This document shows positions 1 to 64,000 of a stretch of 64,000 nucleotides of DNA, piece by piece. A program made the position numbers and the translations under genes. The notes under the pieces are model-generated. The model saw only the letters and a list, made by a program, of their open reading frames with translations, was not told the DNA's origin and searched no databases. Origin of the DNA: Neelides folsomi (lineage: Eukaryota; Arthropoda; Collembola; Neelipleona; Neelidae); NCBI GenBank assembly GCA_034687125.1, contig JAQGBZ010000118.1:108653-172652 (forward strand). Reading direction: 5' to 3'. The first letter of the stretch is position 1, and each line of letters starts with the position of its first letter.

Positions 1-1466
1 GCGTTATGAGGACTCTTGAGGCTCGTTGGGAATCAACATTCTCTTTTCTGGCTTATATTTAACTCCGCGTGGAGAAAGACGGGAAACATGGTTTGTGTGT
101 ACTGAAGATGATTATTAGCTCCTGGTATTCGAGATGGTTGTAAGGTGCCATTGGGAGGACTTACGAGCCACTCGGCTATCACTCCGCTTTATTACTCCCC
201 ATTTTCTATTATTTTGAGATGGAGGAACACGCAAGGGACGACGTGGCTTCACCGCTCGTTACCTCGTCAACTTGGAGATTTTTACGGGGATTCCTCATGC
301 CGACAGTTTTTATTATTCCCATTTTACGTCCTTGTTTTCCACTTCCACCTCCAAAAGCTCCATATCTTAATTACGAGTTCCCGCCTAATAAGAGGGCACA
401 ACCTCCGCTCCTCATCAACTCCCCAAAGAGAGGGGGAATTTAAAAAGGAAGTATATTTTTATTATTTAAGGACCATTTTTTATTCATTTTCCCCGCGATT
501 TGTTAAAGTGCACATAGGATTCACAAGGAATTCAATTATTCTTCTTCACACGCCTCTTGAAGAAAAGGAAGGTTAAAGGAGGTTTATAGCCGCTGGTTTT
601 TTACCTCGAAAATTGTCCTCATCTTTTGCTTTTGAGGAGCTAAATGCAGGCGCTGGGAATAAATCGGGAGAGGAACGGCGAGCAGCTGGGCATTTGAATA
701 AACCTCCTTCGCTTCCTCTGCGACTTTTCATTATGTTGGATCACTCTTCACCTCGGAGCGAACCAAATGGCCCACCTTCTATTATGTTCAATTCTCCCAA
801 CCTTTTAAATGGCCTAACGGGAGAGACACTTCATTCCATACATTCTCCAATGATGTAACATTGGGCTCAATCATAGATCATCTTCATTATTCTCAAACCA
901 GGAGCATGTTTTTTCCACATCTCTCGCATACCTACGGAGCTATGGGAAATGGATGAGTAATTTGAGTGAGTGGTAGAGGAAAAATGTTATCTATGTCCCA
1001 CTAGCGAATGCGGAGAAACATTTGTCGAGTTCAGGAAGGTCAGACGGACGGAGCATTTGGACTGAGCGACTTATGATAATGCCTATTGATACTTTCCATT
1101 TGAAGGAGTGTTGAGAGCTCTGCACCGTATGGCCCACCAACATCCCACCAGAGATATCGGCCCAAGTGCACAAATAACCAAGAGAGAGGATTTTTATTAT
1201 TTATCTCTTTTTATTTATGGGAGCCCGCCGGGGGAGATGTTCCCTGCCCTGTGCATTTTGCGTGCCGAATCGATTGATTTCCTGCCATTTATGATTCATC
1301 ACTCTGCAAGGAACCCTCCGTCACAATTACAATCGGAACATTTGAAAGTGTCTCGTGGTGGAGTCACCTTCCCTTTCTAATTGCCCAATTTCATGCAGAG
1401 ATCTCCCATTTCTCCCACTCCGTCCGCCCACCCTCGATGACCCGAGGTGAAGACGGGCGCGCACTT

Positions 1467-1470
<4 letters not shown>

Positions 1471-1501
<31 letters not shown>
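1471..1501. repeat. (CA)15 dinucleotide microsatellite
   Basis: Fifteen uninterrupted CA units run from 1471 to 1500, followed by CT. This is a simple sequence repeat in the region upstream of the plexin and is probably length-polymorphic. Confidence 0.97.
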
Positions 1502-1503
<2 letters not shown>

Positions 1504-1968
1504 TCCCTTAGAGATCATTTTGAGAGACACTTCCAGGCAGCCCTCTCCACTCCATCATCTCCCCTCCCCTTTCCCCCAAACACCATATTTTATTACACTT
1601 TCTCGTCATACTTTTTCACAGGAAAATGAAGAACCCATGTTGGAGGGAGATTATGGAAAAACCAATTTACACAATCGAGGAAGGGGAGAATTTAATTGAA
1701 GGTTATTGGGTTTCATTTGACTTGCTCATATATTCCTCCCTTTGGATGCTATTAAGAGTGAGAAGTTGGGAAAGGCTTGGAGAGGATCTGAATCCAAATC
1801 AGCCCTTTTCCAATCTAGGATTCCAAGTCTGGAAGGTGAAACGGAGTGAATGTTGGAAAGTGAATGGAATTCGAGTATTGTGGAATATAATAAGGGGATC
1901 CCCTTGTGAGGTCTTAAGCCCTTTTGAAGTTGAGATTGCTCCTTGGGCATTTGGGGCTTCTTGGGGAT

Positions 1969-1991
1969 GAAGAACCCTTTAAGGGTTCTTC
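1969..1991. repeat. Near-perfect palindrome, 11-bp arms
   Basis: Arm GAAGAACCCTT (1969-1979) is the exact reverse complement of AAGGGTTCTTC (1981-1991), with one T at the centre. Function is unknown. It could be a dimeric protein-binding site or a chance fold. Confidence 0.8.
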
Positions 1992-2084
1992 CAATAGGAG
2001 ATTGGAAATTTCTCAACCTCCACTCGCTCCGGATCCGAATAGATCGTTCCAATATTGAGCTTTCAATATCGCTTTTATTTCATC

Positions 2085-2240
2085 TTTAATGGATACAAAT
2101 AATAAAATATTTACAAATTATGATATATGAACACATACTCATGCTCATATATACTTATAGAGTAATTGTACATACCTATAATATCTATTTTTATATTTTT
2201 ATTGTATGTACTTATACTCGAATATGCAGTATGATTCAAA
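2085..2240. repeat. AT-rich patch with TATA/TACATA words
   Basis: A sharply AT-rich stretch full of ATATAT, ACATAC and CATATA words, with less AT-rich flanks. It is the first of about a dozen such patches in the window. Confidence 0.6.
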
Positions 2241-2510
2241 TAACGGTCCATTAGTTTCCTTGATATTATAGGAATGCAAATTATATGTATGAGAATTATT
2301 TATTCTCAATTTGCACTGAGTGACTGGACGGAGTGTCGTGTGGTGATGTACGGTGGAGGTGATGGAGGTCGAAGGGTTCCTCAAGGGTCCGCCATTGAGA
2401 ATGATGAGAGGAGCTGGGAAAGGTTTCATGTCGGATCTGTATGTGTGGGAGCGAGGGGCTGACTCCGGGGGAAAAATCTCCCGAACCCCTCTGCTCCTCG
2501 CTCCAGGTCT

Positions 2511-2545
2511 TCAGTCGCCCAGTGGAAGTCGACCAGACACGACGT
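2511..2545 (+). promoter_or_regulatory. Candidate Inr+DPE core promoter
   Basis: TCAGTC at 2511-2516 matches the arthropod initiator, with A+1 at 2513. At +28 to +33 (2540-2545) CGACGT matches five of six positions of the Drosophila downstream promoter element. The surrounding 2440-2620 segment is CpG-rich compared with its flanks. No TATA box is evident. It could drive a non-coding first exon of the plexin. This is a motif match only. Confidence 0.25.
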
Positions 2546-2619
2546 TCGTCTCGTCCTCGTGCCGAACAAAGACTCTCGAGGGGACGAGTTGGACTCAACC
2601 AACGTGAGACGTTCCAAAG
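2513..2619 (+). other. Candidate non-coding first exon (5' UTR) of the plexin
   Basis: The first coding exon begins at a splice acceptor 19 bases before the ATG, so at least one non-coding exon must lie upstream. This CpG-rich stretch starts at the candidate Inr and ends at AAAG|GTATTT; another donor, AAC|GTGAGA, lies at 2603/2604. It would imply a first intron of about 12 kb. Another possible donor, AAAAAG|GTATGA, lies near 3092, so the choice is uncertain. Confidence 0.2.
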
Positions 2620-5600
2620 GTATTTGTATTAATATTAAAAGAGTGAAGTGGGTGAACTTGGATCTCCCTCAAGTGGTCGGAGTGTGTTGGGAGGATCCGG
2701 TTGTTTAATTGTCCGAATTTGAAGGTGGTGAGTGGAAAGTGTGTGTGAGTGAAGTGGGGATGTTGGAAGGTCCTCGAGGGACACTTTCTGCCCACTAAAT
2801 CCGCTCAACTCCCGGGAATGAAGCCCCAAAGTGCATTGATTCCTCATTGACATTCCGGGAGGAATGGAGTCATTTCGTGTCAAGTTGTTCATTTGCCCTC
2901 GGAATTAAGAACAGAAGTGATTCCGGAGGGAGTGGAAGACAGCGTGATTGATTCTCCCCAAATCCCTCCTTCCCCCGTCGTTGGAGTTCTCAATGAGTGA
3001 AATTGACGGGAGAAAATGTCATTGTCATCTCTCGCGTAAATCGATCGAGTGATTGTTCCCCTCCCATCACTCGCTCCCGGCTCCACAAAAAGGTATGATT
3101 TGATCCTTGAGAGTGAATGAGGCGTCCGCGAAACATTCCGTCCAATGAATCGAGTCAGTGGGCGAAGATTGAATAAGTTTGAAAGTGGATTATTTTAAAT
3201 GACTTGAGTGGAGATATCTGAGTGCTCCAAGTGAACATGTTTGTTATTTCCCTCGTTTTTGTGGATTCATTTCGTCCTTTGGCCTTTCTTCCCCCGACGT
3301 TTTACCTTACACTTCTTGAGGGTCGAAAGAGTCTTTGGGACCCCAAGGCCTCTCCCTTTTCTTCCGTTTTCAAATCCGCTCGAATGTCATTTCCTCTCCC
3401 CTGTCAGAGGGAGATCTCTCGGTTGGAGTAATGGAGATCCCCTTGTTTCATCTGGGTCCGAGGGATGTATGAAGGATTACGTAACGCTGTTCGACGTTTT
3501 ATCGCTCAAGTGGAACGAACTCCATTTTCCTTATTTATTCTCATCCTTCCATGTGGCTCATCTTGATATTAAACGGCCAGCAAAGGCGGTCTGATCATCT
3601 TTTTATCTCTTCGGCTCTCCAAAGGAATGACTCAACTCTTCCCCAACATTGATCGGAATGATGGGCGGAAGTATGAGCCATTCTCGTTTTCCCCCACGTC
3701 TCCACACATTGTTTCCAATTGTCTGTCACTGTGGTTCGTCCACCGTTTTAAATATTTCATGTGTGGGCGAGGCGAACCTGAATGTTGGGATTTCAATCCA
3801 AGTCCTTCTGCAAATAAAAAAGGAGATAGGGAGCATAGGAAAGCAAATAACCTCCTCATTTGTTTTTTTATATATCAACATCCAGAGCTCATGTACAATT
3901 CATTGGTTGAGTCAATATTTTAGATTAGCCAAATGAAGTCTCGAATTGGATTTCCTCCGATCGTTCCTCATTCTTCCCCCGCTCCACATTTCCAAGACGC
4001 ATAAATATTTCCTCAGCGTTCCAAGGCCAACTAATATTTTTCGGGCTCGGAATACTTATTTGATCCGTTTATATGGGAAATTGGGTAGGTTAAAAATCAG
4101 GAGTTGTCTCTCCTGCCATTATTTGGGACACTCAGAGTTATGTACTCCACAAATACACTTTGCAATTTGAATTTGCAAAGTTGGAAGGGCCCCGTGGAGA
4201 ATTCCGCCATTGCTCATTCACAAGGAGTTTGGAAGGTAGACTTCATTGGAGATCAGTCGAGGGATTTGGGAGATCTCGCCAAGACGCCCCTCGTCCATGT
4301 CTCCTGTCATGTCGAATCTTTGGAGCCGTTGGTAAATGAATCAAAGAACTCGCTTCAGCTCACCATCATTTCTCTCTCCTGCTCTCATACAGCCACTCAC
4401 TTCTCCTCCAGATATGATCCACATTTTAATTCCATCAGACACATCAGAGGAAATCGAAGTGAATATGTGTGAAATTTACTATTTGTACTTTGAATGGGAT
4501 TAAATGTTGAAAGTTAATCTCCCGTGATTATATAACTTTCCCTAAATGGATTCTTTATAGGAAGAATAATCCGCTTTGAGAATTAATTTCCAACTCCTTT
4601 TCTTCCTCTCATTAAGAAGAAAGGGACGAAGTGCCAAATGAGTTCTTCAAACTTTAAACAATTAAAACCCTCCTTATTTATTAATTGGCCCAGAAAATCT
4701 GGAGATGTATTTTATCATTTACAAATAAATTAAGACTTGTATTTGAATTTAAATTGGCAGCCTTCGGAATGAGATTGAACGGAACAATGGAAAAGTTCAA
4801 TCAGAGTAATGGAAAAAAAGATATTCAAATATGAGGAGGAAATCAAAGTCATTGGAGCCTGGCGGAGGTGGACTTGATTAGTCATTCTCGAGATCTCGAT
4901 TCCTCTCGGTTAAATGTCTTTGAAAAATCTACACGCAATTGTTCATTTAACTAAAATTCTCAAACAACTTGAGATTCAACGCTCACTTGAACCAATTATG
5001 GAAAAGGATAGGAAAATTGTATTTGCACAATTTTTTAATTATTTTTACAAGTTCTTAAGAACCCATGAGACAGTTGAGAAGTTTGAGTATTTGAAAAAAA
5101 CTTCAATTTCTATTGAGCTTTATTAATATTTAATTTGCCATCTTTTCATTAAACAAAATTTTTTCTCTCAAAGGATGATGTATAGAGTTTAGAAATTGAA
5201 TCTTTGGATGGGAACTCTCAATGGCCATTAAAGAGTGAATAATTTAAGGGCTCCATTTCTTTATCTCTTGAAGAGGGAGGTGAGTGGAGGGATCCTAATG
5301 GATCAATACTAATCACAAGTCCTCATCATTCCCTTTTTTCTCTCCCGTTTATTGCTGAGCTTCGTAAAACCCGGAATTTATGAGTATTTTTTTAGTTAAT
5401 TCGTAATTGTGGGGCTTGGAGATTGGCCGAAGGAGTTTCTCATTTCACTCCTTTGAATGAGGCTGTCAAAGTGGAGGTCGATTTATGGTCAACAAGGAGA
5501 TTCGTAAGTCGAGGTGACATTCCTGCCAAGACAAGGATTTTAAAATGGTCGTCAATGCAGGACTTTATGGTTACCAGAGAGGCCCATGAATGAGCTGAAC

Positions 5601-8600
5601 AAGGGGATTATTCAAATATTATCTTCAATTTCCAAAAGAGAGTTTTATTTTGGAGGGATTGGGAAGATGGGAAATTAGTTCTTCACGCTTCACCAACTTC
5701 CTCTTCTCTAATCACCGACTCATTGGAGTTGAGAAAATACCAGGAGACGATAAACATTTTGTTTCTCCGATTCGGGGAGATTTCCATTTGAGAAGAGGGT
5801 CGTAAAGATCCGGGATTTCTCCTCCTCTCCAAGAGAGAATAAAAATGAGGGATTGAAACAATTTGGAGGATCGAAGGGGGAAGTCACATCCCGCCTATTC
5901 ACTTTATACGACTCCTCATCTCTCGGTTTCTGGGGTGGGGAATGGGTTTTTACGACCTCTCACTTGCCGCCCGGTCCTTAATGCAATTAAGACGACATTG
6001 GCGAGAAATGAAGAGAGTCGTAAACGGCGGCCAATAAAATGGAATAATCCGAATTTAATTTCAAATGGGTTGTCGATGGCTCATAATTCAATCTCTCAAA
6101 CTTTCGTCCCCCAGTGTGGGCCAAAGAAACTGGGACAAAAATGGTGGAGACGGTTCATATTTATTTATCTCCGGAGGAATTGTTCCTAATGAGAAGGAAT
6201 CGATCTGTTTACAAGCCAAAGTTGGGGGAATTCCCCTCAATATCGCAATCATTTATTGTCATGTGGGCCGATTTTTTTGGAGAGTTGAGGACGCGGAAAG
6301 GGCGGAGATTCCCCTTCATTCTTCCCGGTTCCATTTGAATGACAATCAATGGATTTGGTGGTCGGAGAGGAAAAGTGGCTAATAGGCCTTTGGATTTATC
6401 GCTCCATTCCTCCTCCTTGATTCTTATTCGGGGTTTCAAGACGCGTTCTCGTTTGTCTTCCTGTCACCGGGCATTGGAGGTAGCGGATCCACGGAATTAA
6501 AAACTTTTTATAAAGTCGAGGGAAAAAAGAGATTGGGGCACATCTGGGTCTTTATTATGCATTTATGTTCCTCTCCTGACCGCCGTTCCGGGAAGTCTCC
6601 TTTTTTACTTATTAACTGCCCCGGAATGCAAATGGGACTCAAGTTTATAAACTTCCTTCTCTTATGCGCCTAACTAACTCTTTTATGTTAATTTTTAATC
6701 CCTTAGCTCACTTCCCTACCTGTCCAATCCTGGCTCAAGGAGTGGGAGTGGGAGACTTTCCGAGTGTCTCCAACGTGAATTAAAATATTTATTCCGCTCG
6801 CTAGAGGTTTAGAAAAAGCGGAGCACTTGGGCGAGATTGCTCTGCACATCTCTCTCTATCAAACCACGTCTTTTCATCCAGGAATTTATGAGGGTGAAGG
6901 GACGTCACAATTGGGAATAAATCTGTTCACAAGGCCTTAACTCCTACCTCCGTCAATCCCAGGATTCCCATTTTTGCAAACCCCCTCTTAATTTTTTAAG
7001 CCTCGGAAAAACAAATTTATTTGCATCTGTTACTCACTGCATATTTAAATACAACCTCGCGAGGAAGCAAATGTATTCTGGGAGATTTCCATTAGGAGGG
7101 GATTAAAGGTGAATATAGGAAATTAATAATGAAGCCTTAAAGAACTTCGTCTGGGCTGTCAGGAGGTAATGCAAATCTATGGGTTCTCCGACCCTGGTTT
7201 TTGAGGGATCTTTTTCCCCTAAAATGCTCGATGAGGATCGGCGAGAGTTTTTGGGTTTCTTTGCTCGGGTGACACGACGGTAATTTATGAGCTTCATCGA
7301 TTATGCCTTTAAACCTCATTGTTTAGCAAGCGGATTCAATTTTCCCTCTTTTTGAGGGTTTAATTAGCGAGTGAATATTTTGAGTCTGCGGTTGTCGCTT
7401 AGGAAGATGCCCAAGATCTCTGGTGATTCCCTCTGAATGGAAGGATGGAGATGGTAATGAGATTAAAGGGACGGGCTCGTGTGATACATATTTTATTTCT
7501 TCCGTTCCCTGGGAAGGAGTTCGGGAGGGAGCGGCGAACTTCCACAGCCTGCGAATGTTAATGAATCCGAGAGGAATATAATGGTCGTTGGATGAATGTG
7601 GAGAGCGCTGACATTGGTTTCGGTCTCGGAACAAACCGGTTTCCTTCTCCATCTCAGGTTTCTTTCTCACCGTGCCTTCCAAGAGTTTCCCAAAGTTGGA
7701 GGCCTCACATTCCTTATGCCTACGCCTCGTCCCTCCTCACCTCCACTTCCAATCAACATTTATAATTCCAAAGGTCATCCCCCTTCGGACACTCGGCCAA
7801 TTTGCATCCGGACCCTCCGCTTTTAGATTCGTCATCTTTCACACGTGCGAGGGAATCCGGTTGGCAAGATGGATCCGAGAGATCCTCGAGGAAATTCGAG
7901 AAGAGGGCAATTTTCCTTCTCAATTTCCGAGCGAGCTTCCTTTAATGCTCCCAATTAAAATACAATTTAATTGGGACGGGAATTAAATGCAACTGGTAAG
8001 GAGCGGGGAGGCCTATCTGGGCCACTATCTCCCATGAAGTGCTTTAAGCCAGGCCCAGGATCGTTCCGGGGATTCCGTGGGAGATGAGCCCATAAGGACG
8101 GCTGGATGTTTACATTTCCCGCTTCTCCACTGGAATGAAATGGTGGAAGAAATAGTGGGTGGGATATTTAAATAATAAGTTCCTGTTGCTCCCCCTCCAC
8201 GTCCAGGGTGAGAGGAGGCGGGGAATTTGAATAAATTAATTTGAATAAGGGAGAAGGTGAATGGGGGAGCTGAATTGATCAAATGGCCCATTTCAAATTC
8301 AATGAGAGTTCGATTCCAAGGAGTGAAAACGATCCCAAATAAATTCTCCGGAATGGGAAGCTCCAAATGTCGAGGGGGCTCTTTTTCTCTTCCGACCATT
8401 TTACAATGGATTTTGCTCATTTTTCCTTCTCTTTTGGAAGGAGCTGTTGGGCCGATGTGATTGTTTGGGCCGATCCGTGCGGTGGCCGTCTCGGTTCACG
8501 GAAGGCGAAGAAAAGGAAGGAACTATGAGGAGCCCTCCATGCCACCGAGACCATTCAAATCCCAAGTCTCAATCCCAACATTCCTCACCCCATTCTCAAG

Positions 8601-11309
8601 GACTTCATTAGGGAGGAGAGGGAAAATATTGAGTTTCCTCTTTAAATTACCACTTGGATTCCTTTTGCTCCAGCTGGCAAATTCGCCTTCCAAATTAATG
8701 GGCGAAGGGGAAGAAATGAAGACCCCTCTTTGTTGACAAATCTTCTTCCTCCCCTTGGATTTCTCTCCGGAGTCGGGGGGTTTGGTCGGATACCTTTCGG
8801 TCTTTTAATTGGAATTGGGTTTGGGAGGTTCGGCTTCCGTCCCCACTCTGTTGACGTTCCGCTCGACTTGAAGGTTGTGGGGACGGGACAAAAGACGTTC
8901 GCGTGGAGGCCCAACGGACCAAAATCCACCCAAATCCTCCATGATAACAGAAGGGGATTTGGCCCACTTTGACTTTTCTCTGGCGGAGGTTAAATGGAGG
9001 AGTGCGGGGAGGCGTCGCTGGGCTGGACAATGGTCACAATGGCGGAGGTTCCAGCTGTCACCTCAAAGGAATCCCTTGAAAACGTCGTTAAGGAACTGGG
9101 GAAGGTCGCTCTTGACTCGGACAGACACAAAGGTGTGTTTGGAAAGGTGCGAGGAATTGTGAAGGGCCGCGTGAGGAATGCAAATCCATCAATTGGACTT
9201 TGGAGGAGTAGCGAAAATGGTAAATGATAGCCCATGGATTGTTATAATTTCTCCTTCGCCTCCAGCCGGGCCATTTGTTGTGAAATGGGGAGGCGGTGGG
9301 AATTGGGTTCTTGACATTTCATTTATTTAAATTACTATGTGGACTCAGTTCCCTCCTTGGGAAGAGGAGTCGGCGGGGAGGAGGGGAATAATAATAGAGA
9401 AGGACAAAATGTTCCAATTCATCATAGAAAATTCATTGGATGGTTCTTGAGACTTGTTGGTTCTCCTGATGAGGAGGAAATACGGATGCAAATGACAGAC
9501 GGACCTGAGCAGCATTTTAATCCTTTGCCCCGGGTGAATCCCGCCAGACCTCGGGTCACTAGGGAGGGCGAGAAGTGGAGGGGTGGGCAGAGGAGCGGAA
9601 AAACATTCGTCGCATATCGACTCACTAATCCCTCGCAGTCCCTTGGAATGACAATGAGCAAGCCCCCCCCGAAATAATCAAATGAGCCCCCGACAGGAGA
9701 TCAAATCTAACTGAGCAAACAAATAATCTCCTTCCCGATCCTCCTTCATAATCGGACCATTTTGGCCCATCCAACTCCACGCTTCATCAACCACATTAAT
9801 TCCCGATTGTTTTCCTTTTGGAAAACCTTGGGGGTTTCTGGAGCGGATCTTGGGCCTTTCTTTGCAACCGCACAGGATTGGAATTTTCCTGCCGCCATCC
9901 TCCCCGCCTTTCCCTCCCTCATAATCCGGCCATGAGCCGGGTGGCTTACCCCTCCCGCTCCCTCCGAAATACCCGAAAGTAAAATGCTCTGTTTTATTTC
10001 GCAAAGTAGTTAAGCTCTCAAATGAACCTCCGCTCCGTCGAGTTCATCCCTTCAGCCGCCAGTTATTTCAATTAACTTTGGCAGACGGCTTTGAAATTCT
10101 CCCTCATTAATCGGACCGTTTAAAGGGAACACGGGAGATTGGATGGGGCCCTACGTAAATAAATATCTCTGGATGGCTCAATTGGCCCATGCGTCCTCTA
10201 TGCCCTTCGTCCAACTCGTCAGAATTCTATCTGAGAGATGAGGGAAATTCTTTTCTTCAATTTGATGGAATGAAAACATTTCGGGGCATGAAATCTTCAC
10301 AGAGGAGAATTGGGGCCGTTTCCCTGTGCTCTGTTTGAGTTTGAATGGCCCTTTCCCGCGCCAGTCCTAATAATTCTTAATTAGATGGAGATTTGAATGT
10401 GAGGGGTGTGAGTTGTGCGGTGAGTTTCCATATGGAACTCGTGTGGGCTTCTGTGAGCCACCAGCGTGGGAATATGCTCAACTCCTTGTATAAATATAGT
10501 TAGATGTATAGGACGGATGGAGGGAGACGAAGGCTGCATGGTCCATTCATGTACATACTTCCCCTCCCAACATCTCTCCAACCAATTTCTCCCAAGCTCT
10601 TTCTCGGAATGTAAATTTGACTTGTTCTCCCATGTTCGCCCCGATGTGAACGAGGCTAATTGAGAGAGAATGAGGAATGGATGAGAACGGAGGAGGTTTG
10701 GTTGGATTAGAATCCAACTCTCATTACGGCCCCCGACACCAATTTCCCCCAACAATTAATTAATTGTCGGGCATTCCTTCGCAAAACCCCTCCTGGCTCC
10801 ATTAAAGCCCGTCTTGAGCAATTTGAGAATTAAATTCCTCCGCACTTCATCGAGCCGCAAATTGAAGCGGAATTGAAACATTGGGAAGATTAAAATGTAC
10901 AAATTTGAATTCGTTTAAAGGTCGTGTCCTCGAGCTCTTAATGAGCTCAATGTGAGGAAATTGAAGTAATGAAGACTTATGCAGAGTTGGAATTGGGACT
11001 TGACCAGCAGAGGACAATTTATTCCACTTTCATTCGATTAGTGCAGAGGCATCTCGCCCTAATGGGACTTGTGGTTCTTTCATAATCCACCACGTTGCAT
11101 TTCTCCCATTCCATCCTTCACACTTCCAGAGCCACTTGGAGTCTCTAAGAGAACTTCGAACCTCCTGAGATTTGCATTCAAAGTACTGGCCTTTTCCCCT
11201 CCTCCACGAGGATCAAAGTTGACTTTTCCTTTGACGTTCCTTCAACTTCATTCTCTTTGTCATTTTACCATGCGAGGGCTAAAATTTAAAAGAAGCGTAT
11301 TTTAAATCC

Positions 11310-11490
11310 AACATCAACTATTCATCATTCATCATATAAATACATCAATTACGGATGTATTCTACCATAGACCTAATATACGTAATATATGAACATGACT
11401 AGGAACTATATGGTATTACATATGACATATAATTTTTTAAAATTATACATTAAATATGAATTATAATTTCACATGTACGTTGAGTGATTA
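11310..11490. repeat. AT-rich patch
   Basis: A strongly AT-rich segment with repeated ACATAT, ATATGA and TATACAT words, with less AT-rich flanks. No coding potential is seen. Confidence 0.5.
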
Positions 11491-12461
11491 TGTTTATAAA
11501 CATTTTTTTCCATTTATTTTCTGGGGGAAATGTGTAAACTGTAATTTGATTTTTGATGTGAGGGATTGAGGACGTGAGGAGGATAAAGGGGAAATGAGGT
11601 TCTGATGGGATTCAACGGAAGGAAGATCGTCAAGAGTATTAAAATGAAGCTTACCAACACATTTTCCCTAATTTTCATTACTGAAGATCTAAATCCTGCG
11701 TCGCCCTTGTTTCCAATTTGAGCCCCTTCTTTGTGACCCGCTGGATGACCCTTGGCATCTTGGGCTCATCTCTGGTTGTAATGGTAAATAGGATTGGGAG
11801 TTTTGGTAATCTCTCCACTTTATCTCAGAGAGCCGTTTTAGGGAAAGGGAGATTAGCCAAATTCTCATATCCATTATAAATGGGGTCGTAAAGTGCGGAA
11901 TGATTATCATTTTTCTCCAGCCTGTCTTCCCCCAAATGATGATGATCTCCAGCTTGAAATATGGTTTCCCCAATTGGAGGGCCTGTGATTAAATATTAAT
12001 GAAGAAGTGTCCATTTCCTCCTTATTTACCATCAGAGGTCCTTCGCCCGATTAATCCAAATTTATGCGTCGTCGAGGAGGACAAAGAGATGGTGAGATAG
12101 GGACTTTGATTAACGGACTCCCTACCTTTGACTTGTTAATGAGGACGGAGGCAATTACTATACACCTTTTACTACTCGCATTCCAAATCCTTCCCAGGGC
12201 ACTTTGTCCCCATTGTCTGCCCGATGAACCATCATCTTCGGCCCATTGTGAACCTCCATTGTCTTCCCCATCTCCTTATAGAAAGCCTCACGAGTTATTA
12301 AATGAACTCTCAACGCCCTTTGAAACCGATCCGTTATTTGCTCATTTAAATCCATTTGGTGCAATGAGGAACCTCGTGTTTCCCGAATTCCTCTCGACGA
12401 GCGTATGGTGCGTATGGTGGTCGTTTAAAAGGATGATTTTGAGGATTTCTTTGTGGAGGAA

Positions 12462-12484
12462 TGGGGAGCCCTTGAGGCTCCCCA
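12462..12484. repeat. GC-rich hairpin, 9-bp stem
   Basis: TGGGGAGCC (12462-12470) and GGCTCCCCA (12476-12484) are exact reverse complements around the 5-base loop CTTGA. No T-run follows and no RNA family is recognised. Confidence 0.7.
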
Positions 12485-14573
12485 GTGCCCGTCTGCCACC
12501 AACGTAGCCTTGGTAAAAAGAGCGGCTTAAGTAGTATAACTCATCTCTCGGCCTAATGCTCAGAACCCCCTTCGAGCCCCGCCGATGCCTCCCCCCACAT
12601 TAAGGATATTAAACATGTTGGTGTCCTGAGGGTGGAGGGTTTCCTTTGAAGGCCTCTCAGCCTCATTACTCAACGGAGCCCTTGGAGCTCCTTGGGATGG
12701 GAGCGTGGAGTTATGCAAAATGATTCCCCCCATCAATCCAAATCCATTCCGTCCCATTTGGAACGACTCCCTCCGCCCCAACCCCCCATTTCCCATCCAT
12801 CAGACGGGTGATTTTCATATCTCCCCACCCAGCACAAATCAATAATTTTTGTTTAATTAAACTGGTCCATCCATCCAGCGAAGAAGGAATTCTCCCCTTG
12901 AGCACCTCTAACATTTCCCCTCCCCGGTCAACTTCCTTGGCCCCATATACATAAATCACCTTTGACTCTTCCATGTACCATTTCCAGAAGGAGATTCCCA
13001 TCATGTGCACATCCACCGTTGTGTCACTGCCAGCAACCTGATTATCCTCCGGCGACTTCCCTTATGAATACGAATTATTACGAGCCGATGATTGGAGTAT
13101 TATTGTATTTCCTCGGGTGGACATCGTGGACGGTTTTGCATTTCTCCTTATTTGGGATCCTCTAGACCATTTATTTGCAACAAAGAAGCGTGATGGTCAA
13201 GGCGGCGGTTAATTGCGCCCATCAAGATCCTCACGCAATAAAAGGATCCTATTATGATCTTTGGAAGTTATGTGTTGGAAATAGAGTCCTCGGGATTTAA
13301 CTGGAAAAGTTAATTAAATGGGTTGTGGTAAGATTTATGAGTCTCGTTCGCCATTCACCTTTCGCACATTCCCAGCCTTCGCTCCCCACACATTTATTTA
13401 TTGTCTAGGAAAAGTTAATGATAAAAGACTTCACCTCGTCTGCAGGTTCAGTGGACTCGAGTTAATTGTGAGACTCCCTCCCAAGATCCCTGCCAGATTG
13501 GGGGAGAGCCGTAAACTTGACACTACTTGTTGGATGACACGGCTAATGGGCCCATGAATATCATAAATACAAACAGGAGACGCTCACCTTCCTGAGATGG
13601 GAATCTTTTATTATTTATCCTGTCCATTCACATGTCTCCGAGGACGAGTATTTATGAAGTCTGTGAAAAAGGTTAATAGAGAAGCCTTGGGAGTGTCAGG
13701 GGAGTTTGCGAGCTCCCAGGGGATTCGCCATCGTTTCGTTTTATGATCTCGTCCTCTTTTATCAGATTCCCATTATGCGAAAGGCTGAGATGTGCGTAAG
13801 TTGCTGGGCTCTGATTTACGACTCTCACTTTCCTCTCGGAGGTAATGAGAGGGGGCGAATTCCCACGTTGCGGCCGGTCCAGGATTCCTCCCCACTCCAT
13901 AATGGAGGTCCAGAGGAAAAAATTCTATTAGGGAGTTCTTTGTGGCCCAGCCCGGAGGCTTTTCCAACGTCTAGCGAGGGAGGCAGGTGAAGGGGCCTTC
14001 CTCATTACCCCTCTAATTCAGAGACTCCAACCTTCCCGGCGGTCTCCTCTTTGACTCAAAACCCATGTTGTGACTCCTCCAAGGCCCGGCTAATCACGGA
14101 ATCCCCTTAATACATAAACAAATAAACCCGGACCTAAATGCATTGATCGAGACTCATTCCCCGAACCTTCAATTTCTCATCCGAGGGGGAGGATTCCGGG
14201 AAGTCCTTGTTGGCTTTAATGAGGGACCGGAAGCGGATAGGAAGAAGGGACAATTATCTCCTTCATTATTTCCTTCTGGGTTTATTAGATTCGATGACTG
14301 AGATGACTCTTCCGATTAATTACTCCATTTCTAAGGGATTGATGCGGATGGCGTGCATTGTGTCCCTCCCCCAGTCCTTAGCGAACATAAAGGGAGTCAA
14401 TGGGACTTTTGTCGTTCTTCAGTCCCGATTCGCCTCCCCTGATGTCGTCAAATGAGGAGATTGAGTGTAATTGTCATTGGGAATCAAAGCCCCAATGGAA
14501 TGAATGAGTGGATCTAATCGACCAAATGTCGTTAATTGGTTCTTGCTAATGAATATTTTTCAATTCTTTACAG

Positions 14574-14592
14574 GCAGGAGGATGACGGGAAA
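14574..14592 (+). other. 5' UTR part of the first coding exon
   Basis: The acceptor AG is at 14572-14573. Nineteen non-coding bases, GCAGGAGGATGACGGGAAA, then precede the ATG. The ATG context GGGAAAATGA is favourable for initiation. An in-frame ATG at 14536 lies on the intron side of the acceptor and would place non-signal residues before the hydrophobic core, so it is not used. Confidence 0.8.
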
Positions 14593-15759
14593 ATGAGGCG
14601 TTTTTGGTTTTCGAAGGGGCCTCTGCGGCCCTTCCTTCTCCTCATGTGGACGCTGGGTCTGATGGTGTTGGTGTGCAGCGTGGGCGGGAGCTCAGTGCCG
14701 CGCGAGTTCGTGACCCTCAACGAGTCCTTCGTCCTAAGACACATGGCCGTGGACGGGGTGTCGGGACGGGTGTATGTCGGGGCTGTGAATCGGCTGTACG
14801 AACTGGATTCAAACCTCGAGCTCGAAGCCACGGTCCCTACCGGCCCCAAGCTGGACAACCCCAATTGCCATGCGAGCGGTTGCGGCGGCGAAGGCCCATC
14901 CGACTCGACAATCCTCACCAACAACGTGAATAAAATCCTGGTGGTGGACGGGGCCTCGCGAGCCCTCATCACCTGCGGCTCTGTGGCCCAAGGGGCCTGT
15001 CACAAATACAATCTTACAAACATCACTCTCCCGCCCGAGTTCGCTCCGCACTCCGTCGCGGCCAACGACGAGACCTCGTCAACGTTCGCCTTCATCGGCC
15101 CTGCAAAGTATTCTGCTTGGACGACGAGCAATGTCCTGTACGTGGGCACGACATTCACCAACAATGGGGACTTCCGTCATGATGTCCCGGCAATCTCTTC
15201 GCGGAATCTGTACAATTTTGACTATGCAGAGTACTCGTTCGCCAAACAGTCGATGTTGAGAATCGATGTCAAGTACCGCGATCACTTCCTAGTCAAATAT
15301 GTCTACGGGTTCAATGCGTCGGAGTTTGCATATTTTACCATTGTGCAAAAAGCCTCGTACCTCCATGGGTTTGAAGAGCAAGGCTACGTTTCCCGCCTCG
15401 CTCGGACCTGCATGACGGACGCGAACTACGATTCCTACACAGAAGTGACACTTCAGTGCAAGGGGCGGAAAGCGGACTTTAACCTCGTCCAGGACGCCAA
15501 GATCATCGCGGCTAGAGAAGAACTGGCCAAGAGTCTGGGCATCCTCAAGGGCGACCTCGTCCTCGTCGGCATCTTCGCCCAGAGCAAAGGGATCACGAAT
15601 GAGCCACAGGCCGATTCCGCCCTCTGCATCTTCTCCCTCAAGGAGATCGAGGCCAAGTTCACGGAAAATATTCATATGTGCTTCAACGGGAGTGCCGAGA
15701 ACCGCAACATGGATTACATATCTGGGCCCATCCTCGACGGAAAGTGTTTCGAACCCGGG
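14593..15759 (+). CDS. PlexB: Plexin exon 1: signal peptide and most of the sema domain
   Basis: Encodes residues 1-389 and ends in phase 0 at CCCGGG|GTAAGG. Residues 1-13 are basic and polar, 14-30 are hydrophobic ([15 protein letters not shown]), and cleavage is likely near GGSS. The sema beta-propeller begins at [12 protein letters not shown]. Family words include [36 protein letters not shown] and the CGSVAQGAC motif. Several N-x-S/T sites suit an extracellular domain. The exon is unusually long for this gene (1,167 bp) and visibly GC-rich, with a GC-rich third position, unlike the AT-richer late exons. Confidence 0.95.
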
Positions 15760-18700
15760 GTAAGGTCCTTTCCTATTCTCCCTCTTTCATAATGATTCAA
15801 TGTGGTGATGAGGAAGGAGTTGATGGAGATAAGGAATACATATTTGAAAGGTTGTTGGATTTTTAGCAGATCCCCATCACTTTCCCTCAAGTTTATTCTC
15901 CGATGTATTGCTAAAGAACTTCGATCCACTCCCGTGATAATGCGAAGGAGTTGTCAATAAAAATCCTCAAAGCTCCTTGAGTTGGCTCGAGGGAGACTGG
16001 CAATTCCATCATCCTCACATTTTCCTTATCCCACAATCAGATTCACACATAATTCTCATAAACTGAAGCAGGTCCTTTCAATCCCCCTTCCTTGGAAGGA
16101 GGAATCTTTTTGTCAACTGGAATGGATGAGGGGAGGCGTCGTTCCATCACCTCACCGCTCCCTTCAGACCTTCCACTCCATTTGGAGTGCATTTGAAGGA
16201 TTTCCTCATTTCCTCCACCTTTTTTCATGTCTCTCGATCAAGATGACTCTCATCAATTTCGGGCGATGAGACCCGCTTTAGAGGAAATCCATAAAAGCTC
16301 TGCCGAAACTCATGTAAACCTTCTCTGTGATTCATGAGAGAGATTTGTTTACATGGAAAACGCATTTCATCTTAATACACTTCCCCACACTTCCCAATTT
16401 TTTAACACATCGACGTCTGCTCGGGCTTTTTATCTTGTGGAACCTGAAAAGAAATTAATTATTAAGGATTTACAAAACGATATTGGGAATAAAATTGCGA
16501 GAGACCTTGAGGGGAATGAGTTCTGTGTAGTTGGAAAAGACTCGTTAGCTCCGCTGTGATTTCTTTTAAAAAGGATTAAATTTAAAAGGAAAAAAACCGT
16601 TTAAGGGCTGGAATTGAATCCTTTTAAAATATCTGAAGGGAAATCGGAGTCATTTCGTTCCTTACGAGATACAAATTGGGAGCTTTCACGTTGAAAGAGA
16701 TTGAATTCCTCCTTGGCCCTGAATAGCTTTTCCTCGGTTCAGAGGGGGAGAATGTCTGTAGAGGAATTAGGGAATTGGGAGACCTCCGTTGTCAAGATGT
16801 TGATCGGACGGGTCTGGAAGGAGTCTCATCGGGGACTCAAAGTGGTCCATTCCTCACTCCTCAAATGTAATATTATTATCTGGCCCACATTTCCAACCCC
16901 TGACGGTTTGACAGAGATAAGGAGGACCAACAAAACTCCCAATCTCATTCTTTCCGCTCAAATTGGGATTCCTTCCTCTTAATTTTTTTCAAACTTTCCT
17001 TCAGCTTTCTCTCCCGGGTCTCTTATTAGACCCTTTGACTAGCCCAAAGACAACTTGAAAAGGAATGGAGGAAGAATGTGAGATATTAGAAAGATGAGAT
17101 TGACATAATACACAGGGATATATGTACTCCACACAAATACCATTCAATATATAACATTAAATCTAACTACCTTTTATCTATACCTATACTCATATAATGT
17201 ACACAATAATATACTTTTTTAAATTGTAATAGTAGGTATATATTACATATTTATAGTCCACGGCGTGGCGTTAGATCTTGTCGATCTTCCTTTCGGCATC
17301 TCGAGACATTGTTCTGGGTCCATTAACATGTATAGATTATCAAGATGGATTAATGGACAATGATGGTGAAGGTGTCCATTGTGTGGCGGTCCTACGGTCT
17401 TTCAATCCCATCCATCATCTTCCTCAAATTTTTGTGGACCCCGAAAGACATCAAATTACCATATTTAAAAAAAACATAATTCCCGGGGTCAATATGGGGA
17501 ATGGTGACAAGAAGGTTAAGTCCCTCGCGGGTTTTAGCTAATCTTGAGAATTGAAGGGCCGCCGAGTGAGGGGGAATTTAGAAGGAGTTGGGGATTTTCC
17601 CCGCCGGGCATCTTGAACCAAATGTTCATCCATCTTCCCCCCGCAGAATCACATCTAAAGTAGGGGATGATTTGGACTTGCTAAGTATCTCCATTCCTCT
17701 TCCTTTTGTCTTCTGTCTCCGCCGAGGTGTGTCGACTGTCAAGGGCCTCACAATACCTCCCTATCTCCCCCACATCACTTATCTTCAGGAGAAAAACAAA
17801 TGAATTCCCACTTCTTGATTCCCCCTCTATTCCGAGTTCTTTCATACCGAGGATATGAAAGAACTCGGAATAGAGGGGGAATCGTTATTTTATGTGTTTG
17901 TTTCTTATTTTGTATTTATATGTAACAATTGGTTTTAGAGAAGTAATGTATTAAAACCAATTGTGATTCTTCACTTTTATTGAGAAGGTCAATAATGAGG
18001 GGAGTTGGCGTAAATATTTCATCTTCCAGAGAACCGTGTGGAAAAGGGAATTGTATTTGTTCGCATTATCATTCCGCCCAGGCGTTTGCCCATTGCTTAT
18101 CACATTGGTAAATAAAGAATGTATCGGAGAGATTTTGGAGCTCGGGTTTGGAAGGAGATTAAACTCGTTTATATAAACGGTGTGTTGGAAGAGTAATCGA
18201 TTGGATTCGAGCCCGGGAGTCATGTCCTTTTTAATTAAAATTGCAAGGCACTTGAAGCTCTCATTATGCGGGATGAAGGAGAGCGGCGGATTAATTACTA
18301 ATTGTTTATTAATGTGGCCAACATGGATTATTAGGTCTGTGAGTCCATTGGGACTTCCTGGCAATCCTTCCCATCCCACCAGCATTCTTTCCCTATTTCT
18401 GAATAAATTAAAATTCCAACAATGAGCTGGAGAGGCACGCAAAGGGATTCCGACATTCGTCGCATTCTCTCGTTGAGATTCATTATCCGTGTTGTTTGCC
18501 AGACCTGCGGAGGATCCTCATTACGCCCTTTTTTCAACCCTGTGGTTGAGCCCCAATTGGAGGGAAATGATGGCTCCTCATTATGACACATTATGAGCGG
18601 ATTGAGTTTCTGGTTGCGAAGAGGCCATTCCTTCCCTCGGCGATTCATTACGACCCAACTGGATCCAATCGAGAGTTGGAAATGGCTGATTCGTCTACAA

Positions 18701-21700
18701 TTTCACACAATGGTTTCTTTTCGCGAGTATTTAAGGTTCCCCCATTAAGTTAATGTGGCCATCAAAGATGTAAATGTGATTTCATACTTTTTCTTGTACT
18801 TCCCAAATTGTGGACCATTTTTTGGCATTGAAACGGAGCAGGGATTGAGCTCAATTATCCTCAGGCATCCATCGACCAGGATGGCGATTACATATTTGAG
18901 TAATTTAATTTTCCCCTTTCCCCAATTTCCCCATTTGGAATCGCTCAATCCGTGATGGGAATTTGAACACAATTTCCATCCTTTCACACTACAACACAAT
19001 TTGCAATCAGGATTTTTTCACACATCCCCACTCATTGACTTATTTGTGGTGAGGAATGAGATTTTGAATTCCTGATTTATGAGCTTTGATTGTTGAATGG
19101 GAAATTCCAAAGGTATTGCACGGTGAGTGAAATGCAAAGAACACATTGTCATGTTAGACTTGGGAAATTCCGGGCATCTCTGATTGCCTCCATTGTTTCA
19201 CCTCGGGACGGCGGGTGGAGAAACCCCAACAGCTGTTCCCCATCAACCTCCACACGCTCCCAACCGAGAGACACATTATGAATCCAATGAATTCAAATCT
19301 TCTCCATTCTTCATTTCCTCAGACCACACAGAGAAGACTTTCATTGACTTCATCTGGCTCTGGGTATTAGCGCGGCGGTTCGCATCTCAACAACTGTTGA
19401 CTCAGACCGCCTGTTTCGAACCTACAAATTGAAAATCAAATTTATGAATTGGCTCACATTCAATATGAGCTTTCCTCCTCCAAAATAAATCCCGTTCCCC
19501 CCAAGGAAGTACGACGATTTTTTGAGCAGCTGAGGGAAATTGGAAATTACTTCTCTTCTCTACAAAACATTAATTTATTCATTTCGCCTAATTTATTTCC
19601 ATTTTTCAATTATAATTCCAGGGTGCGGGAAATATCCCAAACTTCTGCGACGTTGGGCTGAAGATCTCCGGAGCCATTCCGATCCTTCAGACTGCGGCCA
19701 TCGAGTTCGAAGAGACGCTTTTGACGTCGATCGCTCTCTCGGCCACGGAACACCACACTGTGGCATTTGTCGGGACGGACCAAGGAACCATCAAGAAGGT
19801 GAGTTTTTAATTTTTATGGGCACGAGGGGAAGGCACGAGACGCCATTAGCATTAAACCAGGGAGTTGTAGAAATATTTGGAAATATTAAGTTTCTCCCTC
19901 GAGAGCCACTAGTGTCAAGAGAGACCCATGAATTTGGCGTAGGTAAGTTGAAGGTCCTCGACGTATTATTACTCTTTGAAGAGGTTCAGTCAACTTGAAG
20001 AGTTCCTGGAGGCTTCATGTCTTTTTCTATTACCATCATACTTTACATTTATGGGGAAATCTGGAAGAAATTTGCATAGGGAACGAGTTAATTATTCCAT
20101 TAATTAGGCGATGAAGTGGGGAGATATTCCAAATTTTGAAATTCAGGAGTCAAAGGTCAACTGTTGGTCGTTTGAGTAAAATGGAATTTTCATTGAGAAT
20201 TAATGCTGGGAAGATTATAATAGTCCTCCCACAATCAAAGCCCTTAAAATATTCTCATTATACATACTACAAATGCCAACAACAAAGGTGTCTTTTGGAA
20301 TACAATTTCAAATTCCAATATTTAAAGAAAATGGGCTATAAATTAATATGTATTATATGGGAGGAAAAGTTGATCCATTTTCACGCTATTTTAGGTGGGG
20401 ATTTTACGAGGAAGTGTTAGTTGTTTGAGAAGGTAATGGGTTGAAATTGATTAGGTTTCGAATTTTCCGATTCCGGGCCCACCTGAGAATCTTAAGTGGT
20501 TGGTTCTTGTGGATCACTTTTCTCTCACAAATGATATCCCCGAAGGTCCTGAGAATAAGTGAAGAATTTGAGGTTGTGGGTCATTTGAGTGTGTTGAGTC
20601 GGAGGATTCTCCTTGAAGAGATCCTTAATGGAAAAGCCGAATCGTTGAGAGATAAGGTAGAAAGGGCCCTGCTTTGTGCCACCCGATTGCGCCCTATAAT
20701 TTCCAACTTGCCCAAGAGGAAAAATCTCTTTTGTACAGAGACGTTCGGTTTTATGAGAATCCCAAGAAGGATTTTTCTCAACCCATCCATTTGCATCTTA
20801 CACCTCCAATGGACCAATGGGGAGGAATTTGGTAATTAGCAATTACAAATATTAATTGCACAAGACTCACTTCCCCCATGATGAAGTGTGTAAAATATTA
20901 TTTTTACGATGCGACGTTCATTTCCTCCTACACTTTCTCTCGACTTAAATGAGTTTTCTGACCGGTGGGAGAAGTTGGGTTGGATGGAGGATAAGTTGGA
21001 TAAGTGCGTAGTCTGTATGTAAATGGTTTCGAGGATGAACATGGGTGGGGAGAATTGTCCATAAACCCACATGTAGGTTTTCCAATCGTCGAGACCGCAA
21101 TTTCATTTGAGACTTACGAGGGAGATGGCGAATCCTTGTTATTAAATCCAGGTAGGTTTGGGGTTTATGCAAATTCACAATTTCGGACTTTGGTCACCTC
21201 CGAACCGGCGACCTCACGTGTGATCTCCGATGAATATAAAAAACTCGCCCTCTTCCAATGGGCGAGAACCAGAATATCTGGCTCTGCTCCTCGAGGACTC
21301 TGAGCCGGTCAGTGGAGTTTGCCTATAAGCCACACCGCAAATTGAAATTGAAATTGTTATTTTAAATGGGGGCGCGGCTTGGTCGGATTCCCCATTATTA
21401 CCTGTAATTTGAAATTAATAGGAGGACGCGATCCCAACCAGCTCCTGCGTCCAAATATACCAACCATGTTCACGGCCCGAACTCACCCATTTGTTTCTCA
21501 AATTACTCTCCTGTATCATTGTGAGGAAAATTGAATTCCCCTCCTGTTCATCATTATTACGTGAATCTCCGGTGGGCTGAAGTGAGCGAGAACGGCGGTT
21601 GACATCTGTCTCCCCGTAATTATGAGGAAGAACCCCAATTATCTTTTCCCTCCAGTCTTCCTTTATCAACGGCAATTAGCTTCCTCCCCATCAACCAGCT

Positions 21701-24700
21701 CCTTGCCCAGTTCAAATATATACATTTCCCCAACCATCTCCGAGGAGGGATGGAATGAATGTTACGTGAAAGGAATCGAGTGGTTTGGTCGAGTAGCTAT
21801 TGGTTCATTAAGCCTATTTTTAAGAGTGATGGGACAGATATTAACAGATGGATTAACGATCCATTCACATCGCGCGTTGATCATTTCCAACCCCGAAAGA
21901 GATGAAAAGAACTTTGATGATTAACATTGAGATATCCCTCAGAGGGGCCCATTAGACCGTTTCCGAAGTCAATCCGACGTATTGATAATATTTATTATAT
22001 ATGTATTGAACACAACCAGGACCGTTCCATTTATTGACCCATTTCCCTCACTTGAGCTATAAAATTATGATTCTCCTATCTTCCCTTTTATACCCAAATT
22101 GAGAAATTCCTCATTACTGGGTGAATTGGAAATGAGTCTTAATGTTGTCTATATTTACATGATGGGGCTCGGTATTGCTCCTAGCCCTGTTACTCTCGGC
22201 CCACTTAATGGGAATATTTATATAAGATAGAAACACTTGGAATTTAAGTAGAAGCGGAGGAGCACAAGGGTTTGTACGAAAGTTAATTTCCAGAGATGTG
22301 GAGTGGGTGAAGAAAATTTGAATTTCTCGTCTACAGAAGAGCTGATATTTTTCTTGGATATTTTGAAGGGAGACTTTTGGCTCCATCCATCCATCAGTTT
22401 CAAATGCCCCCAACGGGAACATTGGAGTCAACAGAAGGCTAAGCGTTATGTTCATCCGTGGCAGCCCCGAGTATACGCCGAATAAAACTTTCATAAAACC
22501 CCGAGTCATTCAAAGAGTAATGAAATGAAGTTTGCTCTCAAGTAGCCCAATGCATTTTGTATGGGATCAAAAGGCTAATTCCCACGCTGCCTCGAGATTC
22601 TCCCGGGTTTTAATGGGCTAGTCATCGTTCTTTGCTCATTGGAGTTTGAAGGGTGTCGCGAAATTGAGTTTTAGTTTTTGTATTTATTAGCGATGGAACC
22701 CTAAGGAACTTCATTATCCTCGGAGAGGACCCGAAATGATAACGAAGTTGAAGGAACATCCCTTTTCCACTCACTGCCAGGAAATGTAAAGCGAAATGAG
22801 GAAGAAGTGAGATACGGACGAATCTCCGGGGTTTATTTTATTGGGAAGTAATCGACTTGTAGGAGATGGACCGAATTCTCTATGGCTGTAATTAGATATT
22901 CTCTTTGGAATAAATTCCAAGGATTCCTTCCATTTCCTTATTAACACGGCATTTCCAAAATCCTTCTCATTTCTCCCTTTCGGAACTCTCCCCATTTCTC
23001 GTAGGGTGGAAATGGGGGAAATAAAATTTTGCGAGGAGCGTAAGTTCCCTCAACCTTTTCAATCTTTAATGTCAGGATTTGAAAAGTGTTGAATTATTAA
23101 AATATTAAATTCCACTCGGGTTTGAGGAGGCGGAGAGATTGGAAATTCAATTTTCTTATTTTTCTTCGTCGGTTTTAGCCGCTTGGGTTCTGAGAATGTC
23201 TCGTGGTTTGTGATGTTTGACGGAGCTCACGTCGTGCCTTGCCATTCTTGTCATTCTCCGAGGGATTCCTATGTAGGCAAATGACGAAGCTTTCCGCTCA
23301 GGCCACAGAGGAAGTGGAACAAAAGACAGGTGGCTACAGATCCATTCCTGACGCGATTACCTCGCTCAGCTTCAATCATCCCTCTTCCATTATTTGGTTA
23401 GAGTCTTCACGCTCCGACGCGTCCCACACACCTTGGCCATTCCCCAATGGAGGTCCAAATGAGTCCTATAGCAGGTATTGGGCCTCTCGGAGACAATGAA
23501 TTTGGATCGAGATTCGTAATCCATTAACGGGTTTGACATGAAGATGGGAAGAGTGCCATTGTTCTTCCCCTCCCAGCTTCTCAATTTCCTCTCCTTGCCT
23601 AATGGACCTCGGCCCCACACAATGATCAATATTACAAGACAATGTCCGCCATTTTATTACGTCCTAGTTGATACATGGGTTGTAATATAAAAGAGGGAAT
23701 ATTATTTTGGGCGTAATTGGCCCAGTTGGCCAAACTTTGAGCCGTGGTTTTATATGTAATTGAATAGTAACCCGAGTTTTGTCTTTCAGATTCTTCTCTC
23801 GTCGGGGAGTCGGGTGGACCATTACGGGGATATCGACGTGGATCCCGGGCAGTCTCTCCTTCCAGACACCACCGTCGACCCCTCGGGTCACTACATCTAT
23901 GCGCTGAGCACTAACAAGGTACTTGTTCTCCCCAAATTCCATCATTTCTTTCAAATTGGCCACATCTTCAAATGGCGGGGATTGCACCAAGCCCCTTCGT
24001 CCCCACCATTGCACTCCGACCGCGCTCAAATTGGCATGACAGGTCTCCCAACGACATCAATGCACATACACAATAAAAGGAAAAGTAGTTGATGATTGAA
24101 AAGGAATCGGATGTTAGAGCTGCTTACATCGCACGCATCGCCACCAAATTGAAACTCACATATAATACTCCTTTCCCCCATCCATACATCTATCTCTAGT
24201 TCTTTTACTAATATTGCGAGATATATTCCCCTTGAATCATGTTTCCTATATATATAAAGGATGAAGATCGTGGTTGTTCCAAAGACGCGGGTTTGGTATG
24301 AAAACTCGTTTTGTATTTTAGCGCTGCTTTTATACTTTCGCTTAAGGATTTGAAGAGGTAAAATGGAGCAAGTGTGGGAGATAGGGATCGAGGTTTTAAA
24401 ATTGTATAATGTGTGAGGGGATGATATGATTATATTATCCTTTCGTGTGGTGTTTCTCCCTTTTTTGACTCCCCTCGCGCTCCGAGTTTTATTTTACGAG
24501 GAGAAGTTTGAGTGGAAGGAGAGGTTTTGGGAGATTCGAAGGATTCCTCCCCACTCAATGAAGAGGTTTCGAGCCGAAGGCAGAGATAAAGATGTTTAAA
24601 AATACATTCTGGGGTGAAATGTGAGGAAAAGAAAGTCGTAACTCAATTATTTATGGCTCCTCCGGTCCCTGTCCTAATCATTTCATTTCCATTTGCATCC

Positions 24701-27700
24701 CGCAACTCTCCTCCGCCCATTCTTACCCGCAGAGAGAGATACAAGAACTAAACGTCACCCTCCATTATCACATGGGCTTTTCCAGCCCACGTTCTCAATT
24801 AGAACTCATCTGAATATTGATCAGAATATGAAGTTGATACCAATAAGGCTTTGGTACAATCAAAACGTCGTCTTTGGATATGAAGAAGCTAAAAGGAGCT
24901 CGCTCCGAACAACATATATGGAAAATACCGGCACAATGAACACGTGAGATAAAGACTATTGTTAATGAGCCGACTAAGCTTCCATTCACGACCGCGCGGG
25001 ATTCCACCTCGGCTTCTTTTTCCTCATTCACCTAAATTCGCCAATTTAATTCTTTGATAATTACATTAATTATTCAAATAACAAAAAGTAAAGTTCCGGA
25101 AATGGATTCCCGCCCGAGAATAAATCCACACATCATATTAAATGTCATCAAGGGAGACACGGAGTGGAAAAAGCTTCAGCCCAAGGACTTTCAGTACCAA
25201 ATACCGGTAATTTAAATAAAAATCATTTGAGATGAACAAATCGTAGATGAAATTGAAATTTATTATGTAGAAAATATTGTTTTTAGTTAATGGACAAATT
25301 ATATTGTTGTCGTTTTTAGAAAGCGGCTTGGAATTTGGAGGATGAGGACGAAGAAGATGTCACACTGCGGAATGCAATTTTAAAGATTCAGAAGCAAAAT
25401 AAGGAAAAGTTTGATGACCACGCACTTGACGAATTGAAGAAGATGGCCAAATGATGTTGACAATTTCGACTGCTGTTTATAAATTTATAAATCACAAATT
25501 AAATTTTAGATTTATTCAAGTACTAAATTTTTTGTAATTTATAGTAATATTTCTTGTCCACACAATTGGAATTTTGATATTTTTGTCGTATAAATTGTTA
25601 AGATATTAATAGTATATTAAAAATTTGTTAGTTGATAGTTGTGTATATATTTTTATTTAATATCTTCTTGTTCGCATTTTTCATGCATCTTTTCATTGAG
25701 AAAATCATCCACGCAAATCTTTATCATAAATATAAATTCGCTCGTTAAAACTATGTAGCTACAATAGAAGTAGAATTAAGAAGAGAATTGTAATTGAGAT
25801 TTATTTTGAAATGAGATGTCTTTGATGGCTATTAATAGGAAGAATGGGAAAGTTAGAAGTAATTAATTAAGAAGGTGGGTTATAAAATACGGAAGTTGCC
25901 ATTAATGAAACCTCTCCACTCATTTCCTGTTCATGAGGAAAATGAGAGAGATTTAGAGGATCTCCAATGGACCCAAGACTTTCGCTCCTCAAATCCTCTC
26001 AACTTCTCCTTAGGTGAGCTAATTAAGTGGGCAAATATTGGGCGAAGGAGCAAATGTCTTTCCTCTCCGCTGCCTTTTCCCAAACATCCACACACATACA
26101 TTACATGTACATTCATTTGAGTTGAACCGTGAAAAACTACGCTCAGTTCTCATTAAGATCATGGAATGCTTCCGGTGTTATTTTCCCTTTTACCTTCGCC
26201 TTACCTTGGTTATATTGTATAGAGCGTAGAATGCGAGTTGTTGGATGGAGTCAGGAATGAAAGAAGCCATTCCGATGACTTCTCTTGGCTCCAAATGTTC
26301 CCGAATACTTCTCCCCTTCAATTGTTCTCATTTAGTTTGGCTATTCGGGTCCTCGGGAACTTTGCCTCGCTTTCTCAACATTTCCTGGGATCCTGGGGGA
26401 ATTCCCCATGGAGACTCAAACCCAGATCCACCGGTCAACTCATCTTAAATAAAACAAAGGAATTGGGGGAGATTGATCAAAGTTCAATCTCGTTAACTTT
26501 ACTACATGTAAACTTTTATTTCATTATGCATAGAAATTCATGACCATTGCCCATAATACCACTTGGACAAAAGCATGAAAATCAATCCCTAATTACTATT
26601 GTAGTAATTTATTTCATGTCACTATTTGAAAAGAAGTATTATAAATATTAAATTTGTTGTACTTTTAGGTCGTGAAGGTTCGAGTGGAGTCATGCGAGGA
26701 GCATAGCAATTGCAGCCAATGCCTCAACTCTCGAGATCCATATTGCGGCTGGTGTTCACTGGAGAAAAGGTACAAATTGTTATTTCGAGGAGAAAAAGGA
26801 GTCTTTGATTTAATTAACGTACGACGTTTGACGCTCTGCATGTGAACCAATATTTCTTTTTTATGTATTGAAAGGGTTTGGAAGTTGGATTGAATGGAAG
26901 GAGCCAAGTTTAAACCTTTTTGATTTCCAAAGAGGAGAAAGTTAGGATTGATTCGGAGGTTGCATGGGAATGAAGTGAATTAGACGGAGGAATGCGGGCA
27001 GGAGAAGTTGGGAAATAAATATAGAAAGAAGGAGGCGGAGAAACTTTTTCTAAACTACATTTTATTCCCCTCTGCATTGTGAGGGCCCTAGGATTTTCAA
27101 ATGGTCCTTTTCTCTCATTCAAGGTTGAGAGAGAATGAAGTCGAATTGAATTAACGGTTACAAATGACATCCATGTTCCCAATTTCCTCCAACTTCCTCT
27201 CGACTCCTCGCCAATTGATTCTCCTGCTCAGCTTACTTTTCTCCTATAAGCCCATCTCTATTAGGAGACATGGAGGATCTCATTTAGAAACATGGTGGAA
27301 CATGAAAGGACCAAAGTTATTTAAAGTGATTCTATTAATTTAATATCCTCATCGTTACTTCATAAATTCCGAATGTTGAGCGAATTTGGAATTTGGAACA
27401 TTTGGGTCCAAACTATAAATTGGAAGGTCCATTAGAGAGATTATTGAATAGATTGAAGGGACTTTGAGATTTTTCCTTTGGGGTTGTTTGCATTTCATGA
27501 GGGTAATTGATAGAGACGGCGTCTGTGGCTGCCCGGATCGAAGAGGTAGGGGGAGTGTTAATTGGGAATCGAGCCCATTAATTAGAGCCCAGGTTTCCCC
27601 ACTCTGCGTGTTACAAGCGATAAAAGTGCGGAGGACTTCCACCAACTTCACCCGAAACCCCATTCATATTTCTTCCAAGCTCTTGAGAGGAACACGAGAA

Positions 27701-30700
27701 ATATTTATTTTACGAGTCAATAGAAAATGTGTACCGAAATTGAGGGATCTCCAATTAGCAATGCACACCAAGCACTTAGATCTAATTTGGAACATGAATG
27801 TAAAAGGGCATTTATTGAGAAGCTCCTTCCTGGACTTTTGAATTTATAAATCTTTGATTTGATTGGGAATGATGTTGAGGGGCTTGGTCGGAATCCTCTT
27901 GATTTCCCAGAGAGATGTCTGGGAGAGAGATAATAATAATGGGGATGAATTTGACTGGCAGCGGGGAAACTCATGGTTTATGGCCGATACGCATATGCAC
28001 TTTTATTTTATGTCCTGGTCTATCAATGGGAGAGTGGGCCCATTTTGGGCGGATGGGTTCGCCCGAGTTGTGTCCCGGGGCTCGTTCTTCCCCTCCCGCA
28101 ATTTCCCTCCAGAATGGAATGCCATGGAGAGAATTCCCCCTCCGCTCAATATCTATTATGTAGAGATATGATGAGGAGGAGATTTGAAGACCAAATGAGC
28201 CCCTCTCCTTTAAACGGAGATTTGTCTCGTCGTAAACCGAGCGATATTCAGAATCCGCGACCAGGAATACAACCATTAATAACATATGGTCATTTCATAG
28301 CGGCCATTCATTCGAGTTATGTCAAAGTGGCGGATGAAAAAGCGGGAGTTTTACCTCCGCCCGCCTCCCCACTTCATTTTTCGACCCGATTTTGAGGAAA
28401 GTGAGAGCCATTAAGAAAACCCGGCTTTCACTCCTACTTCCATTCATTTCCATTCTCCCTCCCCTTTGAGGGAATGGAAATCATTTTCTATTTATTTCGA
28501 CGGAGGGAGGGGAAAGAGCTGAAAAATGAGTCGCTCTGCGGACCAAGGGGAGACCGCCAATTAGAGATACTCGACGGCTCCTAATGGTAATGACCTCATG
28601 TATGGATTTGGCCAACCTCTTCCATGTTCGACTCCAGCTCTACAACCCATGTGATTTACTCCCTTTACTCCAAGACCTTCCGCGATTGCTTTACTCCCCC
28701 ACTTACATAAATTGATATCAAAGTCTGAATTAAATATGTGCAGAATCCACACCATTTAGGAAGGTGGAATGAAATGTCGGGGACGTTTTGAAAATTTAAA
28801 CCAAATTTGCTCAGCACTTTTCAAACTTCTCTCCTCAATTGGATTTATTCCGTTGGCGAGGAGGATTGTCGAGTCGGCAAGCGGCTAACCCACTTACCTC
28901 TTCCTTATTACTCCGCCTTTTTAATAAATGTGGGCCGGGGACTCATCCGCCCTCGAGCTCCTCAAATGTAATTTAGTTAAAACGTTAAGAGGAGGAACTT
29001 GCGGGCAATTCTGTTAAAATGTCGACGTCTTATTTTTTCCAGGGTTCCTCCCTTTCATTAGCCTAATGAAAATATTTTTATGAATCGGAAAGAATTCACT
29101 CAAATTTCACTATGTGTGTTTCCTTATCCGTTTACGACCATCGGCCCAATACCATGAGGGTGTAAGTCACTGTGAGTAGTAAAACCCCTCTTTCATTATT
29201 GTTTTAATGAAGTGTGTTGAGGTCTCTGGAGACAGGAGGGAAAGACGCAAGGGATAAAAGGGAAAGCTGACGAGGCCATTTTCACCTTTACATCCCCAAC
29301 AAGAGAAGTAATAAACTGAACAAAATGGATGTAAATATCATATTTATAACCAGATACACACAAGTAATCCATATAAGTATTTACGACCACCTATGTATTT
29401 ACTTAAAAGATTATATAGATAGGATTATAACTAATATTAGTATACACCCAAGTATCGTTAGGTATATGTTTGTGAGAAAGAGCAAGTTTGTACATTTTAT
29501 GGGGAACATTTGTGGTGATCTTCTTGGCGGAAGTTCTCTTTAGTCTCATTGGACCTCGCATTGAAATGAATTTATGAAAAATTTGAGTGCTTGATATTAA
29601 AGTCGCCGTTGATTGCCGGCGCCTTCGCGGTTTTTAACTGTGCGGCGTCTATATATTTTTAACGTTTTTGGAAATGGAGGATTTGAGTTGAAACGGTCGG
29701 TCGTTTGAAGTGGGGAGACAAAGCCGAATCGGCGATTGAGGACAATTCCCCAACTTGACTCATCTTTGTTCATATGAAACGGGGGATATGAGGTCTAAGA
29801 GGTGGAACCGCGGGGAAGGAAGGAAATTTCGGGTTTTATTATATACCCTTTCTCGGAGTCATTCGGGAAAGTGAGGAAGGGCCGGATGATGTAGGACGAC
29901 GGCATTAAATGAGCCTCTCTCCTCTGCTCTGGGTGACAAAGACGATCCAAGATTTTATAGCCAATTAAGATGGGGGGAGATGGAGGGGGGACGAGCTATT
30001 AATTTTTTATTGCCCTGGGAAATGATTGTGTTCGCGGACGAACACCTCGAGGCCGTCCGTTTCTTCTCCCAAGTGATGAGGTCGGAATGAACTGAATCCT
30101 AAATTTACTCGGGATTTTGAAAGTCAAAGCTCCGAAAGTCGTTATTTAATTATCCACCAAAGTGGAATCGAAGGAATTTGGAAGTTGGAAATAACTTACT
30201 CATCCTAATTAACTTTCTTCTTCCAGATCTAATTCAATTGAGGAAGCGATTGAGAATTAAATTAGAAAAAGAATTCCTTCCCCTCTCGCACGGCAAATTC
30301 CCACACCGAGAAACCCCACCCGTGAAACACGCGAGAAATGTCTAGAAGAAATATCTCCCATGCGATGAGAATCCCCTCCACTTGAGACCCAAACTTCCCT
30401 TTTTAATGGAAATCGCCCGAGTGTTCCGGGGCTCATTAGCATATATTTATATGCCCAATCCTTCATTAATTAACATTCTCCTTATCAGATCCATAAATTA
30501 TGGTCAGTTTATATTTGGGGGGTTTGTGGCGGATTCGATTTCCTCACAGACCAATAATTCCTCGGATTCATCTTTCAAGATGAGGAGGTGAATGGGAGGA
30601 GGGGGAAAAAGTGATGGATCTTCTCCCTGTCTCTTTCACACTCCGTTGCTCTGTATTTGCTGATATTTGACATTAATTATCGCGAGCGTGTGAATTACGA

Positions 30701-33700
30701 GAGATTCTCCCCGTTACAAAAGGGAGCCTTCAAGAAGGGAAGTCCCCCATGGAAAGGAAGACGCGCCCATAAATTACACTTCTACCCCAATCGAGTCCCT
30801 CCACCAGTTCCTTATTAATCCCTCTTACACAAAACTTACATTCAAGACCCAAGTTTATTTATCTAATACATATTTATACAAATTTATGATTCATATAGCA
30901 TATACCTCACCACCATTAGCACATTCATATATTTTTGTTAATATACTGTATATAAAGACGTATCTTCACACGAGGCATTATGCCGACGAAAGCAGAAATT
31001 TGTCAATTAAATGGCAATTTGCGAGGGAATTCACCGCGGCTCCAACATTGATGAATAATGAATATGGGAGGTCTTGGGTAAACAGACGGTCATTATGTAT
31101 CTAGTTATGTGTAATTCATTATATGAGATAGGAAGCATGAAGCGGGTTTTAACGCCATTTGCTCTATTTGCACTATTTATCAGTCTGGGGTTGTAAAGGA
31201 GAAATTTACATTTCTTACCCGGTTAGCAATGGTGAAGATGGTAAAGATGCACATAGCATTATGGAAATGTTCCTTCTAATTGAAACCCACTCAACATTCA
31301 TTTGACCATTAAAAAATGTGGTAAGAGGAAACATTGTAAATACCTAAGCCCTTCAAAATCTAAAATATTTAAAACACTCATCATGTGTTTTAAATGCGTC
31401 TATCTGCTCTACCTAGAGATAGAATATCAGTATACTCATAGTACATATATTTAAATAAAATTAATCAGAACAAATAATTAAATGGGTATTAAATTTCTAT
31501 AATTTTTAAACATTCAAATTAAATCTCTCTGCCAAAACTTTAATTTAATTTACTTCGAATTTACTTTATATAAAAATTTGAATTTTTGCAAGTTGAACAT
31601 CGTTTTATAATTTTAAAAAATTGAAGCAATATTGGGGGAAAGTAGTTTTCTTAAGTTTCCTCGTTTTGACAAAAGGATTCTATGAATAATGGAAGGACTT
31701 AATAAAAACGAATGGGTTTTGTGCAAGGAAATCGTGTTGCACTGACATGAGGAGAATCATTATTCATCAACCTTCTGCAATAGGAAAAGATGGACTTGAG
31801 CATTATGGTAATTTTAAATGGGGAATTGATTCAGGCATCTCTTGGATCTGGGAGATGTACTTCTTATTTGTTTATTATCTTCTCACTCCTTCCTCTTTTT
31901 TTGGGGGGGGGGGGAGAAGGTAATTGGAGGAGAAGGCACAGGTGGAGTCTCGGAGGAATTATTTATTTTCCCTTCTTGTCAAGAGGGCTGACAAGTGAAT
32001 TGGGCGGAGGGTGAGCCCTTCGCCTACACTCCCCCACTCACCATTCCACCCTGCCATTTCCCATCCGCAATTATCCTCACTCATCTTCGGGAGTGAAATG
32101 TAGACGAAGATCACCCAGCCTGACTCATCCAATAATGAAATTCGGAAAATGAGCCCTATTGATATTCCAAACCATATGTCAAATTTATGATTCCCGCATA
32201 TTATCTTTCTTTGTTTGGCAGCCCTTCGTCTTTTCCCATTTTTATCCCCCAAATACCTTCGTCATCTTTCTGAGTCAATTCGCGGGCGACATGTGTTCTT
32301 ATTGGCTTGCAATATAAAGAAAGATACTGGAAACATATTATAGCTATTATTTATATACATATAAAGATATAACATATTTATGTACTGTATATATTTTATA
32401 TATCACGCATAAGTACATTGGTTAAATATATGATTCGGAGGGTCATTCTGACGATGAGGACTCTGACGGCATTTCTAAACAACGGTTTTCATATGAGATT
32501 GGAAATAACAAATTGTCCCTCGGTTTCATTACTCCGCATCGAATTGGGAAAAATAATAAATTTGACATTACTGATATTTTTCTTAACGACCACATTTATC
32601 TAATTTCCAGCAATGTTTAAGTAGCGAATTGCATTATTCATATTTTACCGTCTCGAGACGGAGTTATGATATGTTAAGTTGGGAGATGCTAAGGAGTTTG
32701 TATGCAAATGAATGAACCCAGCGTGAGATAGAGATAGGTCATCCTCCCATTTGATCTCCAGACACATGAAGGTTAAGGAATGAGAAGTGGCACTGGTTGG
32801 ACGGGGAACAGAAGCCCTCCATCGCTCATTATAAATATTACGACTCCATTGGTGGGAGACCGAGAATAATTGGGCATTTTATTCAAAATATGTCTAAAGG
32901 AGGTTCCAGGTGGGAACTGCGGGAGAATTGGGACAACTCCAATTGACCACAATTACCCACAGAGTGAGGTCCAAGGAGAAGTGAAGAGGCAATTAGAGAA
33001 GAATGGTTGCCAAAACCCTCGTTATCTCCCTTTCGACCTCCCACTCAGTCTAATCTTGAGATTTATCCCAAATAAGATCAAATTTCCAAATGAACCGCAG
33101 AGAGTCAAATGACTCAAATGAGGTATGAAAGCAGAAGCCACCCGATGGGCCTTTTCTCCAACCTCGAAAGATGTAATTTTGAAAATGGAGATTTAATTCT
33201 CAAATGGTTGTTGTGCCTGTGTGTGGCGGAAGAAAGGGCTTTTTTCCATTTCCACCAGTTTAGAATAATTAGAGCGAGTGGGGAGAACAAAGGCAAGAGC
33301 ATGAAAAGGGTTTTACTTCTCCTCAACCTTTTTTCCCTCAAAACTTCCGGCCTTTAAAAGCCCACTTCATTCACCTCTCCTCCTTTTCCCCTCAAAATCA
33401 AATAGGAAAAAGGGAATTGTTGCAGAGTCCGAGAATTCAGTTTAAAGTGATACTTCCTCTCAATCGCCTCATTTCCTCTCTGGCTCAAAAAGTGGAGGTT
33501 TGGAAGCTGAGGATTTTTATTGCTCCGTTTATGTAGAGGAAACTGGTCGTAGGAGCTTTTGTTCCTATGGTTATTGGGAGGTGCTACCTAAATACAATGG
33601 GAGAACATGGATAGAAAGCCCAAGAACAAAAGCTGCATTTATTTTCTCCGTAATTAAAATATATTGAGAATTGTAAAAGCCCTATTGAGCTCAAGGTATT

Positions 33701-36700
33701 TGTCAATGGCCCTCCATGGAAGGCGAGTGCGAGAAAAACAAAGGGCCCATTGTACCCAAATGTGTTTAAAGGAATGAAATTCATTAGGACCAGCATGCGT
33801 GCTGACATTCGTCGATGGGGAGGAAAGCTAAAACATCGCCTCATTGCTCCGAAAAAGAATCTTTCGGGGAGAACACTTCCAACCGTCAAAAATCGAGAAC
33901 AAGGGTTCTTTTAATGAGGAAGGTGTGGATGGGGACAAAGGAACGTCTCTTGTCACGTTCATTCTCCCAACACATCAAATGCGCCGGTGGAATTTCCCTC
34001 TCCCGCCACTCCGCCCATTTAAAATAACAAACAAATGAGAGTCTTAATGGACCTTTATTTATTTACATATCCCTGGGATCAATTTATCATCCAACCAGGT
34101 CTTTGGATATCCAAAGTCTCCATAAAGTGTTTATATGAGGTGTGACGGTTTGCCATGCTTCATATTTTTTATTAATAAGCAGTCTACATGCACTCAGGTT
34201 TAGATCTTGTACAACATCGAATTGTGGCTTAGAAGTGCATTAATGTTTACACTTAAATAATATGCACAAACCCACCTAGTTCGGTGGGGAAAGTCATTGA
34301 TTTTTTCATTTTCGATGGAAGGGCAAATGAATTTGTGGGGAGAAACTCACCTGGACAGAGACGGTGGATTAATAACTCACTCGGGGAGATTGCCGGATAT
34401 TGCGAGTCATAAAGAGTTAATGAGTCGGAAGTGTGGCTCACTCCCTCGCTGCACACTTCCACTTCATTTGTTCAATATTTCTCTTAATTCGTTCAAACAT
34501 CAATTTATGGAGTGTATTCCAAAGCGAGTAAACGAATTACTCAAACAAGTCATTCATTCAGTGCCCACTCAATCGATGGTTTGAAATGATCTTTTGCTAA
34601 TGAGATTTTGCTTTTCAGGTGTACAGTCCGAGGTGCGTGTAAGAAGGCCGTCTCTACTTCTCCTCGATGGCTAGCGTTTGGTTCGGGTCAAGAGTGCATC
34701 AGCTTTGAAAGGGCGCAACCGGATCGAATCCCAATTTCTCAAGGAGGATCGGTAAGTGAAATTCATAATTTGTCAATTTTTCACAAGCCTTAAATTTCTA
34801 CATGGTTTCAATAAGTTTCATTATAGGTACATATACATACCTACTATCACATACTTACATACGTACATTAGTACTTATGTATGTATGAGTATGTACACTA
34901 TATTAGTATGAGTACATTATTGTGTTTAAAGACAGGCTTCATGATGTGATCATATCATTTCTATTGTCTTTATTTGAAGACATTGAAGAGGTCGTTGAAA
35001 GTGAGGGAGTGAGTGAGAAAGATCCTGAAAGTTATTCGAGCTATGTCTTTATTTTAAAGGTCTTCATTTAAGAGGGGGAACGAGGGAGACATTGGAGGGA
35101 AATTTTAATTAGAATCTTACAAATTAATTTGGTCTCGACTCTGAGGACGTAATGTGATAGGAGTCTCTCGGGTGGCCGTAAAGGCCTTTAATGACGTCTA
35201 AAGAGGGAAGCTGAAGGAAAGAAAAGTTCATTACCAGAACCTTTATGAGTCTGACGAAGGGAGTTGTCAAGAGAAAATGATAAATTTGTATCAAGTACTT
35301 CATAATTCTCATCTTGAATTGAGCTGGTTGGGAGGATTGTTTGTTGGGGAGTCATTTGTTCTTTTCACCTCCTTTCAGTTCAATACTTTTTCAAGAAGAA
35401 CTGTTTCCTTATCTTCCTTCAACTTTTTTCATTATCTTTCAATAATGAGTCTCGCCCTATATTCGAAGCGGTCTTTGGCTCAATAGGAGACAAAAGACCA
35501 AGTTTTCCCCTTTATTCATCCAATAATGTGGAGACGAGGGATGAAGAGGGATTTGATGGGATCCGGAGTCCCGGGGACGTGAGTTATGACCACTTTCCCC
35601 CTTCAAAGTTACGGAATTTGGAATCCTGGAAGACGATTATTGTATACAATATCATTTATTATTATTATTGCCTCGTTTCGCCCTGAGCCGAGAAGAGTAT
35701 TACTTTCCTTCATTTCCCTCGCTGGCTTTTGGAGTCCTCGTAGGAAATGAAATGGCGAGTGTGAAGATCAAACTTGAGCTCTGAGTGATTTCCTCTATTC
35801 GGAGACGGTGCAATAATTTTTTTATTTCCCCATCCTCATCATTTGATTTCCTGGCTCTTGTAAACATTTAATTCTCTTGTGGATTTCAATGGACCATTAA
35901 ACGGATCCTCCGCAGGCACTGGACCGATATTGAGGAATATGTAAACCACGTTTGATGAGCTCAATGGACGGAGTAATTGGAGGTTTCAGTCCTCTGATGA
36001 GTCAATTACCCCACTCGAGATCATCCAATGTGGGCCCGAACGGAGTGGAAATGAAAATTAAATGATCCGAATCACCCGGAATCGTGCTTTGTATAATTCC
36101 GGAGATCAAATGGCCTGCTCTTAATTCAATAGTTCATATTCGAGGTGAGCTGGATGCATTCGGATCTTGAGTCTAATTACTCAGACTGGGTAGATAAACA
36201 GAGAAGCTCTATCTCCCCGTTCCAGGTCCAGGATCAAATCATAGGGAGCTCGATGTGAGCAAAGGCCCATTTGAGCAACTCGTAAAGAGCTAATGGGGAG
36301 GGAAGTGCAAACAAAGGGGATCTTGCACATTATGGAGATTTCCCCGTTGTGTATCTCTTTATATCTTTCCCCGGCTTCCATCTTTAATGGAAGAAGACGC
36401 GGAACTTTTGAGGAATTTCCGAGGGCTCATTAAATTCCTCAATAATTTCCTCCTTTTTCATCCTTGGATCTCATTAGGAATTGCTCATTGAAGGCCCATT
36501 AATGAGTTTTTGTTCGAGGGCTGCACGAGCCGTTTGATTTCCAATCATGACACGATGGAGATTGGCGATTAGCAGCGAGGCCTCCTGGGGAAATTTGGGC
36601 TTTTCTTAACAATTTCTCCAATCCTTCACACATAGGTGTATAATATTAGTTAGTTGGAGGGCTGGTCGAGGAAGAGGCGTTTCAAGTCGGCCTAAAAGGT

Positions 36701-39700
36701 TGCGTCCTCAGGAAATCTTCGACTTGTTCTTTCCATTAGCTCGAATTAATTTATTGAGGCGGAGGTGTTTCCTTTAAAGAACTCATTTGGACGGCTTTGG
36801 GGCTTCTTCGCCCCTCGCACACCAAAAACATCACATTCCAATTAAGGATGCTTTTTCTCGTCCTGTGAGGTCGGGAAGCGATGGAGAGAGATGCCTTACA
36901 AATTTATTACACAATTTCTCAAGGCGCTGAAATGGGTTCAATTTGACTAGAAGAAATACAACAAATAGTATTAATACTTGGAGCTTCAAAGTCAAAACAT
37001 TTAAAGAAATAAAGGGAACGTCTCTCAAAAATTCATTTGGTCATATTGTAACAACATGGATAGGAAATATCCTTTTTTCATGATAGTGATCTACCTTGAT
37101 GGATTCTCCCTCGGGACGAGCTTTTACATTTCTCCTTTAATACAAAGCATATTATCTCTTTGGATGCCAAGTTTTGCAAAAACTAGATTTTGCCAAGGAG
37201 GAAATTCGTGTTCGTCAAATCTCACCTTTTTTTCTTTCACAGCCCAAAGAAAAGAAATAATGCTCCAAGCCTCGAAAGTTAATTCCACCTTATCTAATGT
37301 TTATTCCATTAGGAGCCTTCATATGAAAACGAGGTATTTTCTCTATTTATTTATCGTTGTGTGCGAGATAGAAATGTACGTGCAATTGGGGCGCATTTAT
37401 AAAATTGTAATTAGGCTGGAGAATTGACGGGGAAATGTCGCAAGAATGGGAATAGGACACATTTAACACATTGGTCTCGGAGTTCCTCATTCATGTTGAG
37501 GATCTCATTGTGTGTGAGGGAATTCCCTTCCTTTTTTCCGCCCTGCCGCAATTACAAATGATGAATGAGGAATTTGAAGCATTTGAGCGGGTTATCTCCG
37601 CATGAAACTATGTACATTTATTGTACATTTCCACCTCCCAACTTCACTTTTGGCTCTCGCTCTCTCTCTCTGAAAGTGAGTCTGAAAGAAGGAGAGTGGA
37701 AATCTCATCCTCGTGGAGTCCAGAACCAAATATAGGGAGAGAATTTCCAAGTTTCCTGGAGGAGAAGGAAGGAGGGAAATGTGTTTTCGGGGATTTGAAC
37801 CTCAGTTGGTGTTGTAATGAAAACCAGCTGGCTGGGCAAGGAGGTTTTCCTGGATTTTGTGTTATCTGGGAGGAACCTCCTAATCCTCCAGCACCCTCGA
37901 GGAAAGGAGCAAGTTTGATTAATTAGTTACACTTCCCTCAACAAGCCTCCTCAACACCTCAGCGGAATTGGAAAGTCCTTTAATCTCCACCTTCTTCCTC
38001 AAACCTCGATTTATTAAAAGCCTCCTTACAACTTTTTAATCATTATTTTAATTAAAACATCTTTAACATACTTTTAATCAGGACGAGGTTTTGAGGTTTG
38101 ATTCAACCCACGTGAGTTTTATCTCTGTAGGTAAGCACAACAGGGAAGATAAATTTCTAAACCTTGTGGCAATGTTGGTAAACATTAATTAATAATTACG
38201 TACACGCATAAAATATTTTAATAAATGTGTTATAAATATTCCTACATGGGCGGATTCCACATCAAGTGAGATTCAATTTCCATACTTGCAATACTTGCGA
38301 ACTTTGTGGAAACTTTTGGCATTTTAAATGTTGTATTTATAAGGAAATTAGGAATGAGTATAATTAGTGAGCTGAAAGCATATATTATCTCATAATATCG
38401 AATTTCTGAATGTAAACAAACAAGGCTTGGGTTTGAATGCATTTCCCTTCGCCGTCAGCCCATTTAAACTTCCATCTTTTATGAATCCCGTTTGAAGTGG
38501 TCTGAAAAGAAAGTCGTGAAAGTTGTTGGAAAGACCTAGGGGGGATTTAATTGATAAAAGTTGAGTCAAGAGGGCCTTGTTATTAAGGGAGGTTGCAAAC
38601 TCCGTCTTTCTCCTAATTGCCTTGTTCAACGTTAACTGGAAAAGAGCCGCCATTGTGTGTATGATTGGCATTGATTGCTCATGGACTCATTGAGTCTCGG
38701 AAGATGCCGAAGAAATCTGTGAATATTCTTAACGACGGGGTTCACCATGGCCTTCATTAACCGCCATTATTATTGCCCGAAAAACGGATAATCATCGTTA
38801 GTGGATGACGAAGTGAATCCGAAGGGTCGATTAGCCAAATCCAACAACCCCTCGTCCTTTTATAGTTTATATGCACGGAACAGTTCGTGAGTTCCAAGAA
38901 ACTTGAGAGAAATTGAAACATTTAAATGATTATTTCTCCTCTATTATTATATTTATATTAGTAATTTTACCATCTTGGAGTTGATATTGAATTCAAAAGT
39001 GAATTGAATTAAAATATGCAATTTGTTCCAACAATTATGGATTTTCTCCCGGAGGGGATTTTTGGAACCAACAACTAATAAAGCTTTGATAAGCATAAAG
39101 TACAGGAAATTTGAATTATTTCTCTATTTGAGACGTCTGTGAACATTCTTCGAACCGTGAAAGTATGGAGATTAGGAATGAATAATAATGAGCCGCTGTG
39201 TATTACTATTTTGTCTAATGGTCTGCTTTAGGAATTTATCTTTAATCCTAAGGTCGTTTAAAAGCACGTTTAGATTCAAACAGAGTTGGCATTATACTTA
39301 CTTACATAAGTATATTTACTTAAGTATTATAACTACATCCATATATCTGGATATATCTGTATATAAACTGTGCATGTGACGCGTCTTTGGGTCTGTGGTT
39401 GCTCATATTGATTCCTCGCTTTCCTTTGGGTATTTTATCTTTGAACAATAAAAGTATGAAATATGAAAAAGGAGCCCTTCGGCCCTCCAAGTAACTTATG
39501 GAAAATCAGACTACACGAGATAAGAGTTAATGAGCCTTCAGTTCCCTCGTTTTCTCATTTATAATCTGAGTTTGGGAAGAATATTGGAGTACATTTATTA
39601 ATATAAACATGCATGAGTTCACTTTTATAGCTCATAATTAGAAAATTAAGATTGTATTTGGAATGGAGCAAGAATGTTCCGATGAGTTGAAGTGGGCACC

Positions 39701-42700
39701 CAAGCGCACTCGACGAGATTCCCTTTGAAAGGACGCGCTGGAGATAACCGACTCGCTCCAACGAGGAGGGAATGAAAAATGGAAGAGGGGGAAAGTTTTT
39801 GAGTGGACACGGGACAGCTGACTCCTTAAACTTATTCATGGAACTCCCGCGGAACTCGCCCACCATATTTCCACCTCTTTTGTGGCCGTCGTGGGCATTG
39901 CGGGTGTGTAGGAGAAACTGGATTTTTGTATCAGGATGGAAATCTGAGTGTTTGTCGCACAGTAGCGAGCGAAGCAACCTCAATTCCCGAGTCATTTTGC
40001 CATCGGGGTTCCTATTATAACTACCTATGCATAATTCATGAGGACGAGTCATCCACCTTCTGAGATCCACAAACACACGGTTCCAAAAGCGGAAGAGGAT
40101 GAGAGAAGATGGGAAAACGTCACGTGAAATCATCTCCCAGTCCCCATTTTACTCACAAATTCACAAACCATTCAGATTGGGTTTTTTTATTAATTAATGA
40201 ACGAAATGGGCATTTTGTATATACAAAATGTATGTATTATTTCCACTACTACATATATCTTTTCTTAATGGAGGAGAATCGAGGAATGTATTAGAGGAAG
40301 CAAGACTTGTTTATTATCAAAAGCATAGATGTATTTATTTGTAAAACCAGATTCACTTAGCATTTCTTTTCAAACCCTCTTGTTGTTATATTTAACTTGT
40401 ATGTAATCCTATTAGGACTGCAGGATTTGTAAAAGTCGTGAGGAGTCGGGACGAGGATTGGATTTGATATGAAGAGTGCTCCGATTAATCATCTTTTGAT
40501 GAGATTCTGATTGATCAAATATGAGGAGTGGGTGAGAACAATGGGAGTTTTGTTTCCACTCAGGCAGGAGGTGGCTGTCAGTGTCAATCTCCACCGAGTG
40601 CTCCTTCCACCATCAGCTACCTTCCCGCCATCCCCTCTCACATTCCTCCATTTTGACATGGGTGGAAGGGATATTCAATAATATCACTTCTCCACTCAAC
40701 CATTAAATACATGCATATGGATGTGGAACAAGGATTTGAAGAATTTGAAGAACCGGAGAAGTGAAGGAAATAAATAAGGAATGGGAGGAAGAGAGAAAAA
40801 GCAGCTCTTTGAGGATAAATGGAGAGTCGAAGAAAAGGATCCAATATTTCTCAAGACTCTTCAACTCCCCTCCTTTAAGACTTCTCGTCAACGTGGAGTC
40901 AGCGGCGGGTTATTTTGAAGTGAATTGACCATCCAGGCCTTTATCTCTCTTTCCTAAGAATAATTGTCCTCATATTTTATTCCTCTTCAATTGAGCCACT
41001 TTTCAGTTCCTCAGATTGAAAATCCATTGATAAGGAGAGCCCTTCAACTTTTATCACCCCGATTCCAAGTGATGAGGCCTCATTTTTCACTTCTTTTTTA
41101 AATGTATAGGAAATCTCATTTTGGAAGCCAAGTGGGAGATTTGCACAAAAGGACCCGAGGTGTTTGAAATCGTGAGAAGCCCCTCATGGTAATTCATTCA
41201 ATGGGCTTATCCACCAGAGGAGATTATAAAGAAGTTCTTATCTCTTCCACTGCCAGGATAACAACTCCCTTTGTCCTCCTTCTTATCCGGGAGTGATGAA
41301 GGAACGTGTTCGGGAGGGAGGTGAAACACTTTCTAACACCAGAGGTGGGGAATACAAAAATGTGCATCTTAAAACCCTTGGCCGTTTATCATAAAAATTG
41401 TTTTTTTTATTACTCGAGGAGGAAAACCGGGAGGGAGAATGCGTTTAAATGCCCTGAAAATGGCTCCTCGTAAACACTTTTATCTTTTAAATTATATAAA
41501 TTTAATTTCTCCCTCTTACTTGAGACAATGTGTTGGAATAATGATGAGGAGAAAGAAACCCTTGTTCTTTTCATCCTCTTGGAATGAGTGATGATCGCGT
41601 TGGTCCTTGAGGGCCTTGACAGAACAACGAATGCCTTCACCATTTCATGGATTTAACTAGGGAGTTGTATTCCTTTGGATCCATCCTTTGTACCCACTCC
41701 AATGGCGACCCCGCGAGCTACACTTTAATTGGCTCGTGACCCTCGTTGTGATAGGCCCTTTGAATATCCAATTCTCAGCATGACATTCATTATATTACTT
41801 ATACAGAATATCAGATCACACAATGCAGTTAAACTTATAACCATCTCCGTTTCAGATAAATGTAATACGTGTTGTTAAGATACTCAGATGATAAATCAAT
41901 ATTAAATAAGCATACCAACTTCTTTATCTTCATTCTTATAAATAGATATAATAAAAATTGGGTGTAAAGGTGATATTATATGAGTTGAGATGTTGAAGGA
42001 ACAATAAAGGGTTTTTCTCTATGTTAGCTAAATGGATAAAACAATATTAAAGGTTTGGATGTGGTCATCATCTTTGACTCTTAGAAGTGGGCGTCGTTTT
42101 CTCCTTTGGAATTCCTCATGTGTGAGAGCGGAATTTGGTGGGGAGGTTGAGCGGATTGAATTGAATTAGTGGCCGGCCCTTGAATTGGAAATTGAAAAAT
42201 AGGATATCCGGACGTTGATTTGAGATTGGAATTCGAGTCTGAGGAATGTTGGATCTCGGGTGGCTAATTATAAAAGACCTTCCCGCCCCATCGTTTAATT
42301 CATCTAGTAGAGGTATCTGGAGACTTGCGGGAGCGGAAGGCCTCCCATAATTAAAAATCCTCCACTAGAGACAATTTTAGACCGGCCGGAGCCCATCTGG
42401 GCGCCGAAATGAATCGGGAACCGGAGCCAACGTTCCGGAGACACCCGCCACGGAAATCAACTTGCCACACAGAATCTCCTCCCTTCCGCATCATCTCCAC
42501 ATATTTCCCTCTCTCGCCTCGCTACCTTTCCCGGCCTCACCCTGGGTGAAAAGGGAGAATTATGAAGGCTCCACTTTCAAGACTTCCCCGTATCCACCAC
42601 AATTAAGAAGGACTGTGGGAGGTCTGGCGACATTTGATCTCCACCACGTGGGAAATATTTTGGCTAATCCTCAAAGTCTAAAATCATCATCCGAGGAGAA

Positions 42701-45700
42701 ATTGTCCAAAGATTCTTATTTCACAATTCTACTAAATTAATGATTCATGGAAAATAAGATTTTTAATATTATTACTCTAAAATATGTATTAACTTCATAG
42801 TGTATTACGAACATTGGTTTTGATAGACTGATAGATATTTCACCATGTGGACCCTTATGGCTGTGTGGGAAAATATTTTTAGGGGAAATTCATTGGGAGC
42901 ATAATGGATGAATGGGAGTAATTGAACATGGTTTGATGGGGAAGTGGGAGAGGGCTGAAAGAGAAATTGGGGGCTGAGGGCGGACTTTTCTGTAAAGTTG
43001 AGAGTTGGAAGTTTTGAAAGCCTTTTTCTCTCGAATGAGAAGTTAATGAGGGAGAGGTTAAAAAGGATTGGACTCTGACCACGACCAGAACTCTGTTCAA
43101 ATTGATGACGGCTCAGAGGGCAATTATTTCTCCCATCGACCTGTAGCTCGGAAGAAGCTCCGGGTGGGTGCAGAAGTTCTCCTTTGACATCACTCACTCG
43201 CTTTCATCCCGCTTCCACACGGAGCTCTAAATCTCTCTCAAGTGTTCTCCCCAACTTTCCCCTCCGTCTGGATTACGAACATCCTCTGACTCATCCCGCA
43301 CACAAAGAAAATATTTGAACTCGACTTGGTCCTTTGTCAAGGAAGTCTCTTTGAAATCCGGAGAAATGACGAGGATTAAAAAACAGTCTTATTATTAAGG
43401 TGGGCCTTTTTGGAGGACTAAAGAAATATAATAATATATAGTAGACATATATTGTAGTATTAGTAGTTATTATCCGGGTTTTTACACAGAAGGAAAGAGC
43501 TCTTTTGTCACTCCAACATTTCCTTATGACGTCCCTTTGCTTTCCTTTTTGTTTTATTTTTTCAATCTATGCATGGATCGATGGGGAAGTCAGGAATGAA
43601 TTCACTTTCCAGGTTGGAATAAAAGTTGACATCGTCGCTGTCAACCTCATTTCTCAGAGATTCTCCTTAATAACCCCATTCATTAGGAATGACGGAGGTG
43701 ATATTGCCTATGTATGTTTTACACGCGTTCCGACATTCCTCGTCCGTCTTGACATTCCGATTCCCCCGAATCACCTGATCAAATAACTACAAGAGGCCAA
43801 CTGGGGTCGTTGGGGAATAATGCGTTGGGTGAGTGGAGGTCTTTTGGTGACAGAGATGGAGAGGTTGCTCGGATTCCAAGTTGGATGATTGATCAAGTTC
43901 CTTCGACACACTTCCGCGCATCTTGGAGGACAAATCCATTTCATTACCACTCGTCTCAAATTATTGTTGTCTTGACGAGGTGGATGAGCCCTTTGCATGT
44001 CTGGAGTCGATTCCAGAGAGAGAGAGAGTCGATGCTGTTTGGAAACGCACCTTCCGCCCAGGCTTTTACTCTTCCATTTGCCAAATGGGGGAATTGACAT
44101 TAATTAGAGACATTTGAGAGAGATAATGAGAGAATTTGGGAGTAATTACCTTTTATTGCATTTCACTTCAAACCAAAACTTGTCTCGAGGCTTTGTTTCG
44201 CATTATTATGAGATCTAATGGACAAAGTTTATAATTTACATGCCCATCTCCCTTCCAATTTTTGATGGGGAAATGAAGGAACTGAACCTGTGGCTCTGTG
44301 GAAGTTGCAAATGAGCGGAGGAGATTGGCGAGAGATGAGATTGGATCTCATTTCCGGATTCCCACTTGAGAGCCTGAGATTGGTGAGTGTTTGAGTAAGT
44401 GGGCTGGAAGTGGCAGGCGGTCGACTCCAAACCCGCACCTACAAATTGAATTAACGTTAACCGCAGTTGACGATGAGACAAATCTCCTCCTATTCCTTTA
44501 TATCCTTCCCCCAAATCAACTCACCTTTCTCTTCCCAAACACAATTTGCGCTCGATGACAAAAGATGAGAATTTATGGACACGTCATCCGTGGAATTTCT
44601 TTCTTCTTTGGACCATTTTTGTTATTTCGTATATACACTAAATACAAGAAATACTATACCATATGGCTTAAAGCAAGAAATATTCTCACATTAAATATAT
44701 AAGGTTGTTATCTAATAAATAAAAATTATAAATGAACATACAGTTTATATGGTAGTGAAATATTGAAACTTACTATTTATATTATCTGAAAGTGCTAGTA
44801 TATAGTTAATACTATGTACATAAGTAACACGTGTTACGTGTGCTTAAAAGTATTTTGCAGTATACATGAGTAGATGTAAGATCAAGTTGACTATATTGAT
44901 AGGATTATATATTTTAGAGCACGTGCGGTATATTGTATTAGAAATGGCGTGGAACATGTTCACGGATAGATAAAATAGATTTCCCCATTTTTTTCCTTTT
45001 CCCCTCCCGACGAAACGTTCAATTTGAAGTGAATTAGGAGGGAGTGAGAGAGTGAAGAGAATCCTGCCAATAAATTAGTCCATGAGGCCGATCCGAATTG
45101 AATCCCTGGGAATTGGAGTAACGACGAGAGGGAGATTTAAGAATTTAATTGACCTTCCCTCCACCCAATCACATTTTAATCCCCCACAATGAAATTAATC
45201 GGGAGATTTCTGAAGACCAGTCTATTACATATAACAGCGTCCGTGTGGAAAAGGCCATCCGAACCTAGGGCTCAAACTGATATGGAGTTGGAAGAGGATT
45301 GTTGGGTCCGACGGGCCGGCGGATCCTGAGCGGAATTCCCAATCCTTTGGCTATTTTGAGTCGATATTCGTTGAGCATTATTTGAGCCCTGATTGTCTTC
45401 GCCTCCCACGAGCCCTCCAAAAATGGGCGATGTAGAAGAGAAGTAATTGAATTCTGGAAAAACCTTCATACATATTTAATTCGGAAATGGAAGGGATCTC
45501 AGCGGCTTAATATTTCCCTTTATGAATCAATGGATTCCTCCCCCATCAATCAATTCCCTCCAGTTGGGAAAGAGGAAAAATTCTTGGCTTATTATTTTCA
45601 CCATCATCCAAATGGGGTCTGAAATGGGGAACTCAACAACATCTCCCATTTTGTTTACCAGACTTTAAAAAGTTTACATTACTTTATGGCTTACTGCCGG

Positions 45701-48700
45701 TCCCATCTCCGTGCATAAATGAGCAGGGGGGAGATTGAGGAAAGTGGATTATGGGAAGTGGATGGGAATGGAAAAAATCTGAAAGTGATGTGAAAGCTAG
45801 GGTTGTAATGAAAGTGTGAAATGAAGGGACGATTGTTCATTGTTCCTGGTGGGACAATTACTTGAAATGGGAGAGGGTTGAATTTGAATGATGGGGGAAC
45901 GGCGGTTCTCCGAAGGGCCTTCCATTCTAATACCCAATTCCCTCTATTAAAACGGCTATGAATAATTTGAGCTCCTCATCATTGGAGTCTTCGGCGGACC
46001 GCCAATACACGCAGTCAAACAACATTTTTATTTTTTTCAATTTTTATTTTGAAAATGAGGGCAAGTTCAACTTTGCATTTCCATTATATTGTTCTAATGG
46101 AGGAAGAGATGGGGAATTTGTTCACAATAGCTATGCAATTCCAGGACTGTTTTCGGTCTGAGGATGATCCGGGTCATTAGGATTCAGAGTTTCACATTCG
46201 TTTGAAAGAGTCGCGTGTGGGGAAGCGTGTTTACAAGAGGAATATTTCCCCCACACCTTCCCCTTTCTTTTTGTGCTGGATAAGCAAAAATCCATTCTTA
46301 GCATTTGTAAGGGGCGGCCGTTGAAATGACCCTCAGCTCTCTTCAATCTCCTATGCATTTATTTCCTCTTTTGGGGTCTGAAAAAATCCCTTCCCATCTC
46401 ACCCTTTATTAATAAGGAGGATTTCAACTCTTTGAATGTATTATATTTTAGAAATACATAATAATGATGGATTCGATTGAGGGTTCGATGAAAAATGGTG
46501 GGATTGATGGGCAACCTTTGTGTGGACAAAGAAAAATGGATTTGCGAACGAGGTTTATTTTAAAGAGCGAAAGGGAGGGGGCTCCTCCGAGGGCCACCGG
46601 GTGGAGGAGAAAAATTGATGGTTTTAGCACTTGTCCCGCGAGCCTCAGACTCACCCGACCATCCCTGCACACTTCAGAAGTATTTATATAAAAAAGGAGT
46701 TGATTTATGAGAGCGGCCCACACCCAGAGAACTGGACTGGATGTCATTTCCTTTCATTTGTTCAATGGGGGTCATTAGGGGGATTAGCGGGGATTGGAAG
46801 GTGAAGTGAGGAGGTCGTTCGGGCGGTACAAACGAGTGCTCATTGTAATCAATTCTCTTTAGACTCATCGTAATGAATGGGATTTCATTTACAAGTCGGG
46901 CCGAGGATTGGTGAGGAGTCCTCCAGGGGACGGTTCAGGTCAAGTCGGAGAGCGAGGAATTGAATTATTGAGAGAAGGCATTTATTTATATTTAATCCCC
47001 CCACTTCTGCGGAGATCGATTGGGGGTTGAAAGGGATTAAATCTCGCGACGGAGGTGTGCGGGTCCCACTTGAGACAACTGAGACAACTCGAGACTCGGT
47101 CCTTTCAACTCAATTTTATTGTGGAAGTGGAGAGACAAAGGAGATGAGATACTGTCGAGTCTCTAAAAATGTCCATCATAAAACCCGGCTCGCAATATTC
47201 CTTCATGGGGCTCCCATCATAACACTAAGAGGGCTCTCCAATTTCCAATTTCATCAGCTCCACTTTCTCCCCTGCTGATGGAGAGATCATCCTCGCTCGT
47301 TACCGCGACTCTTCAAACAAGGAACGTCCTCGCAATGAAAGGAAATCTAAAGTTCCACTTCAATCCAAACGTGCATTCCTTCCATCCACGTTTTTATTGT
47401 AACTCCTTTCGCGAGAAATTGAAAGATGAGATTCCCCAAATCTCGCTCTCCCAATGGTCACCCAAGGCTTGGGCTCATCTAATGAGACTCACAATGTCAA
47501 TGGCAGAGTCAGCCTATAAAATGTCACCTTCAATCATCGTCACTACCCACCTTGTGAGGGTTATTTGAAAGAAAGCGGGACTTGGAGATTTTCCAGCAGC
47601 CACCGAAAACATGTTATTTTAATATTCGGAGTATGAGTAAGTTTAGGTTGGTGAGTGGTGGACACGTAGGAGCTTGATGAATACAAAGTGGAAGATTGGT
47701 CCCATTATGGTCTCAAGACGATGTCGAAAGAGGAGCGGAGATTAACTCGCCAACTTTTTCCATCTGTCCCCTTTCACTGCCAAAGTCCCAACCTTCATTT
47801 CCCTCCAACATTAAACAGTGGGATTAAAGGCAGGAGATTTGGACATCTCTTCGATTGGGAACGAGATGTTGGAACCCAGCGCCCCACATAATCCACTGTC
47901 GCTGTCATGATTGATGGTCTCTTATTACGAGGAGTTCTTTGGAACTGCGGGAGTAAATAATAGATATGTATATAAAATCCGAGGACAATCCGATTTCTCT
48001 CCGGAAATGTCCCGAATAGACGAATTGATAATCCGAGGAATAAAATGGGACCGTTTTTGAGGGAGTTGAAGGAGTTTATATTGGAGGCGATTCGTTTGGA
48101 GTCTTCATCTTCCATTGAGGGTCCTTTTGAATTCGGAACTTAATGGCAGCCTCCCTCTCAATGGGAGAGAATGAGGATGAAAAGAAGCATTGGAGAAGGC
48201 GTAGAATTATACGGTCTCCCCCTCCCCTGGAGGAATCGTTATCACTCCGTAATCCCCCGACTTCTCCCCCTCTCTTATTACACATTCCCTCCTGAAGGCT
48301 TGCAGGAGTTACGGTCCTTTCCCAAATCCGCCCAAATTCCTCATTATTTTATTCCCCTTATTATCAAATGGGCCCAGTCGCGATTGCTTTCTCCTCACAC
48401 GGCTCAATGGCTAATTGGACTCTGTCGATATTCAAGTTCGATTAAAGTGATTTGTGCTGAAGAGGTTTGGAAACCGAGGGTGTTGAGCGGGTGTTTCAAA
48501 TCCGCGATGAGAATCACATTTCTGCGAGGAGTAAATAGGAATATGTTGGGAGTAAATTACATTTGATGGGCGGGGAGATTGAATTAGGAGCGTCCATTTA
48601 TACGGCCTTAATCCTTATAGGCGGCGAAGGGAGGCGAAATAAACTTTTCCTCACGACGTGGCTTCCCTTCAAAGTTGAAGTGGATGAAATTTGACCCGAG

Positions 48701-51700
48701 CGTACCCTCAGCATCGGAATGTTTCAATTCCGAAGGGGGAAGTATCGAGGATACAGAACTTTATTGATTTTCTCATCAAACGAAACTTGGCGTCGATCAA
48801 TCCGTTAATTCTCTCCATATACACTATTTTCAAATAAATCTAGTCATGTTAAATCCCGCGACCTTCATTCACTTCTCACAGAGAGGGAGATCGTAAATAA
48901 GGAGGAATACTAATAAGTCTTCTTCGCCTTCGAATGAGATCTTTTATGGCCCTCTTGGTCGATCCTTTTCCCTTTAATGCCTCCACCAGGGAGGATTTTA
49001 TTCCCCAACTCTGGTCGATGGGAAATTTGATTAAATCACCTTATAAAAACCCGCCCCTCCCTTCCACAAATGCAATTTAATGAACGAGAGTTGAATGAGG
49101 ATGGCCAATTGGTTGATTAAAGCCATTCGGCAAATTTGCTTACAATTAGCACATCAGGATGAGGATGAGAAATGCAAATGTTTATCTTTTCATTGCGTGG
49201 CAAGACAATGGCTAAATTATCCCAATTGTGTATTTCAGGTGATGTTGGTCATCCGCCCAGCCCTTCCAGCAGGAGCCAAGTACAAGTGCGTGTTCGGGAA
49301 CGCGCCGCCGATCGAGGCCGAGCTTAAGCCGCACGGGTTGGAGTGTCGAACGCCAGACGTCCGCTTCCGCCCCTTCATCCCCGACGACGAGGACCATGTT
49401 CAAGTGGACCTGGCCGTCCGCTCAGCAGAGACAAACAAGGACTTTGTGAGTCGGGCCTTCTTTTACTACAACTGTTCGCGACACACGCGGTGCCGGTCGT
49501 GTGTGAAATCCTCGTGGGGCTGCAGTTGGTGCGTGAACGAAAACCGCTGCGTCCACGACACCTCCACTTGCAACACTTCCATTGTGAGCGGAGAGAAAGT
49601 CGGACTTCTCCATATGATGCACCAGGTGAGGATTTTAAATGCTAATAACGTTTTAGTCCATCCAAGCTCTGATTGTGGGGATTGAAGACGGAAGTCGATG
49701 AACTTTTGAATCCCTCATTACGCCGGGTGAATAGAGAGGTGAAGGCGGTTCATGTCTCTTTCACTTTCATTATGACTCGATGGCGTGAGGAGAGGAATCG
49801 GTTTTCCTTTTATCAAATTGAATCCTCAGCGGGAGACGAAGCTTTTCATTAGGCCGCCGGTTCGCCCCCGATTTCGGCTCAACTTTGGAAACACCTTGGA
49901 GGGGGAAATGAGTTGGATAAGAAGTGACCAGTAATCCTCCCGACGTGCCTCGCCGAGACGCCTCTTATCCTCCCTAATGCACTTCCCGTGCTTCTCCCAC
50001 GGTCCCCAACGCCGGCCTTTTAATTCCCTCCAAACACTTAAAGGAAAACATTTAGATTTTATTGGAATGGCTAGCAATTTGGCAATTACAACAATGCGCC
50101 TTGTCCACTCAAATCTCCCTGTTGAAGCTGTCTCTTCCCATCAATGTGACATTCTCTCTGGGGATCCGAGGAGTTTGGTCATTTCGAAACTTTTTCTATC
50201 CAAGGGACATGTTGATTGAGGAAGGGACGATGGATCTCTCTATCTAATCTCTTTTAATGGACCCGCATAAGTGGGCCGGTAATGTTTAAGCCCATTTGTA
50301 TTATAATCTAATCCTTTATCTGCTCGAGTGAAAATCCTTTCAATTCATCATCTCGAGCAAATGGAAACTGTAGGGATTTAAATTCCCTGGCTTCAAAATC
50401 CACAACGGCCCTTTTCAATGGAAGTTGACTTGGGTTTAATTGGAAAGTCCGTTGATCCTTTTAATATTTGGAATGCTCAATTAAATAATTACTCCATACT
50501 TTCCTCCTTTCCAATTTAAAGTTGGATTCTGGAACTAACGAGACTTGATATATGGTTATATTATCAAGGCCCCCTTTCTATTTATTATAGTAGTAGCCCC
50601 ATGACGAACTTAACTATACTTTACTAGTATTAAACGAACTATATTGTGTATAGTATTTATATCAGTATCCGATAGTTAGGATAGTTACATAGATTAAGTA
50701 CATTTCTCCCAGGTTGGGGAATCGATGAAAAGGAATCGAGTATCGAGAGGAATGAAAGGTTTTGATGTAACGTTGGTGAGGGAAGGGTGACGGAGTCTCG
50801 ATCATTGACCACGAACACGATTTCTACATTAACCTCTTCAATCTTCTCGGAGGGAGTTGGTAAAAGCCAAAGTCCATGTGTGACAGTGAGTGGTGGGAAC
50901 GTGTGCTCACCCAAGACACTTCATTTTCCCGCATAATGAGCGAGGATGAGTCCACATGGGTTTGGGAAGTCCATATGGCTCAATCTGCATATTTAGGTAA
51001 AAGTGCGGTGGGGAAGTGATTGTGTGGATTTGGAGAAATTTCATTTGTGCGAGGCTGGCGGAGGAGATGGATTGGTAAACTTTATTTCCTGGAGGATCAA
51101 TATGGAAAGGGGAGGACTCGGACGGAGAATGACACATGTAGTCCTCGGCGGTTGGCAATCCATCAGCGAATCTCTCTCATCTCGGCGGAAAATGAGATTC
51201 TCTTTCATACCCAAACTTCCATTCTTCAATTTGTCCTCTGGAGGAGAGACAGCCAAATTCCCCACATCTCCTCACACCCCAGACGGGTGGGATTGTCAAA
51301 GTTTCTTTTATTACCGGAGAAACTCCTTCCCACCCCTTGCCCAAATGGAGACCTAATGTGATTGAAATCCGGGTCTTAACATGACCAGACAACAAACGGA
51401 TTCCTCCCTAATTCCCATTTTAATTCCTATCGCTGAGAGAGAGAAGCGAAGAGTAATTCAATCATTCAGCTTTGATTGACCGAGTTGGGTGGCGTTCCTT
51501 TGAGACTTTCCCCTTTTGGGCTGGAACAACAAATGGCTTCATTCATTTCATCCCCGACATATGATTGGGTTCGTTTGAGTTTTATCTCTTCCACTTTGAG
51601 TCTCCTTGTAAATTCATATTTTATATAGAGAGAAAACGTGAATGGGAACTTGTCACCTTCAGGCCTGTTGGAGTTGTTCAACTTTTTAAATGAATCCATA

Positions 51701-54700
51701 TGGATTCTTATCCTCCAGCATCTCTTCACAAAAGGAGAAAGACGTTGAAAGTTGTTCCGAACAACTTTCTCTGTTTGTCTCGCGTTCGTGATTAAGCCTT
51801 TTTAATAAATCCCGAAGAAGGAACTTTTTTTATTCATGTGCTATACGGTGGAGGTCTCTAATGTATGCAAATGGGAGTGATGTTGGATGAAACTCCATTT
51901 GATAGCTGAGGAGGAAGCAAGGAGATTTGGGTTAAATAACCCCCTTCGTTCCGCCATCCAAACCCTCGAGGCGAGAGGGGAGAGGAAATTGAGGAAAAAT
52001 AAAGAAAGAATGCAGGAAAATACACTTCATGTTTTCAGTCCAAAATTCACTACGTTTGACATCGAGGAACATGAACGTATCGTCCAATGAGATTTACAGA
52101 GAACATTCTCCGAATTCTCGAAAAAAGAAAGATAAGGGGGGGAAATGATGAATTAAAAATTAAATGGCCGCTACAAAATCCTTCACAGGATGAACACATT
52201 TACTTATGTGGGCAGTTTAAAAGGACTTTTAAATAATTAATTCGTGAAATGCTTATTTGTTCTATTTTTCGCGATAATCAGAGTCGACGTTTGTAAAATG
52301 AAGTAAGAGTTATAGAGCGCATTTGAGTGGTGGGTTTTGTCATATCCTATCTAAAATATATTTTCTAGATATTCATGGTGGATATTCTTTACTAACAATA
52401 TTAAATGGGAAGTCCGATGTGAACGATGTACATAGGTATTTGGAGACTTCGAGTTTAGCTAGAGATAAGGACTTTGGTCCCATCAAGTTTTTCGGTTCAA
52501 CTCCCTTAGAATTCTTTTGATGAGTGCGGAGAGTTTGTCCATAACTCACCTCGGAACTACGTTATCTCAATTATTAAATTATGGACCCGGAACTCGGCGA
52601 CCCAATTTAAATCCCCCACCTTCCCAACCACCGTCGATTTCTCCAAATGAGAGAATATTAAAAACTCGCGCAGTTTGTCAGAGTTGATGAGAGTCGAATT
52701 TGGGCGGCCGTCTTCATTGAAGCAGAAAGGATTATAAGATTAGATTAGATTCCAACCGCCGCCGAAATAAATGAAATGGAAAATGGGACATTTGAGAGTT
52801 AAAAGCCTCTGATTCAGCTCTAATCCCAATTTCAAAAATGATTTCCTTTTAGAAAGGGAAAAAATTACATTTGAGAATCGGGTCGTCCCAAGTTGTGTAA
52901 AATTGGAGCTTAAAGTGTCAATATAAGATTTTCCTTAATGTTTTCCTATCTTCAACAACCAGTACATTTATTCATATAAATACTATATGTGCAGTACATC
53001 GAGGTTAATTCATATACACTAGCCCTGGGTCAAAAGTGAATTGTCATCGATGGGAGATTGGATCCAAGTTTTTTAATAAATAAATTTACTATCAATTGAG
53101 CGATGTGAATCTTTTTGAAAATGTATCCATGTTGAATGGCTGGGTATTTGGGCAGTGAAATTGTCCCACGTCAAGGCCCATTTTCCAACACCAGTGGAAT
53201 CAAGGTTGAAGTCGATGGAAGGGAGATTTCATTTCTCGGGGGATCTTTGGATGTTTAGGATTTAGTCGTATAAATGAAGTTTCTAAATAACTTTTCCTTT
53301 TTATTATTTAGAATCCGGCTCAAATGGCGACCCACGGATCAGGATTCTGTCCCCGGTTCCGGAACTCGGGCGAGTCCCTTTTATTGGCCAACAACGTGCC
53401 GAAGAAAATCCGTCTCGAAGTGGAGAATCTTCCCCGTCAAGTGAGACTGCCATTAGCTTCTCTTATGAAATACCCTAATCTCGGCCTCTTGGCACAACCA
53501 CCCGGCTCGAACCCTCTCTCGGATTTATAGCCCTTGTATAAATATTTCATTTGATTGTGCGAAATTGGGTTCTCCTTTTGCCATTTTAATATTCCCTCCC
53601 AGCCCAAGAGCGAGTAAATAAATAAAAGGAGGAGTGGATGGGTCCCGTGTTATTATCAATTTTTATCCCTCCGCGCCCGCTCCATTTAATAAATATATAA
53701 AAGGCCCTACAATTAAAATAAGTTTAAACAGTTTATTTACTTATTTTATTTAATCGACCCCCTGTTTATGGATGGGCAGTCAATGGGGAGAGCATTAGAA
53801 GTTATTATCCACTATTACTCAATGAGCCCGAGTGGCCGAGTGGGAATTGTGAAGGAAATAAATTACACGGCCCGGGTTGATAGCAATCTGAGTAATATGG
53901 CCATATTAAATGGGAAGTTTGTCCAAGGAAGAGACAATCATTTATTTTTATATTGCTAATAAATCCCGGGCCCTGTGATTGCTTCTGTCTCATGGAGACG
54001 TCCTTCTCCGCATGAATGACTCCGGAGGAATAAGGTCGGAAGGGTCATGTTGGACAATGGCCGAGACTTGCGAAATTTACACATTATGTTCAAAATCCTG
54101 TAAATCTTCCCCGCTTTCGAACACCCGAATCCCCAACATGGTGACCTCGGTACTCAATTTGCTAATTTCACAGGCCACACATTCTGACTTCCATTGCATC
54201 ATTCACATCGAGGAGTCGAGCACCAGAGTTCCAGCCAAGATCGAAGGTGGACGATTCGTCGTGTGTGAGGAAACGACGGTAATTTTTTGTTCAATATTTA
54301 TGTAATTACATTCCATTCTTTGAAAGTTTTTTTTATTTATTTAATCAATTTCTCCATTTCAGCTCTCTTATAAATCCAATACGGGAGAGTACACTGGGAG
54401 TGTGACCGTGGTTTGGAAGCAAAATCATCACCTCGACACGATGAACTTCACTTTGTATAAGTGCGAGATCTTGGGGTCTCACAGGAGTCACCCTGACTGC
54501 TCGTTGTGCGTGACCCCGAGCAACGCCAAGTATCGGTGCACGTGGTGCGGAGAGTCTTGTACCTTCAGGGAGTCTTGTCTCAAGATCCCCGTCCTCAAGT
54601 GTCCGAAGCCAAGGATTGATGTGGTAAGCACAAGTTTGTTATCTTTCCACTTCCCCATCTTTCTCCTCAGATGTGCAATCAGCAGATCGGAAATTCCCGA

Positions 54701-57700
54701 TCGTCTTAACCTCCCACATTTCTCCAATTCATTCCGATAAGACGAGATTAGGAATGGGAACGAAGTTGGAAACGGTCGGAACGACAGTCGGCGGCCGATA
54801 ACAAATTCCCCTTCAATTCTTTCATTTATTTATTTAGGAAAAGTTCCTCTTTTTATATGTCTCACTAACTGAGCTACATTCGAGTATAAAGAAAAATTAA
54901 TATTTTGTATGCTTTTAATATTGCCATGGGTTATATCTACTTCAGTAGATATTAAGCTTAGTGAACAATGGATCCTTTTTTGTGTTTTTTATTTTCGTAT
55001 TGGTAAATGGTAGATGGACTTGGTTTCATGGATTGGATAAGACATTTGGAATCGGATTCATTTTTTCTTCAATTGTTATTATCATTCTTCCCTTTGGTTG
55101 AATAGAAAGGGAAGATTGACGTTCACGACTCGCGACGGCAGTTGAAGGTTCCGAGGAATTCCGTCCCTTAACACTTCACGACTTCCCCTCATTTCTCATT
55201 CTAATTTTAATTGCTTCGATCTGCCAAGTGCGAAGGACGTAATCTCCCTCCCCCTCGGCCGGGGAATCTTTTCAATTCTTCTTCTTACCATAAATTTCCA
55301 TCCCGCCATTGATTTCACCGGCGGGGCTTTCATGAATGATTTAATATAAATTATTATCTTCTCCCAGGTCAAATCCCTTCTTGGAGATGACTTCTCCTAC
55401 TTTAAACATTCTCCATTTATAAGGAAATTCCAAGTTATATATTACTTATGAGGACCTCTTTTTAAACCTACTTATAAATTCAAAAGATATATTTACGGAT
55501 TTTAAAGCTTATACATGTATTATTAATACGGACCAGTCACTAAACTTATTCTTATATTAAATATATGCATACCTAGTATACAGAAATACATAATTTATCG
55601 AAATGTTTTTAATTATAACTTTCTTAAGATTGTATCCCTACTTCGGTATGTGTATACCCCATTAATACATTTTCTGATATTTTATAGGAATTCCAGGTTA
55701 TTTGATATAATCCAGGCCTTTTTAGGATTTTCTAAAAACTTGGCAATTATTTCTCTTTTGTAAAACATACATAATTCATTGTGATAAATTGCGTGGTTTA
55801 ATGAAGGCCGCTAAATAAAGTTAAGGAACATAGTTATATAACTACATACATTCATAATTGAGTTCCACTTTTCCCCCAATTTGGCCTATTTATTCTTTCG
55901 AAAGTCCGAGTTCCAAACTTGGGAATGAACCAATGAATGACTACAAACTTATTTAGTAAATAGTCTGAAAAGGTAAACATTAAAGATGAATTTATTCAGA
56001 ACCGCCTTTAGTATAAACCCTCTCGCGGGTTTTCACTTCTTTTCCATTTCATTTCAACTTCCAACTTCAAAGGCGAGCAAAGAGCTCAATTAATTTTTCT
56101 AATATAAATATTAAATGAATTTCCAAATGTTTCTACTTTTCTTTTTTCCTCTTAATTGACTACTGGCTTAAATGCAAATGAATATTCATGAAATCACATA
56201 TGTGTAAGAACTTCTGTTCCATCAATGAGAAATGTCATTCATTTTTACGAATTCCTCCAAATTTAACTCTCCAAGTCGATTTTATTTCCAGTTTTTAAAT
56301 TTGCTAAATCCAAAGAAAATTTGAGTTTTACGAGTTTAAGTGGGATCACATAAGAAAAAGAAGTTTGGGGGAAATGTCCGAAAGAGCTTAATTGAGGGCA
56401 TAAGAGAACCGAAGGATCTTTTTATCTCCTAAACTTCTTCGTTTTCCCCTAAGTTGAAAAAGAAGGAGGACCAGAGGGCTTTGACTTTATTTATATTAAC
56501 CTTCATTTTTCTTTTGTAGATAAAGCCGCTCAGCGGCCCGAAGGAAGGCGGAACTCTTGTGACAATCGAGGGAAGCGACCTCGGCCTCAAAGAAGAAGAC
56601 GTCCGGGGGAAAATCCACATTGGCCAAACCCCATGCGAACTCGTCGAGTATCAGGTTCGATTAAATGGGAATTTAAACAATTGAGAATTCGATTGAGTTA
56701 CCTAATTTGAATATTGCTTGAGGATGACATTTGAATGTTTTAGGTGTCAGTCCGAATTGTGTGTCGAACTGGTGCAGTTGAGAAGGAACTTGAAAGCAGC
56801 ATTCAAGTCGGGAATGCCGTCGGCTACACCAATTCATCCGTACACTTCAGCTATAAAGTAAGCTTCGGTTCAATGTTATTAATCTTATTGTTATTATTAT
56901 TGGTTTGCTTATTATATTAATCTTCCAGAACATCCGACTTTCGGGATTGACGCCGAACAAAGGTCCACGAAGTGGAGGGACTCAAGTGACGATCATGGGA
57001 TCTTTTCTTAACATTGGGTCAAGCGTGAAGGTTCTTTTCAAAGACTATCCCTGTAATGTGAACACGAGTCACTCGTCCTCTTCCCGCATCACCTGCGTGA
57101 CCTCCCAAGCCATTTCCAATGAGACAATCTCTCGGGTCGTGGTGAACATTGACAATGCTGTGCGGGTGCTGGAAGACGGGCGGCTGTTCCGCTACACCCA
57201 CGATCCAACCATTGTTGAGATCAAACCTTTGAAGAGCTTCGCCTCCGGCGGCCGAATGATCACCGTCCACGGCACGAACCTTGATTCTATTCAGAGCCCC
57301 GAAATGATCGTTTACGTCGATCATCACTCCCAGCTTTTTATTAACAGAACTGTAAGTTCATTGATTACAAATGGTTAATTTAATTGAATGACAACATTGT
57401 GAAATTGTGATTGAACAGAGATGTACGGTGATTGGGCCAACGCAAATGGAATGTCCGTCTCCGTCCATCAGCTCTGATTTTGAGAAGCGAGTGATTGGAC
57501 GTCGAGCACGGGCAACGGGAGGACGTCGGGACCATCGACAGGAAGCATCAAAGCGAATTGGGTTCGTAATGGACAACGTGGAGTCGGTCCTTCATCTTCA
57601 CAACTATTTGGCTCAAGACAAGAGCCAACTCGTTTACGTCCCCGACCCCATCGTCGCCCCGTTTCCCTTCAATTTGAAGCTCTACAAAGGAGACACGCTT

Positions 57701-60700
57701 GTGATTGAGGTGAGTTTTGCGAACTTGGGCAATTTCAATTTCCCCTCCAACTGGGCATTATTTTAAAAATAGGGCGAACACCTCAATGACGCCTGTGATG
57801 AGACGGATGTGAGCGTGAGCATTGGGTCGCAAAAGTGCAACGTGACTTCTCTCGCCCAAACCCAACTCGTTTGCAACCCACCCGAAGTTCAACCACCGGG
57901 GACAGACGGCGGACTTCCCATGGTCACTGTCCGGATCGGGCAGTTTCTCCGGTTCCAGGTGGGACAACTTCAGTATGAGTTGACCAAGGACAGCGTGTTC
58001 CCAGCCGAGGCTTATTGGCTCGCCTGCATCTCCGCCCTCGTCCTACTCGTTTTGTTCTCGATCATTGTTTTCGTGTATCGGCGTAAATCGACGCAGGCCG
58101 AGCGCGAGTACAAGCGGATTCAAATTCAGATGGACACTTTGGAGAGCAACGTTCGGTCGGAATGCAAACAAGGTAAGTCTCCTTTTCCTCTTCTCACGTT
58201 TCGCAGAGAAAGCAATTTATGATTGGGAGAAGTTTGTGGTGGAGGAGTTTGAGAAGTGTTTTTGCTTTTAGCCTTCGCCGAGCTTCAGACTGATATGCGA
58301 GACTTGACGGCCGACTTGGGCTCTTCGGCCATTCCGACACTCGAGCAGAAGAACTATGTGATGAAAGTCTTTTTCCCTGGCGTGACGGAACATCCCATTC
58401 TCCGAGATCCCAAAGTACGTCAAGTAAGCCTTGTAGTTCTCAAATGTCAATCCAAGTTTCCCTGTGCGGTCGATTAGTTTCAAGCTCTTTCAGATGCGGA
58501 TCAATGGGCCGTCGACGAACTACGACGCGGCAATGAGCCAATTCGAGCTCCTCCTCAACAACAAATACTTCCTCCTCACCTTCATAGACACTCTGGAGAG
58601 CCAGAAGATGTTCAAACTCCGTGACAAGTCCGTTCATATTTTTATCCCTTCTTTTATCTATTCCATTTACTACAAATATTAAAGCCCATGGATATTGAAG
58701 AAACGGAGTTTTTAAATGATGTTTCCTTAGGGTTAATGTCGCCTCGCTGTTGATGATCATCCTCATGGGGAAAATGGAATATGCGACGGACATTCTTCAG
58801 AGTCTTTTACACCGACTGATCAACAAGTCGGTGGGGACGAAGCATCCACAATTAATGCTTCGACGGACGGAGACGGTCGTGGAGAAGATGTTGAGCAATT
58901 GGATGGCACTTTGCATGTACAACTATTTGAAGGAAAGTTCTGGCCCCAGTTTGTTCCTTCTCTTCAAGGCGATCAAGTACCAGGTTGAGAAAGGGCCGGT
59001 GGATGCCATCACACATGATGCACGTTATTCGCTTTCTGAAGAGCGACTCCTTCGAGAACCGATCGACCACTCCGTTGTGGTGAGTCAACTTTTCCCCATC
59101 TTCCCCCGAAGCTTCGTTTTCACTCTTTTTCTTTTCGCTTTTCAGAATATTCATCTTGTCCAGGAAGACCCATACTATGAAAAGATCCCGTATCAGTCGT
59201 ATCAAGTACGTGAATCTTTACTCTCTCTCTCTCTCTTGCTTTTTCCTTCCAACATGCATGAAAAATGAGGAGCTTGACAATCTTGACATTTCTAAATAAT
59301 GCCCATTTGGGAAGTTTTGTAAAAGTCGAGCCGTTTTCCCGCTTTTAACAGTCGCTCAACTCCACAATAGACGAATTCATTATTGTGAAAGTAATTAAAT
59401 GTTGAGGGGAAGTCGAGGTTTGGGACGAGGGCGATTATTCACACGGCCACGGGTGAAACCCCATTTGTCGAGGAATTAAGGAAAAGGGCGAAGGAAGACT
59501 AATTCACAATTAATCCCTCCATCAGTCTGTCCAATTAGGAGAAACTCATCACTACGACGTGAATAATGCGGAGAGACTTTCCCATTTCCCCTATGCTTTT
59601 ACATCATTTCATTCCCTGCATATTTCAAAGTGTTGTAGGGATCTGAATGGCAGGGAAGTGAGACGTCTCAGCTCCCAGCTGCTTCCCTTTTTTCATTTTA
59701 ATTGCCTTGGGTTGGGTGGAGGGGGGAAGAATAATAAAAGAGGATGCTAATGGCTCTCTTGCTCTTAGACTTTCCAAGTCGTCCAAGAAGAGCTCGATGA
59801 GAAAATCCAATGCAAAGTTCTCGATTGCGACACAATTAGTCAAGTCAAGTCCAAGATCCTCGACGCTCTCTACAAAAATACACATTTCAGTCTCCGACCT
59901 TCCGTCCATGATCTCGATTTAGGTAATTTAACAAGCCTTCACATTATTGCTTTTATGAGTGATGAGGTGAAATTAAATATGTATGAAATATATTTAATTA
60001 AATAATAAACAGAATGGCGACATGGGAGAGGCGGACATTTGACGCTTCAAGATGAAGATTTGACCACTCGATCTGTTAGTGGTTGGAAGAAGCTCAATAC
60101 ATTAGCGCACTACGGAGTCAAAGATTCGGCTGTGATGTCTCTCGTTGCTCGACCTAATGATACTTATAGTAACAACGTGGGTCTTTGCAAAAAACCATGC
60201 AATTATCATACATGTGAGTTTTACTCCAATTCCTCGCTTGAATATCATTAGATCATTGAGGAAAGGATTATGATGATTTTTTTAATTTTACAGATTCTGG
60301 TGGAGCCTATTTGAACAGTGGAATGTCTCCAATGGGCGGATTGGGCAATGGCCTTGGTCTCAGCTTAAGTGGACTTGGGACATTGAGCAACGGCGGGAAT
60401 CGCGAAGCCCCCAATTTTCATCTTATTCGTCCCTTAGAAGAAGAACGTGTGGGTTCGGCCGGCGGGCAAAGTAGAACTTCCGAAAGAGCTCATAAAGCCA
60501 TCCCGGAAATTTTCCTCACCCGGCTCCTTTCAACCAAAGGAACCATCCAGAAGTTTGTTGACGATTTCTTTGATATCATCTTTACGGTGAATGATGGACT
60601 TCCGCCGGCTATCAAATGGCTCTTTGACCTCCTTGATGAAGCAGCACGACGTCACAACATCCTCGACCCTGAAGTGGTTCATGCATGGAAATCAAACAGG

Positions 60701-61522
60701 TGAGAAATAAAAGAACAAATTGATTGATTCATTAATTATTAATTGATTAGATTCTTGTGTATTAACTAACCTGATAATATTTGTTGGTGAGAGTGTGACA
60801 ACACTATAAAGTGCCATCACAAACGCACCGATTTAATTAAATCGGCGAGTTGCGAGTTGATCGAGTTGATTGATTGATTGAATTGAATTGAATTAAATAA
60901 TTTGATAAACTTTGTAATTAATGTTAAAACCTTTTGTAGCTATCCTCTCCGGTTTTGGATCAACTTTATCAAAAACCCCGACTTTATCTTCGACGTGGAG
61001 AAGAGCTGCACGGTTGAAGCGAGCTTAGAAGTTGTGATGCAAACGATGATGGACTCATGTTCAACGTCTGAGCAACGCCTTGGCAAAGACTCCCCTTCGA
61101 GCAAGCTCCTCTTTGCCAAAGACATTCCTCATTACCGGAACCTCGTTTCCAAATTTTACTCGGACATTCGAGCTCTCCCTCAGATCTCGGATCAAGAAAT
61201 GAATTCAGCTATGCAGCAGCTTTCAATGGCCCATGGCTCTCATTTCGATCACGCCGCAGCTCTGAAAGAACTCTACATTTACGTCACTCAATACAACAAT
61301 TCGGTTTGTTGGAAATATAAACTTTTTAAATATATTAAATATTAGGAAAGTTTGAGCCATTTAAGTACATTAATGTATTTATATAGTTAACTAATGAATG
61401 GATTCGATTTTTAGATCTTGGAGAGCTTGGAAATGGACCCGTATTGTAAAAAGATGCATTTGGCCCATCGTTTGGACAACGTAGCTTGCACCCTCGAAGG
61501 AGAAGAAACTTCAATGTGCTGA
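14593..61522 (+). CDS. PlexB: Plexin, B-type (PlexB-like semaphorin receptor), 23 coding exons
   Basis: This is a single-pass receptor for semaphorins that controls axon guidance and cell adhesion through its cytoplasmic GAP for Rap/Ras-type GTPases. Joining the 23 exons listed below gives 1,956 codons with no internal stop, and every junction phase agrees. Approximate domain order by residue: signal peptide 1-34, sema 36-490, PSI1 500-551, IPT1, PSI2 647-682, IPT2, PSI3 810-857, three or more further IPT modules 864-1257, transmembrane 1265-1286, first GAP half 1318-1526, Rho-binding domain 1556-1645, second GAP half 1725-1945. The GAP arginines are present: R1454/R1455 in LMLRRTETV and R1804 in PLRFW. 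The length is normal for plexins. B-type identity rests on cytoplasmic motifs such as [37 protein letters not shown] and [10 protein letters not shown], which I recall from insect PlexB. It could be a divergent PlexA, but that is less likely. The start is the first Met of a signal peptide. Confidence 0.9.
17095..17265. repeat. AT-rich patch
   Basis: AT-rich segment with ATATATGTACTC, ATACCTATACTCATAT and GTACACAATAATATAC words, similar in texture to the other AT patches in the introns. Confidence 0.5.
17817..17883. repeat. Perfect 30-bp inverted repeat (long hairpin)
   Basis: Bases 17817-17846 are the exact reverse complement of 17854-17883, leaving a 7-base loop (CCGAGGA). The arms start GATTCCCCCTCTATTCCGAG and contain no mismatch. 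Transcribed with the intron, it would fold into a long perfect stem. It could be a microRNA-like precursor, a foldback element remnant or a recent local inverted duplication. The perfect arms suggest a young origin or selection for structure. Confidence 0.92.
17925..17964. repeat. 13-bp inverted repeat next to the long hairpin
   Basis: ACAATTGGTTTTA (17925-17937) and TAAAACCAATTGT (17952-17964) are exact reverse complements around a 14-base loop. It lies 41 bases after the 30-bp hairpin. Confidence 0.85.
19622..19798 (+). CDS. PlexB: Plexin exon 2: sema domain, C-terminal blades
   Basis: Encodes residues 390-448, phase 0 to phase 0. The acceptor is ATTCCAG|GGTGCG and the donor AAGAAG|GTGAGT. 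The product contains [11 protein letters not shown] and [17 protein letters not shown], the plexin sema strand that reads VVFVGT.DG.LKKV in relatives. It joins the previous exon at the Pro-Gly/Gly-Ala loop. Confidence 0.95.
19799..23789 (+). other. Plexin intron 2 (3,991 bp)
   Basis: GT-AG intron. No gene, RNA or strong repeat is recognised. The longest frames (152 and 132 codons) have no family resemblance. Confidence 0.85.
23790..23918 (+). CDS. PlexB: Plexin exon 3: end of the sema domain
   Basis: Encodes residues 449-491, phase 0 to phase 0. The acceptor is GTCTTTCAG and the donor AACAAG|GTACTT. The product contains [20 protein letters not shown] followed by [10 protein letters not shown], the last propeller strands, equivalent to LYAMTEKQV in vertebrate plexins. 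Confidence 0.95.
25102..25206 (+). CDS. Small nested gene, exon 1 (unknown 79-aa protein)
   Basis: First exon of a small gene inside plexin intron 3. It encodes 35 residues and ends in phase 0 at ATACCG|GTAATT. The ATG at 25102 is the first Met after an in-frame TAA at 25033-25035. The product begins [19 protein letters not shown] and contains [10 protein letters not shown]. No signal peptide, membrane segment or cysteine is present. I do not recognise the family. The low codon degeneracy and sensible splicing make it more gene-like than the chance frames around it. Confidence 0.55.
25320..25454 (+). CDS. Small nested gene, exon 2 (unknown 79-aa protein)
   Basis: Second exon, 44 residues plus TGA, entered through CGTTTTTAG in phase 0 after a 113-bp intron. 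The product starts [14 protein letters not shown], then runs into a Lys/Gln-rich stretch, likely helical, ending [10 protein letters not shown]. The whole protein of 79 residues has an acidic patch followed by a basic, possibly coiled helix. Because it contains an intron it is not a simple retrocopy. An ATTAAA variant poly(A) signal lies near 25499. The function is unknown. Confidence 0.55.
   Translation, partial: KAAWNLEDEDEEDVTLRNAILKIQKQNKEKFDDHALDELKKMAK
26669..26769 (+). CDS. PlexB: Plexin exon 4: PSI1 (first half)
   Basis: Encodes residues 492-524 and two bases of codon 525. It contains the PSI core [19 protein letters not shown], the cysteine-rich wedge that orients the sema propeller. 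The donor is GAAAAG|GTACAA and the acceptor ACTTTTAG. Confidence 0.96.
29320..29470. repeat. AT-rich patch
   Basis: AT-rich segment with TATATAG, ATACACAC and ACCTATG words in intron 4, with less AT-rich flanks. Confidence 0.45.
31380..31625. repeat. AT-rich patch
   Basis: Extended AT-rich stretch (ATACTCATAGTACATATATT and similar, then A/T runs) in intron 4. No coding potential is seen. Confidence 0.45.
31903..31914. repeat. G12 homopolymer
   Basis: A run of seven T is followed by twelve G. Long G runs are rare in the window. It could be a polymorphic or error-prone site. Confidence 0.9.
33554..33634. repeat. Spaced 11-bp inverted repeat
   Basis: AGCTTTTGTTC (33554-33564) and GAACAAAAGCT (33624-33634) are exact reverse complements 59 bases apart. 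This may be chance. Confidence 0.6.
34619..34751 (+). CDS. PlexB: Plexin exon 5: PSI1 end and start of the next IPT
   Basis: Completes Arg525 and runs to residue 569, ending in phase 0 at GGATCG|GTAAGT. It supplies the remaining PSI1 cysteines (RCTVRGAC and GSGQEC) and then the linker [18 protein letters not shown], which enters the first IPT fold. Confidence 0.94.
34831..34915. repeat. TACATA/TATGTA-rich imperfect palindrome
   Basis: Repeated TACATAC words on the left face TATGTATG words on the right (about 34848-34892), so the segment can fold on itself imperfectly. It is part of an AT-rich patch just inside intron 5. Confidence 0.55.
39285..39375. repeat. AT-rich patch with TACTTA/ATATCTG words
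   Basis: ACTTACTTACATAAGTATA followed by repeated ATATATCTG. It resembles the other AT-rich patches. Confidence 0.45.
40211..40230. repeat. Perfect 20-bp palindrome
   Basis: CATTTTGTATATACAAAATG equals its own reverse complement with no spacer. It could bind a dimeric factor. It could also be chance in AT-rich DNA. Confidence 0.9.
44630..44945. repeat. Long AT-rich patch
   Basis: About 300 bp of AT-rich sequence in intron 5 with TATATAC, ATATATAAGG and GTACATAAGTAA words, including the palindrome AACACGTGTT (E-box core CACGTG) near 44827. Confidence 0.5.
49239..49625 (+). CDS. PlexB: Plexin exon 6: IPT1 and PSI2
   Basis: Encodes residues 570-698, phase 0 to phase 0. The acceptor is TGTATTTCAG and the donor CACCAG|GTGAGG. 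The first part is an IPT/TIG fold ([25 protein letters not shown]). The second PSI is at about 647-682, with [28 protein letters not shown] and THDxxxC-like VHDTSTC. It is GC-rich, like exon 1. Confidence 0.95.
49626..53311 (+). other. Plexin intron 6 (3,686 bp)
   Basis: GT-AG intron. No gene is recognised. AT-rich patches lie at about 50560-50690 and 52930-53000. Confidence 0.85.
53312..53440 (+). CDS. PlexB: Plexin exon 7: IPT module after PSI2
   Basis: Encodes residues 699-741, phase 0 to phase 0. The product contains GSGFCPRF, equivalent to the GPGFCPTI segment I recall from fly PlexA, then [21 protein letters not shown] (the last 20 residues are the IPT strand pair). The donor is CGTCAA|GTGAGA. 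Confidence 0.9.
53441..54173 (+). other. Plexin intron 7 (733 bp)
   Basis: GT-AG intron. It is AT-rich in the middle (53660-53760). No feature is recognised. Confidence 0.85.
54174..54278 (+). CDS. PlexB: Plexin exon 8: IPT module, middle
   Basis: Encodes residues 742-776, phase 0 to phase 0. It contains [19 protein letters not shown] and FVVCEET, which match the YECVLxIxG.xxRVPA and VxC pattern of plexin IPT. The acceptor is CTAATTTCACAG. Confidence 0.92.
54363..54623 (+). CDS. PlexB: Plexin exon 9: IPT end and PSI3
   Basis: Encodes residues 777-863, phase 0 to phase 0, after an 84-bp intron. [18 protein letters not shown] matches the plexin strand VxVIWNG..xIDNP. PSI3 follows at about 810-857: [27 protein letters not shown] and SCLK, ending at the CPKP boundary. 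Confidence 0.95.
54624..56519 (+). other. Plexin intron 9 (1,896 bp)
   Basis: GT-AG intron, strongly AT-rich between about 55430 and 55700. No gene is recognised. It is the last long intron. Confidence 0.85.
56520..56654 (+). CDS. PlexB: Plexin exon 10: IPT module
   Basis: Encodes residues 864-908, phase 0 to phase 0. It has the classic IPT signature [17 protein letters not shown] and then [14 protein letters not shown]. The donor is TATCAG|GTTCGA. Confidence 0.95.
56744..56857 (+). CDS. PlexB: Plexin exon 11: IPT module, end
   Basis: Encodes residues 909-946, phase 0 to phase 0, after an 89-bp intron. It contains VRIVCRTG and NSSVHFSYK, the closing strands of the IPT begun in exon 10. The donor is TATAAA|GTAAGC. 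Confidence 0.92.
56929..57351 (+). CDS. PlexB: Plexin exon 12: one IPT and the start of the next
   Basis: Encodes residues 947-1087, phase 0 to phase 0. The first module has [19 protein letters not shown] and DYPC...RITC, ending [10 protein letters not shown]. The next begins [20 protein letters not shown] with [10 protein letters not shown], matching the plexin phrase GxNLxxIQxPxM. There are several N-glycosylation sites. Confidence 0.95.
57419..57709 (+). CDS. PlexB: Plexin exon 13: IPT module with a basic insertion
   Basis: Encodes residues 1088-1184, phase 0 to phase 0. [15 protein letters not shown] and [14 protein letters not shown] are standard plexin IPT elements. Between them lies an arginine-rich stretch (residues 1110-1133) with RRAR at 1115-1118 (57500-57511). 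The exon ends with DPIVAPFPF and KGDTLVIE, which open the membrane-proximal IPT. Confidence 0.94.
57773..58172 (+). CDS. PlexB: Plexin exon 14: last IPT, transmembrane helix, juxtamembrane helix
   Basis: Encodes residues 1185-1317 plus one base of codon 1318. It completes the membrane-proximal IPT ([34 protein letters not shown]). Residues about 1265-1286 ([20 protein letters not shown]) form the single membrane span, followed by the stop-transfer YRRKS. A charged juxtamembrane helix ([19 protein letters not shown]) follows, which in plexins helps dimerisation. The donor is CAAG|GTAAGT. Confidence 0.96.
58272..58414 (+). CDS. PlexB: Plexin exon 15: start of the GAP domain
   Basis: Completes Ala1318 and runs to residue 1365. 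It starts with the invariant plexin sequence AFAELQTDM and then [19 protein letters not shown]. Two in-frame donors exist: AAA|GTACGT (end 58414) and CAA|GTAAGC (end 58423), the latter adding Val-Arg-Gln. The first is preferred because it gives the spacing to the next exon that I recall for PlexB. Confidence 0.9.
58494..58627 (+). CDS. PlexB: Plexin exon 16: GAP domain
   Basis: Encodes residues 1366-1409 plus two bases of codon 1410. It contains [18 protein letters not shown] and [19 protein letters not shown]. The donor is GACAA|GTCCGT and the acceptor TTTCCTTAG, rejoining as Lys-Val-Asn-Val-Ala-Ser. Confidence 0.94.
58731..59079 (+). CDS. PlexB: Plexin exon 17: GAP domain core with catalytic arginines
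   Basis: Completes Lys1410 and runs to residue 1526 in phase 0. It contains [12 protein letters not shown], then [19 protein letters not shown], in which R1454/R1455 correspond to the first arginine-finger motif of plexin GAPs. [20 protein letters not shown] is the conserved segment before the Rho-binding domain insertion. The wording [11 protein letters not shown] is PlexB-like. Confidence 0.96.
59146..59205 (+). CDS. PlexB: Plexin exon 18: 20-residue tyrosine-rich exon, possibly optional
   Basis: A 60-bp exon, phase 0 to phase 0, with good splice sites (CGCTTTTCAG acceptor and CAA|GTACGT donor). It encodes residues 1527-1546, [20 protein letters not shown]. Four tyrosines lie in eleven residues, including YEKI, a YxxPhi-type motif. 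It sits exactly at the junction between the first GAP half and the Rho-binding domain. Skipping it keeps the frame and gives a junction ([16 protein letters not shown]) close in length to the fly PlexB junction as I remember it. Confidence 0.75.
59206..59768 (+). other. Plexin intron 18 (563 bp)
   Basis: GT-AG intron beginning with a CT-dinucleotide run (about 59220-59236) next to the donor. No gene is recognised. It is the only intron above 300 bp in the cytoplasmic-domain half. Confidence 0.8.
59769..59922 (+). CDS. PlexB: Plexin exon 19: Rho-binding domain, first part
   Basis: Encodes residues 1547-1597 plus one base of codon 1598. It contains the plexin Rho-binding-domain signature [20 protein letters not shown] and [10 protein letters not shown]. 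This ubiquitin-like fold binds Rac/Rnd-type GTPases and, in B-type plexins, is part of the Rho signalling branch. The donor is TTAG|GTAATT. Confidence 0.95.
60013..60213 (+). CDS. PlexB: Plexin exon 20: Rho-binding domain, second part
   Basis: Completes Glu1598 and runs to residue 1664 plus one base. [20 protein letters not shown] is assembled across the junction. [20 protein letters not shown] follows, then a variable tail with two cysteines. The donor is ACAT|GTGAGT. An upstream AAC|GTGGGT would break the frame. Confidence 0.93.
60294..60699 (+). CDS. PlexB: Plexin exon 21: Gly-rich linker and second GAP half
   Basis: Completes Tyr1665 and runs to residue 1799 plus two bases. It opens with a Gly/Leu/Ser-rich low-complexity linker (about residues 1666-1699) in place of the usual short variable loop. 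After FHLIRP it enters the [54 protein letters not shown] and HAWKSN. Confidence 0.95.
60700..60939 (+). other. Plexin intron 21 (240 bp) with a GATT/GAATT repeat
   Basis: GT-AG intron. Near its 3' end a small tandem run (GATT)n then (GAATT)n occupies about 60868-60895. Confidence 0.8.
60940..61303 (+). CDS. PlexB: Plexin exon 22: GAP domain with the second catalytic arginine
   Basis: Completes Ser1800 and runs to residue 1921. [20 protein letters not shown] carries R1804, equivalent to the third GAP arginine of vertebrate plexins. [20 protein letters not shown] and [10 protein letters not shown] are near-invariant plexin words. The acceptor is CTTTTGTAG and the donor TTCG|GTTTGT. Confidence 0.96.
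61415..61522 (+). CDS. PlexB: Plexin exon 23: C-terminal helix and stop
   Basis: Encodes residues 1922-1956 and the TGA stop at 61520-61522. [20 protein letters not shown] and [11 protein letters not shown] form the last GAP helix, in PlexB-like wording. The frame does not end naturally here: the stop context is TGC-TGA-CAT and the same frame stays open for 70 more codons (see the next entry). No PDZ-binding motif of the vertebrate plexin-B type is present at this stop. Confidence 0.93.
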
Positions 61523-61735
61523 CATGAGGAGTCGCCTCCTCCACCGCCCTCGTCGTCCTCCGCCTGTGATATCTTGGGAGAAAATCTCCTGTTCCACAAG
61601 ATGCTCCAACAGCAACACGGCGACTACGACTTTGACCCCGAGTTCCTTTACCATCAACATCTGTCGCTCCAAAGGAGCCAGAGGAGCTCAAAGGGTCGGC
61701 CACCCTTTGGAACTTCACGTCGTTACTACGAGTGA
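61523..61735 (+). CDS. Candidate stop-codon readthrough extension of the plexin (70 codons)
   Basis: After the TGA, the plexin frame continues for 70 sense codons to a TGA at 61733-61735. The predicted extension begins with a Pro5-Ser4 stretch and continues with DILGENLLFHKMLQQ, DYDFDPEFLYHQ, then a Ser/Arg-rich tail ending RRYYE. By hand count 44 of 70 third positions are G or C. UGA-C is the leakiest known stop context, and a 6-bp stem lies at 61526-61541. Another frame (ATG at 61524, 83 codons) and the antisense strand are also open here, so openness alone is not proof. An alternative splice that removes the stop has no good sites. This is inference until tested. Confidence 0.45.
   Translation, partial: HEESPPPPPSSSSACDILGENLLFHKMLQQQHGDYDFDPEFLYHQHLSLQRSQRSSKGRPPFGTSRRYYE
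61526..61541 (+). promoter_or_regulatory. Stem-loop just after the stop codon
   Basis: GAGGAG (61526-61531) pairs with CTCCTC (61536-61541) around a 4-base loop, beginning four bases after the TGA. Downstream structure is known to promote readthrough in some genes. The stem is short. Confidence 0.4.
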
Positions 61736-62061
61736 ATTTCTTTGGCCAGAGGAAGACGAGGAAAGGAGAAGGTGACGCTCCGTTGAATGCACATATCAAA
61801 CTCTTCGAGTTATTTGACATCACACAGTGTATTTTCCAAAGACTGACAATGAGAGAGACACAATTATATGTATAATTATATGTAGAGAGAAACGAAGGGA
61901 GTTTATATAAAATGTACTTAAGGAGATGAAGCATCTAACAATTAATTTATTAAAGTCGAATATGTTGGCTCCTTTTATGTAAATTTTCCCGACTTGCAAC
62001 GCCAGCGGCCAACTTTACTTTCAACCTCGAGTTTACCTTTAAATATAAAATATTTGCAATT

Positions 62062-62069
62062 TGTAAATA
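62062..62069 (+). promoter_or_regulatory. Pumilio-type site TGTAAATA
   Basis: Exact match to the Pumilio recognition element UGUANAUA in the 3' UTR. Confidence 0.5.
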
Positions 62070-62186
62070 GGCTCCTTTTTATCTTTGTGTTCAACTCCTT
62101 ACTAACCACATGAAACTAAAATGTAAAAGTCAATGTTTCAAATCCCTTTTAAATTCTCTTGTTTTGAAAAGTATAGAAAGTACTTT

Positions 62187-62194
62187 TGTAGATA
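62187..62194 (+). promoter_or_regulatory. Pumilio-type site TGTAGATA
   Basis: Exact match to UGUANAUA in the 3' UTR, the second of three in 165 bases. Confidence 0.5.
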
Positions 62195-62218
62195 GAATGC
62201 AAACACTGTGAAAAACAA

Positions 62219-62226
62219 TGTAAATA
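62219..62226 (+). promoter_or_regulatory. Pumilio-type site TGTAAATA
   Basis: Exact match to UGUANAUA in the 3' UTR, the third of three and 32 bases after the second. Confidence 0.5.
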
Positions 62227-62422
62227 TTTTGGTAAAAAGTTTTTCTCTTCTTTTTAATTTTTTAATCCTAGTCGCAATTTTCATATTTATTTATCTCTTT
62301 TTCTTTAATTATATACATAAATATATAAATATCATATCAACGAATATGGTTTTGTAAATTTTGTTTACTTTGACTTTTTCTATTTACATTCTAATCAAAG
62401 GAGTTCATCCATCATTGCTTTT

Positions 62423-62428
62423 AATAAA
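62423..62428 (+). terminator. AATAAA poly(A) signal
   Basis: The first canonical AATAAA after the plexin stop, about 900 bases downstream of it. Cleavage would be expected 10-30 bases later. Confidence 0.55.
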
Positions 62429-62445
62429 TGCAATTAGAATTATCT

Positions 62446-64000
62446 AAGTTTACAATAAGTATGAATTGTTTTAAAAATAAGATTTCGAATAGTTGCCCAA
62501 CGCGTTGTGTAATTTATGTAAATTATTTAATGTTTGGAAAATGTAAATGTAATGTTACTTTTAGAAAGCAATGTGAGTGCTACGGATATCAAATTCTTAA
62601 TTGTTATTTGCTATTGAATCAATTAGAGCTATTTATCGCTCAAACTCATCTTCTTTTCTGTATGTAGTTAGGAGAAAGCATTATAAAAGGAAGTGTTAGT
62701 AAATTTTAAATGGACAATTTCAAAATTAGTTTCAATCCAACAAAGGATATATAAAAATATATAATTTTAAGACGTCGAGTTTGAAGACTCGAACTAACTT
62801 CCTAATGTGAAAATGTTGTGACTCCAATTATAAAATTATTGACGAATTTGAAGGATTCGTAAATTGAAAAAATTGTTAACTTATCTCGTTGTAAAGGGTG
62901 ATTGAGAAATGTCCGAGTATTTTTATAGAAAAGTTTAATGAGGAAGTTCCAACCCTATTCGTACCTCAAAACCTCGGCTCTTTGGCTAACAAAAACTTTT
63001 ACAAACTATATGTGTACATTAACTTAATCCTAATCCTTTAAAAGTGTTTAGAAAAGATTACTTTTAAAATTTATATGTTTACTCATTCTCTTTTAGGGTC
63101 TACGGAAGAAACTTGTCCTTTTGAAACGAATATTATAAAAGTACATTACATACTCGGGATACAGATATTACATGACAATTGTTCAGAATCCTTTATTATG
63201 AGGACATGAAATTAGAATATTTTAGCTACTGATTATGAAAATATAATGAAAATATAATCAAGCGGTATTGAACAGTTAAAAGAGACGCGCAATCATTAGA
63301 GAAGTATCTATAAAAAGCTAATTAGGAATATTTTACGGGAAATTATGAGTCCGATTGTTGATGTGTGAAGTGTGAATGTGGTGCGGATAGGAAATGGATA
63401 CGTAACAAGCTTTCTCCTAATATTTTATATTTCAATTACATTTATGGGAAGTATTTCCCAATGAACTACAAAAATAAATATGAAATTATGCAAACACCTC
63501 ATTTTTAATTCATTTTCATATTAAACTTGAAGCTGCATCATCCAAGTGAAAAATTCAATGAGGTGTATTTTGAATTTCATTTCTTAATTATAATTCGCGA
63601 AAGGTTTATGATTCGCTGGAAAATGCTTATAAATGTAATTGGTAGTAATTTGAATTAAATGTACATCATGAATAATAAATTTAATTTTATTATGATGGTT
63701 TAATCTTCAAAGTTCTGATTGGCGTGAACATAAAATACCTCAAGACTGTAAAATGAAAAAAAATCCTCAATATGTAGCCTCAAGATTGAAGCAATTAAAA
63801 TGTGTAAAATGTATCTTTTGATTGATTTGTGAATTCTCAACCTTTATGTGAAACTCGGCTTCATATGAACAAATAGTTAAAGTTGTTCATACTACATTTA
63901 TGATGGGCCTTTTGAGAGTTGAACTCTTTTAGTGTTTTGGAACTCCTTCTTTAAATACTTCTAAAGTCAATTCAAAAATTCATCTGACTTCTACATGACT
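62446..64000. other. AT-rich region after the plexin
   Basis: No gene is recognised. Two further AATAAA signals (63473-63478 and 63674-63679) could serve an extended plexin 3' UTR. The one frame of note (62428-62667, 79 codons) is AT-driven and not protein-like. Confidence 0.5.

Follow-up and report, generated by a model that had tools for sequence, protein, structure and literature searches.

The window analysed here is the whole 64-kb stretch of DNA, which comes from an arthropod with a small, compact genome. It carries a plexin gene that is itself long and has long introns, and whose 3′ part is organised as follows:

14593..61522, forward strand: the plexin, proposed ATG to TGA, encoding Sema, PSI, TIG and cytoplasmic RasGAP domains
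60940..61303, forward strand: penultimate coding exon, in which the Pfam RasGAP domain ends (profile positions 321-439 of 441)
61304..61414, forward strand: last intron, with the weak donor TCG/GTTTGT
61415..61519, forward strand: last coding exon, 35 residues that align to the C-termini of solved plexin chains
61520..61522, forward strand: stop codon TGA; the next three bases are CAT (61523-61525)

The gene is identified as a plexin by its combination of Sema, PSI, TIG and cytoplasmic RasGAP domains. Seven of the eight exon pieces compared with Pfam gave a match above the cut-off, and the ten pieces from 57773 onward form a single open frame once joined. Searching the genome for the plexin cytoplasmic family gave four matches, each inside this gene, and a pattern search with the penultimate exon in collections of genome contigs and viral contigs gave 43 and 11 matches, with no relative among them. 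The label “PlexB” given in the initial annotation is sound as far as “plexin” goes, while its B class is weakly supported: the Plexin-B PSI match on the exon pieces reaches 24.2 bits, under the cut-off of 27, and A-type plexins are the best scorers in two solved-structure searches. At the first TGA the protein ends in ...EETSMC, 2-7 residues from the ends of solved plexin A and B chains.

Downstream of this stop, we distinguish the following features:

61523..61732, forward strand: candidate readthrough extension, 70 open in-frame codons
61524..61775, forward strand: overlapping +1-frame ORF with its ATG beside the stop, 83 codons plus stop, not coding-like
61526..61541, forward strand: short predicted RNA hairpin GAGGAG-TCGC-CTCCTC (-8.5 kcal/mol), 16 nt, three bases after the stop
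61733..61735, forward strand: the second stop of this frame, a TGA with A as the next base
61736..61786, forward strand: 16 more open codons in the same frame, up to a third TGA at 61784-61786, with the GC drop placed at 61782

It had been proposed from the letters of this DNA that the plexin stop is occasionally read through to give a minor long isoform. The description underlying this proposal is accurate: the TGA is followed by C (61523), the same frame stays open for 70 codons (61523-61732) until the TGA at 61733-61735, 44 of the 70 third positions are G or C (0.629), and the protein-like pieces PPPPPSSSS, LLFHKMLQQ and DFDPEFLYHQ are present. The accompanying caution also holds, since two further frames, one forward and one antisense, contain no stop codon within 61523-61732. 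The extension has no relative in Pfam, NCBIfam or solved structures, and within its own genome it matches itself alone.

The initial annotation called the stop context the most readthrough-prone one. According to the available text of PMC5100048, TGA and a following C do raise leakage, but the strong motif is UGA-CUAG and the plexin has UGA-CAUG, so that the claim goes too far. Neither CUAG after the TGA nor the 8-mer CAGCAGCA is found. The 16-nt hairpin is matched by 3 of 200 shuffles over the first 24 nt, and folds over 40-80 nt show no clear excess relative to shuffles (z of 0.14 for 60 nt counted from the base after the stop). It is shorter than the stem-loop of at least 35 nt within 60 nt of the stop that is used as a criterion in the accessible part of PMC13170385. 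These absences count against readthrough, even if predicted structure is listed for 9% of readthrough candidates and CAGCAGCA for 23% in what is available of PMC5100048.

Among 5000 dinucleotide shuffles of the extension, 12.4% are open for at least 70 codons, as are 34 of 250 TGAs of the window that have GC-matched sequence downstream. This proportion is 133/2581 for all TGAs in the window, and 0.85% when the AT-rich 3′ region is shuffled in full (61523-62430; 2000 shuffles). Given its composition, the openness of the extension alone is not beyond chance (12-14% of cases). Within the same genome, none of 65 control stops is followed by at least 70 open codons (maximum 65, median 7) and only one of them is TGA-C, two observations that favour readthrough. 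An extra control on 264 kb of raw sequence gave 0/16 stops with at least 70 open codons and 4/16 with a GC content of at least 0.5; as several of these 16 stops are clearly non-terminal, it was kept out of the argument.

The composition itself is an outlier. GC content reaches 55% in the 210 nt following the stop, whereas the 65 control stops average 25.6% (sd 6.6, maximum 52), which puts the extension at a z of about 4.5, and only 13 of 1929 windows of 210 nt outside the masked exon pieces of the 64-kb window reach at least 55%. The last four introns have 21-30% GC and the flank at 61787-62430 has 27%, so the extension has an exon-like GC content in AT-rich surroundings, in favour of readthrough. 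However, the second stop brings no drop in GC content: the change point, which is a measure of composition only, lies at 61782, 47 nt further on, and the GC-rich block is therefore not bounded by the reading frame.

The codon signal was assessed with two training sets. Ten plexin pieces, two Pfam-matched ORFs and two Sema exons supplied the 1828 codons of the first (three more Sema loci were excluded because of stops in their reading); 19 kinase exons and a single Ras exon supplied the 3805 codons of the second. Frame 0 of the extension ranks first of the six frames under three codon models, in favour of readthrough, with a narrow lead under the kinase model (-8.1, with -9.2 for an antisense frame containing two stops). 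Its log-odds relative to GC-rich non-coding sequence is nevertheless low, -4.1 with the pooled model. This lies near the bottom of the exon range, with 67 of 70 plexin exon windows higher and 3 of 70 as low (overlapping windows, leave-one-exon-out), although low-complexity exon pieces of the plexin gene score equally low. Values as high as that of the extension were found in 33 of 201 chance-open windows, which overlap. Scored against its own composition, the extension obtains -6.0 bits and the last coding exon +6.8.

The distribution of GC over codon positions is more exon-like. The position-2 GC deficit of frame 0 is matched by 0.8-2.6% of its own stop-free shuffles (three runs of 500); at the level of 5% or less, such a deficit is seen in 34 of 50 real exon windows and in 8 of 118 chance-open windows. 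Comparing log-odds with the same type of shuffles would speak against coding (501/1000 as high), but this test was set aside because shuffling destroys the natural trinucleotides on which the non-coding part of the score was trained, and shuffles are thereby favoured. Without the non-coding part, 3.4-6.6% of shuffles score as high as the extension, and the 5% level is reached by 36 of 50 real windows and 20 of 118 chance-open windows. Here plexin windows were scored with the kinase model, kinase windows (those after the second of each exon being omitted) with the plexin model, and chance-open windows (GC 0.45-0.60) with the pooled model. Altogether, the coding evidence for the extension is mixed.

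We consider it somewhat more probable than otherwise that the TGA at 61520 works as the normal stop of the plexin, and that the first 260 nt of its 3′ UTR are GC-rich by happenstance. Ribosomes would terminate at this TGA, leaving the C-terminus ...EETSMC. The GC-rich 260 nt would leave two forward frames and one antisense frame open, since stop codons are few in GC-rich sequence; some leakage at UGA-C would be expected, a selected long isoform would not. Plexin identity, stop position, composition and the chance of openness were established directly, and from the whole we infer that the extension has no coding function. In agreement with ordinary termination, the stop lies where solved chains end, openness arises in 12-14% of cases by chance and other frames are open. 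The low codon log-odds, the GC-rich sequence up to 61782 and the lack of relatives of the extension point the same way. So does the absence of CUAG, of a 35-nt stem-loop and of CAGCAGCA, though most known candidates lack structure or 8-mer. The GC outlier, the absence of an equally long open frame among the 65 controls and the position-2 GC deficit point the other way.

Ordinary termination is at least as likely as occasional readthrough, which we regard as a possibility to be entertained with reserve. A near-cognate tRNA would decode the UGA in a small fraction of passes, and the resulting minor long plexin would gain a tail of 70 Pro/Ser/Gln-rich residues, probably disordered and cytoplasmic, that would hide the normal C-terminus. 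The proposed minor long isoform is consistent with a stop context, frame length and composition that are rare in this genome and with an exon-like position-2 deficit; it agrees poorly with codon log-odds at the low end of the exon range and with a GC-rich block that crosses the second stop, and it is kept as a possible candidate only. The gene is long with long introns, as is typical of readthrough genes, and the mitochondrial gene order is, by eye, of pancrustacean type, readthrough being abundant in Pancrustacea (both traits as given in the available part of PMC5100048). Conceivably, then, the sole plexin found in this genome may make a minor readthrough isoform, and leaky termination might tune axon-guidance signalling.

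Other explanations fare worse. Alternative splicing that would remove the TGA and read the extension in frame is very unlikely. While the donor of the last intron is weak (5.5, against 8.6-11.8 in the other nine scored introns) and a phase-compatible CAG acceptor lies at 61611-61612, no acceptor in the extension scores above -0.5, compared with 8.3-15.0 for the ten scored plexin acceptors, and the last conserved helix would be lost. With this small in-sample matrix, donors being paired from 61251 onward, splicing within the last exon is not supported. It is just as improbable that the extension was formerly coding and that the TGA arose by a recent nonsense change or by faulty assembly: the composition is exon-like up to 61782, but the stop coincides with the ends of solved plexin chains and a second in-frame stop precedes the end of the GC-rich block. 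Least credible is that the +1-frame ORF is translated, whether ribosomes reinitiate at the ATG at 61524 or shift frame. This frame runs from stop to stop over 61485-61775, offers 83 open codons starting one base past the stop and ends near the GC change point. Yet its position pattern is non-coding-like (0.43, 0.63, 0.59), its log-odds range from -10.9 to -21.4 (over 61523-61732, -16.3 with the pooled model against -4.1 for frame 0), and it has no above-cut-off match in Pfam or NCBIfam. Finally, the plexin TGA is not of the selenoprotein type: Rfam includes SECIS models, and none is among the three matches in 60700-63400 up to an E-value of 10. Selenocysteine, antisense coding, reinitiation and splicing were all weighed and set aside.

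If readthrough does take place, a guidance receptor would acquire a second cytoplasmic tail with no splicing involved. If it does not, the locus illustrates how, in an AT-rich genome, a GC-rich 3′ UTR can mimic a readthrough extension, and marks the reach of single-genome tests.

In the open-access literature searched, as far as its available text goes, no paper on plexin readthrough was found, the two words co-occurring only unconnected, in a book of meeting abstracts and in a paper on another subject; the plexin would at most add one case to the known readthrough genes. As described in the available text of PMC5100048, those of Drosophila and Anopheles resemble it in their TGA-C, second frame-0 ORF, long genes and introns and pancrustacean host. 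They were called from conservation across many species, whereas the plexin candidate is known from one genome. A fall of coding potential at the second stop is a supporting, not a defining, trait of these genes; unlike them, the plexin candidate combines a weak codon signal with an unchanged composition at that point. The four human UGA-CUAG genes of the same source share with it a UGA followed by C, the plexin continuing as UGA-CAUG. Stem-loop-aided readthrough of Drosophila dfr/vvl, in the accessible portion of PMC13170385, likewise involves a hairpin just past the stop; the dfr stem-loop spans +9 to +59 after a UAG, in a screen for at least 35 nt, and the plexin hairpin covers 16 nt from +7.

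The initial annotation had described a TGA plexin stop followed by C and by 70 further codons in the same frame. This open frame was borne out, the TGA being followed by CAT and by 70 open codons up to a TGA at 61733-61735.

14593 (proposed ATG)-61522, forward strand: plexin gene, about 47 kb, ending in TGA 61520-61522
61523-61732, forward strand: extension, the candidate readthrough tail

Of the eight plexin exon pieces scanned, seven exceed the cut-off for a Sema, PSI, TIG or plexin RasGAP model and the remaining one matches a Plexin-B PSI model below its cut-off; joining ten pieces from 57773 onward forms one open frame. The TGA at 61520-61522 stands at the expected place, since the C-terminal piece aligns to within 2-7 residues of the chain ends of solved plexins A1, A3, B1 and B2. 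The plexin cytoplasmic family has four matches in the 75-Mb assembly (possibly incomplete), all within this gene, the only one found with that domain; PlexA and PlexB are both usual in arthropods. The donor of the last intron is weak (TCG|GTTTGT), and retention of this intron would swap the last exon for 13 residues and a stop ending at 61345 (stretch 61304-61345).

Given the composition of the extension, its openness is not beyond chance: 12.4% of 5000 shuffles of the same composition were open throughout, two forward frames were open in 2.5% of 5000, and at least 70 open codons follow 34/250 GC-matched TGAs of the window. Measured against control genes of the same genome, however, it is beyond chance. 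These controls, part of the eligible matches, are 65 terminal exons (23 P450, 17 Ras-like, 20 trypsin, 4 Wnt and 1 ligand-gated channel), one (L071) being kept despite a stop inside its matched piece. All 65 stop at most 45 codons from the domain end, 12 with TGA and one with TGA-C; the open length that follows in frame 0, the gene's own frame, has a median of 7 and a maximum of 65 codons, and reaches at least 70 in 0/65.

Composition is the real anomaly at the plexin 3′ end, and the openness follows from it. GC is 0.552 in the 210 nt past the stop versus a mean of 0.256 (sd 0.066) in the controls, of which only 1/65 reaches at least 0.5; a caveat is that the control families lie mostly in AT-rich places while the window as a whole has 42% GC. 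The sole control with a GC-rich 3′ UTR start (52%; L091, a P450 end on contig C16) has its post-stop frame 0 shut after 15 codons. The last four plexin introns have 21-30% GC, six earlier ones 27-44% and the 3′ flank 27%, and 55% is attained by 13 of 1929 windows outside masked exon pieces. Rather than at 61735, the GC drop is placed at 61782, close to a third in-frame TGA that frame 0 reaches 16 codons beyond the second stop (61736-61786, the change point lying inside).

In favour of coding, GC by codon position in the extension (0.60, 0.43, 0.63) is similar to that of plexin exons, and frame 0 ranks first of six frames under three codon models (plexin-trained, kinase-trained and pooled), narrowly so in the kinase model (-8.1 vs -9.2 for an antisense frame carrying two stops). 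Its position-2 GC deficit is attained by 0.8-2.6% of stop-free shuffles (19/1000 in a separate run); at the 5% level this deficit marks 34/50 real versus 8/118 chance-open windows. The codon-likelihood shuffle test places the extension at 3.4-6.6%, with 36/50 real and 20/118 chance-open windows at the 5% level. Counting against coding, the extension's log-odds versus GC-rich non-coding sequence (-4.1 pooled, +0.1 plexin-trained, -8.1 kinase-trained) are attained by 33, 19 and 48 of 201 chance-open windows, respectively; values this low occur in only 3/70 windows of plexin exons, and two of these three begin within the Gly-rich piece 60299-60329. The composition-normalised score is attained by 27/384 chance-open windows, and the own-composition score is -6.0 bits versus +6.8 for the last plexin exon. 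We judge all the codon evidence combined to be about neutral. The top-scoring chance-open window of one codon test lies in the open stretch 7726-7980 (forward strand), possibly an exon of another gene.

On a rough estimate assuming 12,000 genes, chance alone would account for a few such genes (1/65 GC-rich × a guessed ~14% TGA-C in sequence of that kind × ~12% open), and readthrough as frequent as in insects, taking insect proportions for TGA-C and extension length, for somewhat more. As the codon evidence is neutral, the GC boundary does not match the second stop and the comparison is limited to one genome, we lean slightly towards ordinary termination at the plexin TGA and regard its functional readthrough as possible but somewhat less likely. 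The plexin is a fair candidate for readthrough, not an established result. Three other explanations gained no support: splicing around the TGA (top acceptor past it -0.5 vs 8.3-15.0 for plexin's own ten), translation of the +1 frame, which scored non-coding-like, and selenocysteine decoding, no SECIS being among the Rfam matches. An antisense frame (61335-61934, reverse strand) spans the plexin end with 199 open codons and no Pfam match.

The stop context had been proposed as readthrough-prone; UGA followed by C is indeed a leaky context, although the CUAG motif does not occur here. A hairpin, GAGGAG-UCGC-CUCCUC, begins three bases past the stop, its 24-nt stability being equalled by 3/200 shuffles; 100-nt folds starting 0-9 nt past the stop give z of -1.57 to -2.30 and a 121-nt fold -1.76, and RNA structure at 40-80 nt shows no clear excess over shuffles. 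This hairpin falls short of the 35-nt stem-loop criterion set out in PMC13170385. The motif CAGCAGCA, present in 23% of readthrough candidates according to PMC5100048, was not found in 61270-61735.

COX1 was located on contig C742, where TGA encodes Trp. By-eye reading places a Leu(UAA) tRNA between COX1 and COX2; its minimum-energy fold is not a clean cloverleaf, and ARAGORN, run under bacterial settings, detected none at this locus. The order COX1-Leu(UAA)-COX2 is a mark of Pancrustacea. It matters because PMC5100048 reports abundant readthrough from none of the non-Pancrustacea tested, and from most insects tested and one crustacean.
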